Position numbers and translations under genes: made by a program. DNA of 64,000 nucleotides from Adhaeribacter swui (lineage in GTDB: Bacteria; Bacteroidota; Bacteroidia; Cytophagales; Hymenobacteraceae): contig NZ_CP055156.1 of NCBI RefSeq assembly GCF_014217805.1, positions 5,524,585-5,588,584 on the forward strand. The letters are read 5' to 3'. Each line of letters starts with the position of its first letter. Positions within the stretch are counted from its first letter, which is position 1. Positions 1-64,000 of this stretch are shown here, piece after piece. The notes under the pieces were generated by a model. It did no database searches. It was not told the origin of the DNA and saw only the letters and a list, made by a program, of their open reading frames with translations.

Positions 1-39
1 CTGCGCGTAAAATCCCATACCACTAAATGTTAAATCAAG

Positions 40-447
40 TTAAATCGTTTTCCTAAAACTACGGAGCCAGTCTAAACCACTCTCCCTATCCGTAAAAAGC
101 CGCGTGGGATTTTTAGGCTTGTTCACCATAATGTAAAAGTTGGCCATCATTTTCAGCATCGGCGACGACACAATCATGGCGCTGGCCAAAACCAATTGGT
201 TTCCTTCGTTGGCCATGTAGTCGCGGGCTTCTTTGGTAGTATGTTTTACTTGGGTTATGTCGAATAAACAAGGATACGCTATATTTTTAAAAAAATTTAA
301 CCGATCCTGTACCGTAGCAACCGCAATGTCCAAGTCTAACGTCTCTAGTGGTTTAAAAGTAGCCTGATAAATTCCTTCCCGGACAAACATAGTTACGTAA
401 GGCGTTTCAAGAAAGGAATCTTTATCAGAATTTGGGAAAGTGGACAT
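40..447 (-). CDS. STAS/SpoIIAA-like domain protein
   Basis: Small soluble protein of 135 residues when started at the internal Met at 447; an upstream in-frame Met at 465 would add six residues (MYFFNS) of atypical composition, so I prefer the internal start. There is no signal peptide or membrane segment. The order is a beta-rich N-terminal half, a helix following FDITQVKHTTKEAR, then a hydrophobic strand and helix and a C-terminal DRESGLDWLRSF helix. This resembles the small STAS/SEC14-like proteins common in Cytophagales, in which the last helix reads as Ala/Asp-x-x-WL. The function is unknown; a regulatory or protein-binding role is inferred from the fold. It stands alone with 826 bp of non-coding DNA upstream. 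Confidence 0.6.
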   Translation of the reverse strand: MSTFPNSDKDSFLETPYVTMFVREGIYQATFKPLETLDLDIAVATVQDRLNFFKNIAYPCLFDITQVKHTTKEARDYMANEGNQLVLASAMIVSSPMLKMMANFYIMVNKPKNPTRLFTDRESGLDWLRSFRKTI

Positions 448-1273
448 GCTATTAAAAAAATACAACTATTAACCATAAATATATCAACTGGATCAACTAA
501 GGAAGGAGCGCGAAAATTGTACAACAAAACACTAAGTAGGAAATAAAACTTTACAAAACCTTAACCTGTGATCGATTAAATTTTAGTGTACAATGCAACC
601 CCCTTTCAATAAAATTGTTATCCGTTGATTTAAAAATTCATAAAACTATATTGAGTAAATCTAACATCATCTAAAAAAAAGAAGTCCAGTATCAGCCGTG
701 CCAATAATGGTAAGTTCCACCATAAAATTTTTAAAAATCCGTTCGACTCCGATATATATCAATAATTCTATTTATAAATTACAGCAGCCTATTAATTACT
801 TTTATTTTGTTGTTGTAAATTTAAAATAAACTATTGTAAAAATATTTATTAAAACGCTACAAAAGTACTTACGAAATATTTAATAATTTAGATATTTCGG
901 CGTAAGGTTTGCTTGTTAGTTTTTTTATTATCGGCTTTGGCTGTAAAAGCCAGAAGTACCGAAAAGAACTAGTTTTTCAGGAATTGTTGTGTTTTCGGTT
1001 TGCTCCCAATACAATCGCCCCAACTTAGAGCTACAAAGCTCATATCCTCCCTTTTAACTTATGAAACCATGTTAATCAAAAATTTACATAACTAAAATTC
1101 ACACAAACTGCTGCTTGAGTAATGTTATAAAATATAATAATATTCCTAAAAGTATTGAACAATTAAAAAAAAAAAAGAATTATCGCTATCTGGGGAATGT
1201 TCCTGAGCTTTAAACTGTCTAACAAAAAATTATATTGCATCACTTGGCTTAGTTGCAGCATCTAGCTTTTTAT
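448..1273. other. 826-bp AT-rich intergenic region
   Basis: This gap separates two divergently transcribed genes (the STAS-like gene on minus and the histidine kinase on plus). I see no convincing ORF, tRNA or repeat. The only structure is a short weak hairpin (TGGCT/AGCCA, about 938-952). Both promoters presumably lie here, but I could not identify a TAnnTTTG element. Confidence 0.5.
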
Positions 1274-3274
1274 ATGAAGAAATTAATACTTGCTATTTTA
1301 TTACTGCCTACCTTCCTGCACGCCCAAAACAGAACCGTAGATAGCCTATTAACTTTATTAAATTCAAATCTTGGTAAAGCAGATTTAGTAAGTTTAAATT
1401 GCCAACTTAGCCGGCAGTACCAATTTTCTGATATTAAAAAAGCTAAAAATTACGCGCAAGCTGCCGTAGACTTGGCGTCTAAGTTTCGTTTAACCAACAA
1501 AGAGGCCGAAGCTTTAACGCTCCTGGGGCACGCGCATTTGGTGTTAGGCGAGTTTGATCAGGCGTTAGCCTGCCATTTTAAATCTTTGAAACTAGCTGAA
1601 CAAGCTCACGATACCACCGTTATTGTGGCATCTTATAATGCTTTAGGGGGCATGTACCACAAAGTTAAAGATTCTAAAAGTGCTTTTTTGTATATCCGGA
1701 AAGCCGGAAATCTGGCCCGGCGGGTAAACGATACTTTGGGCTTGAGCAAGGTTTACAATAATCTGGGCAACCTTTACGAAGAAGAAAAAAAGTACAATCA
1801 GGCTTTTTCTTACTTCGCAAAAGCAGCTAGTATGCAACGGCTACTCGGTCGCAACCGCAACTTAGCCATAAGTTTGCACAACATGGGCCACGTGCACATT
1901 TATCTCCCGCACCCCGAAAAAGGCCTCCCCTATTTGTTTGAGTCGCTGGAAATAAATCAAACTATCCAGAACAATATGCTGCGGTCGGGCACTTTGGGCA
2001 GTATTTCTCAAGTATACGCGTTACTGGGCGATCAAAAGAAAGCCATGCAATTTGCGCATCAGAGCTACGAATGGGCAGTAAAAACTGAGTCGAGCAAAAA
2101 AATAAACGAAGCAGCTAAACTCCTGCAAAAATTATACGCCGGGCAAAAAGATTATGCCAAAGCTTACCATTACCTCGAAATAGTAAATCAACAAGAAAAT
2201 AAGCTCGACCTGGAGCACCAAAAATTAAAAGCCGCCGAAATAACAGCCGAACACGAAAGAGCCTTGCACGAACTTCAGCAAAAAAGATTTGCTGCCGAGC
2301 AGGAAAATCAAGCCTTAAAAATTCGGAAGCAAAATGAATCGCTGGTTTTAAGTGCGGTGGTGGTTTGTTTGTTAACGGTACTTTTATTGGTTGTTTACCG
2401 TAGCCGCCAAGGTTTTAAGCTTACCTCCCTGCAACTAACCGCGGCCAATAACCGCATGCAAGTGCAAAACAAAGAAATAGAAAAACAACGCACCGAGTTG
2501 TACTCCCAGTCGCAAACTTTACAAAAGCAAAACCACTTATTAGAAAATCACAACGGCTTTAAAAACCGCATTTTCACGATTATTTCGCACGATTTAAAAA
2601 CGCCTTTTAACTCCTTAAAAGGAGTACTGGCTCTTTTAAAAACCAAAGAAATGTCGCGCAACGACCTGGAAATGTTGTTTAATTTACTGGGCAAAGAAAT
2701 GGAGCAATCCTTGGAAATGCTGCAAAGTTTATTGGTATGGTCTAAGGCGCAATTAGCTGGTTCTCATATTGTGTTAAAACCCGTTAACATTCAACAGTTG
2801 GCGACAGAAAACTTGCAACTGGTAGAATCGCGGGCAGAAGAAAAAGGCATAACCTTACGGAATGAGATTTCTGAAAGTACCGAAATTTTAACCGATCAGG
2901 AACGTTTGAATTTCACCATCCGGAACCTGGTTCAAAATGCTATCAAGTTTACTTCGGCAGGAGGCCAGATTTCTATCCGCACCGAAGAACAGGAAGACCG
3001 GATGTGCATTTTGGTGAGTGACACGGGCAAGGGAATAAAACCCGAAAATTTAAACCGCTTATTTAAAGAAGACCGTTTTACCACCGTGGGTACCCGCAAC
3101 GAAAAAGGCACGGGCTTAGGTTTGATGCTTTGCAAAGAATTACTCGAAAGTATTAACGCAAGCATTACGGTCGAAAGCCAGATTGGGGCCGGAAGTACTT
3201 TCCGGGTATTTCTGCCTAAATCCAACTTAGCCGCTTTACAATGGAGAAGTATGCCCGAATTAAATTTAAATTAA
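1274..3274 (+). CDS. TPR sensor histidine kinase
   Basis: Two-component sensor kinase of 666 residues. I start at 1274 because MKKLILAILLLPTFLHAQ is a clean signal peptide; a start at 1253 would add seven residues before it. Residues about 20-310 are periplasmic tetratricopeptide repeats (for example ALTLLGHAHLVLGEFDQAL, VYNNLGNLYEEEKKYNQAF). A coiled coil follows at 310-355, one membrane helix at about 358-376, a second coiled coil at 385-425, and then the kinase. The H box SHDLKTP puts the phospho-accepting His at 439. The N box is NLVQNAIKFT, and the G boxes DTGKGI and GTGLGL are intact. There is no receiver or DNA-binding domain and no adjacent response regulator, so it is an orphan kinase. 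The input signal is unknown. Confidence 0.9.
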   Translation: MKKLILAILLLPTFLHAQNRTVDSLLTLLNSNLGKADLVSLNCQLSRQYQFSDIKKAKNYAQAAVDLASKFRLTNKEAEALTLLGHAHLVLGEFDQALACHFKSLKLAEQAHDTTVIVASYNALGGMYHKVKDSKSAFLYIRKAGNLARRVNDTLGLSKVYNNLGNLYEEEKKYNQAFSYFAKAASMQRLLGRNRNLAISLHNMGHVHIYLPHPEKGLPYLFESLEINQTIQNNMLRSGTLGSISQVYALLGDQKKAMQFAHQSYEWAVKTESSKKINEAAKLLQKLYAGQKDYAKAYHYLEIVNQQENKLDLEHQKLKAAEITAEHERALHELQQKRFAAEQENQALKIRKQNESLVLSAVVVCLLTVLLLVVYRSRQGFKLTSLQLTAANNRMQVQNKEIEKQRTELYSQSQTLQKQNHLLENHNGFKNRIFTIISHDLKTPFNSLKGVLALLKTKEMSRNDLEMLFNLLGKEMEQSLEMLQSLLVWSKAQLAGSHIVLKPVNIQQLATENLQLVESRAEEKGITLRNEISESTEILTDQERLNFTIRNLVQNAIKFTSAGGQISIRTEEQEDRMCILVSDTGKGIKPENLNRLFKEDRFTTVGTRNEKGTGLGLMLCKELLESINASITVESQIGAGSTFRVFLPKSNLAALQWRSMPELNLN

Positions 3275-4102
3275 GTTATCTTCTCGACTAGAAACTTAAT
3301 GCTACATCCGGCTAAAAACCGGCACATATTCCACCGGTTCAGAATAAAATACTGATATAGAACGATAGCTATTAAAAGGCTACACCATAAGAAAGCATTT
3401 TTAATTCGGACAGGCTTCGCTACCCGCGAAAGTAACAAACCGGCAAAGAAAGGATACATGGTACGAGTTAACCCGATGCGCACCTGTTCCAGATTCAGGG
3501 TCCAGCCACCACTTACGTTGCCATTGGTAATAGCCAGGTGAGCCAGGCCAATAGTCGCAATGCTTACTAAGATACTTAATGCTGTATTAGACAATTTTCT
3601 GATCCCGATGGCATAAAGAATGTTGGCGATGTATTCCAAAAACAAGGACCATTCCACGCTATTCAAAGGGTGCATCTCTTCCTAGCCACGTATATCCAGT
3701 GATGATGGCACAGGCAAGATCGTATAGCCAATTAGCAATACCAGCAGCATCTTCCGGAATGGTATGAATAAGCGGCCAGATGGCAGAATCTGTAAAATTA
3801 AACCCGATTGCACCGAGGGTCTTCCCAAAACCACCATGGGTTGCAGTGGTTCGATGCGGTGTTTAAGAAAACTGCTTACGGTCATTTTGGGCCAGCAATC
3901 GTCGTAGGCATAGCCGATCACAAAGCCGGATAAAAAAAAGAAAAAGTCGACGGGCAGGTACCCATGATTAACAAGATTATCTAAATAGCTGGTAGCTAGC
4001 GGTTCAGCCAAACTGGAATGTGACAACGATAATGGCTGCAACCCCACATAAGCCATCCAGAATGGGATAATGCGGCTTAGTAGTCAGCTTTATATTGCTC
4101 AT
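3271..4102 (-). pseudogene. Decayed acyltransferase 3 (OafA-like) gene
   Basis: Remains of an integral-membrane acyltransferase-3 family protein that would O-acylate a sugar. The natural start is at 4102 and reads MSNIKLTTKPHYPILDGLCGVAA, the family opening, but this frame stops near 4024. Reading resumes in another frame with HGYLPVDFFFFLSGFVIGYAYDD. The frame is lost again near 3825, where the matching residues (GAIGFNFTDSAIWPLIHTIP) lie in a third frame, and returns near 3755 (KMLLVLLIGYTILPVP). A TAG at 3682-3684 replaces the Trp expected after DIRG. The last segment (WSLFLEYIANILYAIGIRKLS onward) then runs to 3271 and ends without the family C-terminal third. Three frameshifts, a nonsense codon and a truncation make a real pseudogene more likely than sequencing error. 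Its 3' end overlaps the histidine kinase stop by 4 bp. Confidence 0.8.
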
Positions 4103-4582
4103 TAAAAAACAGAATATTCAAACTATAAATTAAAACTAACGCAAAATATAAAAAAATGCATTGCCGCACCTTTGGGCAAAGCTAAACCGTAAATCTATAA
4201 AAATATTTGTTTCACTAATAAAATAAGGATTGTTTGATTCTGGTTGCGTACAAAAAATAACCTGAATTTTTTCATGCTTTATTTACAGCGCAGGATAATA
4301 AATTTTTAAAAAATTTTAATTACACGTAAAAGCTTTACCAGGCTTTCAAGTAAAAAACATTTTTAACAGATTATTTAAAAGGTATTTGGATGAAGATGCT
4401 AAACTGGAACACACTATTACTGCTGCAGCTTATAAATATGAGCCAGAAGCGCTACATAGTGCTCCCCTAAACCAGAAATACAGCAGAGCACAAGATTAAC
4501 CAGAAAAATTTCATAAGATTTATCAATTATTTATAGATTGTACTTTACTTACTTTAAAAACAAATATCAGATAGTAAATTTT
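4103..4582. other. 480-bp intergenic region, possible remnant
   Basis: AT-rich DNA between the acyltransferase pseudogene and a small unknown gene. An open stretch of about 59 codons on plus (about 4320-4498, ending KYSRAQD then TAA) has a protein-like composition but no start codon. It could be a gene remnant; I cannot assign it to a family. Confidence 0.3.
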
Positions 4583-4846
4583 ATGAAAGCTTTTATCCAT
4601 AATATCCCTGAACCACCTTCTTTTTTAAGTGATAAAATAGAATTAAGAGGCAACGTTTATGATGATGCGGGGCAATTGTATAAATCAGATGAGCTGATTG
4701 CCACTTTAACCAATAATACTGAAAATTGGCATTGGCATGTACATATCCCTAACGGTAAGCTGGGCTCCATCAATAAAGGAGAGTGCCCTACCTACCATGA
4801 AGCTTTCAATGAAGTAAATGCCTATTTAGATCAAGCTACGTTTTAA
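4583..4846 (+). CDS. Small hypothetical protein
   Basis: A protein of 87 residues, not recognised. I start at 4583 (MKAFIHNIPEPPSF); the alternative start at 4538 adds 15 residues rich in Tyr, Phe and Lys that look like translated non-coding sequence. It is acidic and soluble, without signal peptide or membrane helix. The middle has a Trp/His-rich stretch (ENWHWHVHIPNG), and the C-terminus a short helix (EAFNEVNAYLDQ). Its neighbours are a pseudogene and a 628-bp gap, so context gives no hint of function. It might instead be a fragment of a larger accessory protein. Confidence 0.5.
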   Translation: MKAFIHNIPEPPSFLSDKIELRGNVYDDAGQLYKSDELIATLTNNTENWHWHVHIPNGKLGSINKGECPTYHEAFNEVNAYLDQATF

Positions 4847-5474
4847 GATTAAAGATAGTACAGAAAGGTAAATTAGGGATATAGCTCTGTTTACCTTTCA
4901 TTAAAAATATTCCTGACCAACCCGAAAGATAAATACCGGCCAAAAAAAAAGCGTAAGCAATCTAGTCTTGCTATTAAACTCGTCTAAAGGTTTAAATTTT
5001 AAAACAACCAGATATACTAGCGTTAATTAGGCTATATCAGAGGTAAAAGCGCCCTGGCCAGTTGTATAACTAATTCCTGTTCCGCGTACATTGCTTTCAG
5101 CCATCAATTCCTTTCTAAATATTTAAACTGTTTAAATGCGGTTGCATCCATTCCATTGCAAAGCTGTAGGTATTGTAAAAAGCAGTTTAGTAACACATAC
5201 TATGCTCTCAGAAACTTAAGATCAATATCTTATTAATAAAAGCTATAAACAGTCACCAATCTTATTAAATATGCCAAGGTTATAAAGAGAAAATTAATCT
5301 TAACCTTTTTTCTTTTATTTCTAGCGAAATAGCTGGTATTTTGGCTTTTCAGGCTACTAACATCAATACTTTTTACTCTCAGACTTCTACCTAGCAACAG
5401 GCTAATGGCAGATGTAACAAGAGTATTGAGCTAGAGCCGAGCTTTACTCCTGTATTATACTAGAATTACATAAC
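4847..5474. other. 628-bp intergenic region
   Basis: AT-rich and without a convincing gene. On minus, 5027-5104 would encode a 25-residue peptide (MAESNVRGTG...) preceded by GAAAGGAATTG, and a short open stretch just upstream reads like protein; both are too short to call. No terminator or promoter motif was recognised. Confidence 0.4.
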
Positions 5475-6977
5475 ATGCAATTGATAAACGCCCCGTTTCC
5501 CGACTTTATAAAGAACTTTGAGCAAACGCTAAAACACCTATTTCATACGAAAGAAGATATCAACCAGCTCAGCCTTAATAGGGGTTTGCCCCCTGCTATT
5601 ATGAGCGAGATTATGGCTCAGCTACCTTTATCTGTAGCCATTCCCCAATCGTATGGTGGCCGGGGCAGTATCGTAAAAGAATGTTTAGGAATTTTAGCTG
5701 CCGCCTCTTACGAGTCCCTGCCACTTTCACTTATATTCGGCATTAACATCGCGCTTTTTCTGGAGCCAGTTTCGAAGTACGCAGAGGAAACGGTGAAAAA
5801 AGAAATCTTTGACCGGTTTCTTCACGCACAGAATATGGGCGGGCTTATGATCACCGAACCTAATTACGGCAGTGATGCATTGAACATGAAAACGGTGAAT
5901 AGACCCAGTGAAGCAGGTTATAAAATAAAAGGCCAAAAGCATTGGCAGGGCCTTACAGGTATGGCCGATTACTGGTTAATTGCCTGTCGGAAAGAAAGCA
6001 GCCCGGGAGAACTCAGCCGGGACATTGATTTTTTTATTTGTGATGCGTCGCAGGAGAAACAACGAATCATCGTAGAGGAGTACTATGATAACTTAGGGCT
6101 TTACATGATCCCTTATGGTTTAAACCAATTAGATGTAGAGGTTCCGGCCTACTTTAAGTTACAGCCTAAAACTACCGGCATCAAAATGATGTTGGATATC
6201 TTACATCGCAGCCGCATGCAATTCCCCGGCATGGGCATGGGCTTTATCCAACGCATGATGGAAGAAGCTATAGCACATTGCCAAACCCGAATTGTAGGAA
6301 CGGCTAATCTATTAGCTCTGGATCAGGTGCAGTTTCAATTAACCCGTATCCAAGCTGCTTTTACTATCTGTTCGGCCATGTGCGCCCGCAGCAGTGAAAT
6401 CAGCGGGGTGAATCACGACTTAGCAACCGAAGGTCTGGAAGCAAACAGTATGAAGGCGGTAGTAACCGATTTAATGCAGGAGTCATCTCAAATCTTAGTT
6501 CAATTATCTGGAGCGAATGGTTACCGCATCCGGCATATTGGCGGACGGGGAATTATAGACAGCCGGCCATTCCAGATTTTTGAAGGCTCCAACGAAATGC
6601 TTTACAGTCAGATAGCCGAGATAATTACCCGCTTAATGAAAAAGCAGAAGCAAAGGCAAGTATTTGCTTTTCTGAAAGATTTTGAGCTTACCGCGGCAGC
6701 TTGCCTGCCGGTTAAACAAGAACTTAGTTTTTCTCTTCCCGAATCTTTGCCGCAACGCAAAATGGTAGATCTAGGTAAAATTCTGGGTCGGGTTGTTGCC
6801 CTGGGCTACGTATTGCAGTTAGAGGAAAAGGGGTTCCAAAAAGATTTGATCGCTAATTGTATTATTGCGGTTAGGCAAGAAATAGCTGGTTTAGTATCTG
6901 GTTTTAACGCAGATAATACAACTACAGTAGTGACTGATTTAACAGCAAAAAGTTTCTGGTTGAATTTAGCTGATTAA
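5475..6977 (+). CDS. Acyl-CoA dehydrogenase family protein
   Basis: FAD-dependent enzyme of 500 residues that would introduce an alpha-beta double bond into an acyl-CoA. The family order is visible: N-terminal helical domain; beta domain with GGLMITEPNYGSDALNM (residues about 122-138) and KGQKHWQGLTGMADYWL; C-terminal helical domain with QLSGANGY, GGRGIIDSRPFQIFEGSNEM. The Glu of IFEGSNE (residue 370) aligns with the catalytic base of medium-chain acyl-CoA dehydrogenases. About 100 extra C-terminal residues follow the usual end. No electron-transfer flavoprotein, CoA ligase or hydratase gene is adjacent, so the substrate is unknown. It is a single-gene unit with large gaps on both sides. Confidence 0.85.
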   Translation: MQLINAPFPDFIKNFEQTLKHLFHTKEDINQLSLNRGLPPAIMSEIMAQLPLSVAIPQSYGGRGSIVKECLGILAAASYESLPLSLIFGINIALFLEPVSKYAEETVKKEIFDRFLHAQNMGGLMITEPNYGSDALNMKTVNRPSEAGYKIKGQKHWQGLTGMADYWLIACRKESSPGELSRDIDFFICDASQEKQRIIVEEYYDNLGLYMIPYGLNQLDVEVPAYFKLQPKTTGIKMMLDILHRSRMQFPGMGMGFIQRMMEEAIAHCQTRIVGTANLLALDQVQFQLTRIQAAFTICSAMCARSSEISGVNHDLATEGLEANSMKAVVTDLMQESSQILVQLSGANGYRIRHIGGRGIIDSRPFQIFEGSNEMLYSQIAEIITRLMKKQKQRQVFAFLKDFELTAAACLPVKQELSFSLPESLPQRKMVDLGKILGRVVALGYVLQLEEKGFQKDLIANCIIAVRQEIAGLVSGFNADNTTTVVTDLTAKSFWLNLAD

Positions 6978-7331
6978 AATGGCAAATTAAATTTAGTTGA
7001 ACCGAGAGATTGGGAAATAACAATTAGGATCAAACTGCAGTATTGTTATGCAACCTTATAAAGCTATTTTTTAAAAAATATTGTCGAATAAAACGTGCAG
7101 CAAGTAATTATATAGTTTTACCAGGAAGCAAATAATGGCGCTACCACTATTGTAGCGCCAAAGCTTGAATTTGTACCAATTTCGAATAAATACCTCGGCT
7201 GTTGCTGTTCTTACTCCTGAATATTATCGTAGTTATACGTTAAATTATCAATCCTGAACTTGTTACCATGGCTTGGCTGCATGCGACAAATTTAATACAT
7301 TGTTTCCCTATTCTCACCCAAACCTTGATTA
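6978..7331. other. 354-bp intergenic region
   Basis: Non-coding. Apart from the 9-bp-stem hairpin at 7136-7160 I see nothing in it. The promoter of the downstream lipoprotein gene should lie in its last 150 bp. Confidence 0.5.
7136..7160 (+). terminator. Hairpin downstream of acyl-CoA dehydrogenase
   Basis: Perfect 9-bp stem, TGGCGCTAC (7136-7144) with GTAGCGCCA (7152-7160), and a 7-nt loop. It lies about 160 bp after the dehydrogenase stop. No T-run follows, so intrinsic termination is uncertain; it could instead protect an mRNA 3' end. Confidence 0.45.
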
Positions 7332-7811
7332 ATGAAAAATAAATTCTATTCTGCAGTAGTGCTTCTTTTGTTGGTATGGGGTTGTTCTGACAATTCCGCT
7401 TCCCAAGAAAAGGCTATTTCTGAAAGCCAGCAGCCAGTTAAGGCCAGCGAGATAGATGAAGCCAAAACTAAGCAGGTGTTGGATCACCATTGGCAAGCTT
7501 TTATCCAGAACAATATGGAGGAAGTGATGGCAGATTATACCGAAGAATCTGTTTTGATTACGCCCGATAGAACTTATAAAGAATTAGAGGAAATTCGGGA
7601 AAATTTTAAAAATGCCTACCAAACATTTGCCCAGGAACGTACTACCTTTAAATTAAACAAGTCTGTTATAGTTAGAGATATTGGCTATATTCTTTGGCAA
7701 GCAAAAACACCCACCCTTGACCTGACTTACGCCTCCGATACCTTCATTATCCAAAACGGAAAAATCATTAGCCAGACATACGCCGGCGTTGCTCATGCGC
7801 TCAAAGAGTAA
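7332..7811 (+). CDS. SnoaL/DUF4440-like lipoprotein
   Basis: A 159-residue predicted lipoprotein. The signal peptide MKNKFYSAVVLLLLVWGC ends in a lipobox with Cys18, followed by a Ser/Gln-rich linker to about residue 45. The rest fits the NTF2-like SnoaL/DUF4440 fold: helix KQVLDHHWQAFIQNNMEEVMADYTEESVL, then TPDRTYKELEEIRENFKNAY, then beta strands ending in the family-typical DTFIIQNGKIISQTY. Such domains bind small ligands or act as accessory domains; no catalytic residues can be assigned. It is monocistronic and followed by a long hairpin at 7934. Confidence 0.75.
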   Translation: MKNKFYSAVVLLLLVWGCSDNSASQEKAISESQQPVKASEIDEAKTKQVLDHHWQAFIQNNMEEVMADYTEESVLITPDRTYKELEEIRENFKNAYQTFAQERTTFKLNKSVIVRDIGYILWQAKTPTLDLTYASDTFIIQNGKIISQTYAGVAHALKE

Positions 7812-7933
7812 TAAACAACTTCCAGATAAAGAAATATATGTTAAACACATAAAACTCTTCGAAGAAGTTATTTTTCTTATAACTCGTCTCAGGAATGAAG
7901 ATTAAGCTTTAATTGGAAAGAAGCTTATTTTAA

Positions 7934-7984
7934 ATACCCATTCTGAAAAAAGACCTACTACCAGAACTTTTTCAGAATGGGTAT
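7934..7984. terminator. Long perfect inverted repeat
   Basis: Seventeen-base perfect arms: ATACCCATTCTGAAAAA at 7934-7950 and its exact complement at 7968-7984, with a 17-nt loop. It sits between a plus-strand gene ending at 7811 and a minus-strand pseudogene ending at 8112. The arms carry A-runs and T-runs on the loop side, so it may serve as a bidirectional terminator, although it lacks an external T-tract. Confidence 0.6.
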
Positions 7985-8111
7985 TATCTATTCCATCTTT
8001 TCATAAGATGGCTAATCAACACCTTTTTGGACTAGACAAACTAAAACTAAGAAGCCAAATACCATCTTTATTAGTATTAAGCTTTTCTTTCTCAGCAAAC
8101 GAAATCTAAGT

Positions 8112-10956
8112 TTACTTTCGCAGCATCACTTTCTGCGTGTTTTGCCCCGTAGGGGTTTGCAGTTGCAACAAGTACATGCCCGCTTCTTGCTCTCTAGTGT
8201 GCCATTCTACCTGATAAGTTTGCTTAGCTTGAGCTTCTGCTTGGAACAGCGTGGTTACTGGTTTGCCTAGTCCATCGAGTATTCTGATAACAACCTTTTG
8301 CATGTCTGGTAAGGAAAAGGTAATGGTTAGTTTCTCTTGGAACGGGTTTGGGTAAGCTAGGAATGTCTGGCTCACCACAATGGAAGTTTCTGCCGCTGTA
8401 GCTGTTCTGGGAGCTATTAACGAATTGAGCGAAGCATAAGTTTTTACCAGCCAATAGTCGGAACTCCCCCAAGTAGATTGGGATACGTCGCCGCTTGCCG
8501 GTGAATCTGACTTGCCACCTAAAAGCAAACCACCATCCCGGGTTTGGGTAACGGTACGCAGATCTTCCGTGCGGCTGCCGCCAAACCGTTTATCGTACAC
8601 TTTGCGACCTTGCTCATCTACCTCCACGATCCAGTAATCACTGCTGCCTTGGCTGTGCTGGGTTTTATCCTCACTTGCACCCGAGTAAGAACTACCCGCT
8701 AGTACGTAATGTCCTTCCATGGTGTAAGTGCTGGCACGAAGTATATCGTCCTGGCTGCCGCCAAAGGTTTTATCCCACAGCTTTGTGCCATTCTGATCCA
8801 GCGTTACTAACCAGTAATCTTTGCCGCCTTTGCTGGCCTTGCTTTTATCAGAGCTTTTACCTGAACTGCTGGTGCCCGCTATAAATACATTTTCGCCCTG
8901 GCTAAGTCCCACTGAATAGGCTTCATCTTCACCGCTGCCGCCCAAGGTTTTCTCCCAAAGAAGGTTACCCTCTTTATCGGTTTTTCTATCCAATAATCTT
9001 TACCGCCCTTACTGGCCTGGCTTTTATCCCCTGTATTACCTGATAAGGTAGTTCCGGCTAGTAAAAAACCGTGATCTTTAGTTTCTGTAAAGCTGCCTAA
9101 TACTTCGTCTTGGTTACCCCTATAGCGTTTATCCCAGAGTTTTGTACCATTTTTTGAAATTTTTACTAACCAATAATCGGTTCCTCCCCGGTTGTTCTGC
9201 GATTTGTCATCACCAGCCGGGGAGTTACTGGAACCAGCCAGCACGTACTCACCAGTAGATAATTGTACTACTTTATTAAGTTCATCGTAGCCAATGCCGC
9301 CATATACTTTATCCCAAAGCAGGTTACCATCTTTATTGGTTTTTATAATTCAATAATCGCGGTTTCCTTTACTGCCTTGCGACTTATCCTTACCTTTATC
9401 CGAAAGAGAAGAACCAGCTAATAGGTAGCCGCCATCCTTCGTTTGCAACACGCGGTTGAGGTAATCATCACCCGTTCCGCCGAAACGTTGGTACCATTGC
9501 CTCTGGCCATCTTTATCAATCTTTATAATCCAGTAGTCGTTTTTACCCCGGCTTAGTTGGTTATCATTGCCAAATAATGAATTAGTGTACCCACCAATCA
9601 GATAACCACAATCGGCTGTTTTAATGGCGGTAGTTAGGTTATCTTGCTTTTCCCCTACGTAGGATATATCCCAATCTAAAGCATGAGGCTGCCGTTCCCA
9701 TTTTATTTTTGTAATCTTAAAATTTAAAAAACTGCCAGCTATGATTAGATTATTATTGGGTAAGGCAATTAAATTGGCCGCATTATAATCTCCTTCAATC
9801 GGGCTATCCCACATTTTCTTGCCGGCCTCATCTATTTCGGCCACCCAGGCGCTATTTCTCCGAGAACCCCAACCAATCAGGAAATAACCGCCATTAATCC
9901 CCGTAACCATGTCAAATAAGCCAGTAACTTCCCCTTGGTCGTTATACTTGGTTGTCCAAATTTCTTTACCCGAGGTATTTACTTTCGTAACCACAATGCC
10001 TTGATCATAATGACCAGCTACCAAATACCCGCCATCTGGAGTATTAAGTAAGGCTCCTAAATTGTTTTGAAATACAGGCCCTACCAGTTTATCCCATTGC
10101 CGTTGACCGGTAGCTGTTATTTTTACAACCCAAAAGCCGGAGCAGTTGGGGTTATCACAAGTACCATTCACCTCATCGGAATAGTTTCTACCACCGTAGC
10201 CACCCAATAAATACCCGCCATCCGGCGTTACTAGCATTTCCCTTAAATTATCTCGTGAGTCGCCTCCATAAGCCTTGTCCCAGAGTTTAGTGCCCTGTTC
10301 ATCTATCTTAACTACCCAAAAATCCATGGGGCCAAATTCATCTTCTATTGTTTCGTGCAAGTCTTCGCTTTTATCGCCGCTTTTATTTGAATTAGAATCA
10401 CCACCTAATATATAGCCTCCATCCGGCGCAACGGCTATTGCCGTTAAAATATCGTATTTACTGCCACCGTAGATTTTATCCCACAGCTTATTTCCTTGAG
10501 CATCTATTTTAATAATCCAGAAATCACAGGAACCTTTGCTAGCTTCACTTTTATCACCGCTCTTATCCGAACTGGAATAACCACCCAGTAAGTATCCGCC
10601 ATCCGGTGTAGCTACAATGTCTGCCACGCCATCAGAACTATTGCCCCCATAAGATTTATCCCATTGTTTATTCCCCTGCCCATCGAGCTTCATAATCCAG
10701 ATGTCGTAACTACCTTGGGATGCTTCGGTTTTATCACCGCCTTTGCCTGCCTCCGTATAACCACTTAGTAAAAAACCACCATCAACAGTTTTAATTGTTT
10801 TCGTTTCATTTACCTGATGAAGAGGGTTCCCGTAAGTTTTTTCCCAGATCTTTGTTTGAGCCGTTACCGGATTGAGTTTAGAATGCTAACTAGAATTAAG
10901 GACAAGCTGTATTTTTCCTTTATTCCTCGCCAGAAAAGTGATAAAATTTGTTGCAT
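8112..10956 (-). pseudogene. Decayed T9SS-sorted repeat protein
   Basis: Broken paralog of the intact gene at 11222. The start at 10956 gives MQQILSLFWRGIKEKYSL then LILVSIL, a signal peptide, but the frame stops at 10866; the mature start (VTAQTKIWEKTYG) lies in another frame, so there is an indel at about 10866-10880. Reading is then open through many ~60-residue repeats (GGYLLGG...GDKSEASKG...DFWIIKID..G..LWDK.YGG) until TGA at 9350-9352, where the repeat consensus DYW requires Trp. The same frame continues past it until about 8985, where loss of one base (expected DYWIVKTDKEG) shifts the frame. The last 293 codons complete the repeats and end in a T9SS type A sorting domain (AYPNPFQEKLTITFSLP...GMYLLQLQT...QKVMLRK). 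Three small lesions in a long gene suggest recent inactivation, or sequencing error at one or more sites. Confidence 0.8.
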
Positions 10957-11221
10957 AAAGTATGGTTTATAAGCTAGTAAGTAAGAACTACAAACCTATA
11001 AATAAGTTGTATAAAACAGCTCAATGTAGCAGCTTAAAGCATTGTCCACAATACCTAAATCTAGGTATATTTATTAAAAAAGGCAGAACTCAATAGGCTA
11101 ATAACATCTTGATGAGAGGTAACAAAATTAATTTTAAAGTATCTACTAATTTAAAATATGTAATTACTGCAGTAAATTTTTAAATTATTCTTATATAACC
11201 TTCCAACTTCCTCACCAATTT
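10957..11221. promoter_or_regulatory. Divergent promoter region of repeat-protein paralogs
   Basis: The 265-bp AT-rich gap lies between the two head-to-head paralogs and must hold both promoters. I found no TAnnTTTG match, so the elements are not located precisely. Confidence 0.35.
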
Positions 11222-14188
11222 ATGACAATACCTTTATCTGCGAAAATTACGGAGCCTCTGATTAAGACTAAAAAGCATTGGTTGATCATTCTTTGCTTTT
11301 TGATGATTGTAAATATAGGCTCATCAACTATAATGTTTGGGCAAACTATTCAGTGGCAAACAGGTATTTCAGGTAACAGTGAGCGGCCAAATACAATGAT
11401 AGGAACGCAAGATGGCGGTTATCTCATTGCAAGTCTAAATAATTCAATAATTCAATTTATTAAACTTGATAAAGAGGGCAAAGTAACACTAAAAAGATCT
11501 ATAGTAAGTAGTGGTTCTTTGGAAGCAATAGTAGCCACGCAAGATGGCGGCTATCTAGTTGGAGGAAATTTAAAAAGTGATTACTGGGTAATGAAAATAG
11601 ATAAAAATTGGAGCAAAGTATGGGAAAAAAGTTATGGAGGGAATAGCACGGAAAATCTTGTATCTTTAATAGGAAATCAAGATGGGAGCTTTTTGTTAGG
11701 AGGTACTTCTTATTCAAATAAGGGTAAATCTAAAACTCAAGATTTAAAAGGCTTATCTGATTTTTGGTTGGTTAAAATAGATGGAAGTGGGGCAAAGATC
11801 TGGGATAAATCTTTTGGAGGTGTAAAAACCTGGGCAATCGATTATGTAGGAGGTGAATATGATGGTGATTGGTCCGCAGATACCATTCTTACAGGAAATT
11901 CCTATTTAGGGGGTATAGCCTCTACTCCAGAAGGCGGCTATATTTTGGGAGGTAGTACAAACTCCTTTGCAGGAGGAGATAATACATCTGGCGATAGTGT
12001 GAATCAAGATTTTCCACAATGGGATGCATGGGATCAATGGATCATTAAGATTGATAATGACGGGAAGCAGATTTGGGATAAAACAGAACACACCAATAGT
12101 TATATACCTCCATTTAAGTCAATAATATCGACCTTAGATGGGTGTTTTCTAATAACAAGAACGAATTATGATCTTTATGATGGCTGTGGTGGTTACCAGC
12201 GTTATAATACAATAAGTAAAGTTAATGGTTTAGGAATAAACTTATGGGAAAGTAATTTTAATGAGTATACTTCCATATTTCCAACTAAAGACGGAGGATA
12301 CTTAGTGGGCTATTCACCTTATTTTAACGGCAAAGCACCTGCTGACGATTATAATTACTATGATGAATGCTACCAAGATGTAAGTGAAAATGATTTCTGG
12401 ATACTAAAACTTGATGCAAATGGATTCGAGGTTTGGAAGAAAATAATTGGTGGTAATGATCAAGAATATTTAACTAATATATTCCCGACTTATGATGGCA
12501 ACTACTTATTGGCAGGTTTTTCCAATTCAGGTATAAGCGGCGATAAGACCATAGACTTTGAAGGAACTGAGGATTTTTGGCTTGTAAAATTAAAAGAAGA
12601 CAATCCGTTCGCCGCTAACTGGAACTTACGTTATGGTGGTTGGAACGACGAAAACTTTACTACCATTCTCAAAACCACTGATGGGGGTTACTTATCTGGA
12701 GGATATTCCAATTCTAGTTATACAGGAGATAAATGGAGTGGTAGTCAAGGTAAAAATGATTATTGGATTGTAAAGAGTGATAAAGATGGTAAGCTACAGT
12801 GGGAACAGACATATGGCGGTTCTAACGACGATTACTTAAATCGAGTCATTCAAACGCTTGATGGTGGGTACTTACTTGCGGGATCTTCCTTATCAGGATT
12901 GGGAGGAGATAAAAGACAAGGTAGCCGAGGTGACCGAGATTACTGGATTGTAAAAATAGATAGCAAAGGAAATATAGAATGGGATAAGCGTTTTGGCGGC
13001 AAAGGGTATGACGAACTCAAGAAAGTAATTCAGCTTTCCACCGGTGAATACATTTTGGCCGGGTACAGTCTTTCTCCTGCTGGAGGTGATAAAAGCCAAA
13101 GCAGTCAAGGAGGCGCTGACTTCTGGTTAGTAAAAATAAGTAAGACGGGTACTAAAATCTGGGATAAACGTTACGGCGGGAGTTTAAATGATTTATTAAG
13201 CGGCATTGTAGAAACCGCAGATGGTGGTTATTTACTCAGTGGCACCTCTTTATCAGGTAAAAGTGGCGACAAGAGTCAAGGAAGTCGGGGCGGGAGTGAT
13301 TTCTGGATCGTCCGGGTAGATAAGAACGGTAAGAAGCTTTGGGATAAGACTTACGGAGGCAGTGGCCAGGATGAAGCTTTTTCTTCGGGCAGGAATGGCA
13401 ATGATTTTTTTATTGCAGGCCAAAGTGATTCTCCGGCTGGCGCGGACAAAACCAGGGGCAGTCAAGGAGGGAAAGACTTTTGGTTGCTTAAACTTACCAG
13501 TACCGGAGCCAAGGTGTGGGACAAGCGTTTTGGGGGCAGTAAAGATGACGAGTTAAAAGCCAGTATTCTAACCAAAGATGGCAGCTATATTTTGGCCGGT
13601 AAATCATTCTCCGATAAAAGTGGAAATAAAAGCCAGAACAGCCAGGGAAGTAGCGATTACTGGATTGTGAAGGCCGATAAAGATGGCATGTACCAGTGGG
13701 ATAAACGTTTTGGAGGAAGTGGAACCGAGGATCTGCGGGCGGTAACACAAACCGCAGACGGGGGCTTACTCTTGGCCGGAAAATCGGATTCGGGTGTGAG
13801 TGGTGATCGTACGCAGCCCAGCCAAGGCGGCACAGATTTTTGGCTGGTGAAAGTAGCTCCGGAAATTAAATCGATTGTTGCTGCCAGGGAAGCAGTAGAA
13901 GTAGAAGAGCCAGCTATAAGAACCAGCCAAGTAAATTTAATTGCCTACCCCAATCCATTCTCAGATAAAGTTACTATAACACTCACGTTACCACAAGCAC
14001 AACCGGCAACCATAACAATGTACGATAGTCAAGGCAGAAAAGTAGCTAATTTATTTCAAGGGGAAGTTCAAGCCAACCAGGAGAGTAAAGTAGAATGGCA
14101 AGCAGGCAGCAATGCAGAAGGCTTGTATATTCTACAATTGCAAACACCTACCCAACGACACTCACAGAAATTAATAATATTAAAATAA
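11222..14188 (+). CDS. T9SS-sorted repeat protein (intact paralog)
   Basis: Secreted or surface protein of 988 residues. A basic N-terminus is followed by a hydrophobic segment (WLIILCFLMIVNIG) and a likely cleavage at about MFGQT. Most of the protein is roughly 60-residue repeats built as DGGYLLAGSS.SG..GDKSQ.S.G..DYWIVK.D..G...WDKRFGGS..D.L, at least ten copies, the last six nearly regular. The WIVKID/WDKRFGG pattern suggests blades of a beta-propeller-like structure. Residues about 905-988 are the T9SS type A sorting domain (AYPNPFSDKVTITLTLP...AEGLYILQLQT...QKLIILK), so export by the type IX system and anchoring or release at the surface is expected. The ligand is unknown. The decayed copy at 8112-10956 shares the whole architecture. 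Confidence 0.85.
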   Translation: MTIPLSAKITEPLIKTKKHWLIILCFLMIVNIGSSTIMFGQTIQWQTGISGNSERPNTMIGTQDGGYLIASLNNSIIQFIKLDKEGKVTLKRSIVSSGSLEAIVATQDGGYLVGGNLKSDYWVMKIDKNWSKVWEKSYGGNSTENLVSLIGNQDGSFLLGGTSYSNKGKSKTQDLKGLSDFWLVKIDGSGAKIWDKSFGGVKTWAIDYVGGEYDGDWSADTILTGNSYLGGIASTPEGGYILGGSTNSFAGGDNTSGDSVNQDFPQWDAWDQWIIKIDNDGKQIWDKTEHTNSYIPPFKSIISTLDGCFLITRTNYDLYDGCGGYQRYNTISKVNGLGINLWESNFNEYTSIFPTKDGGYLVGYSPYFNGKAPADDYNYYDECYQDVSENDFWILKLDANGFEVWKKIIGGNDQEYLTNIFPTYDGNYLLAGFSNSGISGDKTIDFEGTEDFWLVKLKEDNPFAANWNLRYGGWNDENFTTILKTTDGGYLSGGYSNSSYTGDKWSGSQGKNDYWIVKSDKDGKLQWEQTYGGSNDDYLNRVIQTLDGGYLLAGSSLSGLGGDKRQGSRGDRDYWIVKIDSKGNIEWDKRFGGKGYDELKKVIQLSTGEYILAGYSLSPAGGDKSQSSQGGADFWLVKISKTGTKIWDKRYGGSLNDLLSGIVETADGGYLLSGTSLSGKSGDKSQGSRGGSDFWIVRVDKNGKKLWDKTYGGSGQDEAFSSGRNGNDFFIAGQSDSPAGADKTRGSQGGKDFWLLKLTSTGAKVWDKRFGGSKDDELKASILTKDGSYILAGKSFSDKSGNKSQNSQGSSDYWIVKADKDGMYQWDKRFGGSGTEDLRAVTQTADGGLLLAGKSDSGVSGDRTQPSQGGTDFWLVKVAPEIKSIVAAREAVEVEEPAIRTSQVNLIAYPNPFSDKVTITLTLPQAQPATITMYDSQGRKVANLFQGEVQANQESKVEWQAGSNAEGLYILQLQTPTQRHSQKLIILK

Positions 14189-14207
14189 AAAACAATTTAC
14201 AGTTGCT

Positions 14208-14244
14208 AAAGCCGGTGGAACAACAACTTTCTATCGGCTTTTTT
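14208..14244 (+). terminator. Rho-independent terminator
   Basis: Stem AAAGCCG (14208-14214) with CGGCTTT (14235-14241), a 20-nt loop and a T-run on the 3' side. It lies 20 bp after the stop of the repeat-protein gene. Confidence 0.6.
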
Positions 14245-14434
14245 ATTGGTATTTATAGTATTATAGTGCCACTTCTACCATTATTCCAAAGGTTAAACAA
14301 CTAGGTCAGATAGGTCTACCATCCTCAATTAAGGATTCAGGCAAGCGTCGTTTCTAAAATGAAGAAAGATTGTATTTGTATGCACACAAAAAAGCCACTT
14401 ACAATTTTTACCTTGTAAATGGCTAATTAACAAG

Positions 14435-14508
14435 TGATCCCGTTTGGATTCGAACCAAAGACCTACTGCTTAGAAGGCAGTTGCTCTATCCAGCTGAGCT
14501 ACGAGACC
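14435..14508 (-). tRNA. tRNA-Arg (anticodon TCT)
   Basis: Read on minus it is 74 nt. The acceptor GGTCTCG pairs with CGGGATC (one G-T and one T-G pair) and the discriminator is A. The D arm is GCTCAGCTGGATAGAGC, the anticodon stem-loop ACTGCCTTCTAAGCAGT with TCT, and the T loop GGTTCGAATCC. No CCA is encoded. It is the first of three minus-strand tRNAs. Confidence 0.93.
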
Positions 14509-14601
14509 GGTATAAAAAAATTACGAATTACAAATTAGAATTAACAATCTCCCAATGATGAAGCTTTATAATTCATAATCCATAATTCGTAAAATTTAAA
14601 G

Positions 14602-14675
14602 TCGGGGTGGCAGGATTCGAACCTACGACCTCCACATCCCAAATGTGGCGCGATACCGGGCTACGCTACACCCCG
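14602..14675 (-). tRNA. tRNA-Pro (anticodon TGG)
   Basis: On minus it is 74 nt. The acceptor CGGGGTG pairs with CACCCCG and the discriminator is A. The D arm contains GCGTAGCCCGGTATCGCGC, the anticodon stem-loop is CCACATTTGGGATGTGG (TGG), and the T arm contains GGTTCGAATCC. No encoded CCA. Confidence 0.94.
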
Positions 14676-14784
14676 AACTAAACTTTGCTTTTGTTAGAAA
14701 TACTAGCAGGTAGTGTTTCTCTCAATCGCGGTGCAAACTTAAAGCTTTTTTTGAAATTAAAAGCATTATTTCAAAAAAAATTTG

Positions 14785-14872
14785 CGGAGTAAGGGGGATT
14801 CGAACCCCCGGTACCCTTTAGAGGTACGGCAGTTTAGCAAACTGCTGGTTTCAGCCACTCACCCATCACTCC
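14785..14872 (-). tRNA. tRNA-Ser (anticodon GCT)
   Basis: On minus it is 88 nt, the length of a class II tRNA with a long variable arm (CGTACCTCTAAAGGGTACC). The acceptor GGAGTGA pairs with TTACTCC and the discriminator is G. The anticodon stem-loop CAGTTTGCTAAACTG carries GCT, and the T arm contains GGTTCGAATCC. Confidence 0.94.
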
Positions 14873-15196
14873 GGCTCTTCGTTTAAGAGAATGCAAATAT
14901 ACCAGAATAATTCTGACAAAAACAAAACTCATCTAAAAACTACTAAAAAAATTTTCAACAAAAATCCGGTCTTTCATACACCCGTTTTTAAATAAATCAG
15001 GCTGAATGATTTACAAAAAATTCAAGTTTAAAAAGCCGGTAACTTTAATGACTAATTTCTACATTTTTCAAAGCAATGTGTACCTTTGGCAACAATTTGC
15101 CTGTTTTTTATCCGTTATTAGGCTTTTGTAAGTAACCCTAGAACCGGTTATTTTTTAATTAACCATATACGTTAAGCAGTTTCTGATGAACCCGGC
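14873..15196. other. 324-bp intergenic region upstream of batB
   Basis: Divergent gap between the tRNA cluster on minus and batB on plus. It holds the TACCTTTG -7 candidate at 15081. Nothing else was recognised; the tRNA-cluster promoter should also lie here. Confidence 0.45.
15081..15088 (+). promoter_or_regulatory. Candidate -7 element upstream of batB
   Basis: TACCTTTG matches the Bacteroidota -7 consensus TAnnTTTG and lies 108 bp before the batB start. I did not find a clear TTTG -33 element at the usual spacing. Confidence 0.4.
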
Positions 15197-16168
15197 ATGA
15201 ATTGGTATCAATCGTTAACCACTCTGGAAATTATAACGGGCTTACTGTTTTTAATTTTATACCTGGGTTATATTTTTAAAATTCATCGTTTAGCCGCTCA
15301 CTTTAAGCAAAAGGCCGATCTGGCGTGGGTAAAATTTGGCTTTCGGGCGGTCTATTTTTTATTGATTATTATTGCCATTCTGGGCCCTTCGTTTGGCGCC
15401 ATGAAAAAAGAGATTAAAACGATTGGGAAAGATATCTTTATTCTGGTTGATGTAACCGCCTCTATGAACGCCCGCGATGTGCCCCCATCGCGGTTAGAAA
15501 AAGTAAAGTTTGAACTCCGGCAATTAATTCAAAAGTTTAACTCCGACCGGATTGGCTTGATTATTTTCTCCGACGAAGCATTTGTGCAATGTCCGTTAAC
15601 GTACGACCAGAGCGCTTTGCTTTTATTTATTCAAACTTTAAAAACAGATATTTTGCCGCGGGCCGGCGCTAATTATGCGCCGGCCTTGCAACTGGCCCTC
15701 GAAAAATTTAAAAATAATAAAGACTCCCAATTACCAGAAAAACGGGCCGAACTCATTTTACTTATCAGCGACGGCGAAGATTTTAGTACAAATTTAATCG
15801 CGGTTTACCGGCAGTTAAATCAGGAAAATATCCGGGTGATAAGTTTGGGCGTAGGTTCAGAAAACGGCGGCCCCATTCCCCTGAATAAAGGGTTTGTTAC
15901 AGATGCAAAAGGCAAACGGGTAATCAGTAAATTAAATCCCGAACGTTTAGCCGAAATAGCCGGTAATACCAATGGACAGTATTTCGAAATTGGGGCCCGT
16001 ACATCTGAAATTCCCCGTCTTATTAGTGCTATTAACGCCATTGAGGGCGAAAGGCAAGAAACCCGGATTGTAGATGTGCAGGCCAATAAATACTATTATC
16101 CCTTATTTCTGGCCTTTATCTTTATTTTACTCGATATTATCGTTACATTCAACGTTATCCGGATATGA
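15197..16168 (+). CDS. batB: VWA-domain protein BatB-like
   Basis: Membrane protein of 323 residues. Two N-terminal helices (LEIITGLLFLILYLGYIF and FRAVYFLLIIIAILGPSFG) are followed by a von Willebrand A domain at about 75-265 and a C-terminal helix (YPLFLAFIFILLDIIVTFNVI). The metal-binding (MIDAS) motif reads DVTASMNARDVPPSRLEK; the first Ser of the usual DxSxS is Thr here, which keeps the hydroxyl. IIFSDEAFVQCPLT and ISDGEDF are the other conserved parts. BatB proteins belong to the Bacteroides aerotolerance group, often beside an MoxR ATPase. Here only BatC follows (ATGA overlap); no MoxR, BatA or BatD lies in the window. The role in envelope stress resistance is inferred from the family. 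Confidence 0.8.
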   Translation: MNWYQSLTTLEIITGLLFLILYLGYIFKIHRLAAHFKQKADLAWVKFGFRAVYFLLIIIAILGPSFGAMKKEIKTIGKDIFILVDVTASMNARDVPPSRLEKVKFELRQLIQKFNSDRIGLIIFSDEAFVQCPLTYDQSALLLFIQTLKTDILPRAGANYAPALQLALEKFKNNKDSQLPEKRAELILLISDGEDFSTNLIAVYRQLNQENIRVISLGVGSENGGPIPLNKGFVTDAKGKRVISKLNPERLAEIAGNTNGQYFEIGARTSEIPRLISAINAIEGERQETRIVDVQANKYYYPLFLAFIFILLDIIVTFNVIRI

Positions 16169-17127
16169 AGATAGTAGTTGCATTTGCCATTATTATAGCT
16201 TTTTTAAGCCAAACGCTTACCAAAGTTACCCGGGTTAACCAATTTTTAAAAGAAGCCCAGGCAGCCTACAAACAAAAAGACTACACCACCGCTATTTATC
16301 TTTTTAAATACCTGAGTGACTCTTTGCAGGTGCGCGAACGGGAAGTTAAAATTAATCTGGGACATGCTTATTTTCAACGGAATAATCAGGAGCAGGCTTC
16401 CAGGTTTTACCAGCCTTTGCTCGCTAAATCTACGCCAAGGGTTGCCTCGCTGCTCCATTTGCAGTTAGGCGTAATAACAGCTTCTAAAAATAAAACCCAG
16501 GCGCTGGATTATTTTAAAAAAGCATTGATTTTAAATCCGCAGAACGAAGAAGCCCGCTACAATTACGAATTTTTAAAAAAATATCTGAAACAGCACCCCG
16601 AAGCAGATGAGCCTGCCTTACCCCCACCTGCCCCAGAAAAACAAAAGCCCCAGGATATAAAACCGGAGCAAGCCAAGCAAACTGGCCAAAAAGAAGATGC
16701 CCAGGGAAAAACGCAGGCAGAAGTACCGGATTTTAATAACTCTGATCCGGAAAATTCGCCTCAACCTGGTTCCGGTAAAAACCCGGAAACGGATGCTGCT
16801 AATGGTAGCAGAAGCGACTTATCAAACAAAGCATCGGCAAACCAGCAAAAAAAAGATAGTAGCGGTAATCTACCAGGGAATCAGCGCGGGGTTTCCGGAG
16901 GAAATAACCCGGATAATAATCGAAACCAGATAAACAGCGGGCAAAATGCAGAAAACCAGGAAAACAATGCCGGCCAAACTACCTTTGATCATTTAAAAGA
17001 AGTTGGCATTACACCCGAGAAAGCCCGGATGCTTCTGGAAGCCATGCGCGAAGCCGAAGTACAATATTTGCAACAGATTCCCAGAAAACACACCCCCAAG
17101 AAAGATTCCGGGAACCCTGATTGGTAA
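16165..17127 (+). CDS. batC: TPR protein BatC-like
   Basis: A protein of 320 residues whose start overlaps the batB stop as ATGA, implying translational coupling. It opens with a signal-like hydrophobic segment (VVAFAIIIAFLSQTL). TPR helices span about 25-135 (AAYKQKDYTTAIYLFKYL, ALDYFKKALILNPQNEEARYNYEFL). A long low-complexity Pro/Gln/Asn/Gly-rich linker follows (about 145-270), and a conserved C-terminal helix (TPEKARMLLEAMREAEVQYLQQ) closes the protein. This is the usual layout of BatC. It probably acts in the periplasm as a scaffold with the VWA partner. Confidence 0.78.
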   Translation: MKIVVAFAIIIAFLSQTLTKVTRVNQFLKEAQAAYKQKDYTTAIYLFKYLSDSLQVREREVKINLGHAYFQRNNQEQASRFYQPLLAKSTPRVASLLHLQLGVITASKNKTQALDYFKKALILNPQNEEARYNYEFLKKYLKQHPEADEPALPPPAPEKQKPQDIKPEQAKQTGQKEDAQGKTQAEVPDFNNSDPENSPQPGSGKNPETDAANGSRSDLSNKASANQQKKDSSGNLPGNQRGVSGGNNPDNNRNQINSGQNAENQENNAGQTTFDHLKEVGITPEKARMLLEAMREAEVQYLQQIPRKHTPKKDSGNPDW

Positions 17128-17192
17128 AAAACTTTTGCATAACTCGTACTTGCTGCATTAGATTACATCGTTTATTATTAAAACGCAGGTTT

Positions 17193-18383
17193 ATGACCTT
17201 AAAAGAAGTATACGTAGTAGCCGCCGTCCGGACACCGATTGGTTCTTTTGGTGGCAGTTTAGCCGCTTTATCGGCTACCCAGTTAGGTGCCGCTGCCATT
17301 AAAGGTGCTTTGGCCAAAGCCGGAGTCAATCCGCAAGCGGTGCAGGAAGTAATTATGGGTAACGTGCTATCGGCCAATTTGGGTCAGGCGCCAGCCCGGC
17401 AGGCTGCGTTGTACGCAGGTTTAGGTTACGAAGTTGAATGCACCACCGTAAACAAAGTATGCGCCTCGGGTTCTAAAGCCATTATGTTTGCGGCTCAGGC
17501 GATTATGCTGGGGCATAAAGAGGTAATAGTGGCCGGTGGCATGGAAAGCATGAGCAACGTACCTTATTACCTGGATAAAGTACGTTTTGGCACCAAACTG
17601 GGCCACGGCCAAATGACCGATGGTTTGCTAAAGGACGGGCTCTGGGATGTGTACAACGATTTTCATATGGGCAACGCCGCTGAGCACACCGCTCGCGAAA
17701 TGGGCATAACCCGCCAGATGCAAGACGAATTTGCGATAGAATCGTATCGCCGGTCGGCCGCTGCCGCCGAAGCCGGACAGTTACAGGACGAGATAATACC
17801 TGTAGAAATTCCGCAACAGGGCAAAGATCCTTTGGTGGTAAACACAGATGAGGAATATACCAAAGTAAACTTCGATAAAATTGCCAGCTTAAAACCGGTG
17901 TTCGACAAAGAAGGCACTATTACGGCGGCTAATGCCTCTACATTAAACGACGGCGCCGCGGCAGTGGTGCTAATGAGCAAAGAAAAAGCTGAAGAATTAG
18001 GCGTAAAACCCATTGCCCGGATTTTGGGCTTTGCCGATGCCGAACAAGAACCCAAATGGTTTACTACTTCGCCGGCCCTGGCCATACCGAAAGCTTTAAA
18101 GGTAGCTGGCATTACTCCGGAAAAAGTTGACTTTTACGAGATCAACGAAGCTTTTGCCGTAGTTTCAATTGCAAATAACCAAAAGTTAAATTTAAAAAAC
18201 AGCAACGTAAATGTTTTTGGGGGAGCGGTTTCGCTGGGTCACCCTTTGGGAGCTTCCGGCGCCCGGATTGTAACTACTTTATTGAATGTACTAGACAAGA
18301 AAAACGGGAAGATAGGCGTAACCGGTATTTGCAATGGCGGTGGCGGCGCGTCGGCTATTGTTCTGGAGAAACTATACCTTTAA
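17193..18383 (+). CDS. Acetyl-CoA C-acyltransferase (thiolase)
   Basis: Thiolase of 396 residues; it condenses two acyl-CoA molecules or cleaves 3-ketoacyl-CoA. I start at 17193 (MTLKEVYVVAAVRTPIGSFGG), the family start; the longer frame from 17121 would add 24 atypical residues and overlap batC. The catalytic residues are present: nucleophilic Cys90 in VNKVCASGSKA, His350 in GHPLGASGARIV, and Cys380 in GICNGGGGASA. Length and motifs fit biosynthetic acetyl-CoA acetyltransferase or a beta-oxidation thiolase; sequence alone does not separate them. It lies 65 bp after batC on the same strand, so may be co-transcribed. Confidence 0.92.
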   Translation: MTLKEVYVVAAVRTPIGSFGGSLAALSATQLGAAAIKGALAKAGVNPQAVQEVIMGNVLSANLGQAPARQAALYAGLGYEVECTTVNKVCASGSKAIMFAAQAIMLGHKEVIVAGGMESMSNVPYYLDKVRFGTKLGHGQMTDGLLKDGLWDVYNDFHMGNAAEHTAREMGITRQMQDEFAIESYRRSAAAAEAGQLQDEIIPVEIPQQGKDPLVVNTDEEYTKVNFDKIASLKPVFDKEGTITAANASTLNDGAAAVVLMSKEKAEELGVKPIARILGFADAEQEPKWFTTSPALAIPKALKVAGITPEKVDFYEINEAFAVVSIANNQKLNLKNSNVNVFGGAVSLGHPLGASGARIVTTLLNVLDKKNGKIGVTGICNGGGGASAIVLEKLYL

Positions 18384-18725
18384 TCAGTAGCCGGGGTTAA
18401 AAATATCGCCCAGAAACAAATTTTTTTCAAAATTTACATTTTAGGTTAGGCAAGCTTTAATTCAGGCTGGGGAATTTTTCCGTTAAACAAACTTCAAAGC
18501 AAACCTGTAAACTTGCTATTAACAAAGCTTTTACCGGAAAAAGCGAACGCTGCTTTTTAAGCAATTGTTTTGTTAAAAGAACCTTAATGCATGGGTAAAC
18601 CATCATTCCTTATCGGCTAATCGCCAGCTTTTACCTGGTACCCGTTATACTATTAAAATCTAAAGTATATTTTTAATTAAGGACTTACGTTTATTTATCA
18701 GACGTAAATATCCGGAGGCGCACTT
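18384..18725. other. 342-bp intergenic region
   Basis: It contains one hairpin, AAAAAGC (18538-18544) with GCTTTTT (18552-18558), which could terminate the thiolase transcript. The promoter of the MORN-repeat gene should lie in its second half. Nothing else was recognised. Confidence 0.4.
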
Positions 18726-20135
18726 ATGAATTATTTTTGGCGTAATATTTTACTTATTGGCTTTATTTCTCTGGTTGTTTTTACTGCTGCTGGCCAGAAC
18801 CGGCGGCAAAAAGTAGTGAGTTACCACGACTCTGTACGCACAGCCATTAAGCAAATTTACTATGTAGTACCGCCGGATACGGTACCCGAAGGCACCTACA
18901 AACGTTTTTACCGGAGCGGAAAACTCGAAGCCATTACCAGCTTTGTAAACGGCAAGCAAGACAGCGCCTACCTCGAATTTTATGAAAATGGTGCGAAGCG
19001 GGTTACGGTAAACTATAAAGATGGCTTACGGCAAGGTCTTTTTGAATCTTTTTACCCGAACGGTAAGCCGCTACAACAAGCCAATTATACCGACGATAAG
19101 CAAACCGGACCCATAAAAACGTTTTTTGAAAATGGTAATCCTAAAATGGAAGCCACCTTCGTCAATGGTTATCCGGAAGGTGAAGTAAAGGAGTATTTTC
19201 CGGAGGGTGGTTTACAATCCAGCATTACCTACGTAAAAAGCCAGCAAAGCGGCCCCGCCAAAACTTATTACCCGAATGGTAAATTAAAAACAGAAGCAAA
19301 CTATAAAAATGGTGTATTGGATGGGTATTATAAAACCTATTATGATAATGGCCAGCCCGAGTCGGAGGCTACCAACGAGGGCGGTAAACGCACCGGCGTT
19401 ACGCGTACTTATTACCGGTCGGGCAAGTTAAAATCCGAAACTAATTTTAAAACTGTTATTCTGGTAAAGCCTAAAGTCGTTACCCCGGATGGCCAGATAA
19501 ACAAAGAACGGGTACTTACCAAATTTAAAAATACCACCAGCCAACCCGATGGCCTGGCCCGCACCTATTACGAGAGTGGGCAAAAAATGAGTGAGATAAA
19601 TTATGTGAATGGTAAAATGGCGGGCACCGCGCAGTACTTTTACCCTAGCGGCAAGCTTAAACAAGAAATCCGCTACGCCAACGAAGAGAAAGACCGCAGG
19701 ATTACCACGTATTACGAATCCGGCAACGTACGCGAAGAGCAATTTTTTAAAAATAACGCCAAAACCGGCACCTGGAAAACCTTTTACGATGGCAAACAGC
19801 TAAGCCTGCAGGAAACTTACGAAAATGGGAAGTTAACCAAGGAGCGGCTAGCCTATTACCCAAACGGGCAGCTAAAAGAAAAAGCCACTTACGAAAACGG
19901 AAAAATAGTGGGAAAAGCTTTTACTTACCACGACAACGGCAAAGTACAGTCCGAAACCGAATACAAAAATGGTTTGAAAAACGGTCCTTTTAAACAATTT
20001 TACAGCTCCGGCGAACCCGAACTAACGGGCAATTACCGGTACAACCGGCAGATTGGCACCTGGAAACACTTTGATGAAGAAGGCAAAATAGTTAAACATA
20101 CCACCTACAAAAATGGCATTGCCGTAGCGGAATAG
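18726..20135 (+). CDS. Secreted MORN-repeat (YwqK-like) protein
   Basis: A 469-residue exported protein with a signal peptide (about 1-24, ending FTAAGQ). The mature protein is almost entirely MORN-variant repeats of about 22-24 residues, pattern G.YK.YYPNGKLK.EA.Y.NG (for example KTYYPNGKLKTEANYKNGVLDGYYKTYYDNGQPESEA is a two-repeat span; about 17 copies overall). Databases often label these as the antitoxin component YwqK, but there is no partner toxin here and the protein is exported, so I would not use that label. MORN sheets usually bind proteins or lipids. It is followed by a strong terminator and probably monocistronic. Confidence 0.82.
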   Translation: MNYFWRNILLIGFISLVVFTAAGQNRRQKVVSYHDSVRTAIKQIYYVVPPDTVPEGTYKRFYRSGKLEAITSFVNGKQDSAYLEFYENGAKRVTVNYKDGLRQGLFESFYPNGKPLQQANYTDDKQTGPIKTFFENGNPKMEATFVNGYPEGEVKEYFPEGGLQSSITYVKSQQSGPAKTYYPNGKLKTEANYKNGVLDGYYKTYYDNGQPESEATNEGGKRTGVTRTYYRSGKLKSETNFKTVILVKPKVVTPDGQINKERVLTKFKNTTSQPDGLARTYYESGQKMSEINYVNGKMAGTAQYFYPSGKLKQEIRYANEEKDRRITTYYESGNVREEQFFKNNAKTGTWKTFYDGKQLSLQETYENGKLTKERLAYYPNGQLKEKATYENGKIVGKAFTYHDNGKVQSETEYKNGLKNGPFKQFYSSGEPELTGNYRYNRQIGTWKHFDEEGKIVKHTTYKNGIAVAE

Positions 20136-20162
20136 CCGTGGCTAATAACTTATGCTTTTGCT

Positions 20163-20192
20163 AAAAGGTGAAATGTAATTTTCACCTTTTTT
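20163..20192 (+). terminator. Rho-independent terminator
   Basis: AAAAGGTGAAA (20163-20173) pairs with TTTCACCTTTT (20180-20190), loop 6 nt, followed by further T residues. It lies 27 bp after the MORN-protein stop. Confidence 0.8.
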
Positions 20193-20351
20193 CTTTAACG
20201 TGAGTCCGAGATAAATATAAGCCCATTTTATTTATTCGGTAACATCAGAATAAACAGTTTTTATATTTCTCTTCCAGCAAGCAGGATTAAATTTAGCTTT
20301 AGCCGATTATAGATTAAACTGGAAAAGTAGCTACGTTTAATTTTTTAAATT

Positions 20352-21533
20352 TTACTCTTCTTTCACTTTACGGGTACCCCGGTATAGTTCGTATTTCAGC
20401 AACCTACACTCAATGGGGCCATTGTACAACGGAATACGTCGCGAAGTTTTTAGGCCTATGTGTTTGGCGGCATCCAGGTTGCCGGTAAATACAAACGCAT
20501 CGTAACCCGAAAAATTGGTTTTAAAAGTATCACCTATTAACTTATACAATTGATTTAGATCATCCGGCCTAATACGCTCACCATAAGGCGGATTAACAAT
20601 TATAATTCCTTTGTCACCAACTCCTTGGGCTTCTTTAAGATCACGTACCCGTAGCCGGATGAAATCTTCTAAACCGGCTTGCGTAATATTATTGCGGGCA
20701 GCCTCGATGTAATCTTTATCAATATCCGACCCAATAATAGTAACTTCCTTATCGGGTAATTGGGCAGCTTCAGCTTCGGCTATTATTTGTTGTAATAAAT
20801 CTTCGTCGTAGTCGGGCCATTGCATAAAACCAAAGTTATCGCGGCGATAAAGACCGGGGGCCATGTTGTGCGCCAACAAAGCCGCTTCGGTTAAAAAAGT
20901 ACCGGAGCCGCACATCGGGTCAATTAATGGCGATTGCGTATCCCAATTGGTTAATAATATTATGCCCGCGGCCAGCACTTCGCTTAAAGGTGCTACGTTG
21001 GTTTGTTGCCGATAGCCCCGCCGGTGCAAAGAAGTACCAGAGGCGTCTAAAGCCAGCGTCACAAAATTTTCGTGCATGTGCAGGTTCAGGCGAATATCGG
21101 GCCGCTCCACATCTACGGATGGCCGCTCTCCGGTACGTTGCCGGAATTGGTCCACAATGGCGTCTTTGGTTAACTGCGATACAAACAACGAGTGCTCGAA
21201 CGAAGATTGATTAACCACACTCTGGATAGCAAATGTTTGATTAGGCTGCAGGTAATCCGACCAATGAATTTTACTTACCTGGCGGTATAAATCGCGCTCA
21301 TCGCGGGCGGTAAACGTACGAAAGGGTTTCAAAATCCGGATAGCCGTACGGCACCAGATATTAGCCCGGTACAGCAAACTTTTATCGCCGGTAAACTCCA
21401 CAGCCCGGTTGCCCAGGTAAATATTTTCTGCCCCTAAATCGAACAACTCCTGGGCCAGGATTTCCTCTAAACCAAACAAAGTAGTTGCAATGTATTTAGA
21501 TGATTCGGGTTGAGCAGAATTATTGTAAGCCAT
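20352..21533 (-). CDS. THUMP-domain RNA methyltransferase
   Basis: A 393-residue class I SAM-dependent methyltransferase of the RlmL-N/YpsC group, expected to make N2-methylguanosine in 23S rRNA. Order: N-terminal ferredoxin-like and THUMP domain (residues about 10-160, including TTLFGLEEILAQELFDLGA), then a Rossmann methyltransferase with DPMCGSGTFLTEAA (SAM-binding, about 203-216) and the catalytic NPPYGER motif (about 315-321), typical of N6/N2 base methylases. It lacks the second, RlmK-type methyltransferase found in the E. coli fusion. It stands alone on minus, facing the MORN gene across a terminator. Confidence 0.88.
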   Translation of the reverse strand: MAYNNSAQPESSKYIATTLFGLEEILAQELFDLGAENIYLGNRAVEFTGDKSLLYRANIWCRTAIRILKPFRTFTARDERDLYRQVSKIHWSDYLQPNQTFAIQSVVNQSSFEHSLFVSQLTKDAIVDQFRQRTGERPSVDVERPDIRLNLHMHENFVTLALDASGTSLHRRGYRQQTNVAPLSEVLAAGIILLTNWDTQSPLIDPMCGSGTFLTEAALLAHNMAPGLYRRDNFGFMQWPDYDEDLLQQIIAEAEAAQLPDKEVTIIGSDIDKDYIEAARNNITQAGLEDFIRLRVRDLKEAQGVGDKGIIIVNPPYGERIRPDDLNQLYKLIGDTFKTNFSGYDAFVFTGNLDAAKHIGLKTSRRIPLYNGPIECRLLKYELYRGTRKVKEE

Positions 21534-21934
21534 AAAGAAACGGATGTAGCGTATAAAGTCGCGAATTTAACTCTTTCTTGGTTGGTTTATCCGGAAAACT
21601 AAAAAGAGGTTCCGTTTTACTGTGTTTTACCGAAACAATAAGACCTGATTTTTAATAATCTTTTTAAATTATAAAAGCCTTACGACGGCATAACAGTATA
21701 CTCCAACGAACAAATTTTAAAAAATTTATATTACACTATAACTTTAAATACTATTATTTAATTTACTGAAATTCAATAATTTTTATAAACAAGATAAATA
21801 TTTTACATTAAACTTTTAGTGGATGCTATTTATTTTAGCATCAATCTTAAACCAGAGATTTAGTAAATTTTTATCGTTAATTAGAGTAATACGCTTCCGC
21901 TGCGAATACGTACTTTTGCTTTAAATTTTAAAAA
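21534..21934. other. 401-bp divergent intergenic region
   Basis: AT-rich region between the divergent methyltransferase and murB genes. The only candidate signal I see is the TACTTTTG at 21911. Confidence 0.4.
21911..21918 (+). promoter_or_regulatory. Candidate -7 element upstream of murB
   Basis: TACTTTTG fits TAnnTTTG and lies 17 bp before the murB ATG, which would give a very short leader. No clear -33 TTTG was found at the expected distance. Confidence 0.35.
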
Positions 21935-22951
21935 ATGGAATTACAACGCAACGTTTCTCTGCGGCCTTACAATACTTTTGGAATGGAAGTAAAAGCCCGG
22001 TTGTTTGCTGTTTTTAATACTGTAGCCGAGCTGCAGCAACTGCTTCGATTACCAGAAATACAGAACCTGCCCAAATTAATTTTAGGCGGCGGCAGCAATA
22101 TTTTATTTACCCAGGATTTTGATGGAGTGGTTTTAAAAAACAACATCCTGGGAATTGAGATAAATGACCTGGATGCGGATTATAGTTTGGTAAAATCTGG
22201 AAGCGGGGTAATCTGGCACGACTTGGTTTTACATACTCTGGAACAAGGGCTTGGCGGATTAGAAAATTTATCTTTAATACCGGGTACCGTGGGGGCCGCT
22301 CCGCTGCAAAACATCGGCGCTTACGGGGTAGAACTAAAGGATGTATTTGAAAGCCTGGAAGCTGTTAATCTAAGCTCCGGAGAATTGCAGACGTTTAATG
22401 CAGAGCAATGCAAATTTGGCTACCGCGAAAGTATTTTTAAAAACGAGCTGAAAGGCCAGTATATCGTAGTGTCTGTTACGTTACGTTTGCGGAAAAAGCC
22501 GTTTTTTAACACGTCGTATGGCGCTATTGCCCAAACCTTGGCAGCAATGCAGGTACAAGAGCTAAATGCCCGCGCTATCAGCGAAGCCGTTTGCCAAATA
22601 CGCAAAAGCAAACTCCCCGATCCGGCCCAGATTGGCAATGCCGGTAGTTTTTTTAAAAATCCAGAAATTCCGGTGGAGCAATTTACCAGTTTACAAGAAC
22701 AATATCCCACCATCCCGAGTTATCCCACTACTCCCGGCAAAGTAAAGGTGCCGGCAGGTTGGTTAATTGAACAAGCTGGCTGGAAAGGCCGCCGCTTCGA
22801 ATCCTACGGCGTCCACAAAGACCAAGCCCTGGTACTGGTAAATTACGGCGGAGCACGGGGCAATCAGGTGCAAGATTTAGCTCACCAGATTATCAAATCT
22901 GTTCAAGAAAAATTCAACATTACACTTCAACCAGAAGTTAATATCATTTAA
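21935..22951 (+). CDS. murB: UDP-N-acetylmuramate dehydrogenase MurB
   Basis: Cytoplasmic FAD enzyme of 338 residues that reduces UDP-GlcNAc-enolpyruvate to UDP-MurNAc with NADPH, the second committed step of peptidoglycan synthesis. The family start NVSLRPYNTFGMEVKA, the FAD-binding LILGGGSNILFT and GAAPLQNIGAYG, and the catalytic Ser in NAGSFFKNP are present. The C-terminus has GWKGRRFESYGVHKDQALVLVNYG, typical of the type I (E. coli-like) enzyme, and the length also fits type I. It is convergent with mutS2 and separated from it by a shared terminator. Confidence 0.95.
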   Translation: MELQRNVSLRPYNTFGMEVKARLFAVFNTVAELQQLLRLPEIQNLPKLILGGGSNILFTQDFDGVVLKNNILGIEINDLDADYSLVKSGSGVIWHDLVLHTLEQGLGGLENLSLIPGTVGAAPLQNIGAYGVELKDVFESLEAVNLSSGELQTFNAEQCKFGYRESIFKNELKGQYIVVSVTLRLRKKPFFNTSYGAIAQTLAAMQVQELNARAISEAVCQIRKSKLPDPAQIGNAGSFFKNPEIPVEQFTSLQEQYPTIPSYPTTPGKVKVPAGWLIEQAGWKGRRFESYGVHKDQALVLVNYGGARGNQVQDLAHQIIKSVQEKFNITLQPEVNII

Positions 22952-23021
22952 ATCAAATAGCTGATTTACAGAAATTTTAAAATTTTATAAAATTATAATA
23001 TTCCGCAATCATCCTTATAAA

Positions 23022-23054
23022 AAAAGCTTCTTCCGAGTATCAGAAGAAGCTTTT
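23022..23054. terminator. Bidirectional terminator between murB and mutS2
   Basis: AAAAGCTTCTTC (23022-23033) pairs with GAAGAAGCTTTT (23043-23054), loop 9 nt. A-runs on one side and T-runs on the other suit both converging transcripts. Confidence 0.8.
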
Positions 23055-23077
23055 ATAATCTTAAAAAATCAGGTTTT

Positions 23078-25474
23078 TTACTTTAATACAACCAGGCTTA
23101 CTCCATCACCGCCCCGCTCAATATGCTCGTCGCTGATACTGGCTACCTCGCGTTGTGAGCGCAAATAATCCCGGATAATTTGTTTTAAAATGCCGTTGCC
23201 CCGGCCATGAATAATTTTAATTTCGGGAATCCCCAACATCACGGCATCATCCAGAAAGTTCATTACGCGGGTTAAAGCATCTTCGGCCCGCTCGCCGCGT
23301 ACATCCAAAGTAGTGCTAAAATCCGACATGCGCTGGGTAAGATCAAGGCCGCGGGCAAAACCAGGCGCCGCTACTTCTTTTTCTTTCTTGGCTTTTTTCA
23401 CGGGTCCTTCCACCCTTTCCAGATTGGCAATCTTCACAATAGATTTTAAATCGCCGAACATTACTTCGGCGGTGCTGCCTTTTACCGCAACAATTTCACC
23501 CACCGACTCCTGACCTATTAAAGCTACTTTATCGCCGGGCTTTAACGCTTTGCTACCAACGGCGGTACGTAGTATGGTGCGGGGCTCCATTTTCAGCTCT
23601 TTTTCCACGAATACTTCCAGTTCTTGCCGCGCCTGTTTAGTCGTTTCCTTCTCGGCATTGGCATCCCGGATTTGCTTAATCGTGGATTCAATTTGCTTAT
23701 TGGTATCCTTCAGTAAACCTTTGGCTTTAAGTTTAGCCTCCCGCAGAATATCGTCTTTATTTTCTTCAATGTGCTTTTTCAGCTCGGTGTATTCCTTGGC
23801 GGCGGCGCGTAGTTTGCGTTCCTGGGTCTCCAGTTCGGCGTTGCGCTTTTCAAAGGTATTTTTCTCTACTTCTAATTCTTCTAATAACCGATCGTAGCGA
23901 ATTTTATCTTTACCCACCAGTTTACTCGCTTTCTGCACAATTTCTTTCGGTAAGCCAATTTTACGGGCAATTTCAATAGCAAACGACGAACCTGGCTTGC
24001 CAATATCTAACTGGTACAGCGGCTGCAGCTCTTTAGGGTCGTAGCGCATGGCTCCGTTAACAATACCTGGCGTATGTTCCGCGTAATTTTTAAGATTGGT
24101 GTAGTGCGTAGTAATAACCCCGTAGGCCTGGTTTTGATTTAGTTTCTCCAATACAGCTTCGGCAATGGCGCCGCCAAGCTGCGGTTCGGTACCGGTTCCA
24201 AATTCATCAATCAAGACCAAACTTTTCTTGTCCGCAAAAAGCACAAATTGCTTCATGTTCTGCAAATGCGAACTGTAGGTACTTAAATCGTTTTCAATGG
24301 ATTGCTCGTCGCCGATATCGATGAATAAATTTTCAAAAATACCCGCTTCCGAACCTTCGTTGGCCGGAATCAGCAAACCACACTGCACCATGTACTGCAA
24401 AGTCCCCACCGTTTTTAAAGCTACCGATTTACCCCCCGCGTTCGGTCCAGAGATGACCAAAATGCGTTGATCAGGGTTTAACCGGATGGTAAGAGGCACC
24501 ACTTGCCGTTGCTGAGCTGATAAGGATAAAAACAACAGCGGGTGACGGGCATCTTTAAAATTTACCCGGGGTTGCTTGTGCAAGGTGGGCAACGTAGACT
24601 CCGTGCGGTTGGCAAAAATAGCTTTGGCCCGGATAAAATCGAGCAATCCTAAGTACTGGTAGGCTTTACGTAAATCCGGAATAAAACCGCGCAACAAAGT
24701 GGTTAATTCAGTTAAAATCCGGATTAATTCGCGGTTATAGGCGTTCTCCAGTTCTTTAATGTCATTGTTTAAACCAAACACCACATCTGGCTCAATATAA
24801 ACGGTTTGTCCGGTAGTTGACTCATCATGAATCAAGCCTTTTACCTTACGTTTGTATTCGGCAATTACGGGTATTACAATGCGCCCGCTCCGGATAGTTG
24901 GTTCGGCATCCCCGGGAGTCCAGCCTTCGTTTTTGGCGTGGCGCAAGATGCTTTGGATTTGCTTCCGCAGGATACCTTGCTGGGCAATTAACTCGCCTTT
25001 AATCCGACCCAATGCGGGCGAAGCCGAATCTTTAACAGCGCCGTTATCGTCCACTACCTTATCCAGGCTAATGGTTAGTTTCTTATCAATTTCAATGTTG
25101 GCGCCCAAACTTTTCAGGTAAGGATACAAGCCTTCCTCTGATTCATAGAAGAAGCCCAAAGCTTGCCGGATAGTCCGGAGTGACATTTTAATTTGAAAAA
25201 AGGAAGTAACGTCCAGAAAACTGCCCTCAATAGCGGCTCGGTTTAAGGCTTCCGTTACATCAAAGTAATACTGCGTCGGAAACTCAGCGCCGGCGGCAAG
25301 TAAACTTTTAAATTCGTGGGTTTGCTCCAGTAGTTTGTGAATCAGGTCGTGCCTGGTTAAAAACTGCATCCGGGTTACGAACTGCCGGCCCAAGGGGCTG
25401 AGGCAAGCATCGGCAAGTATTTCCCGGATTTGGTTAAACCCTATTTTTTGCTCAAAATTCTGAGGATAAATCAA
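23078..25474 (-). CDS. mutS2: MutS2 family protein (Smr endonuclease)
   Basis: A 798-residue MutS2/RqcU-type ATPase. It lacks the mismatch-recognition domain of MutS1. Helical core residues are at about 1-320; the ATPase follows with Walker A GPNAGGKS (343-350), Walker B SLVLIDEFGTGTEP and the TTHYTNLKNYA switch. A long coiled coil spans about 520-640. The C-terminal Smr domain (about 725-798) shows TLDVRGERAEDAL and the catalytic-type HGRGNGILKQIIRDYL. Members suppress recombination or split collided ribosomes; the sequence does not say which. The start codon at 25474 gives MIYPQNFEQKIGF, the normal MutS2 N-terminus. Confidence 0.94.
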   Translation of the reverse strand: MIYPQNFEQKIGFNQIREILADACLSPLGRQFVTRMQFLTRHDLIHKLLEQTHEFKSLLAAGAEFPTQYYFDVTEALNRAAIEGSFLDVTSFFQIKMSLRTIRQALGFFYESEEGLYPYLKSLGANIEIDKKLTISLDKVVDDNGAVKDSASPALGRIKGELIAQQGILRKQIQSILRHAKNEGWTPGDAEPTIRSGRIVIPVIAEYKRKVKGLIHDESTTGQTVYIEPDVVFGLNNDIKELENAYNRELIRILTELTTLLRGFIPDLRKAYQYLGLLDFIRAKAIFANRTESTLPTLHKQPRVNFKDARHPLLFLSLSAQQRQVVPLTIRLNPDQRILVISGPNAGGKSVALKTVGTLQYMVQCGLLIPANEGSEAGIFENLFIDIGDEQSIENDLSTYSSHLQNMKQFVLFADKKSLVLIDEFGTGTEPQLGGAIAEAVLEKLNQNQAYGVITTHYTNLKNYAEHTPGIVNGAMRYDPKELQPLYQLDIGKPGSSFAIEIARKIGLPKEIVQKASKLVGKDKIRYDRLLEELEVEKNTFEKRNAELETQERKLRAAAKEYTELKKHIEENKDDILREAKLKAKGLLKDTNKQIESTIKQIRDANAEKETTKQARQELEVFVEKELKMEPRTILRTAVGSKALKPGDKVALIGQESVGEIVAVKGSTAEVMFGDLKSIVKIANLERVEGPVKKAKKEKEVAAPGFARGLDLTQRMSDFSTTLDVRGERAEDALTRVMNFLDDAVMLGIPEIKIIHGRGNGILKQIIRDYLRSQREVASISDEHIERGGDGVSLVVLK

Positions 25475-25630
25475 AGCTTGTTTAAATTTGTTTAGTAACC
25501 CAATATAACGTTACCTTCCGGGTATTATGTTCCGGAATCTGTTTGCATTTCTGGTAAATTCCTGCAAATATGCCGAAACAATCCTGGTTCTGATAAAATA
25601 TTTTAGACCGTACTTATTTTTTAAAGTTTT

Positions 25631-26089
25631 ATGATTTTCGACCACCTACAAAATGCGGCCCGTTACACCGTTTTACATCCTGATTTTGAAGTAGCTTTTA
25701 ATTTTTTAAAAAATAACAAAGTAGCCGATTTACCCACGGGGAAACATACCATTCGCGGGGAAGAAGTTTTTGCCATTATTTCGGATGATTTTGGTTTTGG
25801 TGGCAAGGAACAAGCCCGATTAGAATCGCACCGCCATTACATCGATATTCAGGTGGTACTGGCAGGTACTGACGTGATGGGTTGGCAACGCTTAGCGGCT
25901 TGCCAGAATATAACCGAACCCTACACGCCCGAGCGTGACCTGATATTTTACAGCGACCAGCCCTTGGTATGGTTTGAAGTTCCGGCCGATCATTTTGTAA
26001 TTTTTTACCCGGAAGACACGCACGCGCCCTTAGCTACTGCCGATAAACTGAGAAAAATAGTTTTCAAAATAGCCATCCAGGAAAGTTAA
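25631..26089 (+). CDS. YhcH/YjgK/YiaL family protein
   Basis: A 152-residue cytoplasmic protein of the YhcH/YjgK/YiaL (DUF386, EbgC-like) family, a cupin-type fold. Visible signatures are LPTGKHTIRGEEVFAII, the metal-type LESHRHYIDIQVVLAGTDVMGW, and HFVIFYPEDTHAP near the end; the His and Glu residues of these motifs form the expected metal site. Family members act on sugars, for example as anomerases linked to sialic acid or galactoside metabolism. No sugar-catabolic genes are adjacent, so the substrate is unknown. Confidence 0.88.
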   Translation: MIFDHLQNAARYTVLHPDFEVAFNFLKNNKVADLPTGKHTIRGEEVFAIISDDFGFGGKEQARLESHRHYIDIQVVLAGTDVMGWQRLAACQNITEPYTPERDLIFYSDQPLVWFEVPADHFVIFYPEDTHAPLATADKLRKIVFKIAIQES

Positions 26090-26480
26090 CCAAGCTAACT
26101 AAAAATCAAGTTTGCTGATAAAAGTTGGAGTTGTTTTCCCTCTAAGTTATTTTATTTAATCTATTTATTATCACCAATAAAACAAAATCATATTTAATCT
26201 TTTACTTCAATATCATAACTACGTCCCAAGCTGGTTTAGGATAGCTGCCGATGGACTTATTTGCTGTACACGGAGCGTCGTTGCTATTTCTGATTTTTAA
26301 AATTTAAAAAATGTTGGTATACTGGTTTATTAAGCCGCGCCCCGAATATAAAAATGATTACTAACTTACTTTATAGCTTGAACATTCTTAAATATTAATA
26401 ATTTTAAAAATTATTCCGTATAACAGCTTTCGGCTTCTGATACGTAGTAGTACCAACAAAATTCAAAGACTTTACGAAGC
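26090..26480. other. 391-bp intergenic region
   Basis: AT-rich DNA with no ORF or clear hairpin, including a local GATTTTTAAAATTTAAAAAA run near 26293. It presumably carries the promoter of the response-regulator gene. Confidence 0.4.
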
Positions 26481-27647
26481 ATGCCCAAAATTCTGATTAT
26501 AGACGACGAACGCAGTATTCGTCATACCCTGAAGGAAATTCTGGAATACGAAAGCTATTCTGTAGATGAAGCCGCCGACGGGGAAGTTGGCCTGGACCAA
26601 TTGCGCAAGAACAAGTACGACGTGGTACTCTGCGACATTAAAATGCCCAAAATGGATGGCTTAGAAGTACTGCAGCGTGCCCAGGAAATTGCCCCGGACG
26701 TACCATTTATCATGATCTCGGCCCATGGCACCATTGATACCGCAGTAGATGCCACAAAAAAAGGCGCCTACGACTTCCTGCAAAAACCACCGGATTTAAA
26801 TCGTTTGCTGGTTACCGTGCGCAATGCCCTGGATAAAGCCAATCTGGTAACCGAAACCAAGAAGCTGAAGAAAAAAATTTCTAAAAATTACGAGATGGTG
26901 GGTAGTTCGCCGGCGCTGGAAAAAGTTCGTCGGGCCATCGACAAAGTAGCTCAAACCGATGCCCGCGTTTTAATTACCGGACCGAATGGGGCCGGTAAGG
27001 AAATGGTAGCCCGGCAACTGCACGAGAAAAGTAATCGCTCCGATGGCCCCATGGTAGAGGTAAACTGCGCCGCCATTCCCAGCGAACTGATCGAAAGCGA
27101 ATTGTTTGGCCACGAAAAAGGCTCGTTTACCTCGGCGGTGAAGCAGCGCATAGGTAAATTTGAGCAAGCCAACGGCGGCACCTTGTTTCTGGACGAAATT
27201 GGCGACATGAGCTTATCGGCGCAGGCCAAAGTATTGCGGGCCTTGCAGGAAAATAAAATTACCCGGGTAGGCGGCGAAAAAGAAATTTCGGTGGATGTAC
27301 GGGTAGTAGCGGCTACCAACAAAGATTTACTCAAAGAAATAGAAGATCGTAATTTCCGCGAGGATTTGTATCACCGATTGGGTGTGATTTTAATTCACGT
27401 GCCACCGTTAAACGAACGCCGCGAAGATATACCCGAACTGGTGCAAAAGTTTTTAGCCGATATTGCCCGCGACTACGGCAGCAAGCCCAAACGCATTACG
27501 CCGGCCGCTTTAACCTTTTTGCAGCAACTAGATTGGCGGGGTAATATCCGGGAATTGCGCAACGTGGTAGAACGTTTGGTAATTATGAGCGACGACGAAA
27601 TCTCGGAAGAAGATGCCCGTTCGTTTGCCCGCCCGGCAGTAGCGTAA
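26481..27647 (+). CDS. NtrC-type response regulator lacking DNA-binding domain
   Basis: A 388-residue sigma-54-dependent activator. Receiver domain 1-120 with phospho-acceptor Asp52 (VVLCDIKMPKMDG) and Lys102. AAA+ domain about 138-370 with Walker A GPNGAGKE (167-174), the sigma-54 contact loop as GSFTSA (214-219, normally GAFTGA), Walker B GGTLFLDEIGDM and the arginine-finger region. The protein ends at SEEDARSFARPAVA, right after the AAA+ lid, and lacks the C-terminal Fis-type helix-turn-helix. It may therefore activate from solution like other truncated family members, an inference. No histidine kinase is adjacent. Confidence 0.88.
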   Translation: MPKILIIDDERSIRHTLKEILEYESYSVDEAADGEVGLDQLRKNKYDVVLCDIKMPKMDGLEVLQRAQEIAPDVPFIMISAHGTIDTAVDATKKGAYDFLQKPPDLNRLLVTVRNALDKANLVTETKKLKKKISKNYEMVGSSPALEKVRRAIDKVAQTDARVLITGPNGAGKEMVARQLHEKSNRSDGPMVEVNCAAIPSELIESELFGHEKGSFTSAVKQRIGKFEQANGGTLFLDEIGDMSLSAQAKVLRALQENKITRVGGEKEISVDVRVVAATNKDLLKEIEDRNFREDLYHRLGVILIHVPPLNERREDIPELVQKFLADIARDYGSKPKRITPAALTFLQQLDWRGNIRELRNVVERLVIMSDDEISEEDARSFARPAVA

Positions 27648-27705
27648 TTTTATTGTTTGTTCTATGTAACGAGCAACGGGCAAATCCGCTTATTTTAAAA
27701 TTTAA

Positions 27706-27747
27706 GGAGAAATCAATCGGGTAAAATCGGTTTGATTTCTCCTTTTT
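27706..27747 (+). terminator. Rho-independent terminator
   Basis: GGAGAAATCAA (27706-27716) pairs with TTGATTTCTCC (27732-27742), followed by TTTTT. It lies 59 bp after the response-regulator stop. Confidence 0.82.
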
Positions 27748-27905
27748 GTTTTTGCGCCGTTAAAATTTTAAAAATTTAAAATTTACAAATCTTGTTTTTC
27801 AGGATCAGCTAAAAATCTATCCTCACCATCCCGATATTAAAAACGCAATAATAGATTAAAGTCGAAAAAACGAATAACAAACATCGAGCAACAACTTTAC
27901 GGCTT

Positions 27906-28919
27906 TTAGCTAACCAGCAAATTACAACCCCGGATATCGGAATTATCGAACCGGCCGAGCACTTCAAAAGAATTATCCGGGTAAAGTTTACCAATGTCTT
28001 TGGTTTCAATAAAGGCGCAGGAATCTACATTGGCTAGGTCGATGATATTGATACCGCCAGTTTTTAACTCCGGATTTACATCAAAGGGATCGTTCATATC
28101 GCGTAGTAAAATTTGCATGGTACTGGGGCAGGTAAACAAACCTCTCTCGGTAGAATAAGCCTGCGACAATAACTCCGTCATGCCGTATTCCGAATGTATG
28201 GCATTTACCTCGAAGGCTGTTTGCAGTTGCGCGTGCAGTTCGGCCCGGATCATCTCCCGGCGCCGGCCTTTCATGCCCCCGGTTTCCATGATAATTACGT
28301 TTTTAAATAAATCCGTATAATTAAGAGCCTGCACAAGGTCAGCCAGGTCCAGCAACGCGTAGGTTACCCCAAACAACACCACTTTTTTACCGTTTACCTG
28401 AACCGGATCTAAAGCAGCAATCAAATCTTCGAGGTTATACAAAAAAAAGCCCGGCTTCGGCTGCCCGGATTTTTGCATAAAAAAATTTACCATTGCAACC
28501 AAAGACGAATTTCCTTGCTCTATATAAGAGGGAAGCAAAGCCAGAAAGAGGTAGTCGGTTAAAGGCCCGTATTGGTTTTCGAACAGGAGCTGCGTATTTT
28601 GCAGGTAAAACGGCAGATCGGCTAAAAAATGTTGGCTCCGTTCGTTCTGGGTAGTGCCGCTACTCAAGAAAGTGGTTTCGGGTATAAAATCGCCGGTTTT
28701 TACCGCTTGGGTCTTAAAAAACTCGATGGGTAAAAATGGAATTTTTTTAAAATTTTGAATTGTTGGCGGGTTTACACCCAATTGTTGAAGATAAATCCGG
28801 TAAACCGGATTATGGATAGCTTGGTAATGAAACAAATCTAAAGCTCTTTGCTCAAAATCAACTCCCTTGGTGGGCGCCTGAGTATGAAGCTTTTGTTTAA
28901 AATCTTGTTTAAAATTCAT
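27906..28919 (-). CDS. LuxE-like acyl-protein synthetase family
   Basis: A 337-residue member of the LuxE/acyl-protein synthetase (ANL-related) family. Signatures are IPFLPIEFFKTQAVKTG, the ATP-binding-type TFLSSGTTQNERSQHF, and a C-terminal part with YGMTELLSQAYS and GRFDNSDIRGCNLLV. LuxE activates fatty acids with ATP and holds them as a thioester before reduction. Here neither a LuxC reductase nor luciferase genes are present. Many Cytophagales carry this gene alone, and its role there is unknown to me; activation of a carboxylic acid is the conservative inference. It is divergent from the lipoprotein gene at 29090. Confidence 0.8.
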   Translation of the reverse strand: MNFKQDFKQKLHTQAPTKGVDFEQRALDLFHYQAIHNPVYRIYLQQLGVNPPTIQNFKKIPFLPIEFFKTQAVKTGDFIPETTFLSSGTTQNERSQHFLADLPFYLQNTQLLFENQYGPLTDYLFLALLPSYIEQGNSSLVAMVNFFMQKSGQPKPGFFLYNLEDLIAALDPVQVNGKKVVLFGVTYALLDLADLVQALNYTDLFKNVIIMETGGMKGRRREMIRAELHAQLQTAFEVNAIHSEYGMTELLSQAYSTERGLFTCPSTMQILLRDMNDPFDVNPELKTGGINIIDLANVDSCAFIETKDIGKLYPDNSFEVLGRFDNSDIRGCNLLVS

Positions 28920-29038
28920 TAGGTAGCGGATAAAACAAATACCCCAACGGTTCGTTAAAAATTTAGTAAATTTAAATTACTTTAAGCAATAATTCAGTTA
29001 CCGGTAAAATACCTGTGGCTGCTTGTTCCCGTAAAAGC

Positions 29039-29056
29039 AAAATTTTTAAAAATTTT
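29039..29056. repeat. 18-bp perfect AT palindrome
   Basis: AAAATTTTTAAAAATTTT is identical to its reverse complement. It lies between the divergent LuxE-like and lipoprotein genes and is a copy of the AT dyad that recurs in many gaps of this window. Confidence 0.6.
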
Positions 29057-29089
29057 AAGCCTGCATGTATAACGTACGACTACAATAGA

Positions 29090-29662
29090 ATGAAAAACAA
29101 TTTTATTATATTTTCTTTTTTGCTTTTAATTACCGGTTTGTTGGGAGCCTGCCATAATCCGCCAAAGTTTCCCATTGAACCCAACATCAGTTACAAAAAC
29201 ATTGTAAATTATCATAAAACCATTGGTGCAAACGGCACTACGGATGTACGGGACTCTATTGTGGTCATTATCCGGTTTGAAGATGGCGACGGCGATTTAG
29301 GTTTAACCGATGCCGATAAAGATCCGCCGTTTAATCCGACCGGGCCTTTAGTTCCCGGCGGACCCAGTGTACCGCAGGGCGAATACTTTTACAATTATTT
29401 TATCAAAATGTTCGTGAAACGCAATGGGCAGTTTGAGGAATTCCAATTCCCGAATGCGGGCGGCTTAAACGGCCGATTTTTCCCGTTAGCGCCTGATGGC
29501 CGAACCGGTCCTTTAGAGGGTGATTTGAACTACGGATTTTTGGTACGGCCTAGTAGGTTTTTTGCTCCCGGCGATGTGGTTAAGTTTGAAGTGTATATTG
29601 TAGATAAAAAATTACACCTAAGTAATAAAATAACAACGGAAGAAACCACGCTCTTTCAGTAG
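29090..29662 (+). CDS. Hypothetical lipoprotein
   Basis: A 190-residue predicted lipoprotein. I start at 29090 because MKNNFIIFSFLLLITGLLGAC is a lipoprotein signal with Cys21; a longer frame from 29015 would bury it. The mature part begins HNPPKFPIEPNISYKNI and includes an acidic loop, FEDGDGDLGLTDADKDPPFNP, which looks like a calcium-binding or EF-hand-like stretch. It ends in beta-rich sequence (VVKFEVYIVDKKLHLSNKITTEET). Similar small lipoproteins with a DGDGDLG motif are common in Bacteroidota, function unknown. A terminator follows 26 bp after the stop. Confidence 0.72.
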   Translation: MKNNFIIFSFLLLITGLLGACHNPPKFPIEPNISYKNIVNYHKTIGANGTTDVRDSIVVIIRFEDGDGDLGLTDADKDPPFNPTGPLVPGGPSVPQGEYFYNYFIKMFVKRNGQFEEFQFPNAGGLNGRFFPLAPDGRTGPLEGDLNYGFLVRPSRFFAPGDVVKFEVYIVDKKLHLSNKITTEETTLFQ

Positions 29663-29687
29663 TAAAAACCCATGTCTGTTATTAATT

Positions 29688-29717
29688 AAGCCGCTCCCTT
29701 TGCCGGGCGGCTTTTTT
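29688..29717 (+). terminator. Rho-independent terminator
   Basis: AAGCCGC (29688-29694) pairs with GCGGCTT (29707-29713), loop 12 nt, followed by a T-run. It closes the lipoprotein unit. Confidence 0.72.
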
Positions 29718-30327
29718 GTTGATGTATATTTTCACAAAATCTTTTATAAATTTTTAAATTTTTTCTTTTTAGCAAAAGCTAAATAATACCCATCTATCAG
29801 CTTTTCAGACCAACCCTCTATCCAAATACTAAACTATTCATTAACCTCTATAATCTGATAATAAAGTTTTTAAATATTGCTTTAAAAAATTATGGCGGGT
29901 ACAGTTAAACTATTTCTTATTTTTGTTTAATTGCACATAAATAATAAACCGCATTCGCAGCATCATCTTCTACAAACCTTTCATTTTTTTATACGTTTTA
30001 GGACATTAATCCGGGTTTAGTCAATAGCACTATACCCGAACTTTATTGTTTTTTTTAGTTTCTCAAATTCAATTCATTACAATTTTATATTGCTCGCCTT
30101 TATTTCAAGGTTTTTTATTGTAAAAAAAGTAAAAAGGCAGGTTTGCTGTTCTATTTAGTAGTCGTGGTATAAACCGGTTTTTAAATTTTTAGCTTAAACC
30201 AGCGTGCTGATGCCTGGTAGCGCAGAAATTAATTACGAAACTAGCCTAGACGAATGCAGAACAGAAAAATTCGAAATACACTTAAACTCTTTTGTAACGA
30301 AGCTATACTATTACCTATCAGAAAACT
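29718..30327. promoter_or_regulatory. 610-bp leader region of the saccharide cluster
   Basis: No supported gene. A 61-codon frame at 30204-30389 overlaps the epimerase start and has no convincing features. The region is very AT-rich. It should contain the promoter driving the 12.5-kb cluster; I could not place a TAnnTTTG element. Confidence 0.35.
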
Positions 30328-31446
30328 ATGAAGAAAAAAGTTTTAATTACGGGCGGTGCTGGTTTTATCGGTTCGCACCTGGCCGATGAATTACTTAATT
30401 ACGGATACGAAGTTAGAGCCCTGGATAACCTCTCCGAACAGGTTCACGGGAAAGACTGCCAGCGTCCGGATTATTTAAACCCGCACGTAGAACTGATTGT
30501 GGGCGATGTACGCGATAAAAAAGTAGTATTGGAAGCTTTAGAAGGAGTTAGCGCCGTATTCCACTTTGCCGCCATGGTAGGCGTTGGGCAAAGCATGTAC
30601 GAAATCCGGGAATATACCGATGTAAATAATACCGGCACGGCCGTGTTGTTGGAATGCTTGTCGCAAAAACCGGTAGACAAACTGGTTGTGGCTTCCAGCA
30701 TGAGTATTTACGGCGAAGGTTTGTATAAAAATGCGCAAGGCGAAATAGTAGTTGGCACCGAACGGCCTTTAGAACAATTAAAAGCCGGCAAATGGGAAGT
30801 ATTGGACGAAAATGGCCAGGAACTCTCTCCTATTCCTACGGCCGAGTCTAAAACACCTTGTTTATCCTCGGTTTATGCCTTATCTAAATACGACCAGGAA
30901 CGCATGAGTTTACTCGTGGGCCGGGCTTATAACATCCCTACCGTTGCTATGCGCTTTTTTAACGTGTACGGCACGCGGCAAGCTTTATCTAACCCATATA
31001 CCGGTGTATTAGCTATATTCGCTTCCCGATTCCTGAACGATAACCCGCCCATGATTTTTGAAGACGGCCAGCAGCAACGCGATTTTGTGCACGTGCGCGA
31101 TGTGGCATTAGCTTGCCGCTTAGCCTTAGAAACGCCAGAAGCAAATGGGCAGGTATTCAACGTGGGCAGTGGTAATAATTACACCATTTCCGAAATTGCT
31201 GATCGTTTGGCGCAAGTATTAGGTAAAGAAGATTTAAAAGCCCAGATTACCGGCAAATACCGGGTAGGCGATATCCGCCATTGTTATTCCGATATTTCGT
31301 TAGCTCAGGAAGTTTTAGGTTTTTATCCGCAGGTAGATTTTAACAGTGGTTTATTAGAATTAGCGGAGTGGCTCGAAGGGCAAATTGCCCACGACCGGGT
31401 AAATGAAGCCAGCGCTGAATTAGCAGCCCGTGGTTTAACCGTTTAA
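30328..31446 (+). CDS. NAD-dependent sugar epimerase/dehydratase
   Basis: A 372-residue extended short-chain dehydrogenase. The N-terminus KVLITGGAGFIGSHLADELL is the NAD-binding GxxGxxG site. The Ser of VVASSMSIYGEG and the catalytic YALSK (SSVYALSKYDQE) complete the active site. RFFNVYG and RDFVHVRDVA mark the substrate domain of nucleotide-sugar epimerases. The insertion after the SSMS strand (about residues 130-180) recalls dTDP-L-rhamnose 4-epimerase-like enzymes, but specificity cannot be read here. It opens the saccharide cluster, followed by the glycosidase module 46 bp downstream. Confidence 0.88.
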   Translation: MKKKVLITGGAGFIGSHLADELLNYGYEVRALDNLSEQVHGKDCQRPDYLNPHVELIVGDVRDKKVVLEALEGVSAVFHFAAMVGVGQSMYEIREYTDVNNTGTAVLLECLSQKPVDKLVVASSMSIYGEGLYKNAQGEIVVGTERPLEQLKAGKWEVLDENGQELSPIPTAESKTPCLSSVYALSKYDQERMSLLVGRAYNIPTVAMRFFNVYGTRQALSNPYTGVLAIFASRFLNDNPPMIFEDGQQQRDFVHVRDVALACRLALETPEANGQVFNVGSGNNYTISEIADRLAQVLGKEDLKAQITGKYRVGDIRHCYSDISLAQEVLGFYPQVDFNSGLLELAEWLEGQIAHDRVNEASAELAARGLTV

Positions 31447-31492
31447 TGCCGGCTGTTTCTATCATCTGTTTTTTAAAAATCTGAACAATTAA

Positions 31493-32557
31493 ATGTTAAT
31501 GGATATACATTCTAATAATAATCTTAAAAATATGAACTGGCCGGTGGTTGGGATGGTAGAATGGTTTCGACCAGGGGAGCACAAACGGGTAGAAAAAGCA
31601 ATTGCTATTTTAAAAGAATTAGGAATTACTGAATTGCGCACCGGCATTTCCTGGACCGATTACCTTACTCCGGAAGGCAAAGAATGGTACAATTGGCTTA
31701 TTCCTATGCTGGCTAAAGAAGTAAACGTGTTGCCGTGTTTCCAGCACACACCGCCTTCTTTAGGAATTGTCCCCCGACGGACTTCCCCTTTAACCCGCCC
31801 CGAAGATTTTGCCAATTTTTTAGACGAGGTAATTACTCAACTGGGTGCTTCTTTCGAGTGGGTAGAACTGTGGGATGAGCCCAATAACAAAGCAGAATAC
31901 GATTATACGTTAGATGATAACTGGCACCGTTTTACCGAAATGATTGGCAAAGCGGCTGCCCGCGCCCAGCACCACGGCAAAAAGGTTATTTTGGGAGGCA
32001 TGTACCCCGTAGACCCTAATTGGTTACAACTTTTATTCGACCGGGGTGTGATGGAAAACATCCAGGCCGTAGGTATCCATGGTTTTCCGGAAGGGAATGA
32101 TCAAAATGGGGAAAGCTGGGAAGAAAACCTGAACAAAGTCCGCTTAATTTTAAAAAATAATAAATCCAACGCCCAAATCTGGATTACCGAAGCCGGTTTT
32201 TCTACCTGGCAGCACGACGAGTATCAGCAACTACAGGAATTCCGCAATGTCTTGCAGACCCAAGTTCCAAAAGTTTACTGGAGCAGCTTACTAGACCAGG
32301 ATCCGGAATTAACGGCTACCAACAACTATTACCCAAATGAGCGCGCCTGCTTTTTTGGTTTACAACGCCAAGACAACAGCCCTAAGTTATTGTACCGCTT
32401 GCTTGCCCAAAATGGCTTAAACGGTTTAAATAAACTTACCTGCATTACCCGCCAATCGAACTTTAACCCCACCGAAAAATACGCTTTAATTACCGGGGGG
32501 TGGGTTTTGTGGGCACTAACCTGGCCAAACGTTTACTGCAGGAAGGCAAGCGGGTAA
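31493..32557 (+). CDS. GH39-like glycosidase module of a broken fusion
   Basis: A 354-codon frame. Residues about 14-315 form a TIM-barrel glycosidase of clan A, closest by eye to GH39/beta-xylosidase types: LWDEPNN places the acid/base at Glu129 and WITEAGF the nucleophile at Glu233. There is no signal peptide, so it is cytoplasmic. From about residue 326 the protein reads YALITGG, the start of a Rossmann fold. The frame then slips at a G6 tract (32495-32500) into a meaningless tail (WVLWALTWPNVYCRKASG). With one extra G the frame would join the epimerase at 32500, giving a protein of about 687 residues. I judge the ORF to be the N-terminal half of a fusion disrupted by a frameshift or a sequencing error. 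Confidence 0.72.
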   Translation: MLMDIHSNNNLKNMNWPVVGMVEWFRPGEHKRVEKAIAILKELGITELRTGISWTDYLTPEGKEWYNWLIPMLAKEVNVLPCFQHTPPSLGIVPRRTSPLTRPEDFANFLDEVITQLGASFEWVELWDEPNNKAEYDYTLDDNWHRFTEMIGKAAARAQHHGKKVILGGMYPVDPNWLQLLFDRGVMENIQAVGIHGFPEGNDQNGESWEENLNKVRLILKNNKSNAQIWITEAGFSTWQHDEYQQLQEFRNVLQTQVPKVYWSSLLDQDPELTATNNYYPNERACFFGLQRQDNSPKLLYRLLAQNGLNGLNKLTCITRQSNFNPTEKYALITGGWVLWALTWPNVYCRKASG

Positions 32558-33555
32558 TGGTGCTGGATAATCTTTCGCGGCCGGGCGTAGAGCGTAACCT
32601 GCAATGGTTACACGATAACTACAACGAACGTTTAGAAATTTTCGTGGGTGATATCAGGGATTTAGCTACCGTTAAAAAGGTAATGAAAAACGCCGATCAG
32701 GTATTTCATTTTGCCGCCCAGGTAGCCGTTACTACTTCTTTGGATTACCCAATCAACGATTTTGAAATTAATGCCCGTGGCATCATTAACGTTTTAGAAG
32801 CCATTAGGGCGCAGGATAATCCGCCGCCTTTGGTGTTTACTTCTACCAACAAAGTATATGGCGGCTTAGAAGATTTATTGTTTATTGCAGATGGTTCGCG
32901 GTATAACCCTTCGGATAAAACGATCTTAAAACACGGTATCGGCGAAAGCCGGTCTTTGGATTTCCATAGCCCTTACGGTTGCTCCAAAGGCGCCGCCGAC
33001 CAGTACGTGGTGGATTATGCCCGCACGTATAACCTGCCAGCCGTAGTTTTCCGGATGAGCTGCATTTACGGTCCGCACCAGTACGGCAACGAGGACCAGG
33101 GTTGGGTAGCGCATTTTGCCATCCGGGCCATCGAAAACAAAGCTATCAGCATTTACGGTGATGGCAAACAAGTACGCGACGTGCTGTTTGTAGAAGATTT
33201 AGTAGATGCCTTTTTGTTAGCCCAAGAACACATGCCGCAAATCTCAGGTCAGGCTTTTAATATTGGCGGAGGTCCCGAAAATACCACCAGCTTGTTAGAA
33301 TTACTAGAGTTAATCGGGGAGTTTCAGGGTTCTAAAATTCCCTTACAATTCGGCGACTGGCGGCCTGGCGATCAGCATTATTACGTGTCGGATATCCGGA
33401 AATTTAAAAAAGCTACCGGCTGGTACCCGAAAAACTCCGTGCAGGAAGGTGTTGCTAAATTATACCGGTGGTTATGCGAAACCCGGGGCATTGAGTTACC
33501 CGCCGATTTTGCGCTGCCGGAAAAAAATAAAGTTTCAAAAGTTGCGATTGCTTAA
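32500..33555 (+). CDS. Epimerase module of the broken fusion
   Basis: A 351-codon frame encoding an extended short-chain dehydrogenase whose apparent start (MGFVGTNLAKRLLQEG) is inside the NAD-binding glycine motif; the missing LITGG lies in the frame of the upstream glycosidase. Other motifs are complete: VGDIRD, FHFAAQVAV, FTSTNKVYG, catalytic YGCSKG, RMSCIYGPHQYG, DVLFVEDLVDAF. This resembles CDP-paratose 2-epimerase/NAD-dependent epimerases with a TSTNKVYG strand. Independent translation from 32500 would lack the first beta strand, so activity on its own is doubtful. Its stop overlaps the next start as TAATG. Confidence 0.78.
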   Translation: MGFVGTNLAKRLLQEGKRVMVLDNLSRPGVERNLQWLHDNYNERLEIFVGDIRDLATVKKVMKNADQVFHFAAQVAVTTSLDYPINDFEINARGIINVLEAIRAQDNPPPLVFTSTNKVYGGLEDLLFIADGSRYNPSDKTILKHGIGESRSLDFHSPYGCSKGAADQYVVDYARTYNLPAVVFRMSCIYGPHQYGNEDQGWVAHFAIRAIENKAISIYGDGKQVRDVLFVEDLVDAFLLAQEHMPQISGQAFNIGGGPENTTSLLELLELIGEFQGSKIPLQFGDWRPGDQHYYVSDIRKFKKATGWYPKNSVQEGVAKLYRWLCETRGIELPADFALPEKNKVSKVAIA

Positions 33556-34562
33556 TGAATTCAGAATTAATTGCCATAACCGATTTACCCACAGAAAAAA
33601 CAACTACCATGCGGGCTGCTATTATAGAGGCACCGCAAAACATAAAAATAACGAACGTTACTTTACCCGAACCCGGCCCTACGCAAGTGCGGATTAAAAT
33701 GGAAGGTTGCGGCCTGTGTGCCTCCAACATACCGGTTTGGCAAGGGCGCGAGTGGTTTACGTACCCGGTAGCGGCCGGAAACCCCGGTCACGAAGGCTGG
33801 GGCTTTGTGGATGCCGTTGGCGCAGAAGTTACGCAGGTAAAAGTAGGTGACCGGGTTGCCGCCATTACTTATAATGCCTACGCCGAATACGATTTAGCCG
33901 AAGCAGATTCACTGGTAAAACTACCCGAAGCTTTTAATAGCATTCCGTTTCCGGGTGAGCCTTTGGGTTGCGCTATTAATATTTTTAAGCGGTCGGATAT
34001 TCAGGCGGGGCAAACGGTAGCTATTATTGGCATTGGTTTTTTAGGCGCTCTGTTAATTCAATTGGCAAAGCATGCGGGAGCCAGAGTAATTGCGCTTTCG
34101 CAACGCGATTTTTCATTAAAAATCGCCCAAGAATGCGGTGCCGATGAAATCATAAAACTGGATGATCACTGGCAAATAATCGAAAAAGTTAAAAATTTAA
34201 CCAACGGTACTTTTTGCCCCCGGGTAATTGAATGCACCGGTAAAGAATGGCCTTTAAACCTGGCCGGCGAACTTACCGCCGAACGCGGGAAACTCATAAT
34301 TGCGGGTTTTCACCAGGATGGTATGCGCTCCGTGAATGTGCAGTTGTGGAACTGGCGGGGATTAGATGTAATTAACGCCCACGAACGCGATCCGCAGATT
34401 TACCTGCAGGGCATGCGCGAAGCCGTAGAAGCGGTACTCAGTGGACGCATGAACCCGCAACCTTTATACACGCATACCTATCCTTTCGAAGAAATCGACC
34501 AGGCTTTCCAGGTTTTAGAAAATCGCCCGGACGGATTCATGAAAGCGCTTATCCAGTTCTAG
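33555..34562 (+). CDS. Zinc-type alcohol dehydrogenase (MDR) family
   Basis: Medium-chain dehydrogenase/reductase, 335 residues from 33555, where ATG overlaps the previous TAA (TAATG); an internal Met at 33609 (MRAAIIEAPQNI) is the more typical family start. The catalytic zinc ligands appear as Cys in GLCASNIPVW and His-Glu in GHEGWG. The structural-zinc four-Cys loop is absent. The NAD(P) site is IGIGFLGALLIQLAKHAGA. In this context it probably oxidises or reduces a hydroxyl on a sugar or polyol; this is an inference from the neighbours. Confidence 0.82.
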   Translation: MNSELIAITDLPTEKTTTMRAAIIEAPQNIKITNVTLPEPGPTQVRIKMEGCGLCASNIPVWQGREWFTYPVAAGNPGHEGWGFVDAVGAEVTQVKVGDRVAAITYNAYAEYDLAEADSLVKLPEAFNSIPFPGEPLGCAINIFKRSDIQAGQTVAIIGIGFLGALLIQLAKHAGARVIALSQRDFSLKIAQECGADEIIKLDDHWQIIEKVKNLTNGTFCPRVIECTGKEWPLNLAGELTAERGKLIIAGFHQDGMRSVNVQLWNWRGLDVINAHERDPQIYLQGMREAVEAVLSGRMNPQPLYTHTYPFEEIDQAFQVLENRPDGFMKALIQF

Positions 34563-34577
34563 AGACTAGCGGTGCTG

Positions 34578-34614
34578 CGATAAACGCTAAGTTTTTAAAA
34601 TTTTGCGTTTATCG
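34578..34614 (+). terminator. Hairpin within the saccharide cluster
   Basis: CGATAAACGC (34578-34587) pairs perfectly with GCGTTTATCG (34605-34614). The 17-nt loop contains TTTTTAAAATTTT. It sits 16 bp after the dehydrogenase stop and may attenuate or terminate transcription between the two halves of the cluster. Confidence 0.55.
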
Positions 34615-34754
34615 ATTCCGTTTAAGCCGGAAATTCTAAAATTATCCGGTAAGTATATCTGGTTCATTGATTATTTACTACCAACTCTTTCTTCATGCAA
34701 TGCCTGATAACCTTTTTATTTAGGCAAATGCTTTAGAAAGAAATAACAAGAAAC

Positions 34755-35795
34755 ATGCAACAAGATTCTCTTATAGATAAACATTCCCAAACAGATCTAA
34801 CCCCGAATGTCAACCCGCCAAAACTAGGTTTTCTGGGGGTAGGCTGGATTGGACGGAACCGCATGGAAGTAATTGCCCGGCACCAAGCTGGAGAAGTTAC
34901 TTTAATTTCGGACCCGGTTGCCAGCAATGTAGAAGAAGCCTTAAAATCGGCACCAGCCGCTCAAACTACTGCTTCCTTGGACGAGATGCTTACCAGCGAC
35001 TTGTATGCCGTAGTTATTGCCACCCCCAGCGCATTACACGCCGAACAAGCCATAGCGGCTTTAAACGCTGGTAAAGCCGTTTTCTGCCAAAAGCCTTTGG
35101 GCCGCAATCAAACAGAAACACAAAACGTGGTAGAAGCAGCGCGTGCGGCTAATAAACTGTTGGGCGTGGATTTATCGTACCGGTTTACTCAAGCCATGCA
35201 GGAAGTTTACCGGGTAATTCAATCCGGTGAATTAGGGACTATTTACGGCGTGGAGTTAACTTTTCATAATGCCTATGGCCCGGATAAACCCTGGTTTTAC
35301 GACCCAAAATTATCCGGTGGTGGTTGCGTAATCGACCTGGGTGTGCACCTGGTGGATTTGGCGCTGTGGTGTTTGAATTTCCCGGAGGTAAAAACCGTTA
35401 CCAGTAGTTTGTACAGTAAAGGACAACCCTTAACCTCGCCAGAAGACCAGGTAGAAGATTACGCAACGGCTAGCATTCAATTACAAAGCGGAGCAAACGT
35501 GCAGCTTACCTGCTCCTGGAACTTACCCGCCGGTCAGGAAGCAATTATTAGCGCGGTATTTTATGGCACGCAAGGCGGGGTAGCTTTTAAAAACACCAAT
35601 GGCTCGTTCTACGATTTTACCGCAGAGCGTTACTACGGTACCCGCACCGAAACCTTGTGTTTCCCACCGGATGATTGGTCGGGCCGCGCGGGAGTTGTAT
35701 GGGCCAACCGGGTAGCCGCCGGCGAACAATTTAATTCCGAAGCTGAAGAATTTGTAAAAGTAGCGGAAGTATTGGATAAAATTTATGGAAGATAG
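34755..35795 (+). CDS. Gfo/Idh/MocA family oxidoreductase
   Basis: NAD(P)-dependent sugar oxidoreductase, 346 residues. The Rossmann domain has LGFLGVGWIGRNRM (residues about 25-38), then VVIATPSALHAEQAIAALNAGKAVFCQKPLGRN, where the conserved Lys of the EKP-type motif is in QKP. The C-terminal alpha/beta domain shows GGGCVIDLGVHLVDLALW, with the catalytic-type Asp-x-x-x-His. Members oxidise ring hydroxyls of sugars, inositols or UDP-sugars. Only 3 bp separate its stop from the GT4 gene, so they are co-translated. About 190 bp and a hairpin precede it. Confidence 0.87.
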   Translation: MQQDSLIDKHSQTDLTPNVNPPKLGFLGVGWIGRNRMEVIARHQAGEVTLISDPVASNVEEALKSAPAAQTTASLDEMLTSDLYAVVIATPSALHAEQAIAALNAGKAVFCQKPLGRNQTETQNVVEAARAANKLLGVDLSYRFTQAMQEVYRVIQSGELGTIYGVELTFHNAYGPDKPWFYDPKLSGGGCVIDLGVHLVDLALWCLNFPEVKTVTSSLYSKGQPLTSPEDQVEDYATASIQLQSGANVQLTCSWNLPAGQEAIISAVFYGTQGGVAFKNTNGSFYDFTAERYYGTRTETLCFPPDDWSGRAGVVWANRVAAGEQFNSEAEEFVKVAEVLDKIYGR

Positions 35796-35798
35796 TAG

Positions 35799-36884
35799 AT
35801 GAACCAAGCCGGCAAGCCATTAAAACTTTTATTAACCGCCGATACCGTCGGCGGCGTGTGGACCTATGCCCTCGATTTAATAAAAGCTCTGGCTCCGTAC
35901 GGCACCCAAATCGCGCTGGCTACTATGGGCGCTTTCCTGTCGCCGTTGCAATACGAACAAATCAAATCTTTATCCAACGTAGTTCTCTACGAAAGCAATT
36001 ACAAGCTGGAGTGGATGGAGAACCCCTGGGAAGAAGTAACTGCGGCCGGCGAATGGCTCCTGAAAATCAACCAGGAATTTAAGCCCGACCTGATTCACTT
36101 AAACAATTTGGTACACGGTAATTTAAACTGGGGAAAACCGGTAATACAGGTGGTTCATTCCTGCGTGCAGTCGTGGTGGCAAGGCGTTAAAAAAGAAGCG
36201 GCCCCCGAAAGCTGGCTCACTTACCGCCACCAGGTTACACAAAGTTTACGTGCCGCGCAAGTGGTGGTGGCTCCCACCCTGACCATGCTGGAAGAAGCCG
36301 AAACTTTGTATGGCCCTTTTCATAACCATTTGGTAATTCATAATGGCCGCGATTTAGGTTTATTCCGGTATGCTTCGAAAGAGCCTTTTATTTTTAGCAT
36401 GGGGCGGTTGTGGGACGAAGCCAAAAACATAACGCTTCTAACCCAGGTAGCCGCCGAATTAAGCTGGCCCGTACTGATTGCCGGGAACGCCCAACATCCC
36501 GTAACCGGCAAAATTTTAAAATTTCCGAATGTGCAGTTCCTGGGCCATTTAGGGTACGCCGCTATTGCAGATTATTTAAGTAGGGCTTCCATTTTTGCTT
36601 TGCCGGCCAAGTATGAACCATTCGGCTTATCGGCCTTAGAAGCCGGCTTATCAGGCTGCGCCTTGGTGCTGGGCAACATTCCGAGCCAAAAAGAAATCTG
36701 GCAGCATACCGCTACTTACGTTGATCCGAATAATGCGGAACAACTCAAAACCACTTTATCGAAACTAATCGAGGATGAGTTTATCCGGAATATTTTTAGC
36801 TATCGGGCATTAAACGTGGCCCAGCAGTACAGTGCCGAACAAATGGCATCGGAGTACCTGGATTTATACCAGCAACTCTTGTAA
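35799..36884 (+). CDS. Glycosyltransferase family 4 protein
   Basis: A 361-residue GT-B glycosyltransferase. N-terminal domain: LLLTADTVGGVWTYALDLIKAL. C-terminal donor-binding domain: FSMGRLWDEAKNITLL, and the GT4 signature EPFGLSALEAGLSGCALVLGN, whose Glu residues bind the nucleotide sugar. No membrane segment, so it acts in the cytoplasm. It follows the oxidoreductase by 3 bp. Donor and acceptor are unknown. Confidence 0.9.
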   Translation: MNQAGKPLKLLLTADTVGGVWTYALDLIKALAPYGTQIALATMGAFLSPLQYEQIKSLSNVVLYESNYKLEWMENPWEEVTAAGEWLLKINQEFKPDLIHLNNLVHGNLNWGKPVIQVVHSCVQSWWQGVKKEAAPESWLTYRHQVTQSLRAAQVVVAPTLTMLEEAETLYGPFHNHLVIHNGRDLGLFRYASKEPFIFSMGRLWDEAKNITLLTQVAAELSWPVLIAGNAQHPVTGKILKFPNVQFLGHLGYAAIADYLSRASIFALPAKYEPFGLSALEAGLSGCALVLGNIPSQKEIWQHTATYVDPNNAEQLKTTLSKLIEDEFIRNIFSYRALNVAQQYSAEQMASEYLDLYQQLL

Positions 36885-36927
36885 GAGAGGTAAATTTTTA
36901 AAAATTCAGCTTTAATTTAACATAATA

Positions 36928-38067
36928 ATGAAAATAGTTCTCTTCTACCATTCCCTGCTTTCTGACTGGAACCACGGGAATGCGCATTTTTTAAGAGGCA
37001 TCGTGCAGGAGTTAAAAGTGAGAGGCCACGAAGTGCAAGTTTACGAGCCCGAAAATGGCTGGAGTCTGCAGAATTTAGTGAATGAATACGGACCCGAAAA
37101 ATTAAACGAACTGCACAGCTATTATCCAGGCTTGGCCACCAACTTCTATAATCTGGATACGCTTAAACTGGATTCGGTTTTATTAAACGCGGATTTGGTG
37201 CTGGTGCACGAGTGGAACGATCATGAGCTGGTAAAACGCATTGGCGAACACCGGATAGGTAAAAATTACAAATTGCTTTTCCACGATACCCACCACCGCG
37301 CTGTAACCGAAAAAAGCAGCATGGCCGCCTACGATTTATCGCACTACGATGGCGTATTGGCTTTTGGTGAAGTGATCAAGAATATTTACCTGCAGGAACA
37401 ATGGACGCAAAAAGCCTGGACCTGGCACGAAGCCGCCGATGATTCGGTGTTTTACCCGCGTACGAAAACTGAACTACAAGGCGATTTGGTTTGGATCGGG
37501 AACTGGGGCGATGAAGAACGTACCGCCGAGCTGCACGAATTTTTAATAAATCCAGTGAAAGAACTAGGTTTAAAAGCGAAAATTTACGGGGTCCGTTACC
37601 CGGAGCACGCCTTAAAATCTTTAGCCGATGCGGGTATTGAATACGGCGGCTGGTTACCCAACTACAAAGCGCCCGAAGAGTTTGCCAAATACAAAGTAAC
37701 CGTACACGTGCCACGTCGACCTTACGTGGAGGCTTTACCCGGCATTCCTACCATCCGGCCCTTTGAAGCTTTAAGTTGCGGTATTCCTTTAATAACAGCG
37801 CCCTGGGAAGATGCCGAAAACTTATTCACGCCCGGTCAGGATTTTCTGGTAGCGCAAAACGGCGAAGAAATGAAACAGCATTTAAGAACCGTACTTTCCG
37901 ACGAAAACAAAGCCGGCGCGTTAGTGGCACAAGGCTTAAAAACCATTAACCAGCGGCATACCTGCGCGCACCGGGTAAATGAATTAGAAATTATCTGCGG
38001 AGAGCTGGGCATTGATTCTGCTAAAATATTGGGCAACAAAAAAGAACAAAACTTACATGCAAAATAA
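36928..38067 (+). CDS. CgeB-like glycosyltransferase (copy 1)
   Basis: A 379-residue GT-B-fold protein with the N-terminal pattern KIVLFYHSLLSDWNHGNAHFLRGIVQELKVRGHEVQVYEPE shared in shorter form by the next two genes. The C-terminal half has KVTVHVPRRPYVEALPGIPTIRPFEALSCGIPLITAPWEDAENLF, the CgeB/GT1-like donor-site region. It is soluble. First of three tandem paralogs; its 3' end overlaps the next start by 11 bp. CgeB is known as a spore-coat glycosylation protein in Bacillus; here only the fold and family are claimed. Confidence 0.82.
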   Translation: MKIVLFYHSLLSDWNHGNAHFLRGIVQELKVRGHEVQVYEPENGWSLQNLVNEYGPEKLNELHSYYPGLATNFYNLDTLKLDSVLLNADLVLVHEWNDHELVKRIGEHRIGKNYKLLFHDTHHRAVTEKSSMAAYDLSHYDGVLAFGEVIKNIYLQEQWTQKAWTWHEAADDSVFYPRTKTELQGDLVWIGNWGDEERTAELHEFLINPVKELGLKAKIYGVRYPEHALKSLADAGIEYGGWLPNYKAPEEFAKYKVTVHVPRRPYVEALPGIPTIRPFEALSCGIPLITAPWEDAENLFTPGQDFLVAQNGEEMKQHLRTVLSDENKAGALVAQGLKTINQRHTCAHRVNELEIICGELGIDSAKILGNKKEQNLHAK

Positions 38068-39166
38068 GAAAAATTTAAAAATTGCTTTTTTTGGTTCCAG
38101 CCTGGTGTCGGCTTATTGGAACGGAGCGGCCACGTATTACCGGGGCATTGTGCGGGCTTTACACCAACGTGGCCATGAGGTTACTTTTTACGAACCAGAT
38201 GCCTACCAGCGTCAGGAAAACCGCGATATGCCCGACCCGGATTGGGCCAAAGTGGTGGTTTATCCCGCTACCGAAGAAGCCGTGTTACAAGCCCTGGAAG
38301 ATGCCACTCACGCGGATATTGTAGTAAAAGCCAGCGGAGTTGGTGTTTTTGACGAGTTGCTGGAAGCTGAAGTTTTAAAATTACAAACGCCCGACCGGAC
38401 TGTTATTTTCTGGGACGTAGATGCGCCGGCCACCCTGGACCGCGTGCAGCACAACCCGCAAGACTCTTTCCGGAACCATATTCCGCAGTACGATTTAATT
38501 TTAACGTATGGCGGCGGCGAACCGGTAATCCAAGCCTACGAAGCTTTAGGCGCCAAACAATGCGTACCTATTTATAATGCTTTAGATACCGCTACCCATT
38601 TTCCGGTAGAACCTAATCCAAAATTTGCCTGCGACTTAGCTTTTCTGGGTAACCGCTTGCCCGACCGCGAAGCCCGGGTAGAACAATTCTTTTTAGATGT
38701 GGCCGCCAAATGTCCGGAGCAAACCTTTATGATTGGCGGTAGTGGCTGGGGCGATAAGCCGATGAGCCCTAACGTAAAATACATTGGCCACGTGTTTACT
38801 CAGGATCATAATGCCTTTAACTGCACGCCCAAAGCGGTTTTAAATATCAGCCGCGAAAGCATGGCCCGTTATGGCTTCTCGCCGGCAACCCGGGTATTTG
38901 AAGCAGCCGGCGCCGCCGCTTGCATTATTACCGATTATTGGGAAGGTATTGATTTCTTTTTTGAACCCGGCACCGAAATCCTAGTAGCCCGAGATGGCGA
39001 CGAAGTAGCCCAGATTATGGCCGGTTTAACAGAAGAAAAAGCAAAATCCATTGGTGAAGCCGCTTATAAAAAAGTTTTAGCTGCCCATACCTACGACCAT
39101 CGTGCCGACCAGTTAGACCAACTGCTTTTCAGCAAAATAAGTAAAAAAGCCGGGGAGTTAGTATGA
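38057..39166 (+). CDS. CgeB-like glycosyltransferase (copy 2)
   Basis: A 369-residue protein. I start at 38057 (MQNKKNLKIAFFGSSLVSAY), overlapping copy 1 by 11 bp; a frame from 38012 would add 15 residues within the previous gene. It has an N-terminal GT-B domain with YRGIVRALHQRGHEVTFYEPD, the middle ILTYGGGEPVIQAYEALGAK, a WGDKPMSPNVKYIGHV strand, and a C-terminal FSPATRVFEAAGAAACIITDYWEGIDFFFEPGTEILVA donor-site block. Tandem paralog of copies 1 and 3. Confidence 0.84.
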   Translation: MQNKKNLKIAFFGSSLVSAYWNGAATYYRGIVRALHQRGHEVTFYEPDAYQRQENRDMPDPDWAKVVVYPATEEAVLQALEDATHADIVVKASGVGVFDELLEAEVLKLQTPDRTVIFWDVDAPATLDRVQHNPQDSFRNHIPQYDLILTYGGGEPVIQAYEALGAKQCVPIYNALDTATHFPVEPNPKFACDLAFLGNRLPDREARVEQFFLDVAAKCPEQTFMIGGSGWGDKPMSPNVKYIGHVFTQDHNAFNCTPKAVLNISRESMARYGFSPATRVFEAAGAAACIITDYWEGIDFFFEPGTEILVARDGDEVAQIMAGLTEEKAKSIGEAAYKKVLAAHTYDHRADQLDQLLFSKISKKAGELV

Positions 39167-40245
39167 AGCAGGAATCCTTAAACATTGTTATTCTGGGTTT
39201 ATCCATTACTTCGTCCTGGGGAAATGGTCACGCTACTACGTTCCGGGGTTTGGTGCGCGAACTGGCTAACCGCGGGCATCGGGTTTTGTTTCTGGAAAGA
39301 GATGTGCCGTGGTACGCTTCCAGCCGCGATTTACCTAACCCGGGTTATTGCGACACGCAATTGTATACCTCCCTGGATGATCTGCAAACCCGGTTTACCG
39401 AACAAGTACGCGAAGCCGATTTTGTAATGGTAGGTTCTTACGTTCCGGAAGGCGTAGCGGTCGGGCAATGGGTCATTAATACCGCGCAAGGCATTAAAGC
39501 TTTTTACGATATCGACACGCCGGTTACTTTAGCTAAACTGGAACGCCAGGATTACGAGTATTTGCATCCGCGGCTCATTCCGCAGTACGATTTATATTTA
39601 TCCTTTACAGGCGGACCAACGTTAGATTTACTCGAACAAAAATATGGTTCGCCCAAAGCCCGGCCATTGTACTGTTCTTTCGATCCGGATTTGTATTTCC
39701 CGGAATTGCAGGAGTTAAAATGGGACCTGGGTTATTTAGGAACTTACAGCGACGACCGGCAACCGCCTTTAGAAAAATTAATGCTGGATGCCGCCCGCGC
39801 CTGGCCGGAAGGCAAGTTTGTAGTGGCCGGCCCGCAGTACCCCGAAACCATTCAGTGGCCCGCCAACACGCAATACATCCATCATTTGCCGCCCGCGGAG
39901 CACCGGAAGTTTTACAACAGCCAACGCTTTACCCAAAATATTACGCGGGTAGATATGATTAAAGCGGGTTATTCCCCTAGCGTTCGTTTGTTTGAAGCGG
40001 CCGCTTGCGGTACGCCCATTATCAGCGATTATTGGAATGGCCTGGACTCAATTTTTAAATTTGAATCCGAAATCCTGGTTTCTTACTCCGCCGCCGATAC
40101 TTTGCGGTTTTTAAAGGAAATTTCAGAACCGGAAAGAAAAGCCATTGGCGAAAAAGCCCGGCAAAAAGTTTTAGTGCAGCATACCGCGGCGCACCGGGCT
40201 TTAGAAGTAGAACAATACATCCGGGAATACAAGATTTTAGCTTAA
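39163..40245 (+). CDS. CgeB-like glycosyltransferase (copy 3)
   Basis: A 360-residue paralog of copy 2, starting in an ATGA overlap with it. It has NIVILGLSITSSWGNGHATTFRGLVRELANRGHRVLFLERD at the N-terminus, LYLSFTGGPTLDLLEQKYG in the middle, and SPSVRLFEAAACGTPIISDYWNGLDSIFKFESEILV at the C-terminus. No membrane helix. A very long hairpin directly after its stop (40253-40313) suggests the operon ends or is attenuated here. Confidence 0.84.
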   Translation: MKQESLNIVILGLSITSSWGNGHATTFRGLVRELANRGHRVLFLERDVPWYASSRDLPNPGYCDTQLYTSLDDLQTRFTEQVREADFVMVGSYVPEGVAVGQWVINTAQGIKAFYDIDTPVTLAKLERQDYEYLHPRLIPQYDLYLSFTGGPTLDLLEQKYGSPKARPLYCSFDPDLYFPELQELKWDLGYLGTYSDDRQPPLEKLMLDAARAWPEGKFVVAGPQYPETIQWPANTQYIHHLPPAEHRKFYNSQRFTQNITRVDMIKAGYSPSVRLFEAAACGTPIISDYWNGLDSIFKFESEILVSYSAADTLRFLKEISEPERKAIGEKARQKVLVQHTAAHRALEVEQYIREYKILA

Positions 40246-40252
40246 GCAAACC

Positions 40253-40313
40253 AATGTAAGTAGCTCCGAAAAGCAAATTTTTAAAAATTTCGTTTTTCGG
40301 AGCTGCTTACATT
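40253..40313 (+). terminator. 61-bp hairpin with AT palindrome core
   Basis: The outer arms AATGTAAG (40253-40260) and CTTACATT, then AGCTCCGAAAA with TTTTCGGAGCT, pair almost perfectly. The centre is the 16-bp perfect palindrome AAATTTTTAAAAATTT (40275-40290). Only one mismatched position and a small internal bulge interrupt about 30 bp of pairing. It begins 8 bp after the third CgeB-like gene. A terminator or 3' stabilising structure is likely. Confidence 0.7.
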
Positions 40314-40504
40314 TACCATTAACTGCCTTTTACTTTATTTTTCCGGAAAACGTCTTATTGCTACCGGTGCTATAAAACAGAAGCTTTTGGCTAATGGCTA
40401 AGCTTTCCTCAAAATGCTTTTTTTTAATAATTAAAAAGAAAATTACATAACATAACCTCTTACCAAAGAGTATACCCACACAACAAAATTTAGCTTAAAT
40501 ATTC

Positions 40505-41323
40505 ATGAGTACGTTGCAGCAGGAAATTGAACAACTAGGTCCGTGGTTTCATAATATTCACTTACCCGATGGTACTCAAACCGCGCCCCACCACACGCTG
40601 GGTGACTTTCCGGCTTTTAAATGGAAAGACATTGCGCCCTCCATTCCCGAAGATTTAAGCGGCTGGAACGTGCTGGATGTGGGCTGTAATGCGGGTTATT
40701 ACACCTTGCAATTAGCCCAAAGAGGGGCGCAGGTTCTGGCCATTGATATAGACCCACATTACTTAAAACAAGGTACCTGGGTGGCCAAACAGTTCAACCT
40801 AAGTCATCAAATTGAGTTCCGGCAAATGCAGGTGTACGATGTGGTAAAGCTGGAACAAAGCTTTGATTTAATCTGGTACATGGGCGTGCTGTATCATTTG
40901 CGGTATCCTTTGCTTTCTTTGGACATCCTTTCCCAAAAATTAAAGCGGCTCATGGTTTTTCAAACCTTAACCATGCCGGGCGAAGAAGTGGCCGAGATAC
41001 CTTACGATTTAGATTTTAATGCCCGCGAAAAAATGCAGCAAGATGGCTGGCCCAAAATGGCGTTTATCGAAAACCGGCTCGCCGGCGATGTCACCAACTG
41101 GTGGGCGCCCAACCACGCGGGCATTGAGGCCATGCTGCGCTCCTGCGGTTTAAAAGTTACCCAACGCCCCGCCCACGAAATTTACCTCTGCGAACCCGAT
41201 CCCGATAACAACAAAAGTGTCCATTCCTGGAACAGCTCCGAGTATTTATCGGCAACCGGGCAAAACTGGTCCGAAGCCGTAAAAGAAAAAGTTACCCACA
41301 AAAACCGGACATTAACTTCGTAA
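40505..41323 (+). CDS. TIGR04290-type methyltransferase
   Basis: A 272-residue SAM-dependent methyltransferase. Motif I is VLDVGCNAGYYTLQLAQRG (about residues 56-74), followed by IDIDPHYL and FDLIWYMGVLYHLRYPLLSLD, a layout like CmoB. The family-specific block is NWWAPNHAGIEAMLRSCGLKV near the C-terminus. I recognise it as the glycosyltransferase-associated methyltransferase family (TIGR04290), in agreement with its position next to four glycosyltransferases. A sugar or lipid-linked glycan is the probable substrate. The family assignment is from memory and needs an HMM check. Confidence 0.78.
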   Translation: MSTLQQEIEQLGPWFHNIHLPDGTQTAPHHTLGDFPAFKWKDIAPSIPEDLSGWNVLDVGCNAGYYTLQLAQRGAQVLAIDIDPHYLKQGTWVAKQFNLSHQIEFRQMQVYDVVKLEQSFDLIWYMGVLYHLRYPLLSLDILSQKLKRLMVFQTLTMPGEEVAEIPYDLDFNAREKMQQDGWPKMAFIENRLAGDVTNWWAPNHAGIEAMLRSCGLKVTQRPAHEIYLCEPDPDNNKSVHSWNSSEYLSATGQNWSEAVKEKVTHKNRTLTS

Positions 41324-41450
41324 TTAAATTAAAACGGTTAACCCCGCCTTAGGCTTAAACCGAGATAAGGCTAATTTTTTAAAAATTTACATTTCTGAGT
41401 AGTACGTAATTCTGGAGTAGCAGCGTAGCCGATAGGTAATAATTTTCAAA

Positions 41451-42893
41451 ATGTTAGATTACGAAGTAAAAGTGAAGCCCGGGGAAAAACAGGTAAGCCT
41501 GCCCTGGATTCAGGTAGCACCGAATGCCCCGTATTTTATTACCGAAACCGGCGAAAACTGGACGCCCATTGGTCAGAACGATGCGATTACCTGGCCGGAT
41601 TTTGCCGGTTTATTCCGCCGGAAAGATTATGGCGCCGTAGAAAACCATTTGGCTTATTTAGTAGACCATGGCGTAAACTGCTTACGGTTTATGCTGGAAT
41701 ACGCCCAAACCGAGAACCGCTACCTCGAAAAACCGGTAGGCAAGTTTCAGCCGAACATGCTCAAGTTGTGGGACGATTTATTTGCACTTTGCGAAAAATA
41801 CAGCTTACGCATTCTGCTCACGCCTTACGATACTTTTTGGATGTGGATCCGCTGGAAACATCATCCTTATAATAAAGCAAACGGTGGACCCTGCGCCAAA
41901 CGGTCGCGGTGGTTGTTGTGCCCGGATACGCTGCATGCCATTAAAAACCGATTAACATTTGCCGCAGAGCGTTGGGGCCGCAGTGGCGCTTTGTTTGCCT
42001 GGGATTTGTGGAACGAAATTCACCCGGCACACGCCGAAAATAACACGGAAGTTTTTTACCAGTTTATTCAGGAAATAAGCACCCATTTGCGCGAAGTGGA
42101 AATGGGTTTGTACGGCCGCACGCACTTGCAAACCGTTTCCCTATTCGGGCCGGTTTTGTACGAGCATCCGGCCGTAGCCGATGTTATTTTCCGGCACCCG
42201 CAACTCGATTTTGCTACTACCCATTTTTACGATGCCAAAACCATTAATCACCCGAAAGATACCGTAAACTCGGCCATTTGCACGGGAGCTTTGGTGCGGG
42301 AAGCCCTAGAACATTTACATCAGCCCAAACCTTTTTTTGATAGTGAACACGGACCGATTCACAATTTTAAAGATTTGCGAAAAACCTTGCCCGATGATTT
42401 TGACGATGAGTACTTCCGGCACATTCAATGGTCACACCTGGCATCGGGGGCAGCTGGCGGTGGTATGCGCTGGCCCAACCGCCACCCGCACGTACTTACG
42501 CCGGGCATGCGCGTAGCTCAATCCAGCTTAGCTAAGTTTGCGCAACTTATTAACTGGTCTACCTTTAAACGCCAAAACCTGAATCAGGAAATAAAAATAT
42601 CTTCTCCGGCCTTTGCCAAATTTGGCTGTGCCGACGACAAGCAAGCAATTGTGTATTTATTGCGCCAGGATAAACGCGATAAAAAGAAGATGGTAGATAG
42701 AACTGCCCCCGCTATTCCGGTTACTGTTTCGGTGCCGGACTTACAACCTGGTTCTTACCAAGTATTTTTCTGGAAAACGCAAGAAGGTTTTTTACTATCG
42801 CAGCAAGTAGTAGAAGTAAAACAAAGCCAAGAACTTACATTGGAAATTCCGCCTATTGTTACGGATATCGCCGTAGCCATTAAGCAGATTTAA
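41451..42893 (+). CDS. GH5-like intracellular glycoside hydrolase
   Basis: A 480-residue clan-A (TIM barrel) protein without signal peptide. The barrel covers about 25-380: LVDHGVNCLRFMLEY, RILLTPYDTFW, the acid/base in WDLWNEIHP (Glu189), the FATTHFYD strand, and a probable nucleophile in FDSEHGP (Glu299). Residues about 390-480 form a beta-sandwich-like tail (VTVSVPDLQPGSYQVFFWKT). By eye it fits GH5/cellulase-superfamily proteins. The cytoplasmic location beside glycosyltransferases suggests trimming, transglycosylation or turnover of the product rather than polymer degradation. It is the last gene of the cluster. Confidence 0.75.
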   Translation: MLDYEVKVKPGEKQVSLPWIQVAPNAPYFITETGENWTPIGQNDAITWPDFAGLFRRKDYGAVENHLAYLVDHGVNCLRFMLEYAQTENRYLEKPVGKFQPNMLKLWDDLFALCEKYSLRILLTPYDTFWMWIRWKHHPYNKANGGPCAKRSRWLLCPDTLHAIKNRLTFAAERWGRSGALFAWDLWNEIHPAHAENNTEVFYQFIQEISTHLREVEMGLYGRTHLQTVSLFGPVLYEHPAVADVIFRHPQLDFATTHFYDAKTINHPKDTVNSAICTGALVREALEHLHQPKPFFDSEHGPIHNFKDLRKTLPDDFDDEYFRHIQWSHLASGAAGGGMRWPNRHPHVLTPGMRVAQSSLAKFAQLINWSTFKRQNLNQEIKISSPAFAKFGCADDKQAIVYLLRQDKRDKKKMVDRTAPAIPVTVSVPDLQPGSYQVFFWKTQEGFLLSQQVVEVKQSQELTLEIPPIVTDIAVAIKQI

Positions 42894-42924
42894 GAATTGG
42901 CTACTTAATGACTACGGGATAACA

Positions 42925-42960
42925 CCAGAATTTAAAATTTTTAAAAATTTTAGATTCTGG
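42925..42960. terminator. 36-bp palindromic terminator
   Basis: A near-perfect 36-bp palindrome with arms CCAGAAT...ATTCTGG around the 18-bp core AAAATTTTTAAAAATTTT (42934-42951). It lies between the converging GH5-like and E1 genes, so it may terminate both. Confidence 0.62.
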
Positions 42961-42977
42961 CAAATTCAAAACATTCT

Positions 42978-45401
42978 TTAGTATATCGGCGGATAGTTTT
43001 CCGGATCTGCTTCTTGCATTAACTCATAAGCCGCGTCAAAAATATCTTCTACATTCGGTTTAGAGAAATAATCGCCATCGGAAGAATAAGAAGGCCGGTG
43101 TTCCTGCGCTGAAATGGCCCGCGGTTGGGCATCCAGCCATTTATAAGCGCCTTGTTCGTCCAATACTTTCTGCATCATAAAGGCGCTTCCACCACCCGGA
43201 ACATCTTCGTCGGCAAATATTATTTTGTTGGTTTTCTTTACAGATTCCAGAATCATATTCGGAATATCGAATGGCAGCAAGGTTTGCACATCAATGACTT
43301 CCACTGAAATCTTAAATTCGGCTAATTGCTGCGCCGCTTCCATTACCACCCGGCACATCGAACCATAGGTAACTACCGTTACGTGCTCTCCGGAACGCAA
43401 AATTTCCGGAACTCCAAGGGGTACCGTAATTTCGCCAATATTGGTTGGCATGCGCTCTTTTAAACGGTAACCATTTAAGCACTCTATAATTAATGCCGGA
43501 TCGTCGGATTTTAACAGCGTATTGTAAAAACCTGCAGCTTGGGTCATGTTACGGGGTACCAAAACGTGCATACCGCGCAACGTATTTAAAACCATGCCCA
43601 TGGGAGAGCCCGAATGCCACACTCCTTCGAGCCGGTGCCCGCGGGTCCGGATAATTACCGGGGCTTTCTGGCCGCCTTTGGTACGGTAATGCAAACAAGC
43701 TAAATCGTCGGATAAAGTTTGAATGGCGTAAATCAGATAATCCAGGTATTGAATCTCGGCGATGGGGCGCAAACCCCGCAACGCAGCGCCAATCCCCTGC
43801 CCCACAATGGTGCATTCCCGGATACCGGTATCGGTAACGCGTAGTTCCCCGAATTTATCTTGCAGGCCGGCAAAAGCTTGGTTTACATCCCCAATTTTAC
43901 CTACATCTTCGCCGATAGCAAACAAACGTGGTTCGCGGGTTAAGGCAGCAGCAAAACAAGCTCTTAATACTTCGCGGGCATCTACCAGCGGGCTGTTCTC
44001 GTCGTATTCCGGTTTTACTTCGCCCACTAATAAAGGGGATTCTTCGGATTGGCTGATTAAATAAGAATTGTACCGGTCAGCATTCTCCCCGATTACTTGC
44101 TCCAACCAACTTAACAAATTACGCCGGCTTTTCAATCTTTCCTGACGTACGTAACGTAGCGCTTTTTTAACGGCTTTTACCGCGTCGTATCGATTGGGAA
44201 TGGTATTTTTGCGTAGTTCTTCGGCAATACCGGCTATCTGAGTAGCGTGACTATTAGCCGTTTCGGTGGCCAGTTTATCCAGGAGCGCCAGTGCTTCGTT
44301 ATGGTCGGCTTTTACACCCCCAATGTAATCGTTCCAGGCGGCTAAACGGGCTTGCCGTACCGCTTCGCGGCCTTCAGCTTCCAGGTGGTCCAGCATTTCG
44401 GTGGTCGCGTATTCGTTCGCCAGAATCCACTCGCGCATGCACTTTAAGCAATCGTGTTCTTCTTCCCAGGCCAAACGCTCTTTTGATTTATAACGCTCGT
44501 GCGAGCCGGAGGTGGAATGCCCTTGAGGTTGGGTCATTTCCTGCACATGTATTAATACGGGCACGTGTTGTTCGCGGCACAGGTCCACGGCGTAAGCGTA
44601 TAAATTGCATAATGCTTCGTAATCCCAGCCTTTTACCGTAAATATTTCGTAGCCGGGCTCTTCCGGACTGTCGCGCTGAAAACCCGAAAGAATTTTAGAA
44701 ATATTGCCTTTGGTCATTTGGTATTCATTCGGTACCGAAATACCGTAATCGTCGTCCCAAACCGAAAGAAGCATAGGCACTTGCAAAACTCCAGCCGCAT
44801 TAAATGCTTCAAAAAACATCCCCTCGGCGGTAGAGGCATTACCAATGGTACCAAAGGCTACTTCGTTACCATTTATCGAAAAATTAGTAAATTCCTGTAA
44901 GTCCGGGTTAAGCCGGTATAGTTTAGAAGCGTAAGCTAAACCCAATAAGCGGGGCATCTGCGCGGCGGTGGGCGAAATATCAGCGCTGGAATTTTTAATT
45001 TCCATCAAATTTTTCCACTTGCCGTCTTCATCCAGAGAGCGGGTACTAAAGTGCCCATTCATGCAGCGGCCGGCGGTAGCGGGCTCGGCTTCCACATCGG
45101 CGTGGGCATACAGTTGCGCAAAATACTGCTGAAGCGTTAACTCCCCGGTAGCAAACATAAACGTTTGATCGCGGTAATAACCCGAACGAAAATCGCCGTT
45201 CCGGAAATACTTCGCCATCGCCAACTGTGCTACTTCTTTCCCATCCCCAAAAATCCCGAACTTAGCTTTACCCATAAAAACTTCCTTGCGGCCAGTAAGA
45301 CTTGCTTGCCGGCTTTCGTAAGCTAATCGGTAGTCTCGTAGTATTTCCTCTCTGCTGAGAGCCTGTTTTTGTACGAGTGCAGCAGTTTGCATCATAGTCA
45401 A
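42978..45401 (-). CDS. Fused alpha/beta 2-oxoacid dehydrogenase E1
   Basis: An 807-residue thiamine-diphosphate enzyme joining E1 alpha (about 1-450) and E1 beta (about 470-807), the E1 of a branched-chain 2-oxoacid or pyruvate dehydrogenase complex. The alpha part has the cofactor region EVAFGTIGNASTAEGMFFEAFNAAG with a WDDDYGIS block; the usual GDG...NN cofactor motif is GNA...DD here, as I recall for this Bacteroidota subfamily. QGHSTSGSHERYKSKERL is the phosphorylation-loop-like segment. The beta part has GEDVGKIGDVNQAFAGL, GIGAALRGLRPIAEIQYLDY and VIDVQTLLPFD. No E2 or E3 gene is adjacent. Confidence 0.88.
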   Translation of the reverse strand: MTMMQTAALVQKQALSREEILRDYRLAYESRQASLTGRKEVFMGKAKFGIFGDGKEVAQLAMAKYFRNGDFRSGYYRDQTFMFATGELTLQQYFAQLYAHADVEAEPATAGRCMNGHFSTRSLDEDGKWKNLMEIKNSSADISPTAAQMPRLLGLAYASKLYRLNPDLQEFTNFSINGNEVAFGTIGNASTAEGMFFEAFNAAGVLQVPMLLSVWDDDYGISVPNEYQMTKGNISKILSGFQRDSPEEPGYEIFTVKGWDYEALCNLYAYAVDLCREQHVPVLIHVQEMTQPQGHSTSGSHERYKSKERLAWEEEHDCLKCMREWILANEYATTEMLDHLEAEGREAVRQARLAAWNDYIGGVKADHNEALALLDKLATETANSHATQIAGIAEELRKNTIPNRYDAVKAVKKALRYVRQERLKSRRNLLSWLEQVIGENADRYNSYLISQSEESPLLVGEVKPEYDENSPLVDAREVLRACFAAALTREPRLFAIGEDVGKIGDVNQAFAGLQDKFGELRVTDTGIRECTIVGQGIGAALRGLRPIAEIQYLDYLIYAIQTLSDDLACLHYRTKGGQKAPVIIRTRGHRLEGVWHSGSPMGMVLNTLRGMHVLVPRNMTQAAGFYNTLLKSDDPALIIECLNGYRLKERMPTNIGEITVPLGVPEILRSGEHVTVVTYGSMCRVVMEAAQQLAEFKISVEVIDVQTLLPFDIPNMILESVKKTNKIIFADEDVPGGGSAFMMQKVLDEQGAYKWLDAQPRAISAQEHRPSYSSDGDYFSKPNVEDIFDAAYELMQEADPENYPPIY

Positions 45402-45537
45402 AGTTTAGAGGCAAATTAAGTTAATGGTTCAAAATACGGAAATTTTACCCGTAAATCAAACCCGTAAACCCAAGCGCCTCCCTTTTGGTTTAAGTTTAAC
45501 GCTAAATTCCGTATTTATGTTTTTGCGGGATTAATGC

Positions 45538-45545
45538 TATATTTG
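45538..45545 (+). promoter_or_regulatory. Candidate -7 element of the DUF1573 gene
   Basis: TATATTTG matches TAnnTTTG exactly and lies 44 bp before the ATG, a plausible leader length. A TTTG occurs at 45522-45525, but the 12-bp spacing is shorter than the usual one. Confidence 0.45.
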
Positions 45546-45588
45546 TAACAATTCTACGGTTGCAAATATAATTTTAAAGGCTATATAC

Positions 45589-46374
45589 ATGAAATTGATA
45601 CCATTACTTATTTCGGCAATTTGCCTTATATTGATATCACCCTTTACCCAGGCTCAAGGTGTATTAAAGTTTGAAAAAGAAACCCACGAATTTGGCAATA
45701 TTGCCGAAGGCATGCAGGCTACTTACGCGTTTAAATTTAAAAATACCGGCGATCAGCCCATCGTTATTTCCCAAGTGCAGCCTTCCTGCGGCTGCACTAC
45801 CCCCGACTGGACCAAAGAGCCCGTGTTACCGGGTAAAACGGGCATGGTAAAAGCAGTTTATAACAGCACCGGCCGGCCGGGCGCCTTTCACAAAAGCATT
45901 ACCGTTACCAGCAACGCAGGTACTCCTACCCAGGCCTTGTTTATAAAAGGTACAGTAATAGATAAATCTGCGGTAAAAGTAAGTTCTACACCGGCTCAAT
46001 TAGCTAATTCCCCGCGGCTTACTGTAAATAAAAAGCTGCATGATTTTGGCAAACTGGAGCTCGGGCAAAAAGCACCTGCCCAAATTATTGTGAAAAATAC
46101 TGGAAAACAGCCGCTTAGAATACAAGGGTTAAAATCGCCTTGTAACTGTATTAATTATAGAATTGCGTCTGAAGAAATTGCTCCCGGAAATGAAGAAATT
46201 TTGGAACTAACTTATACCCAGCGGGTGTTAGGAGAACAAATAGAACAAGTAAAGTTCATTTCTAACGATATTGTATCCTCCGAAACTATCTTGGAATTAA
46301 AAGCTAAAGTAGTGAAGAGTTTAAATACTACCAGCATTATAAAGGAGAGCAGCGCTGCTGTTCCGTTTAAATAG
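45589..46374 (+). CDS. DUF1573 domain protein
   Basis: A 261-residue exported protein with a signal peptide (about 1-23, ending FTQAQG). Two tandem Ig-like DUF1573 domains follow: residues about 28-125 (HEFGNIAEGMQATYAFKFKNTGDQPIVISQVQPSCGCTTPDW) and 146-245 (HDFGKLELGQKAPAQIIVKNTGKQPLRIQGLKSPCNCINYRI). Each carries the paired-Cys motif (SCGCT, PCNC). These domains are extremely common in Bacteroidota periplasmic and secreted proteins; function unknown. It is monocistronic, with a candidate -7 element upstream and a strong terminator downstream. Confidence 0.85.
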   Translation: MKLIPLLISAICLILISPFTQAQGVLKFEKETHEFGNIAEGMQATYAFKFKNTGDQPIVISQVQPSCGCTTPDWTKEPVLPGKTGMVKAVYNSTGRPGAFHKSITVTSNAGTPTQALFIKGTVIDKSAVKVSSTPAQLANSPRLTVNKKLHDFGKLELGQKAPAQIIVKNTGKQPLRIQGLKSPCNCINYRIASEEIAPGNEEILELTYTQRVLGEQIEQVKFISNDIVSSETILELKAKVVKSLNTTSIIKESSAAVPFK

Positions 46375-46401
46375 TTTTTTCATAGTTTTATTTTGACTAA
46401 T

Positions 46402-46429
46402 GGCAGTGATTTTATCACTGCCTTTTTTT
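46402..46429 (+). terminator. Rho-independent terminator
   Basis: GGCAGTGAT (46402-46410) pairs with ATCACTGCC (46414-46422), a 3-nt loop, followed by seven T. It is a textbook terminator 27 bp after the DUF1573 gene. Confidence 0.93.
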
Positions 46430-46528
46430 ATTTAAGTCAGCTCCCCGTGTTTCCTTTATTTTAAAAATAATTTTTAAACCTAATAGTTAATCTACAGCTT
46501 AATTATACGCTTACCCAGTAAGTTTCAC

Positions 46529-46536
46529 TAACTTTG
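46529..46536 (+). promoter_or_regulatory. Candidate -7 element of ald
   Basis: TAACTTTG fits TAnnTTTG and lies 50 bp before the ald start. The same octamer occurs at 50366 at a similar distance from another start codon. Confidence 0.45.
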
Positions 46537-46586
46537 GAACTGTATTTGAGCACCTGATACCACCTAATAATTTACCCTTAAAACCA

Positions 46587-47711
46587 ATGATCATAGGCGT
46601 TCCGAAAGAAATTAAAAATAACGAAAACCGGGTGGCCCTGACGCCAGCCGGGGTTGCAGAATTAAAAAAACACCACCACACCATTTACGTGCAAAGCACC
46701 GCCGGTAGCGGCAGTGGCTTTACGGATGCCGAATACGAGCAGGCAGGCGCGCAAATACTAGCTACTATCGAAGAAGTTTACGGTACTGCCGATATGATTA
46801 TTAAGGTAAAAGAGCCAATCGCCCCAGAATATAATTTTATTAAGGAAGGCCAGCTACTTTTCACTTATTTCCATTTTGCTTCTTCCGAAGAATTAACCCA
46901 GGCCATGATTGCCCGCAAAGCTATTTGTCTGGCTTACGAAACTGTGGAGCGTAAAGACGGATCGCTGCCGTTATTAGTGCCCATGAGCGAAGTAGCCGGC
47001 CGGATGGCTCCCCAGGAAGGAGCCAAATATTTAGAAAAACCTTTAAAAGGTCGCGGTATTTTACTGGGAGGCGTACCCGGAGTAAAGCCAGCGCATGTGT
47101 TAATTTTGGGTGGCGGGGTAGTTGGTACCCAGGCTGCTAAAATTGCGGCTGGTTTGGGTGCCCAGGTAACTATTATGGATATAAACCTGAACCGCTTACG
47201 GGAACTAGCTGATTTTATGCCCGCTAACGTTATTACGCAGTACTCAAACGAGTATAACATCCGGGAAGCCATTAAAACCGCTGATTTAATTATTGGTGCG
47301 GTATTAATACCCGGTGCCAAAGCACCGCACCTGATTACCCGCGACATGTTAAAAGAAATGAAACCTGGTACCGTATTGGTAGACGTAGCCGTAGACCAGG
47401 GCGGTTGCATTGAAACCTGCCAACCTACCACCCACGAAAACCCGACTTATATTATTGATGATGTAGTGCATTACTGCGTGGCCAATATGCCGGGGGCTGT
47501 ACCTTATACCTCTACTTTAGCTTTAACCAATGCCACTTTGCCTTACGCCGTGCAACTGGCCAATAAAGGCTGGCAAAAAGCGTGTTTAGATAATCCGGAG
47601 TTACGCTCGGGGTTGAACGTGGTAAACGGCGAGGTTGTATACAAAGGCGTAGCCGATGCCTGGAATTTAAAATTAAGCAACACTACCGAACTACTGGAAC
47701 CGGTTCATTAA
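46587..47711 (+). CDS. ald: Alanine dehydrogenase
   Basis: A 374-residue NAD-dependent enzyme that interconverts L-alanine and pyruvate plus ammonia. The N-terminal MIIGVPKEIKNNENRVALTPAGV is diagnostic. Catalytic Lys in ADMIIKVKEP and His in LFTYFHFAS are present. The NAD site is VLILGGGVVGTQAAKIAAGLGAQVTIMD, and VDVAVDQGGCIETCQPTTH is the conserved substrate-site block. Length equals the usual family length. It is a single-gene unit between a candidate promoter and a terminator. Confidence 0.95.
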   Translation: MIIGVPKEIKNNENRVALTPAGVAELKKHHHTIYVQSTAGSGSGFTDAEYEQAGAQILATIEEVYGTADMIIKVKEPIAPEYNFIKEGQLLFTYFHFASSEELTQAMIARKAICLAYETVERKDGSLPLLVPMSEVAGRMAPQEGAKYLEKPLKGRGILLGGVPGVKPAHVLILGGGVVGTQAAKIAAGLGAQVTIMDINLNRLRELADFMPANVITQYSNEYNIREAIKTADLIIGAVLIPGAKAPHLITRDMLKEMKPGTVLVDVAVDQGGCIETCQPTTHENPTYIIDDVVHYCVANMPGAVPYTSTLALTNATLPYAVQLANKGWQKACLDNPELRSGLNVVNGEVVYKGVADAWNLKLSNTTELLEPVH

Positions 47712-47737
47712 TTTTTTAAATTTTTTAATTTATTGGT

Positions 47738-47768
47738 AAAGCCTTTCCAGCTACGTTGGAAAGGCTTT
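47738..47768 (+). terminator. Rho-independent terminator
   Basis: AAAGCCTTTCCA (47738-47749) pairs with TGGAAAGGCTTT (47757-47768), a 7-nt loop, followed by ATTTTG. It closes ald 26 bp after the stop. Confidence 0.85.
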
Positions 47769-47792
47769 ATTTTGCAGGCTAGTTTCAATTAA

Positions 47793-49703
47793 ATGTTCGA
47801 TCCTTTTTTAAAAATTATATTTAAACGGCTTGGTTTGCTGCTGCTCACGTACCAGTTGTTGCGGGTGGCATTTTTTCTGGCTAATTTGCCTACTTTTAAC
47901 CAAATACCAGCCGAAAATCTTTTTTGGGCTTTTGTTTATAGTTTGCGTTTTGATTTTTCCGCCATTTTACTGATTAATATCCCTTTTCTTTTTTTCTCGC
48001 TGGCACCCACGCAAATATTGTATCGGGTAGGTTATCAGAAATTTTTAAAAATTCTTTATTTCGTTGTAAATGCGCCTTTTATTCTACTAAACTTAGTTGA
48101 TACCGAGTATTTTAAATTTATCGGCCGGCGCTCTACCAACGAAGTTGCAACCATTACCCAGGATATTTTGGCGCAAGCTATTCAGTTAACGCAGCATTAC
48201 TGGTATATCTTACTTCTATTTATTATTCTATTAACTGGCCTTTATTTCTTATATCCCGATAAATTCGCGTACCACCACCAAAAACCCCGGCGTAAAATCT
48301 GGCAAGTAGTGGTATTAACTTTAGCCACCATTATTTTAATCCGGGGCGGTATCCAGTATAAACCTATCCGGGTGAGCAGCGCTTTTAATTACGAACCACC
48401 GGTATTAGGCAACCTGGTGCTGAATAGCACCTTTACTTTTATGCGCAGCCTGAACAAACGAACCATCGACCGGGCACGCTACTTTACCAACCGGCAAGAA
48501 CTGCTGCAAACCATTGACTTTGACCCGCAAAAAGCATCCATAACAACTGGCGAACCTGTGCGGGATAACGTGGTAATCTTGATTCTGGAAAGTTTTGGTT
48601 CGGAGTATACCGGCATTGAGAATGGCGGAAAAGGGTACACGCCTTTCTTTGATTCTTTAGCGACGCAAGGCTTGTTTTTCCGGGAGAATTACGCCAACGG
48701 CCGTCGCTCCATCGAAGCACTACCGTCTATTTTGTCGGGCCTACCTTCTTTAATGGATAATCCGTTTATGGCATCGGCCTACCAAGGCAACGAAATTTAC
48801 GGCATTGGCAGTGTTTTACAACCGCTGGGTTATTATACTTCTTTTTACCACGGCGGGGCCAATGGCACCATGAGTTTTAACGCTTTTGCCAAGTTGGCGG
48901 GCTTTGCCCGTTATTACGGTTTAGATGAATACCCAGCCGCGCGGCGCGAAGCCGATTTTGATGGCAACTGGGGCATTTTTGATGAGCCTTATTTGCAGTA
49001 CGTGTCCAAACAACTTACGCAGCAGCCGCAGCCTTTTATCACTGGGGTTTTTACACTCAGCGCTCATCACCCATATACCTTACCGGCTAAATACCAGGAT
49101 GCTTTCCCGAAAGGAAATTTAAAAATTCACCGAACCATTGGCTACACCGATTTTGCGCTGAAGCAATTTTTTAAAGCGGCTGCCAAAGAGCCCTGGTACC
49201 CCAATACTTTATTTGTTTTAACCGCCGACCACACCCAGCAAGTGTATCGAAAAGATTATAAAAACCGCTTGGGTTATCACAAAGTGCCTTTGCTGTTCTT
49301 TCATCCGGGTAAAAAATTTGCGCACGTTAATACTCGAAAAGTAACCCAGCATGCCGACATAATGCCCACCCTGGTAGATTATTTAAATGTTCCGACGAAT
49401 AAGCTATTACCCTTTGGGAAATCGGTACTGAAAGATAGTAATAAAGGCCAGGCTCTTATCTACAGCGATGGTATTTACACCCTGGTTCGTCCGGATTTTA
49501 TTACCGAGTTGCCCCCCGATGGCGAAACCAAGCTTTACAAATACAAATCGCACGGGCTTGTTCATTTAAAGAATCAACCTGAACAGATTAAAAAAACTTA
49601 CTCCCGCGAACTGGAAGCTTACGTGCAATACTTCCGGAATGCCTTACTGGATAATAATTTATACTTTTGGCTATATCCCGGCAAACCCGCCATTGCTCCT
49701 TAG
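47793..49703 (+). CDS. LTA synthase-like sulfatase-fold membrane protein
   Basis: A 636-residue inner-membrane protein. Five or so N-terminal helices (to about 205) carry a periplasmic alkaline-phosphatase-superfamily domain (about 250-560). The metal site starts at NVVILILESFGSEYTG; the position of the nucleophile is NGRRSIEALPSIL, with Ser where staphylococcal LtaS has Thr. Later elements are FYHGGANGTMSFNAFA, GVFTLSAHHPYTLP, LFVLTADHTQQ and QHADIMPTLVDYL. Related Gram-negative proteins transfer phosphoglycerol or phosphoethanolamine to membrane-linked glycans. The substrate here is unknown. Confidence 0.86.
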   Translation: MFDPFLKIIFKRLGLLLLTYQLLRVAFFLANLPTFNQIPAENLFWAFVYSLRFDFSAILLINIPFLFFSLAPTQILYRVGYQKFLKILYFVVNAPFILLNLVDTEYFKFIGRRSTNEVATITQDILAQAIQLTQHYWYILLLFIILLTGLYFLYPDKFAYHHQKPRRKIWQVVVLTLATIILIRGGIQYKPIRVSSAFNYEPPVLGNLVLNSTFTFMRSLNKRTIDRARYFTNRQELLQTIDFDPQKASITTGEPVRDNVVILILESFGSEYTGIENGGKGYTPFFDSLATQGLFFRENYANGRRSIEALPSILSGLPSLMDNPFMASAYQGNEIYGIGSVLQPLGYYTSFYHGGANGTMSFNAFAKLAGFARYYGLDEYPAARREADFDGNWGIFDEPYLQYVSKQLTQQPQPFITGVFTLSAHHPYTLPAKYQDAFPKGNLKIHRTIGYTDFALKQFFKAAAKEPWYPNTLFVLTADHTQQVYRKDYKNRLGYHKVPLLFFHPGKKFAHVNTRKVTQHADIMPTLVDYLNVPTNKLLPFGKSVLKDSNKGQALIYSDGIYTLVRPDFITELPPDGETKLYKYKSHGLVHLKNQPEQIKKTYSRELEAYVQYFRNALLDNNLYFWLYPGKPAIAP

Positions 49704-49793
49704 TGGTAAAACGAAAAGCTGGAATTTAAAATTTTAAAAATTTGCCGGTTTAATGCCCTGCGGTTTTCTCGTTAACGGCAAGCTATTTATTAA

Positions 49794-50243
49794 TTATACT
49801 TGCTGGTAAACCGGAATACTCGCCAAGGGAAAAACGGTATTATTTTTAAAATCTACTTGCCAGCAATAATGCTCCAGACCGTTGGTGAGCACCACGTATT
49901 TAGCCCGGATATTCTGATTATAGGTGGTTGCTTGCCGGATGGTAGTTTCGGTAATTTTAATCGAAGTTGCTTTACATTCCACTAACATGCTTACCTGCCC
50001 GGCTGTATCAAACACGCAGATATCGGTGCGCTTGTTCAGGGTGTTATACTTTAAGCCCCGTTCCGGCGAAATTAAACCTTTGGGGTATTGTAAATGCTGC
50101 ACCAAGTAATGAATAAAATGCTGCCGGACCCACTCTTCCGGCGTTAAAACCAGGTACTTTCTGCGGATAAAATCAAAAATATAAAAATTATCATCCGCCT
50201 GTTTTACCTGAACCGCGTATGCCGGCAAGTTTAATTCCTCCAT
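49794..50243 (-). CDS. Stand-alone HsdR N-terminal domain protein
   Basis: A 149-residue protein matching the type I restriction enzyme HsdR N-terminal (HSDR_N) domain only. The PD-(D/E)xK nuclease core is visible: RTDICVFDTAGQVSMLVECKA supplies Asp and the ExK of VECKA. YPKGLISPERGLKYN precedes it. It lacks helicase and HsdM-binding parts, and no hsdM or hsdS is near, so it is not part of a restriction system here. Such solo proteins are widespread in Bacteroidota, with unknown role. Confidence 0.82.
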   Translation of the reverse strand: MEELNLPAYAVQVKQADDNFYIFDFIRRKYLVLTPEEWVRQHFIHYLVQHLQYPKGLISPERGLKYNTLNKRTDICVFDTAGQVSMLVECKATSIKITETTIRQATTYNQNIRAKYVVLTNGLEHYCWQVDFKNNTVFPLASIPVYQQV

Positions 50244-50365
50244 CTCTAATTACAAACCCAGATTTTTAAAAATGTACTTAAACTAACTTTCGGCCAAAGA
50301 TAAAACCTTTCTACTTTTTAACTAGCCAACTTTATCGCCTTACTACCGTGTAACAAACAACCTTT

Positions 50366-50373
50366 TAACTTTG
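50366..50373 (+). promoter_or_regulatory. Candidate -7 element of the AMP nucleosidase gene
   Basis: TAACTTTG fits TAnnTTTG and lies 42 bp before the start codon at 50416. Confidence 0.45.
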
Positions 50374-50415
50374 CAACCAGAATAACCTGTAACTTGCAAC
50401 TTGTAACCATTCACT

Positions 50416-51189
50416 ATGAAATCAAAAGAAGAAATTGTCCGGAATTGGCTTCCCCGCTACACGGGTATGGCTCTCGATGAGTTCGGCGAATATATTTTGC
50501 TTACCAATTTTATTAACTACGTGGCAATGTTCTCGGAACGTTTTAACTGCGAAATCCGGGGCATGAACAAACCCATGCAATCGGCCACGGCCAATAACAT
50601 CACCATCATTAATTTTGGCATGGGCAGCCCCATGGCCGCCACGGTAATGGATTTGCTGTCGGCGGTGCAACCCAAAGCGGCTTTGTTTTTAGGCAAATGC
50701 GGCGGTATTAAAGAAAAAGTAAAACTCGGCGATTTAATATTGCCGATTGCGGCCATTCGCGGCGAAGGTACTTCCGATGATTATTTACCGCCCGAAATTC
50801 CGGCCCTACCTTCTTTCCGGTTACAACGTTCGGTTTCGTCGATGATTAAGAAACACGAAATGGATTACTGGACCGGCACCGTTTATACCACCAACCGCCG
50901 AGTGTGGGAACACGACGAAGAATTTAAAGCTTATCTGCGTTCGGTGCGGGTAATGGGCATTGATATGGAAACCGCTACTATTTTTGTAGTAGGTTTTATG
51001 AACCATATTCCACATGGGGCCCTCTTGCTGGTATCGGATAACCCAATGACCCCGGAAGGGGTTAAAACTGCCGAAAGCGATTTAAAAGTTACCACCAACT
51101 TTGTTGAAAAACATTTAAGCATTGGCATCGACGCCATGATTGAACTCCGCGACTCCGGCGAATCGGTGAAACACTTACGCTATGAATAA
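50416..51189 (+). CDS. AMP nucleosidase
   Basis: A 257-residue enzyme of the purine nucleoside phosphorylase superfamily that hydrolyses AMP to adenine and ribose 5-phosphate. It is the short Bacteroidota form without the regulatory N-domain of E. coli Amn. Visible motifs: TIINFGMGSPMAATVMDLL (phosphate/ribose site), ALFLGKCGGIKEKVKLGDLILPIAAIRGEGTSDDY, YTTNRRVWEHDEEF, and MGIDMETATIFVVGF with the ribose-binding MxxE and LLVSDNPM with the catalytic Asp. It overlaps the downstream amidohydrolase by 8 bp. That overlap suggests joint expression, although the two reactions are not obviously linked. Confidence 0.88.
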   Translation: MKSKEEIVRNWLPRYTGMALDEFGEYILLTNFINYVAMFSERFNCEIRGMNKPMQSATANNITIINFGMGSPMAATVMDLLSAVQPKAALFLGKCGGIKEKVKLGDLILPIAAIRGEGTSDDYLPPEIPALPSFRLQRSVSSMIKKHEMDYWTGTVYTTNRRVWEHDEEFKAYLRSVRVMGIDMETATIFVVGFMNHIPHGALLLVSDNPMTPEGVKTAESDLKVTTNFVEKHLSIGIDAMIELRDSGESVKHLRYE

Positions 51190-52840
51190 ACAATTGATGT
51201 GGAGCTTCGGGGGTTTATTCCTGGTTGCTTTCTCAGTTTTACTAACTTTCTGCCAGTCTAAAACTAAAGTTGACCTGATTGTTTACAATGCCCGGGTTTA
51301 TACCGTTAATCCAAATTTTGATGAAGCTCAGGCATTTGCGGTGCAGGATGGTAAGTTTGTAGCCATAGGTTTAACCGAAGAAATTCGTGGTAAGTATGCG
51401 GCCCAACAGGAAATGGATGCACAGGGCAAACCCGTATACCCCGGCTTTATTGATGCGCATGCCCACTTTTACGGTTACGCCTTAAACTTACAACAAGCCG
51501 ACTTGGTGGGTACTAGGTCGTTTGCGGAGGTAGTACAAAAGCTGGAACAACATCGCCAGAAATACCCCAAGGCTGCGTGGTTGCTAGGTCGAGGCTGGGA
51601 CCAAAACGACTGGCAGAATAAAAGTTTTCCTACCCAAGATACTTTAAACCTCTTATTCCCGGATGTTCCGGTTTTTATAGAACGCATCGATGGCCACGCA
51701 GCCCTGGTGAATAAAAAAGCGCTGGATTTAGCCGGCATCTCCACCCAAACTAAAATTACCGGCGGGGTAATCGAACAAAATAAAGATAAACTAACCGGCA
51801 TTTTAGTAGATAATGCCGTAGAGTTGGTGGCCGCAAAAATTCCGGAACCTTCCGGTAAAGAAAAAGTAGCAGCTTTGCTACAGGCACAACAAAACTGCTT
51901 TGCCGTGGGCCTGACAACCGTGGTAGATGCCGGTTTAGAAAAACCCGTTATTGATTTGTACGACTCCTTGCAAAAAGCAAAAAATTTAAAAATTCGGTTA
52001 TATGCCATGCTCAGCCCGTCGGCGGCTAACCAGCATTATTATTTTGAAAATGGACCGTACCATACTGATCGGTTGGATGTAAGCAGTTTTAAAGTATACG
52101 CCGATGGGGCTTTAGGCTCGCGCGGAGCGTGCTTGCTACACCCCTACCACGACCGCCCACGAGAAACCGGGTTTTTACTGCGCCAATCCACCGATTACCG
52201 GAAACTCGCCGCTGATTTATTCCAACACGGTTTTCAGATGAACACCCACGCCATTGGCGACTCGGCGAACCGCTTACTGGCCGATATTTACGGTGAAGTG
52301 TTAAAAAGTAAAAACAACCGCCGCTGGCGCATCGAGCACGCCCAGGTAGTAAATCCAACGGATGTATCCAAATTCGGGAAATACAGCATTATACCGTCGG
52401 TACAACCCACACACGCCACTTCGGATATGTACTGGGCCGGCGACCGGCTCGGCACAGAACGCTTGGCTCATGCTTATGCTTATAAAGATTTACTTAATCA
52501 GAATGGTTTTATTGCCCTAGGCAGCGACTTTCCGGTGGAGCACATCAATCCTTTGTTTGGTTTTCATGCGGCAGTGGCGCGGCAAGATGCCAAAAATTAT
52601 CCCGCCGGAGGTTTTCAGATGAATAATGCTTTAGGCCGCGAACAAGCTTTGCGGGGTACTACCATCTGGGCCGCTTACGCCAACTTCGAAGAAAAAAACC
52701 GGGGTAGCCTGGAGCCCGGTAAACTGGCGGATTTTGTGATTCTGAACCAGGATATCATGACCGTACCCGCCTCCGAAATCCGAAATACCCAGGTAACAAA
52801 TACCTTTGTAAACGGCGAGGAAGTTTTCCGGAGAAAGTAA
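51182..52840 (+). CDS. YtcJ-like amidohydrolase family lipoprotein
   Basis: A 552-residue metal-dependent hydrolase. An N-terminal signal (FGGLFLVAFSVLLTFC) ends in a lipobox-like Cys at about 21, so it is probably periplasmic or outer-membrane anchored. The first metal-ligand pair is HAH in YPGFIDAHAHFYGYAL. VYADGALGSRGACLL, NTHAIGD, RIEHAQ and the second-half ALGSDFPVEHINPL are conserved in the YtcJ/NfdA group. Residues 500-552 form the final beta segment (GSLEPGKLADFVILNQDIM). Members hydrolyse amides of unknown nature. Its start overlaps the AMP nucleosidase stop by 8 bp. Confidence 0.85.
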   Translation: MNKQLMWSFGGLFLVAFSVLLTFCQSKTKVDLIVYNARVYTVNPNFDEAQAFAVQDGKFVAIGLTEEIRGKYAAQQEMDAQGKPVYPGFIDAHAHFYGYALNLQQADLVGTRSFAEVVQKLEQHRQKYPKAAWLLGRGWDQNDWQNKSFPTQDTLNLLFPDVPVFIERIDGHAALVNKKALDLAGISTQTKITGGVIEQNKDKLTGILVDNAVELVAAKIPEPSGKEKVAALLQAQQNCFAVGLTTVVDAGLEKPVIDLYDSLQKAKNLKIRLYAMLSPSAANQHYYFENGPYHTDRLDVSSFKVYADGALGSRGACLLHPYHDRPRETGFLLRQSTDYRKLAADLFQHGFQMNTHAIGDSANRLLADIYGEVLKSKNNRRWRIEHAQVVNPTDVSKFGKYSIIPSVQPTHATSDMYWAGDRLGTERLAHAYAYKDLLNQNGFIALGSDFPVEHINPLFGFHAAVARQDAKNYPAGGFQMNNALGREQALRGTTIWAAYANFEEKNRGSLEPGKLADFVILNQDIMTVPASEIRNTQVTNTFVNGEEVFRRK

Positions 52841-52860
52841 ACCGGCGGCAATAAATTGGA

Positions 52861-52899
52861 AACTCACCTGCACTAAGACTTTACCAACACTGGTGAGTT
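52861..52899 (+). terminator. Possible weak terminator
   Basis: AACTCACC (52861-52868) pairs with GGTGAGTT (52892-52899), with a long 23-nt loop and no T-run directly after. It lies 20 bp after the amidohydrolase stop. Confidence 0.35.
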
Positions 52900-53022
52900 A
52901 TTTAGAATTTTATTTTTAAAAATTTCAAATTTTGCATAAGCCTAGCTCTATCTTTTAATCTTTAAACTTACCGTAACTTAAACTTGCACCCCGAGGCAAA
53001 TTAGCGTACAAAAAACTACCGG

Positions 53023-53865
53023 ATGAATAAGGCAAAGCGTATTTCTTTAAGGCAAAAACTTTACACGATTGTATTTGAGGCCGAAACCAAAGCCGGAAGA
53101 ACCTTTGATATTATACTTTTATTTTTAATCCTGTTCAGTGTATTTATTATTTGCCTGGAAACAGTACCCAGTATCAATCATCATTTTCGTAGTTATTTTA
53201 AAATTTTGGAATGGGTTTTCACTATTCTGTTTAGTTTAGAATACCTGCTTCGAATTTACTCCTCGCCTAGACCATTTCGGTACCTGTTTTCTTTTTTCGG
53301 GATTGTAGATTTTTTGGCAATTTTGCCCACCTACCTGAGTCTTATTTTGGGTGGTTACCAGTATTTATTAGTTATCCGGATTTTACGTTTACTTCGGGCT
53401 GCCCGTATTTTTAAACTTACCCGGTTTATTAACGAAGGTCAGGTTTTAACACGGGCTTTACGGGCCAGCTTACCTAAAATTTCGGTGTTTTTAGGGGTAG
53501 TTTTAATGGTAGTGGTAATTGTGGGTTCTATTATGTATATCGTAGAGGGATCAAAAAACGGATTTACCAGCATTCCCAAAAGTATTTATTGGGCCATTGT
53601 AACTTTAACCACCGTGGGCTACGGCGATATTGCCCCGGCAACCACTTTTGGTCAGATACTGGCCAGCTTTTTAATGATAATGGGTTATGGCATAATTGCC
53701 GTACCAACCGGCATTGTATCGGTGGAGTTAGCAAACTCCGAAAAGCAAACTTTTAATACCCGTATTTGCCCGCATTGCCACAAAGAAGGCCACGCCAAAG
53801 ACGCCAACTTCTGCAGTAACTGTGGTAATAATTTAACCTCGCCGGAATCGGATACTACTTCTTAG
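53023..53865 (+). CDS. Voltage-gated K+ channel with zinc-ribbon tail
   Basis: A 280-residue ion-transporter family protein with six transmembrane helices. The S4-like sensor is YQYLLVIRILRLLRAARIFKL with Arg every third residue (about 113-131). The pore helix and selectivity filter are WAIVTLTTVGYGDI (TVGYGD, 197-202). After S6, residues about 246-270 form a zinc ribbon: CPHC (249/252) and CSNC (264/267). The ribbon is unusual for a prokaryotic Kv channel and could tetramerise or sense metal or redox; that is inference. It converges with the MFS gene. Confidence 0.9.
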   Translation: MNKAKRISLRQKLYTIVFEAETKAGRTFDIILLFLILFSVFIICLETVPSINHHFRSYFKILEWVFTILFSLEYLLRIYSSPRPFRYLFSFFGIVDFLAILPTYLSLILGGYQYLLVIRILRLLRAARIFKLTRFINEGQVLTRALRASLPKISVFLGVVLMVVVIVGSIMYIVEGSKNGFTSIPKSIYWAIVTLTTVGYGDIAPATTFGQILASFLMIMGYGIIAVPTGIVSVELANSEKQTFNTRICPHCHKEGHAKDANFCSNCGNNLTSPESDTTS

Positions 53866-53894
53866 AGTTAGCTAAAATTTAAAAATTTAAAAAA

Positions 53895-55205
53895 TCAGGC
53901 AGCTACCTGGTTTACTTGAGTGCGTTTGCCTTTAATGGTTAATAAGAATACTAAACCAATAAAAAAGAAAATCATCAAGGCCAAAACACTATTGCGCATA
54001 GAGCCAGTTACCTGCGCAATGCCGCCGTAGGCTAAAGTACCTAGTACAATGGCCATTTTATCAGTAACATCATAAAAACTAAAAAAAGATGTAGTGTCGC
54101 GGGTATTGCTCGGTATTAACTTGCTGTACGTTGATCGGGAAAGCGATTGAATGCCGCCCATAACCACGCCTACAAAGGCTGCCAACAAGTAAAACTGATT
54201 TTCGGTGTAAGTAAAATAAGCGCCCACACAAACGCCCACCCAAATAAGTACGGCTACCGCTAAAGCACTAAAATTGCCGTAGGCTTTGGAGAGTTGGGCA
54301 AAGCCGTAGGCTCCCGGTATGGCAATTAATTGTAAAACCAAAATAGTAACAATTAAGGCATCTGATTCTAATTTTAATTCTTTATCGCCGAAAACGGTGG
54401 CCACATACATTACGGTTTGCACGCCCATGTTGTAAAAAAAGAAAGCCAGCAAAAAGCGTTTTAACAAGTACAGCTTCTTTACCTGCTGCCATACTTTTTT
54501 TAACTCCCGAAAACCATTCAACAACCACGAACCTTGGCGATTGCCGGGAGTTTGGCGCTTAGGCAATTTCCAGAAAGTATATTGCGCAAAGCCAAACCAC
54601 CAGAAACCGGTCAGCAGAAATGAAATACGAGGTGGCAAGCTGGTATTCTGCGGATCGATGCCGAAAAAAGTAGGTTTTAGCACCAAGGCTAAATTAAAAA
54701 TTAACAAAAGCACGCTACCAATGTAGCCCAGCGAAAACCCGCGGGCACTTAGTTTATCATACTGGTCTTCGGTGGCAATATCAGGGAGGTAGGAGTTATA
54801 AAATACAATGCTGCCGTTGTAACCCATAGCGGCCAAAACAAACAAAATAACCGAGATGGTGAAAGTTTCTTTTGTAAAGAAGAAAAGCAAAACACAGGAG
54901 ATGGAACCCAGGTAGCAGAATAAGCGCATAAACAATTTCTTATGACCGCTGTAATCGGCTATGGCCGTTAAAAGCGGACTGGTACACGCCACCAGTAAAT
55001 AAGAAAAAGAAATGCAATAAGAAAAAAGTACTGACGAATCCAGATGCCAGCCTAAAAAGTTAACCATGCTGCTACCATCAGGGTTTTTCGCTACAGCACC
55101 GTAATAAATCGGGAAAATAGTAGAAATAATAACTAAAGAATATACGGAATTGGCCCAGTCGTAAATGCACCAGGCACGGGTTATGGTGGGGTTGTTTTTT
55201 TCCAT
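53895..55205 (-). CDS. UMF1-type MFS transporter
   Basis: A 436-residue membrane protein with about twelve helices. The start ITRAWCIYDWANSVYSLVIISTIFPIYY is the signature of the UMF1/Atg22-like MFS family. SLPDI-type SYLPDIATEDQYDKLSARGFSLGYIGSV and GGIQSLSRSTYSKLIP, with the Ser-Arg-Ser stretch, are further family hallmarks. The substrate is unknown; Atg22 exports amino acids from the yeast vacuole. It is divergent from the small membrane-protein gene at 55523, with a dyad symmetry in its upstream region. Confidence 0.88.
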   Translation of the reverse strand: MEKNNPTITRAWCIYDWANSVYSLVIISTIFPIYYGAVAKNPDGSSMVNFLGWHLDSSVLFSYCISFSYLLVACTSPLLTAIADYSGHKKLFMRLFCYLGSISCVLLFFFTKETFTISVILFVLAAMGYNGSIVFYNSYLPDIATEDQYDKLSARGFSLGYIGSVLLLIFNLALVLKPTFFGIDPQNTSLPPRISFLLTGFWWFGFAQYTFWKLPKRQTPGNRQGSWLLNGFRELKKVWQQVKKLYLLKRFLLAFFFYNMGVQTVMYVATVFGDKELKLESDALIVTILVLQLIAIPGAYGFAQLSKAYGNFSALAVAVLIWVGVCVGAYFTYTENQFYLLAAFVGVVMGGIQSLSRSTYSKLIPSNTRDTTSFFSFYDVTDKMAIVLGTLAYGGIAQVTGSMRNSVLALMIFFFIGLVFLLTIKGKRTQVNQVAA

Positions 55206-55522
55206 CAGGAGCTTTATTGTACCAGCTTACTTTTACCGGTAATATAGTACAATTACCGGCGCCTTAAATTATTTCGCTGTAAAATAAGTAACCGGAAAAT
55301 AGCCGCAAAATCCATTAGGGGATAAATTTTTTAATACAGCATACCAGCCAAAAACAAAATTTTTAAAAAAATCAGCTTTTCCCTCGGCTACCAATAACTA
55401 GATTTTACCATTAAAACTATTTAACCAAACTACTTAAAAAGCCACAAACCAGGGCCATCAAAAAACATCTGTTGCTTTATCGCGTTTTAGTTTTTATTAC
55501 CTGATTGATTAAATGTAATTAC
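55206..55522. other. 317-bp divergent intergenic region
   Basis: Divergent region between the MFS transporter and the small membrane protein. It includes the ACCGG dyad at 55236 and an AT dyad near 55359. No ORF was recognised. Confidence 0.4.
55236..55259. promoter_or_regulatory. Dyad upstream of the MFS gene
   Basis: CCGGTAAT (55236-55243) and ATTACCGG (55252-55259) form a perfect 8-bp inverted repeat with an 8-bp spacer, 31 bp upstream of the transporter start. It could be an operator or a leader hairpin; no regulator gene is adjacent. Confidence 0.4.
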
Positions 55523-55696
55523 ATGAAAATTCATCAATTAATTTTTTTGTTCGCGCTGGTGGTGTTGGCAATTTACCTGGGTTTAGGTATTAATCAGTTT
55601 AGTAGCATGGGTTACGTTACTACGGCCACCTTGGTAAGCTTTACAACTTTACTGGGTTTGCTTATTTTTTTTCAAAAATATTACGCTAATAAATAA
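55523..55696 (+). CDS. Small two-helix membrane protein
   Basis: A 57-residue protein; I start at 55523 (MKIHQLIFLFALVVLAIYLG), since a start at 55505 would add six polar residues before the first helix. Two predicted transmembrane helices (about 5-22 and 33-50) flank a short polar loop, and a basic tail (FFQKYYANK) follows. Its TAA overlaps the downstream ATG (TAATG), so translation of the VanX-like gene is probably coupled. Function unknown. Confidence 0.6.
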   Translation: MKIHQLIFLFALVVLAIYLGLGINQFSSMGYVTTATLVSFTTLLGLLIFFQKYYANK

Positions 55697-56418
55697 TGCC
55701 TGGTCTGGCTTACCCTACCCGCTTAGGGGCTTTACGGCTCTGTCTTTCTTTTTGCCTGTTGCTGGCCACCTGGCCTGTAATAGCGCAGCAAGCAGCGCCC
55801 AACAAGCACGGATTAAAAGTAATAAATGATCCGGCGGTATACCAAAAGCAAGTTACCCGGGATAAAAGCCTGAATTTAGTAGACCTGGCAACCTTTATTC
55901 CGGGAGTTAAATTAGATATAAGGTACGCCACCGCTAATAACTTTTTAGGTGAGCCGGTTTATCCTTCGGCTAAAGCGTATTTAAGGCTGCCGGTGGCCAA
56001 GGCTTTAAAAAAGGTGCAAACTGAGTTAAACCAACAAGGCTTGGGTTTAAAAATTTTTGATGCCTACCGCCCTTACCGCGCTACTGTTTATTTTTTCGAG
56101 AAATTGCGCGATACCGTATACCTGGCGGTTCCCTGGCAAGGCTCCCGGCACAACCGCGGCTGCACCGTAGATTTAACCCTAATTGATTTAAAAACCGGCC
56201 AGGAACTGCAAATGCCCACTTCTTTCGACGATTTTACCAAGAAAGCGCACGTAAATTACCAAGACTTACCACCCGAGGCGATTAAAAACCGCGAATTGCT
56301 CAAGCGAGTTATGACCAAACAAGGTTTTCAGGTGTACTCGGAAGAATGGTGGCACTTTGATTACCGAAATTTTAAAAAATTTGATTTGCTCGACATTTCT
56401 TTCGAAGACCTGCCCTGA
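55696..56418 (+). CDS. VanX/DdpX-like D-Ala-D-Ala dipeptidase
   Basis: A 240-residue M15D zinc peptidase with a signal peptide (CLLLATWPVIAQQ, cleavage near residue 30), so it works in the periplasm on D-Ala-D-Ala. Active-site elements: FDAYRPYR with the transition-state Arg (about 125), SRHNRGCTVDLT giving zinc ligands His152 and Asp159, and EEWWHFDY giving the catalytic Glu217 and zinc ligand His220. Its ATG overlaps the stop of a small membrane protein. There is no VanHA or VanS/VanR here, so peptidoglycan recycling is more likely than glycopeptide resistance. Confidence 0.88.
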   Translation: MPGLAYPTRLGALRLCLSFCLLLATWPVIAQQAAPNKHGLKVINDPAVYQKQVTRDKSLNLVDLATFIPGVKLDIRYATANNFLGEPVYPSAKAYLRLPVAKALKKVQTELNQQGLGLKIFDAYRPYRATVYFFEKLRDTVYLAVPWQGSRHNRGCTVDLTLIDLKTGQELQMPTSFDDFTKKAHVNYQDLPPEAIKNRELLKRVMTKQGFQVYSEEWWHFDYRNFKKFDLLDISFEDLP

Positions 56419-56785
56419 TTCGGCTCCCGGATTATCAAAACCATGGCAGCATTTCAAGTTGAAACCCAGGCGCGCATCCCTCTATTTAATTTCATCCGAA
56501 AATGAATAAACGCTTTCTTTTCACTCCTCTTTTTGGTTGATTTTAAAAAATGATTTTTTAAATTTTTCAAGAAAAAACAACCGGTCAGAATAATTATTTT
56601 TAAAAATAACCTGTAAAATACGCACCCAAAGCCCAATAACTACGAATTGTTTAACGCTTAAATACTTATAACAAAATAATTGGTGCTTATTACCCTGAAA
56701 ATGACTTTCTTAGAAATACAATTTTAGATTCTTTTCGTATATTACCTATAAAAATTATTTAAGAAGTTATATAATATTTAAATGT
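56419..56785. other. 367-bp intergenic region
   Basis: AT-rich with runs such as GATTTTTTAAATTTTTC near 56550. No gene or clear terminator. The promoter of the DUF4136 gene should lie near its end. Confidence 0.4.
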
Positions 56786-57391
56786 ATGAACAGAAAGCTT
56801 TACGGGATCATTTTAGGGTTGCTTTTGCTCCAATTATCCGCCTGCATGAATTACTATGATCATAAAGTAGAATCGGATTATAGTTATTCCGGAAATTTTA
56901 AAAAGTACCGGACTTTTAACTTTATTGGCGTAAAAAATACGGAGGGTGACTCCAGCAAGTTTAATCCTTTTGTTGAAAATGCCATTAAATCCCGCATGGA
57001 GGTGCAAGGTTACCGGTTTAATCAAAACCGGCCCGATTTACTGGTTTCGTACAAGTTATTTTACGAAGACCTGCTCCTAAAAGGCTACAACCAGGCCGAC
57101 ATCACCGAATTTATTGAGACCGGCCGTATTTTCGACGAAGATGAAGAATACGACCCTAATATTGAAAAGCGGGAGTACGACCCAGTAAAGTATAATCTAA
57201 AAAAAGGCACTTTGTTCATTGTATTAATTGATAAAAAGAAGAACCGGGCGGTTTGGCAGGGATACGCTTCCGGGGTATTAGAAAACACCGTTAAAAATGA
57301 AGCTTATTTAAAAAGTGCCGTTCGTTCTATCTTCGACCGCTACAAAGTATTTACCGAAGGCTATTTACAAGCCAGCCAGCAACAAAATTAA
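56786..57391 (+). CDS. DUF4136 domain lipoprotein
   Basis: A 201-residue lipoprotein. The signal MNRKLYGIILGLLLLQLSAC has a lipobox with Cys20. The DUF4136 fold follows: SGNFKKYRTFNFIG, then VENAIKSRMEVQGYRFNQNRPDLLVSYKLFYED. An acidic insert (EDEEYDPNIEKREYDP) and the strand GTLFIVLIDKKKNRAVWQGYASG come next, and the C-terminal helix ends SIFDRYK. Members are outer-membrane or periplasmic proteins of unknown function. Convergent with rtcB. Confidence 0.85.
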   Translation: MNRKLYGIILGLLLLQLSACMNYYDHKVESDYSYSGNFKKYRTFNFIGVKNTEGDSSKFNPFVENAIKSRMEVQGYRFNQNRPDLLVSYKLFYEDLLLKGYNQADITEFIETGRIFDEDEEYDPNIEKREYDPVKYNLKKGTLFIVLIDKKKNRAVWQGYASGVLENTVKNEAYLKSAVRSIFDRYKVFTEGYLQASQQQN

Positions 57392-57476
57392 TTATAGCAT
57401 GTGCCTGCCTGGGTTACCAGATAAAATTTGCCCTTATCCGGTAACTCAGGCTTTTTCCATTCTCCTGCTTTTACCT

Positions 57477-58688
57477 TTAATCTTTATAAGGATCAAACTC
57501 CGAATCGCCAGCCATGGCTACACCTAAAGGTTTCAGGCGATGTAAAATCCGGATAGTACCTTCGTGGTAGGATAACACTTCTTCTAGTTTTTTATACACT
57601 TCCGGCGCTTCGTCAGCCGCCCCACCCCGGAGTTCAACGCCCTGCTTTTTTAAATTTTTTTGTACTTTCTCAAAATCAACTAAGCCCGGCGAAACACTTT
57701 CCTGGAACCGTCGTCCATCTCTACCTTTCACCCAGCGCCGTTTGCCCGCCGCCTGCCGCCGCGAAAGTACCCGACCTGCCCCATGCACGGTAGAGTAAAG
57801 TCCTTGCTGGGCTTTTTCGTTTTGCACGCCTTCAATAATCACCGATATATCGCTCATGTTGGAGCCAATAAATCCTAATTGTCCTGGGAAAGCGGGGGTA
57901 CAGCCTTTTCGCACTACCCAATATTTAGAACCCTGGTGTTCTTCGAACCAGGCAAAATTATGATGGTTATGCACCTCAAACGTTACGGTAGCGCCTAGTA
58001 TTTCTAAAACTTTGTTCACCACGGTATCGCGGCCGGCATAGGCGTATTCTCCGGCCAGGCTCATGGCTGCAATATAGTCTTGCCCGATTTCGGAACTAAT
58101 ATCAAATAAAATGGGTGGTCCGTCCATGGGCCCTTCTTTGGCTTTATCCTCAAAAGTTAAGCCCTGTGATAAGGCAATAAACCCGGTTGCTGTTTTATGG
58201 CCAAAACCCCGCGAGCCAAAATGAACCCCAACCCAAAGCCAGCCTTCTTCATCCGAGAACAAATCGATGTAATGGTTTCCGCCACCTACGGTACCCAATT
58301 GTTCCTGGGCTAATTTCCGCAGTTTGCGTTGTGGCGTAAATTCGGCATGCGCTATTCTGTCGAAAACCGGGTGCTGGATGGGTTTTGGATTGGGCCGCCC
58401 CACCCCAAAGCCAATGTTTTTCACAATCTCGTCCATAATCCGGGCTACTGGTACCTGGTTGGCGCGCAAATTGGTTCGTACGGCTTTGTTGCCGCAAGCA
58501 ATATCAAAACCTACGCCGGAGAGCGAAATTTTATCTTTGTAAGCCACGGCTCCGCCGATGGGGTGGCCATAACCGTAATGCGCATCGGCGGTAAGTACCC
58601 CAATATCTTCCGGTGAAATGCAGTTCTTAATCTGCCGGATAGCATTTTCATCAATAATTTCCTCTCCAAAAATGGTTAAATTCTCCAT
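57477..58688 (-). CDS. rtcB: RNA-splicing ligase RtcB
   Basis: A 403-residue GTP- and Mn-dependent ligase joining 2',3'-cyclic phosphate (or 3'-phosphate) RNA ends to 5'-OH ends. I start at 58688 (MENLTIFGEEIIDENAIRQ); the longer frame from 58760 adds 24 residues unlike the family. Metal ligands: Asp and Cys in GVGFDIACGNKAV, His in GGGNHYIDLF, HFGSRG, and VHNHHNFAW. The guanylylated His lies in VHGAGRVLSRR. The protein matches the short bacterial RtcB form. No archease or RtcA gene is next to it. Confidence 0.92.
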   Translation of the reverse strand: MENLTIFGEEIIDENAIRQIKNCISPEDIGVLTADAHYGYGHPIGGAVAYKDKISLSGVGFDIACGNKAVRTNLRANQVPVARIMDEIVKNIGFGVGRPNPKPIQHPVFDRIAHAEFTPQRKLRKLAQEQLGTVGGGNHYIDLFSDEEGWLWVGVHFGSRGFGHKTATGFIALSQGLTFEDKAKEGPMDGPPILFDISSEIGQDYIAAMSLAGEYAYAGRDTVVNKVLEILGATVTFEVHNHHNFAWFEEHQGSKYWVVRKGCTPAFPGQLGFIGSNMSDISVIIEGVQNEKAQQGLYSTVHGAGRVLSRRQAAGKRRWVKGRDGRRFQESVSPGLVDFEKVQKNLKKQGVELRGGAADEAPEVYKKLEEVLSYHEGTIRILHRLKPLGVAMAGDSEFDPYKD

Positions 58689-59008
58689 AACTATTTTCTT
58701 GATTACACCCCTTACTGCAACTTGGGTAATGCATACGTATTTTAACGAAAGCGGTAACAAAAGAATTTATGGCAATTGGGTACCAACTATATGGGTACTG
58801 GGAATGGCCTATTTTTACTTTCTAAGTTCAAGAATTATAATGGAGATTGGCCATAAGTATTCGGTAAACTAAAATTTTTTAAAAATTTTAAATTTTAAGT
58901 AATCAAAGCACATATAAATCGCGTAAACTTTTAGTAATCAGATTATTTTACTACATTCAGTTCTATAAAATCTACTGCATTATTGCAGTAAAGGTAGCCC
59001 AGTTTCAT
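58689..59008. other. 320-bp intergenic region
   Basis: Divergent region between rtcB and the PDZ protease gene. It contains an AT dyad at 58871-58889 (AAAATTTTTTAAAAATTTT). A plus-strand frame of 84 codons at 58618-58872 overlaps rtcB and looks like an antisense shadow. Confidence 0.4.
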
Positions 59009-60295
59009 ATGCCGCAAAGTTATCCGCCAACTGGTTTAATCTGGAAGCTACTGAATTTCAGCCGCCCTTTTTTAACTATTCTTTTTTTTATTGGCTTATA
59101 CTTTATCCTAACGCAAAATGGGTTTGCCCAGGGGGCTTTTGCCTTAGAGCCGCCCTATAAAAGGAGTGTTATAAACTTTGAAATGCACCGCAATTTAATT
59201 GTAGTGCCTGTTTACATTAACCAAAAAGGGCCCTTTAATTTTATTCTGGATACGGGGGTAGGCGTAACCATTATAACCGACCCTACTTTAAAGGATAGTT
59301 TGCAGCTAAAAAACGGCGTAAATATTTCCATTGCCGGTGTGGGTTCCGAAGCTGATTTAAAAGCTTTTATTGCCACCGGCATTAGCATGAAATTGGGTCA
59401 GACAACCGCTAATCACTTGCAGGTGGCCGTTTTATCCGAAGATGTTTTTAATTTATCGAGTTACGTGGGCGTGCCGGTTTATGGCATTTTGGGTTACCAG
59501 TTTTTCAGCAGCTTTGTAGTACAAATTAAATACTCGGAAATGCGGGTATTGGCGCAAAACTTCGCCGATTTTAAATACCGCCGGGGTTATGGTTCTTCGG
59601 TGCCCATTACCATAGAAGGGCAAAAACCGTACCTGACTACAGCCGCACAATTCGCGGATGATAAAAAAATACCGGTTAAATTAATTATTGACACGGGAGC
59701 AGGACATGCGTTGTCTTTGGAGCAAGAATCAAATGTGGCCATTAAAGTGCCTTCGCCGTCGATAAAGGCGCAGTTAGGCAAAGGCTTAAGCGGTACCATC
59801 AATGGGCAGCTAGGTCGAATTAAATCTTTTTCTTTAAACCACTACCAGTTACAAAATGTACTTACCTCTTTTCCGAACTACCAGGATGTAGGGGCCAAAG
59901 TATACCTGGTGCCGCGTAACGGTAATCTAGGAAATGAGCTGCTGAAGCGTTTTGATATAGTATTTGATTACCGCCGGCAGGTAATGTACCTGAAACCTAA
60001 CCGCAACTTTCGCGATCCTTTTGAACATGATATGTGCGGGCTTGATGTTATCGCCAGCGGCAAAGATTACCAACGCTATATTGTAAACTTTGTAGAGCCC
60101 GATTCACCTGCGGAAGAAGCCGGTATTATGGCTGGCGACGAGTTAGTAAGTGTAAACATGACGGAAGCTTCCGCCATGTCCATCACGAAGCTAGACCGTC
60201 TTTTTCATTTAAAACCTGGTTATAATATTTTATTAGGTTTAAAACGGGGAGATCAACGCATTTATACCGTAATTACCCTCAAGCGCAAAATATAA
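59009..60295 (+). CDS. Retropepsin-like aspartyl protease with PDZ domain
   Basis: A 428-residue protein with an N-terminal signal or anchor helix (FLTILFFIGLYFILTQNGFAQG). Two retropepsin-like half-domains follow: FNFILDTGVGVTIIT (Asp81) and LIIDTGAGHALSL (Asp about 227), each with DTG. Residues about 345-428 are a PDZ domain (IVNFVEPDSPAEEAGIMAGDELVSVN). This fusion (aspartyl protease family plus C-terminal PDZ) is common in Bacteroidota; substrates are unknown. It is followed by a 579-bp gap. Confidence 0.87.
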   Translation: MPQSYPPTGLIWKLLNFSRPFLTILFFIGLYFILTQNGFAQGAFALEPPYKRSVINFEMHRNLIVVPVYINQKGPFNFILDTGVGVTIITDPTLKDSLQLKNGVNISIAGVGSEADLKAFIATGISMKLGQTTANHLQVAVLSEDVFNLSSYVGVPVYGILGYQFFSSFVVQIKYSEMRVLAQNFADFKYRRGYGSSVPITIEGQKPYLTTAAQFADDKKIPVKLIIDTGAGHALSLEQESNVAIKVPSPSIKAQLGKGLSGTINGQLGRIKSFSLNHYQLQNVLTSFPNYQDVGAKVYLVPRNGNLGNELLKRFDIVFDYRRQVMYLKPNRNFRDPFEHDMCGLDVIASGKDYQRYIVNFVEPDSPAEEAGIMAGDELVSVNMTEASAMSITKLDRLFHLKPGYNILLGLKRGDQRIYTVITLKRKI

Positions 60296-60874
60296 TAGCT
60301 TACCTGTTTTATTGAATTTTTAAAATTTTATCTCTGCAGCGTTTAGTTAATCTATTTTTATAACTTTTTCTACATTTGCCTTGCACTATAAATGCAAAAA
60401 AGCAAATTTACAACTTAACTAAAATCCAAGATTAACCTCTCCCAAGCAGAAACCCACTTAATATTACTATTTTAATCCTAAAAAACAACAGGAATATTAT
60501 AATTACAGCTACCTCACCCCGAAAAATCAGGCTGTAAATGGATTAATATCAAAATAATTACATTGTTGTGTGATTTTTCAAATTAAACTTAGCTTAAAAA
60601 AACTTAGTTAGAAGATAAAATGTGTATCATATTTGTACACCGGAGTACTTGATGCACCTGGTTTTTCAAAAACAATAAAAACATAAAGTGCAGCTTTTAA
60701 ACAAGCCATTTTATATAAATTTTTACAACTATGAGAAAAAGCCTTACTCCTTATTTTTGCATAATATCTTTATCTTTCTCTAAATCGGTTACTTCTACCA
60801 AAAGTAAAACTTTATATAAAGTAGCAATTTGTTTAAACTAAGCTATATATAAATTTTATAATTTCCAGGATTTT
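60296..60874. other. 579-bp intergenic region
   Basis: AT-rich; no convincing gene. TACATTTG at 60371-60378 matches the -7 consensus, but it lies about 500 bp before the next start. A 36-codon ORF at 60731-60841 (MRKSLTPYFC...) has no recognisable features. Confidence 0.4.
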
Positions 60875-63800
60875 ATGTGTAGTTGGAAAAAACGACTAAG
60901 TTATAGCCTACATATTACTTTACTTTATTTTTTACTCATTAACCGTTTAGCGGCCCAGGATTGTCCCGTTAAACCAGATGCTACTCTACGGGATGTAAAA
61001 ACCACTGGTCAGCCTTTTGTAAACTGTACCAATTCTTCTACAGCCGGCTATACCTTACAGGTAGAGAATATCTCTCAAACAAAAGTAGCAAATACCTCCT
61101 ATTCCATTGACTGGGGCGATGGCTCGCCGGTAGAAAACTTTAGCGAATTTACTGCCCGAAAAGCCCACACCTATGTGCAACGGGGCACATACAACTTAAA
61201 GTTTAGAGTAGGGATTAACGGTTGCATAGAAGAAAAAACCTATAGGGTATTTCATGGCAGTGTACCCAATGTAGGATTAAGTTACCGCGATACAGATGAA
61301 TGCTCCCCAGCTAGTTTTACGTTTGAAGTAACCCAAACCGAATTGAATGAACCATCCACCAAGTACACCCTGGATTTTGGCGATGGTACTATTATTACCT
61401 TCGACCAGGATGATCCCAAAGTATTTCAACATACTTATAACAATCCCTCTAAAGGAAAATCGCTGGGCTATACCATTAAAGTAACTGCGTCCAATGCTTG
61501 TAAAACGTCCGAACGCACGGGTAGCGGCATTTACGTTTCTAACGGACCAACCCCGGATTTTAGACTAGAACCCGGCCCGGTAAGTTGTGTGAATTCGCCG
61601 GTTACGCTAACCGATATTTCGGATTATGGCTACAACGCTACCGACCCGAACTCCCGCCAATTTGAGCGCCAATGGACTATTGAACCGGCGGAGGGTTGGT
61701 CTTATGCCTCCGGCTACAATGAAAAGTCAGAAAAACCTATAATACAATTTAGTAAAGAAGGAAATTACGCTATTTCCATTAACCTGGCTCCTCTGGAAGG
61801 TACCGACCCTAAATGTAAAGGAGGCACCGTTACTAAAAGTTTAAAAGTTATCTCGGCGCCAACAGCTAGTTTTAACACTACTTTAAATCCATTATCCGGA
61901 TGTGCTTCAACGGTAAGCATGAGCAATACTTCGGTAGGCGAAGCAGTTTCTTACCTGTGGACGGTAACCCCGTCTGCGGGAGTAACGGCTGTTAGTGGTT
62001 CCTTTACTTCCAAGGATCCCGTTTTTCGATTTGCGAATTCTGGTAATTATACATTTAATTTAAAGGTAACTAACAGTTGCGGCACTTCTAATGCGCCACC
62101 TAAAACTGAATCTATAAAAAATATACCTACGGTTACTTTGCCGGCAGCGGCAGCTTATTGTGGCCCGCAAACAATTAGTTTTAATGCGGCAAATGCGGCG
62201 CATAAACCCACCTATAATTTTAATAATACCACCCAAATTTCGTATGAATGGACGGTAAGTAACGGACCAGCCGGGGGAGCTAATTTTACTACCAGCGATG
62301 GCCGTACTGTGGCTAACCCCAGTATTCAGTTTAATCAGCCTGGCGTGTATACGGTTTCGGTTAAAGTTACGAGTGAATGCGGTACTTCCACCCAGGCCAA
62401 CCAAACTATCACCATAAATGCCATACCAACTGCTCCCGAAGCTGAAAATGTTGCTATATGCATTAATTCAACCGCTACCTTAACTACTAATACCGCCGGA
62501 ACAATCGAGTGGTTTTCTACTGCTACCGGCGGTTCCCGGTTAAATACTTTACCCAGTAAGTCATTTACTACGCCGGTGTTAAATGCGGCCGGCACTTACA
62601 CGTATTATGTTCAAACTACCGTAAATAATTGTGTAAGTCCGCGTCAACCCGTTACAGTTACAGTTAATCCGGCCATAGACCCCAAGGTAATTACGGGAGC
62701 AGCGGCCATTTGCGCTAATAGCAGCCCCGGTTTATTAACCGGACCCGCCGCTACCGGCGGAGGTAGTGCCATCAGCTATTTGTGGGAAAGCAGTACCACC
62801 AGCGCGACTGCTACCGATTTTGTTGCTGCAACCGGCTTAAACAACAGCCCCAATAACCAGATAAACTTTCAACCGGGCGTTTTATCCCGCACTACTTATT
62901 TCCGACGCAAAGCTATTTCATCGCCTTGTGCTACCGCTACAAGTAATGTTATAGCCATTACGGTAAATCCAATACCACCTATGCCCATTGTACCGGCAGT
63001 AAATCCGGTTTGCGTGGGTAACACTGTTACTTTTACGGCCAATGCGGTTACCGGAGTATCCTATACCTGGTACGATGAAAATAATGCAGTACTGCCTAAT
63101 AGTGCCGCTAACAGCAACCAGTTTACTACCCCTGCTTTAACCCGCGAAGGCACTTATACTTATTACGTTTCGAGTAAAAGCACCGCTAATTGCGTTAGTG
63201 CGAAAACGGCGGTTACCGTGCAGGTACTTCCGGCCATTACCAATAACCGTATTGTAAGCGAACAACCGGCTATATGCGCCGGAGAAATCCCTGGTTTAAT
63301 CCGGAGTGCTTTACAACCAAGTGGCGGGAATGGTTACGGCAACTTTACTTATTTATGGCAAAGCAAAACCGACCGCGACACCGAATGGAAAACGGCGGCT
63401 AGTGGCCCCGATCCGAACTATGCGAATACTAGTGAGAATTACCAGCCTACGGCCATCACCCGCACCACTACCTTCCGGCGGGTAATTTCTTCCGGTTCCT
63501 GCGCAACGCCCAGTTTCAGTAATGAGATTGTTATTGAAGTAATTCCGTCTTCGCTGGCGCCCGAAGTAGCCACGGTGGCACCAATTTGTTCCGGCGAATC
63601 TACGCAATTGCGAGTTACTTCCACCGGCGGCATTTACGAATGGTTTACCTCCCCAACAGCAACCAACAGCGTGTTTACCGGTCCGGTATTTACCACGCCG
63701 GTTTTAACGGCCACTACCACTTTTTACGTACATAATCGCACTACTACCTGCGTAAGTCCCCGAACACCGGTGGTAGTACAGGTAAACCCCGTAATTTCGA

Positions 63801-64000
63801 ATAACACCATAGCTCCGGTAGCGGCAGCTTGCGCCGACGGTAAACCCAATACCTTAATTGGTTCCGACCCGCTGGGTGGCGCCGGTGCCGGCACCTATAC
63901 TTACCGCTGGGAAAGCCGTACTGAGTTTACCGCCTTTAGCCCGGTAAATGGCGATGCTACTTTTTCTAATACCAAGAAAGATTACGCACCTGGCATTTTA
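60875..64000 (+). CDS. Large PKD/Ig-like secreted protein (partial, 3' end missing)
   Basis: Open from the ATG at 60875 to the window edge, 1042 codons without a stop. The signal peptide ends LLINRLAAQ. PKD domains follow: YSIDWGDGSPVENFSEFTARKAHTYVQRGTYNLKFRV, then YTLDFGDGTIITFDQ with its HTY, then further PKD-like units (SYLWTVTPSAG, YEWTVSNGPAGG). From about residue 520 the repeats are Ig-like domains with the pattern CxGxxxTLTxxT....YEWFxxxTGG...TPVLxxxTYYVxxxxxxCVSPRxxVTVTVNP. Such proteins usually end in a T9SS sorting or gliding-motility (SprB-like) C-terminal domain, which would lie outside the window. Adhesion or surface structure is inferred. Confidence 0.85.
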   Translation, partial: MCSWKKRLSYSLHITLLYFLLINRLAAQDCPVKPDATLRDVKTTGQPFVNCTNSSTAGYTLQVENISQTKVANTSYSIDWGDGSPVENFSEFTARKAHTYVQRGTYNLKFRVGINGCIEEKTYRVFHGSVPNVGLSYRDTDECSPASFTFEVTQTELNEPSTKYTLDFGDGTIITFDQDDPKVFQHTYNNPSKGKSLGYTIKVTASNACKTSERTGSGIYVSNGPTPDFRLEPGPVSCVNSPVTLTDISDYGYNATDPNSRQFERQWTIEPAEGWSYASGYNEKSEKPIIQFSKEGNYAISINLAPLEGTDPKCKGGTVTKSLKVISAPTASFNTTLNPLSGCASTVSMSNTSVGEAVSYLWTVTPSAGVTAVSGSFTSKDPVFRFANSGNYTFNLKVTNSCGTSNAPPKTESIKNIPTVTLPAAAAYCGPQTISFNAANAAHKPTYNFNNTTQISYEWTVSNGPAGGANFTTSDGRTVANPSIQFNQPGVYTVSVKVTSECGTSTQANQTITINAIPTAPEAENVAICINSTATLTTNTAGTIEWFSTATGGSRLNTLPSKSFTTPVLNAAGTYTYYVQTTVNNCVSPRQPVTVTVNPAIDPKVITGAAAICANSSPGLLTGPAATGGGSAISYLWESSTTSATATDFVAATGLNNSPNNQINFQPGVLSRTTYFRRKAISSPCATATSNVIAITVNPIPPMPIVPAVNPVCVGNTVTFTANAVTGVSYTWYDENNAVLPNSAANSNQFTTPALTREGTYTYYVSSKSTANCVSAKTAVTVQVLPAITNNRIVSEQPAICAGEIPGLIRSALQPSGGNGYGNFTYLWQSKTDRDTEWKTAASGPDPNYANTSENYQPTAITRTTTFRRVISSGSCATPSFSNEIVIEVIPSSLAPEVATVAPICSGESTQLRVTSTGGIYEWFTSPTATNSVFTGPVFTTPVLTATTTFYVHNRTTTCVSPRTPVVVQVNPVISNNTIAPVAAACADGKPNTLIGSDPLGGAGAGTYTYRWESRTEFTAFSPVNGDATFSNTKKDYAPGIL

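Follow-up and report, generated by a model that had tools for sequence, protein, structure and literature searches.

A cluster of about ten sugar-modifying genes in the soil bacterium Adhaeribacter swui is found again, with its gene order almost unchanged, in about a dozen bacterial phyla. We tentatively propose, giving the idea a little less than an even chance, that these genes form one conserved cytosolic pathway leading to a small, soluble, methylated oligosaccharide that contains inositol and is perhaps a stress protectant. A small intracellular compound of sugar and inositol is probable because the gene order recurs, dedicated export genes are lacking and the cluster often has its own inositol-making enzyme. 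We infer every reaction, the product and the role of the cluster; what was computed is the co-conservation and order of the genes, the finding that no exporter recurs close by, the pattern of kept and changed residues in one epimerase (C), the mutual exclusion of a dehydrogenase (D) and a radical-SAM enzyme, and the association and linkage of an inositol-phosphate synthase and a phosphatase with the cluster.

The ORF list places eleven ORFs, all on the plus strand, at 30328-42893 of the window, the 64,000-nucleotide stretch of A. swui DNA that was analysed. The features are as follows.

A, 30328..31446, plus strand: extended-SDR NDP-sugar 4-epimerase-like enzyme (family scan; 79-96% identity to near relatives in which A is intact or cut only by the end of the stretch)
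B, 31493..32491, plus strand: PslG-like glycosidase-fold (TIM-barrel) domain, the N-terminal half of a fused gene (structure model)
Six-G run, 32495..32500, plus strand: site of the frame break in the fused B-C gene (comparison with relatives)
C, 32500..33555, plus strand: TyvE-like NDP-sugar 2-epimerase, the C-terminal half of the fused gene (residue pattern, 67 sequences)
D, 33555..34562, plus strand: MDR (zinc-alcohol-dehydrogenase type) oxidoreductase (family scan)
E, 34755..35795, plus strand: Gfo/Idh/MocA oxidoreductase (best NCBIfam match IolG, under the cut-off; best solved match DgpA)
F, 35799..36884, plus strand: GT4 glycosyltransferase (family scan)
G, 36928..38067, plus strand: CgeB-type glycosyltransferase 1 (PF13524)
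H, 38057..39166, plus strand: CgeB-type glycosyltransferase 2, GT-B fold (Pfam scan and structure model)
I, 39163..40245, plus strand: CgeB-type glycosyltransferase 3 (PF13524)
J, 40505..41323, plus strand: TIGR04290 family methyltransferase (343.8 bits against the NCBI curated cut-off of 300)
K, 41451..42893, plus strand: glycosidase-like protein, accessory (weak PDB matches)

The initial annotation had described ten or eleven packed plus-strand genes, and the eleven ORFs indeed show overlapping or approximately zero-gap junctions at C/D, E/F, G/H and H/I. Its enzyme assignments were likewise borne out by the family scans, which recovered two NDP-sugar epimerase modules, the MDR dehydrogenase, the Gfo/Idh/MocA oxidoreductase, the GT4 enzyme, three PF13524 glycosyltransferases and the TIGR04290 methyltransferase. 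The label CgeB-type for the PF13524 proteins comes from the initial annotation and is kept by us; the Pfam model does not carry it. Neither promoter-like signals (19 against 19.8 expected) nor terminator-like signals (13 against 21.1 expected) were in excess.

The conservation of the cluster was examined in other genomes, as the initial annotation had suggested. The gene order was kept where visible in all 15 neighbourhoods of relatives bearing TIGR04290, one copy of which has decayed. In 75 of 80 named loci from 12-13 phyla, every detected gene of A and C-J lay in the same order and on the same strand, which excludes a chance grouping and shows that the genes are conserved together. The MDR gene D is usually accompanied by the Gfo enzyme E. 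A TIGR04295-type B12 radical-SAM gene was found in 11 of the 80 loci, never beside D, and no locus carried both. J belongs to TIGR04290; TIGR04290 and TIGR04295 (short name B12_rSAM_oligo) are NCBIfam models of single proteins to which no function is assigned, whereas the unit here is a whole gene cluster with an inositol link and an enzyme exchange. Thus the cluster, earlier called undescribed, already has two members modelled by NCBI, although open-text literature searches found no paper describing the cluster, the inositol link or the enzyme exchange. Searches on biocrust and desiccation, and on inositol-phosphate synthase together with pyruvyl transferase, gave no lead.

The inositol link comes from companion genes, which in this genome are located away from the cluster. 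An inositol-phosphate synthase was present in 13 of 16 cluster-bearing relatives and in 5 of 43 others (p=8.6e-7; the p-values are not independent because the compared genomes are related). The synthase subgroup with a phosphatase in its context occurred in 10/16 cluster-bearing relatives, a count that leaves out the synthase locus of G007, and in 0/43 of the others. The dedicated synthase is usually paired with a histidine phosphatase, and a pyruvyl transferase of the polysaccharide type is coded beside it. In two genomes (G003 and G005) the synthase directly precedes A with no gene of any size in between, in two others (G012 and G029) it lies beside K, and in Sinorhizobium meliloti D and E are followed by the synthase, the phosphatase and a B-like gene. 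Synthase and phosphatase are unlinked to the cluster in A. swui and several relatives, and among the 80 named loci a synthase, from one of two subfamilies, lay within 10 kb of the cluster in only 12. The cluster-type synthase was not found in five cluster-bearing relatives; G004, G009 and G018 gave no PF01658 match, and G030 and G033 had the other type only. In the available portion of one report, the inositol-1-phosphate synthase RC1_0768 rises 4-8 fold late in the encystment of Rhodospirillum centenum (PMC4340629). The association of a dedicated synthase with the cluster favors a soluble inositol glycoside. The range of products offered at first (a small glycoside, a glycolipid head group or a glycosylated protein) is thereby narrowed in that direction but not settled.

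Export genes were sought around all 80 loci. Thirty-three gene families recur in at least 4 of the 80 neighbourhoods; all were scanned with Pfam, which could name 28 and matched nothing in five. No flippase, polymerase, ABC-2 permease or initiating transferase was identified among them by Pfam, and one recurring family (4 loci) is an ABC ATPase. With every frame counted, 20 ORFs with at least six predicted spans lay around the loci. Two, both Nramp, were inside the cluster span; eight were within 3 kb of it (two MFS, in 2 of the 80 loci, two formate/nitrite, one CLC, one amino-acid permease, one AI-2E type and one unmatched); the remaining 10 were more than 3 kb away. None of the 19 that were scanned resembled Wzx, Wzy or ABC-2 proteins, and the twentieth (L071, 17665-19032) overlaps, in a different frame of the same strand, an ORF that was scanned. 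As a positive control, the same measure gave 7-11 spans for all eight Wzx-family proteins of this genome, whose genes come no closer than about 600 kb to the cluster and 180 kb to the companion locus. The window itself holds one membrane transporter-like ORF, of the Atg22/MFS type, at 53895-55205, 11 kb from the cluster. A polysaccharide-deacetylase-like gene is near the cluster in four Hymenobacteraceae loci and a 3-keto-disaccharide-hydrolase-like gene in seven. The lack of Wzx, Wzy, ABC exporter and initiating transferase reported for this DNA therefore extends to the 80 loci, where none of these recurs and where the cluster does not constantly adjoin a Wzx/Wzy or ABC export system; a cytoplasmic product, as read earlier, is supported as probable.

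The ORFs at 31493-32557 and 32500-33555 represent one fused gene; in this sequence a frame slip within the six-G run at 32495-32500, due either to mutation or to an assembly error, divides it in two. The two halves formed a single open frame in all 10 near relatives that show both, so the view of glycosidase and epimerase as natively separate genes was rejected. In the wider set, the B domain is fused to the C epimerase in 48 of 66 loci. Neither B nor K matched any Pfam model, and a sequence search with B against solved structures gave no useful match. The structure model of B (pLDDT 82.5) satisfied the criterion for a (beta/alpha)8 fold, and its three best PDB matches (5bx9, 4zn2 and 9g17; E 3e-16 to 2.5e-15, TM-score on the query 0.66-0.70) are all PslG. 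PslG of Pseudomonas aeruginosa is a GH39-type enzyme that is exported to the periplasm. B shares only 18-20% identity with it, is usually joined to an epimerase, shows no obvious secretion signal (no hydrophobic stretch was seen by eye at the N-terminus of the window protein) and often lacks a presumed catalytic glutamate. This glutamate pair, assigned by motif and not by superposition, is present in the window protein (Glu129/Glu233); it is complete in 17 of 27 aligned rows, with one or both residues missing in the other 10. We propose that B may be a glycosidase-fold partner rather than an obligatory hydrolase. K showed weak similarity in the PDB search to a DUF5060 protein (E 2e-7) and a GH5-type mannanase (E 0.002). 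It aligned in 10 Hymenobacteraceae with 63-81% identity to the window copy, was present in 10 of 15 near relatives and lay within 10 kb of the cluster in 9 of the 80 loci; K is an accessory gene. The two cytoplasmic glycosidases of the initial annotation were thus overstated: the glycosidase fold of B stands, but B is usually an epimerase fusion that often lacks a presumed catalytic residue, and K is not part of the core.

C aligned over nearly its full length with TaTyvE of Thermodesulfatator atlanticus (PDB 9RL0; E 1.6e-82). Its residues were compared with the catalytic and CDP-contact residues of CDP-tyvelose 2-epimerase listed in the available portions of PMC13098431 and PMC7851689. Thr124, Tyr164, Lys168 and the TNK segment were invariant in all 67 sequences, as were the cytidine contacts Trp207 and Phe211 together with Asp204, Gln205, Gln235, Arg237 and Arg299. 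Trp210 is replaced by His in 66 sequences and by Asn in one, so the full Trp207/Trp210/Phe211 contact set is absent, and Met85 is Val in 67/67. C thus keeps the catalytic triad, the TNK segment and most of the CDP contacts named there, while differing in two residues and in its usual fusion to a glycosidase-fold domain. From its sequence, C is CDP-tyvelose-2-epimerase-like; enzymes of that type epimerise CDP-paratose or CDP-glucose at C-2, and a C-2 epimerisation is predicted for C. Unlike the TyvE setting, the cluster in the window showed no cytidylyltransferase or dideoxyhexose gene. A CDP-glucose substrate for C, fed by a canonical cytidylyltransferase, was considered and rejected as unsupported because the frequency of glucose-1-phosphate cytidylyltransferase does not rise where the cluster is present (7/16 cluster-bearing against 18/43 other relatives, p=1) and none was found above the cut-off in this genome.

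Among the glycosyltransferases, the nearest solved chains to F were 6kih (sucrose-phosphate synthase) and 2r60, both weak matches (E 7e-7). H gave only chance antibody matches in a sequence search against solved structures. Its structure model (pLDDT 90.1) has a GT-B fold nearest to BshA and other GT4 enzymes, with MshA also high and PimB' at rank 22. GT-B folds serve lipid-linked glycans as well.

We propose a pathway in which the dedicated myo-inositol-phosphate synthase, encoded outside the window here, would supply inositol phosphate. F would attach the first sugar much as MshA or sucrose-phosphate synthase does, after which the histidine phosphatase would strip the phosphate. G, H and I may then lengthen the chain from NDP-donors remodelled by A and C, and the B domain may trim or hold it. 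D and E, or the B12 radical-SAM enzyme in place of both, would alter the redox state or the stereochemistry of a ring; J would add a methyl group to the product, and the pyruvyl transferase may attach pyruvate. The product would not leave the cell and would most likely protect it during dryness or starvation; the link to drought, drawn from host names, is a perhaps. Galactinol and the raffinose sugars are such protectants in plant seeds. The proposed logic is that of the mycothiol and sucrose routes, in which MshA or SPS acts on a phosphorylated acceptor and a phosphatase follows, all soluble. The cluster differs in that F is similar at the superfamily level only, that several more transferases follow and that the product would be methylated and perhaps pyruvylated. 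The complete mycothiol pathway includes the MshB deacetylase, MshC ligase and MshD acetyltransferase.

Other products were weighed against this pathway. The product could be a glycolipid head group, such as a glycosylated and methylated phosphatidylinositol built at the inner membrane face, for which a nearby flippase is unnecessary. The structural matches of H include PimB', relatives have operons pairing the other synthase paralogue with a CDP-alcohol phosphatidyltransferase, and both kinds of synthase occur in G012 and G029. However, the phosphatidyltransferase adjoins that other paralogue in 8 of 9 loci and the cluster-type synthase in 0 of 10, and none occurs among the 33 recurring neighbour families; we regard a glycolipid as unlikely. 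Inositol from a dedicated synthase could still supply a lipid. Another candidate is an ordinary cell-surface polysaccharide, for which the initiating transferase and a flippase, polymerase or ABC exporter would be encoded at other places in the genome. Clusters for such polysaccharides typically contain epimerases, GT4 enzymes and CgeB-type transferases, the pyruvyl transferase is of the polysaccharide type, the PslG that B resembles belongs to an exopolysaccharide system, and the genome has its eight Wzx-family proteins to offer. Yet export and polymerase genes usually travel with polysaccharide clusters, and here no flippase, polymerase, ABC-2 exporter or initiating transferase is conserved, which makes this origin rather improbable. 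H is nearest in fold to BshA, with MshA also high; these two enzymes carry out the first glycosyl transfer of the bacillithiol and mycothiol routes, and a start from inositol phosphate is mycothiol logic. Such features would suit a low-molecular-weight thiol, a glycosylated cofactor or cytoplasmic protein glycosylation in place of a bulk solute. GT4 folds are common to many pathways, however, and no cysteine ligase was seen among the 28 of 33 recurring families that Pfam can name, and we consider this very unlikely.

Returning to the inositol-containing oligosaccharide, a gene set so large and so constant across phyla must yield something useful. Its tie to inositol, the lack of an exporter beside it and the swap of dehydrogenases for a radical-SAM enzyme pose a concrete metabolomics question in culturable, tractable bacteria such as S. 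meliloti. If true, the proposal would give a function to TIGR04290, TIGR04295 and CgeB-type transferases that, like H, have no solved sequence relative, and a natural setting to TyvE-like 2-epimerases beyond dideoxyhexose pathways. It is a doubtful but real possibility that the product represents a new class of inositol-based pseudo-oligosaccharide, an internal protectant of mainly soil and dryland bacteria from about a dozen phyla, with one step performed interchangeably by MDR plus Gfo enzymes or by a B12 radical-SAM enzyme.

In S. meliloti, identity of the cluster with the nutrient-deprivation (ndi) locus was not adopted. SMb20231, a sugar-binding protein in the available part of PMC12542648, is apparently the ORF at approximately 236 kb, and the cluster, from approximately 242 kb, thus lies past it. 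In strain 1021 the homologues of G, H and I are on pSymB at about 244-248 kb. Literature on the eighteen numbers SMb20229-20231, 20233-20235 and 20238-20249 yielded nothing about the cluster, and the available portions of PMC2651895 and PMC4237140 deal with the ndi genes only. By eye, the ORFs adjoining the S. meliloti cluster look like an ABC sugar importer and not an exporter.

Eleven consecutive plus-strand ORFs were found between 30328 and 42893 of the window, which lies on contig C3 of a three-contig genome with a rated completeness of 100%. They are lettered A to K in order, B and C being the N- and C-terminal halves of a fused gene:

30328-33555, + strand: A, epimerase; B, glycosidase-fold protein; C, epimerase
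33555-36884, + strand: D, MDR dehydrogenase; E, Gfo/Idh/MocA oxidoreductase; F, GT4 transferase
36928-42893, + strand: G, H and I, CgeB-type transferases; J, methyltransferase; K, glycosidase-like protein

J is a true member of the methyltransferase family TIGR04290. The flanks, as judged from scanned ORFs mostly not beyond 51189, look unrelated and encode housekeeping proteins, regulators and secreted proteins. Upstream are a lone LuxE-like acyl-protein synthetase ORF (27906-28919, − strand; a weak match of 31 bits) and, at 18726-20135, a protein made largely of MORN-variant repeats (PF07661, 236 bits).

The cluster was examined for conservation in 59 relatives and then through H. TIGR04290 scored over its cut-off in 16 of the 59, all of the same family and including 8/8 genomes of the window's genus. 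The gene order in the 15 other neighbourhoods was the same as far as the stretches reach, with some inserts; those between I and J measured 4-6 kb in 3 of the 15, and K was missing in 5. A Pontibacter copy (L034, 3684-11828) is decayed: the start of A runs into mid-D, B and C have been lost, G is split and J contains a stop. One lineage can therefore do without the cluster. A scan with H, using one genome per species, returned at least 567 relatives, of which the best 80 were analyzed. Their hosts fall into 13 groups at phylum level. Judged by H, the closest named relatives are two Hymenobacteraceae, Adhaeribacter rhizoryzae and A. aerolatus, on which basis the window was assigned to Adhaeribacter. 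Within 10 kb on each side of H in these best 80 of at least 567, with contig ends scored as misses, the numbers of loci with each companion gene were G 78, I 78, F 75, A 63, J 62, D 59, E 56 and K 9. All nine of A and C-J were present in 40 of these 80 loci, and order and strand were kept for every detected one of them in 75; J alone was moved or inverted in four of the five exceptions, and D and E were moved in the other. H relatives also occur in 148 plasmid records, mostly of Sinorhizobium and Rhizobium and also of Roseomonas, Paracoccus and Azospirillum, and J relatives in 163, some of which are probably other methyltransferases. All three plasmid records that were read carry the cluster: Xanthomonas sacchari keeps the same order, and in Rhizobium etli and Sinorhizobium meliloti the D-E pair is inverted and a gene resembling UDP-xylose synthase separates I from J.

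Several further features of these neighbourhoods were recorded. A short-chain dehydrogenase family occurs in 28 of the best 80 of at least 567 loci, mostly directly upstream of A, as in L027, L028, L029 and L034; none was seen there in the window. A membrane protein of the Pycsar-effector type (PycTM; L050, 18285-18872, and relatives) lies near the cluster in six Hymenobacteraceae loci and is probably unrelated. One contig binned as Williamsia (Actinomycetota; L075) carries a Bacteroidota-type cluster that sits inside Bacteroidota, and it is probably mis-binned. Several of the named hosts (Kastovskya, Symplocastrum, Mojavia, Dyadobacter crusticola, Ramlibacter) come from biocrusts, deserts or soil, which gives an impression, taken from host names, of a dryland habitat.

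B and C form a single frame of about 685 residues with an uninterrupted ITGGAGFVG in all 10 near relatives showing both halves, whereas in the window the frame slips within a six-G run (32495-32500). Since both halves are still open and conserved, the slip is either a recent mutation or an assembly error. Among the 66 named loci with a plus-strand C gene, drawn from the best 80 of at least 567, B-like sequence precedes C within one open frame in 48 and is lacking there in 18. The predicted structure of B (modelled from 27 sequences, pLDDT 82.5) matched PslG first (E 3e-16). Its presumed catalytic pair, assigned by motif as Glu129 and Glu233 (window numbering), is complete in 17 of 27 sequences and damaged in 10, so hydrolysis cannot be a constant duty of B. 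In 19 of the best 80 of at least 567 loci there is a second B relative, which shares 60% identity or more with the free-standing one in L104.

The closest solved relatives of C are CDP-tyvelose 2-epimerases (9rl0, E 1.6e-82; 1orr, E 3.7e-82), and the next solved match reached only 1e-35. Residues listed in PMC13098431 and PMC7851689 were followed in an alignment of 67 sequences, from the window and 66 loci. Val83, Ala84, Thr124, Asn125, Lys126, Tyr164, Lys168, Asp204, Gln205, Trp207, Phe211, Gln235, Arg237 and Arg299 are invariant in 67/67; Met85 is replaced by Val in 67/67, and at Trp210 66 sequences have His and one has Asn. From these residues, C is predicted to be a 2-epimerase of the CDP-tyvelose kind whose base site has changed. 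The enzyme that normally supplies CDP-glucose showed no association with the cluster (7/16 cluster-bearing genomes vs 18/43 other relatives), and none over the cut-off was found in the window's genome, which leaves CDP-glucose unsupported as the substrate of C.

D and E appear to alternate with another enzyme. A B12-binding radical-SAM protein of the TIGR04295 type, one of which scored 740 bits (cut-off 400), occurs in 11 of the best 80 of at least 567 loci. Of the 63 with A, 50 have D and E, three D only, eight the radical-SAM gene without D or E, and two neither kind. D was never found together with the radical-SAM gene, either in these 63 (Fisher p=1.2e-8) or in the best 80 of at least 567 overall, and the state changed at least five times on a quick H tree in which many branches are weak. 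The D-E pair and the radical-SAM enzyme either carry out one shared step or are signs of two kinds of product. E is similar to glycoside 3-dehydrogenases, and a gene like 3-keto-disaccharide hydrolases (PF06439; L044, 15789-16670, and relatives) lies near the cluster in seven Hymenobacteraceae loci, between I and J where checked. This likeness and the recurring gene hint at 3-keto chemistry, and the gene would suit E as a glycoside 3-dehydrogenase.

The initial annotation had proposed that the cluster lacks an exporter, and this was borne out for the kinds it named. Thirty-three non-core gene families recur in at least 4 of the best 80 of at least 567 neighbourhoods, and a Pfam scan of representatives of all 33 found no flippase, polymerase, ABC-2 permease or initiating transferase among them; five had no Pfam match, and an ABC ATPase occurs in four loci, mostly near the outer end of the neighbourhood. 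With every frame counted, the same 80 neighbourhoods hold 20 ORFs with at least six predicted spans. Two, both Nramp, lie inside a cluster span. Eight lie within 3 kb (two MFS, two formate/nitrite, a CLC, an amino-acid permease, an AI-2E type and one unmatched), and ten lie farther away (four binding-protein importer permeases, AcrB, a histidine kinase, DUF308, a PIG-V-type mannosyltransferase, NrsF and one unscanned). As a positive control, the same measure gave 7 to 11 spans for 8/8 Wzx-family proteins of the window's genome, all far from the cluster. The only such ORF in the window itself is Atg22/MFS-like, 11 kb downstream of the cluster. An MFS-type or distantly coded exporter may exist.

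Inositol-phosphate synthase (PF01658) is associated with the cluster. It was found in 13/16 cluster-bearing genomes vs 5/43 other relatives (p=8.6e-7), and outside the window's genus in 6/8 vs 5/43 (p=6e-4). Of 22 synthase loci, 21 were read: 10 are cluster-type, 9 lipid-context and 2 of other kinds. A histidine phosphatase adjoins 9/10 of the cluster-type synthases and a CDP-alcohol phosphatidyltransferase lies beside 0/10; of the nine lipid-context loci, eight carry that transferase and the remaining one carries a PgpA-like gene. A careful tree joins the ten and the Segetibacter synthase in one group (support 94/74, short of the star threshold), distinct from the lipid-context synthases. The cluster-type synthase occurs in 10/16 cluster-bearing vs 0/43 other genomes (p=1.3e-7), and in 4/8 vs 0/43 outside the genus (p=2.8e-4), both uncorrected for kinship. 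In the relatives G003 and G005 no gene of any size separates it from A, which lies downstream; in G012 and G029, two genomes that have both synthase kinds, it adjoins K. Within 10 kb, in the best 80 of at least 567 loci, a synthase (of two subfamilies) occurs in 12, a phosphatase in 15 and both in 7. A synthase lies in the neighbourhood in Verrucomicrobia and, among comamonads, in Ramlibacter, Variovorax and one more. In S. meliloti, D and E are followed by a synthase, a histidine phosphatase and a B-like gene. In the window's genome the gene is placed as follows:

C3:588515-589843: inositol-phosphate synthase, with phosphatase, pyruvyl transferase and FrhB-type protein; far from the cluster

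At this companion locus (L133, 366-5844, on C3 outside the window) the FrhB-type protein and polysaccharide pyruvyl transferase share one strand, and the histidine phosphatase and synthase lie on the opposite one. Segetibacter (L073) has relatives of all four within its cluster neighbourhood. Hymenobacteraceae loci L142-L144 and L147-L151 hold inositol-lipid type sets of synthase and CDP-alcohol phosphatidyltransferase, mostly with a PgpA-like gene, separate from the cluster-type synthase.

The transferases were compared with solved structures. The predicted structure of H has a GT-B fold (pLDDT 90.1) and has as its nearest matches BshA, a methylmannose-polysaccharide mannosyltransferase, a tetrahydrobiopterin glucosyltransferase, sucrose-phosphate synthase and MshA; a search by sequence found no solved relative of H. 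The nearest solved protein to F is, weakly, a sucrose-phosphate synthase. These likenesses are compatible with soluble acceptors. We propose that inositol phosphate would be converted in the cytosol to a glycosyl-inositol phosphate, which would then lose its phosphate; G, H and I would extend the chain, D and E or instead the TIGR04295 enzyme would remodel a ring, and J would add a methyl group. This is the simplest pathway that uses all the evidence, in which the associations are computed and every reaction is inferred, and we give it a little under an even chance. That the cluster enzymes instead build a lipid head group is weakened by the dedicated synthase without an adjoining phosphatidyltransferase, and is considered less likely. 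A surface glycan would accord with the few membrane proteins near the cluster in the all-frame count, but no exporter of the usual kinds recurs in the best 80 of at least 567 loci and we consider this product unlikely.

A glycoside pathway is of a known kind, and the cytosolic inositol-phosphate route proposed here is, as far as searched, new. No paper on the cluster was found in the full-text literature, a search mostly confined to papers outside subscription. NCBI curators already model two of the cluster proteins as families without function (TIGR04290 and TIGR04295).
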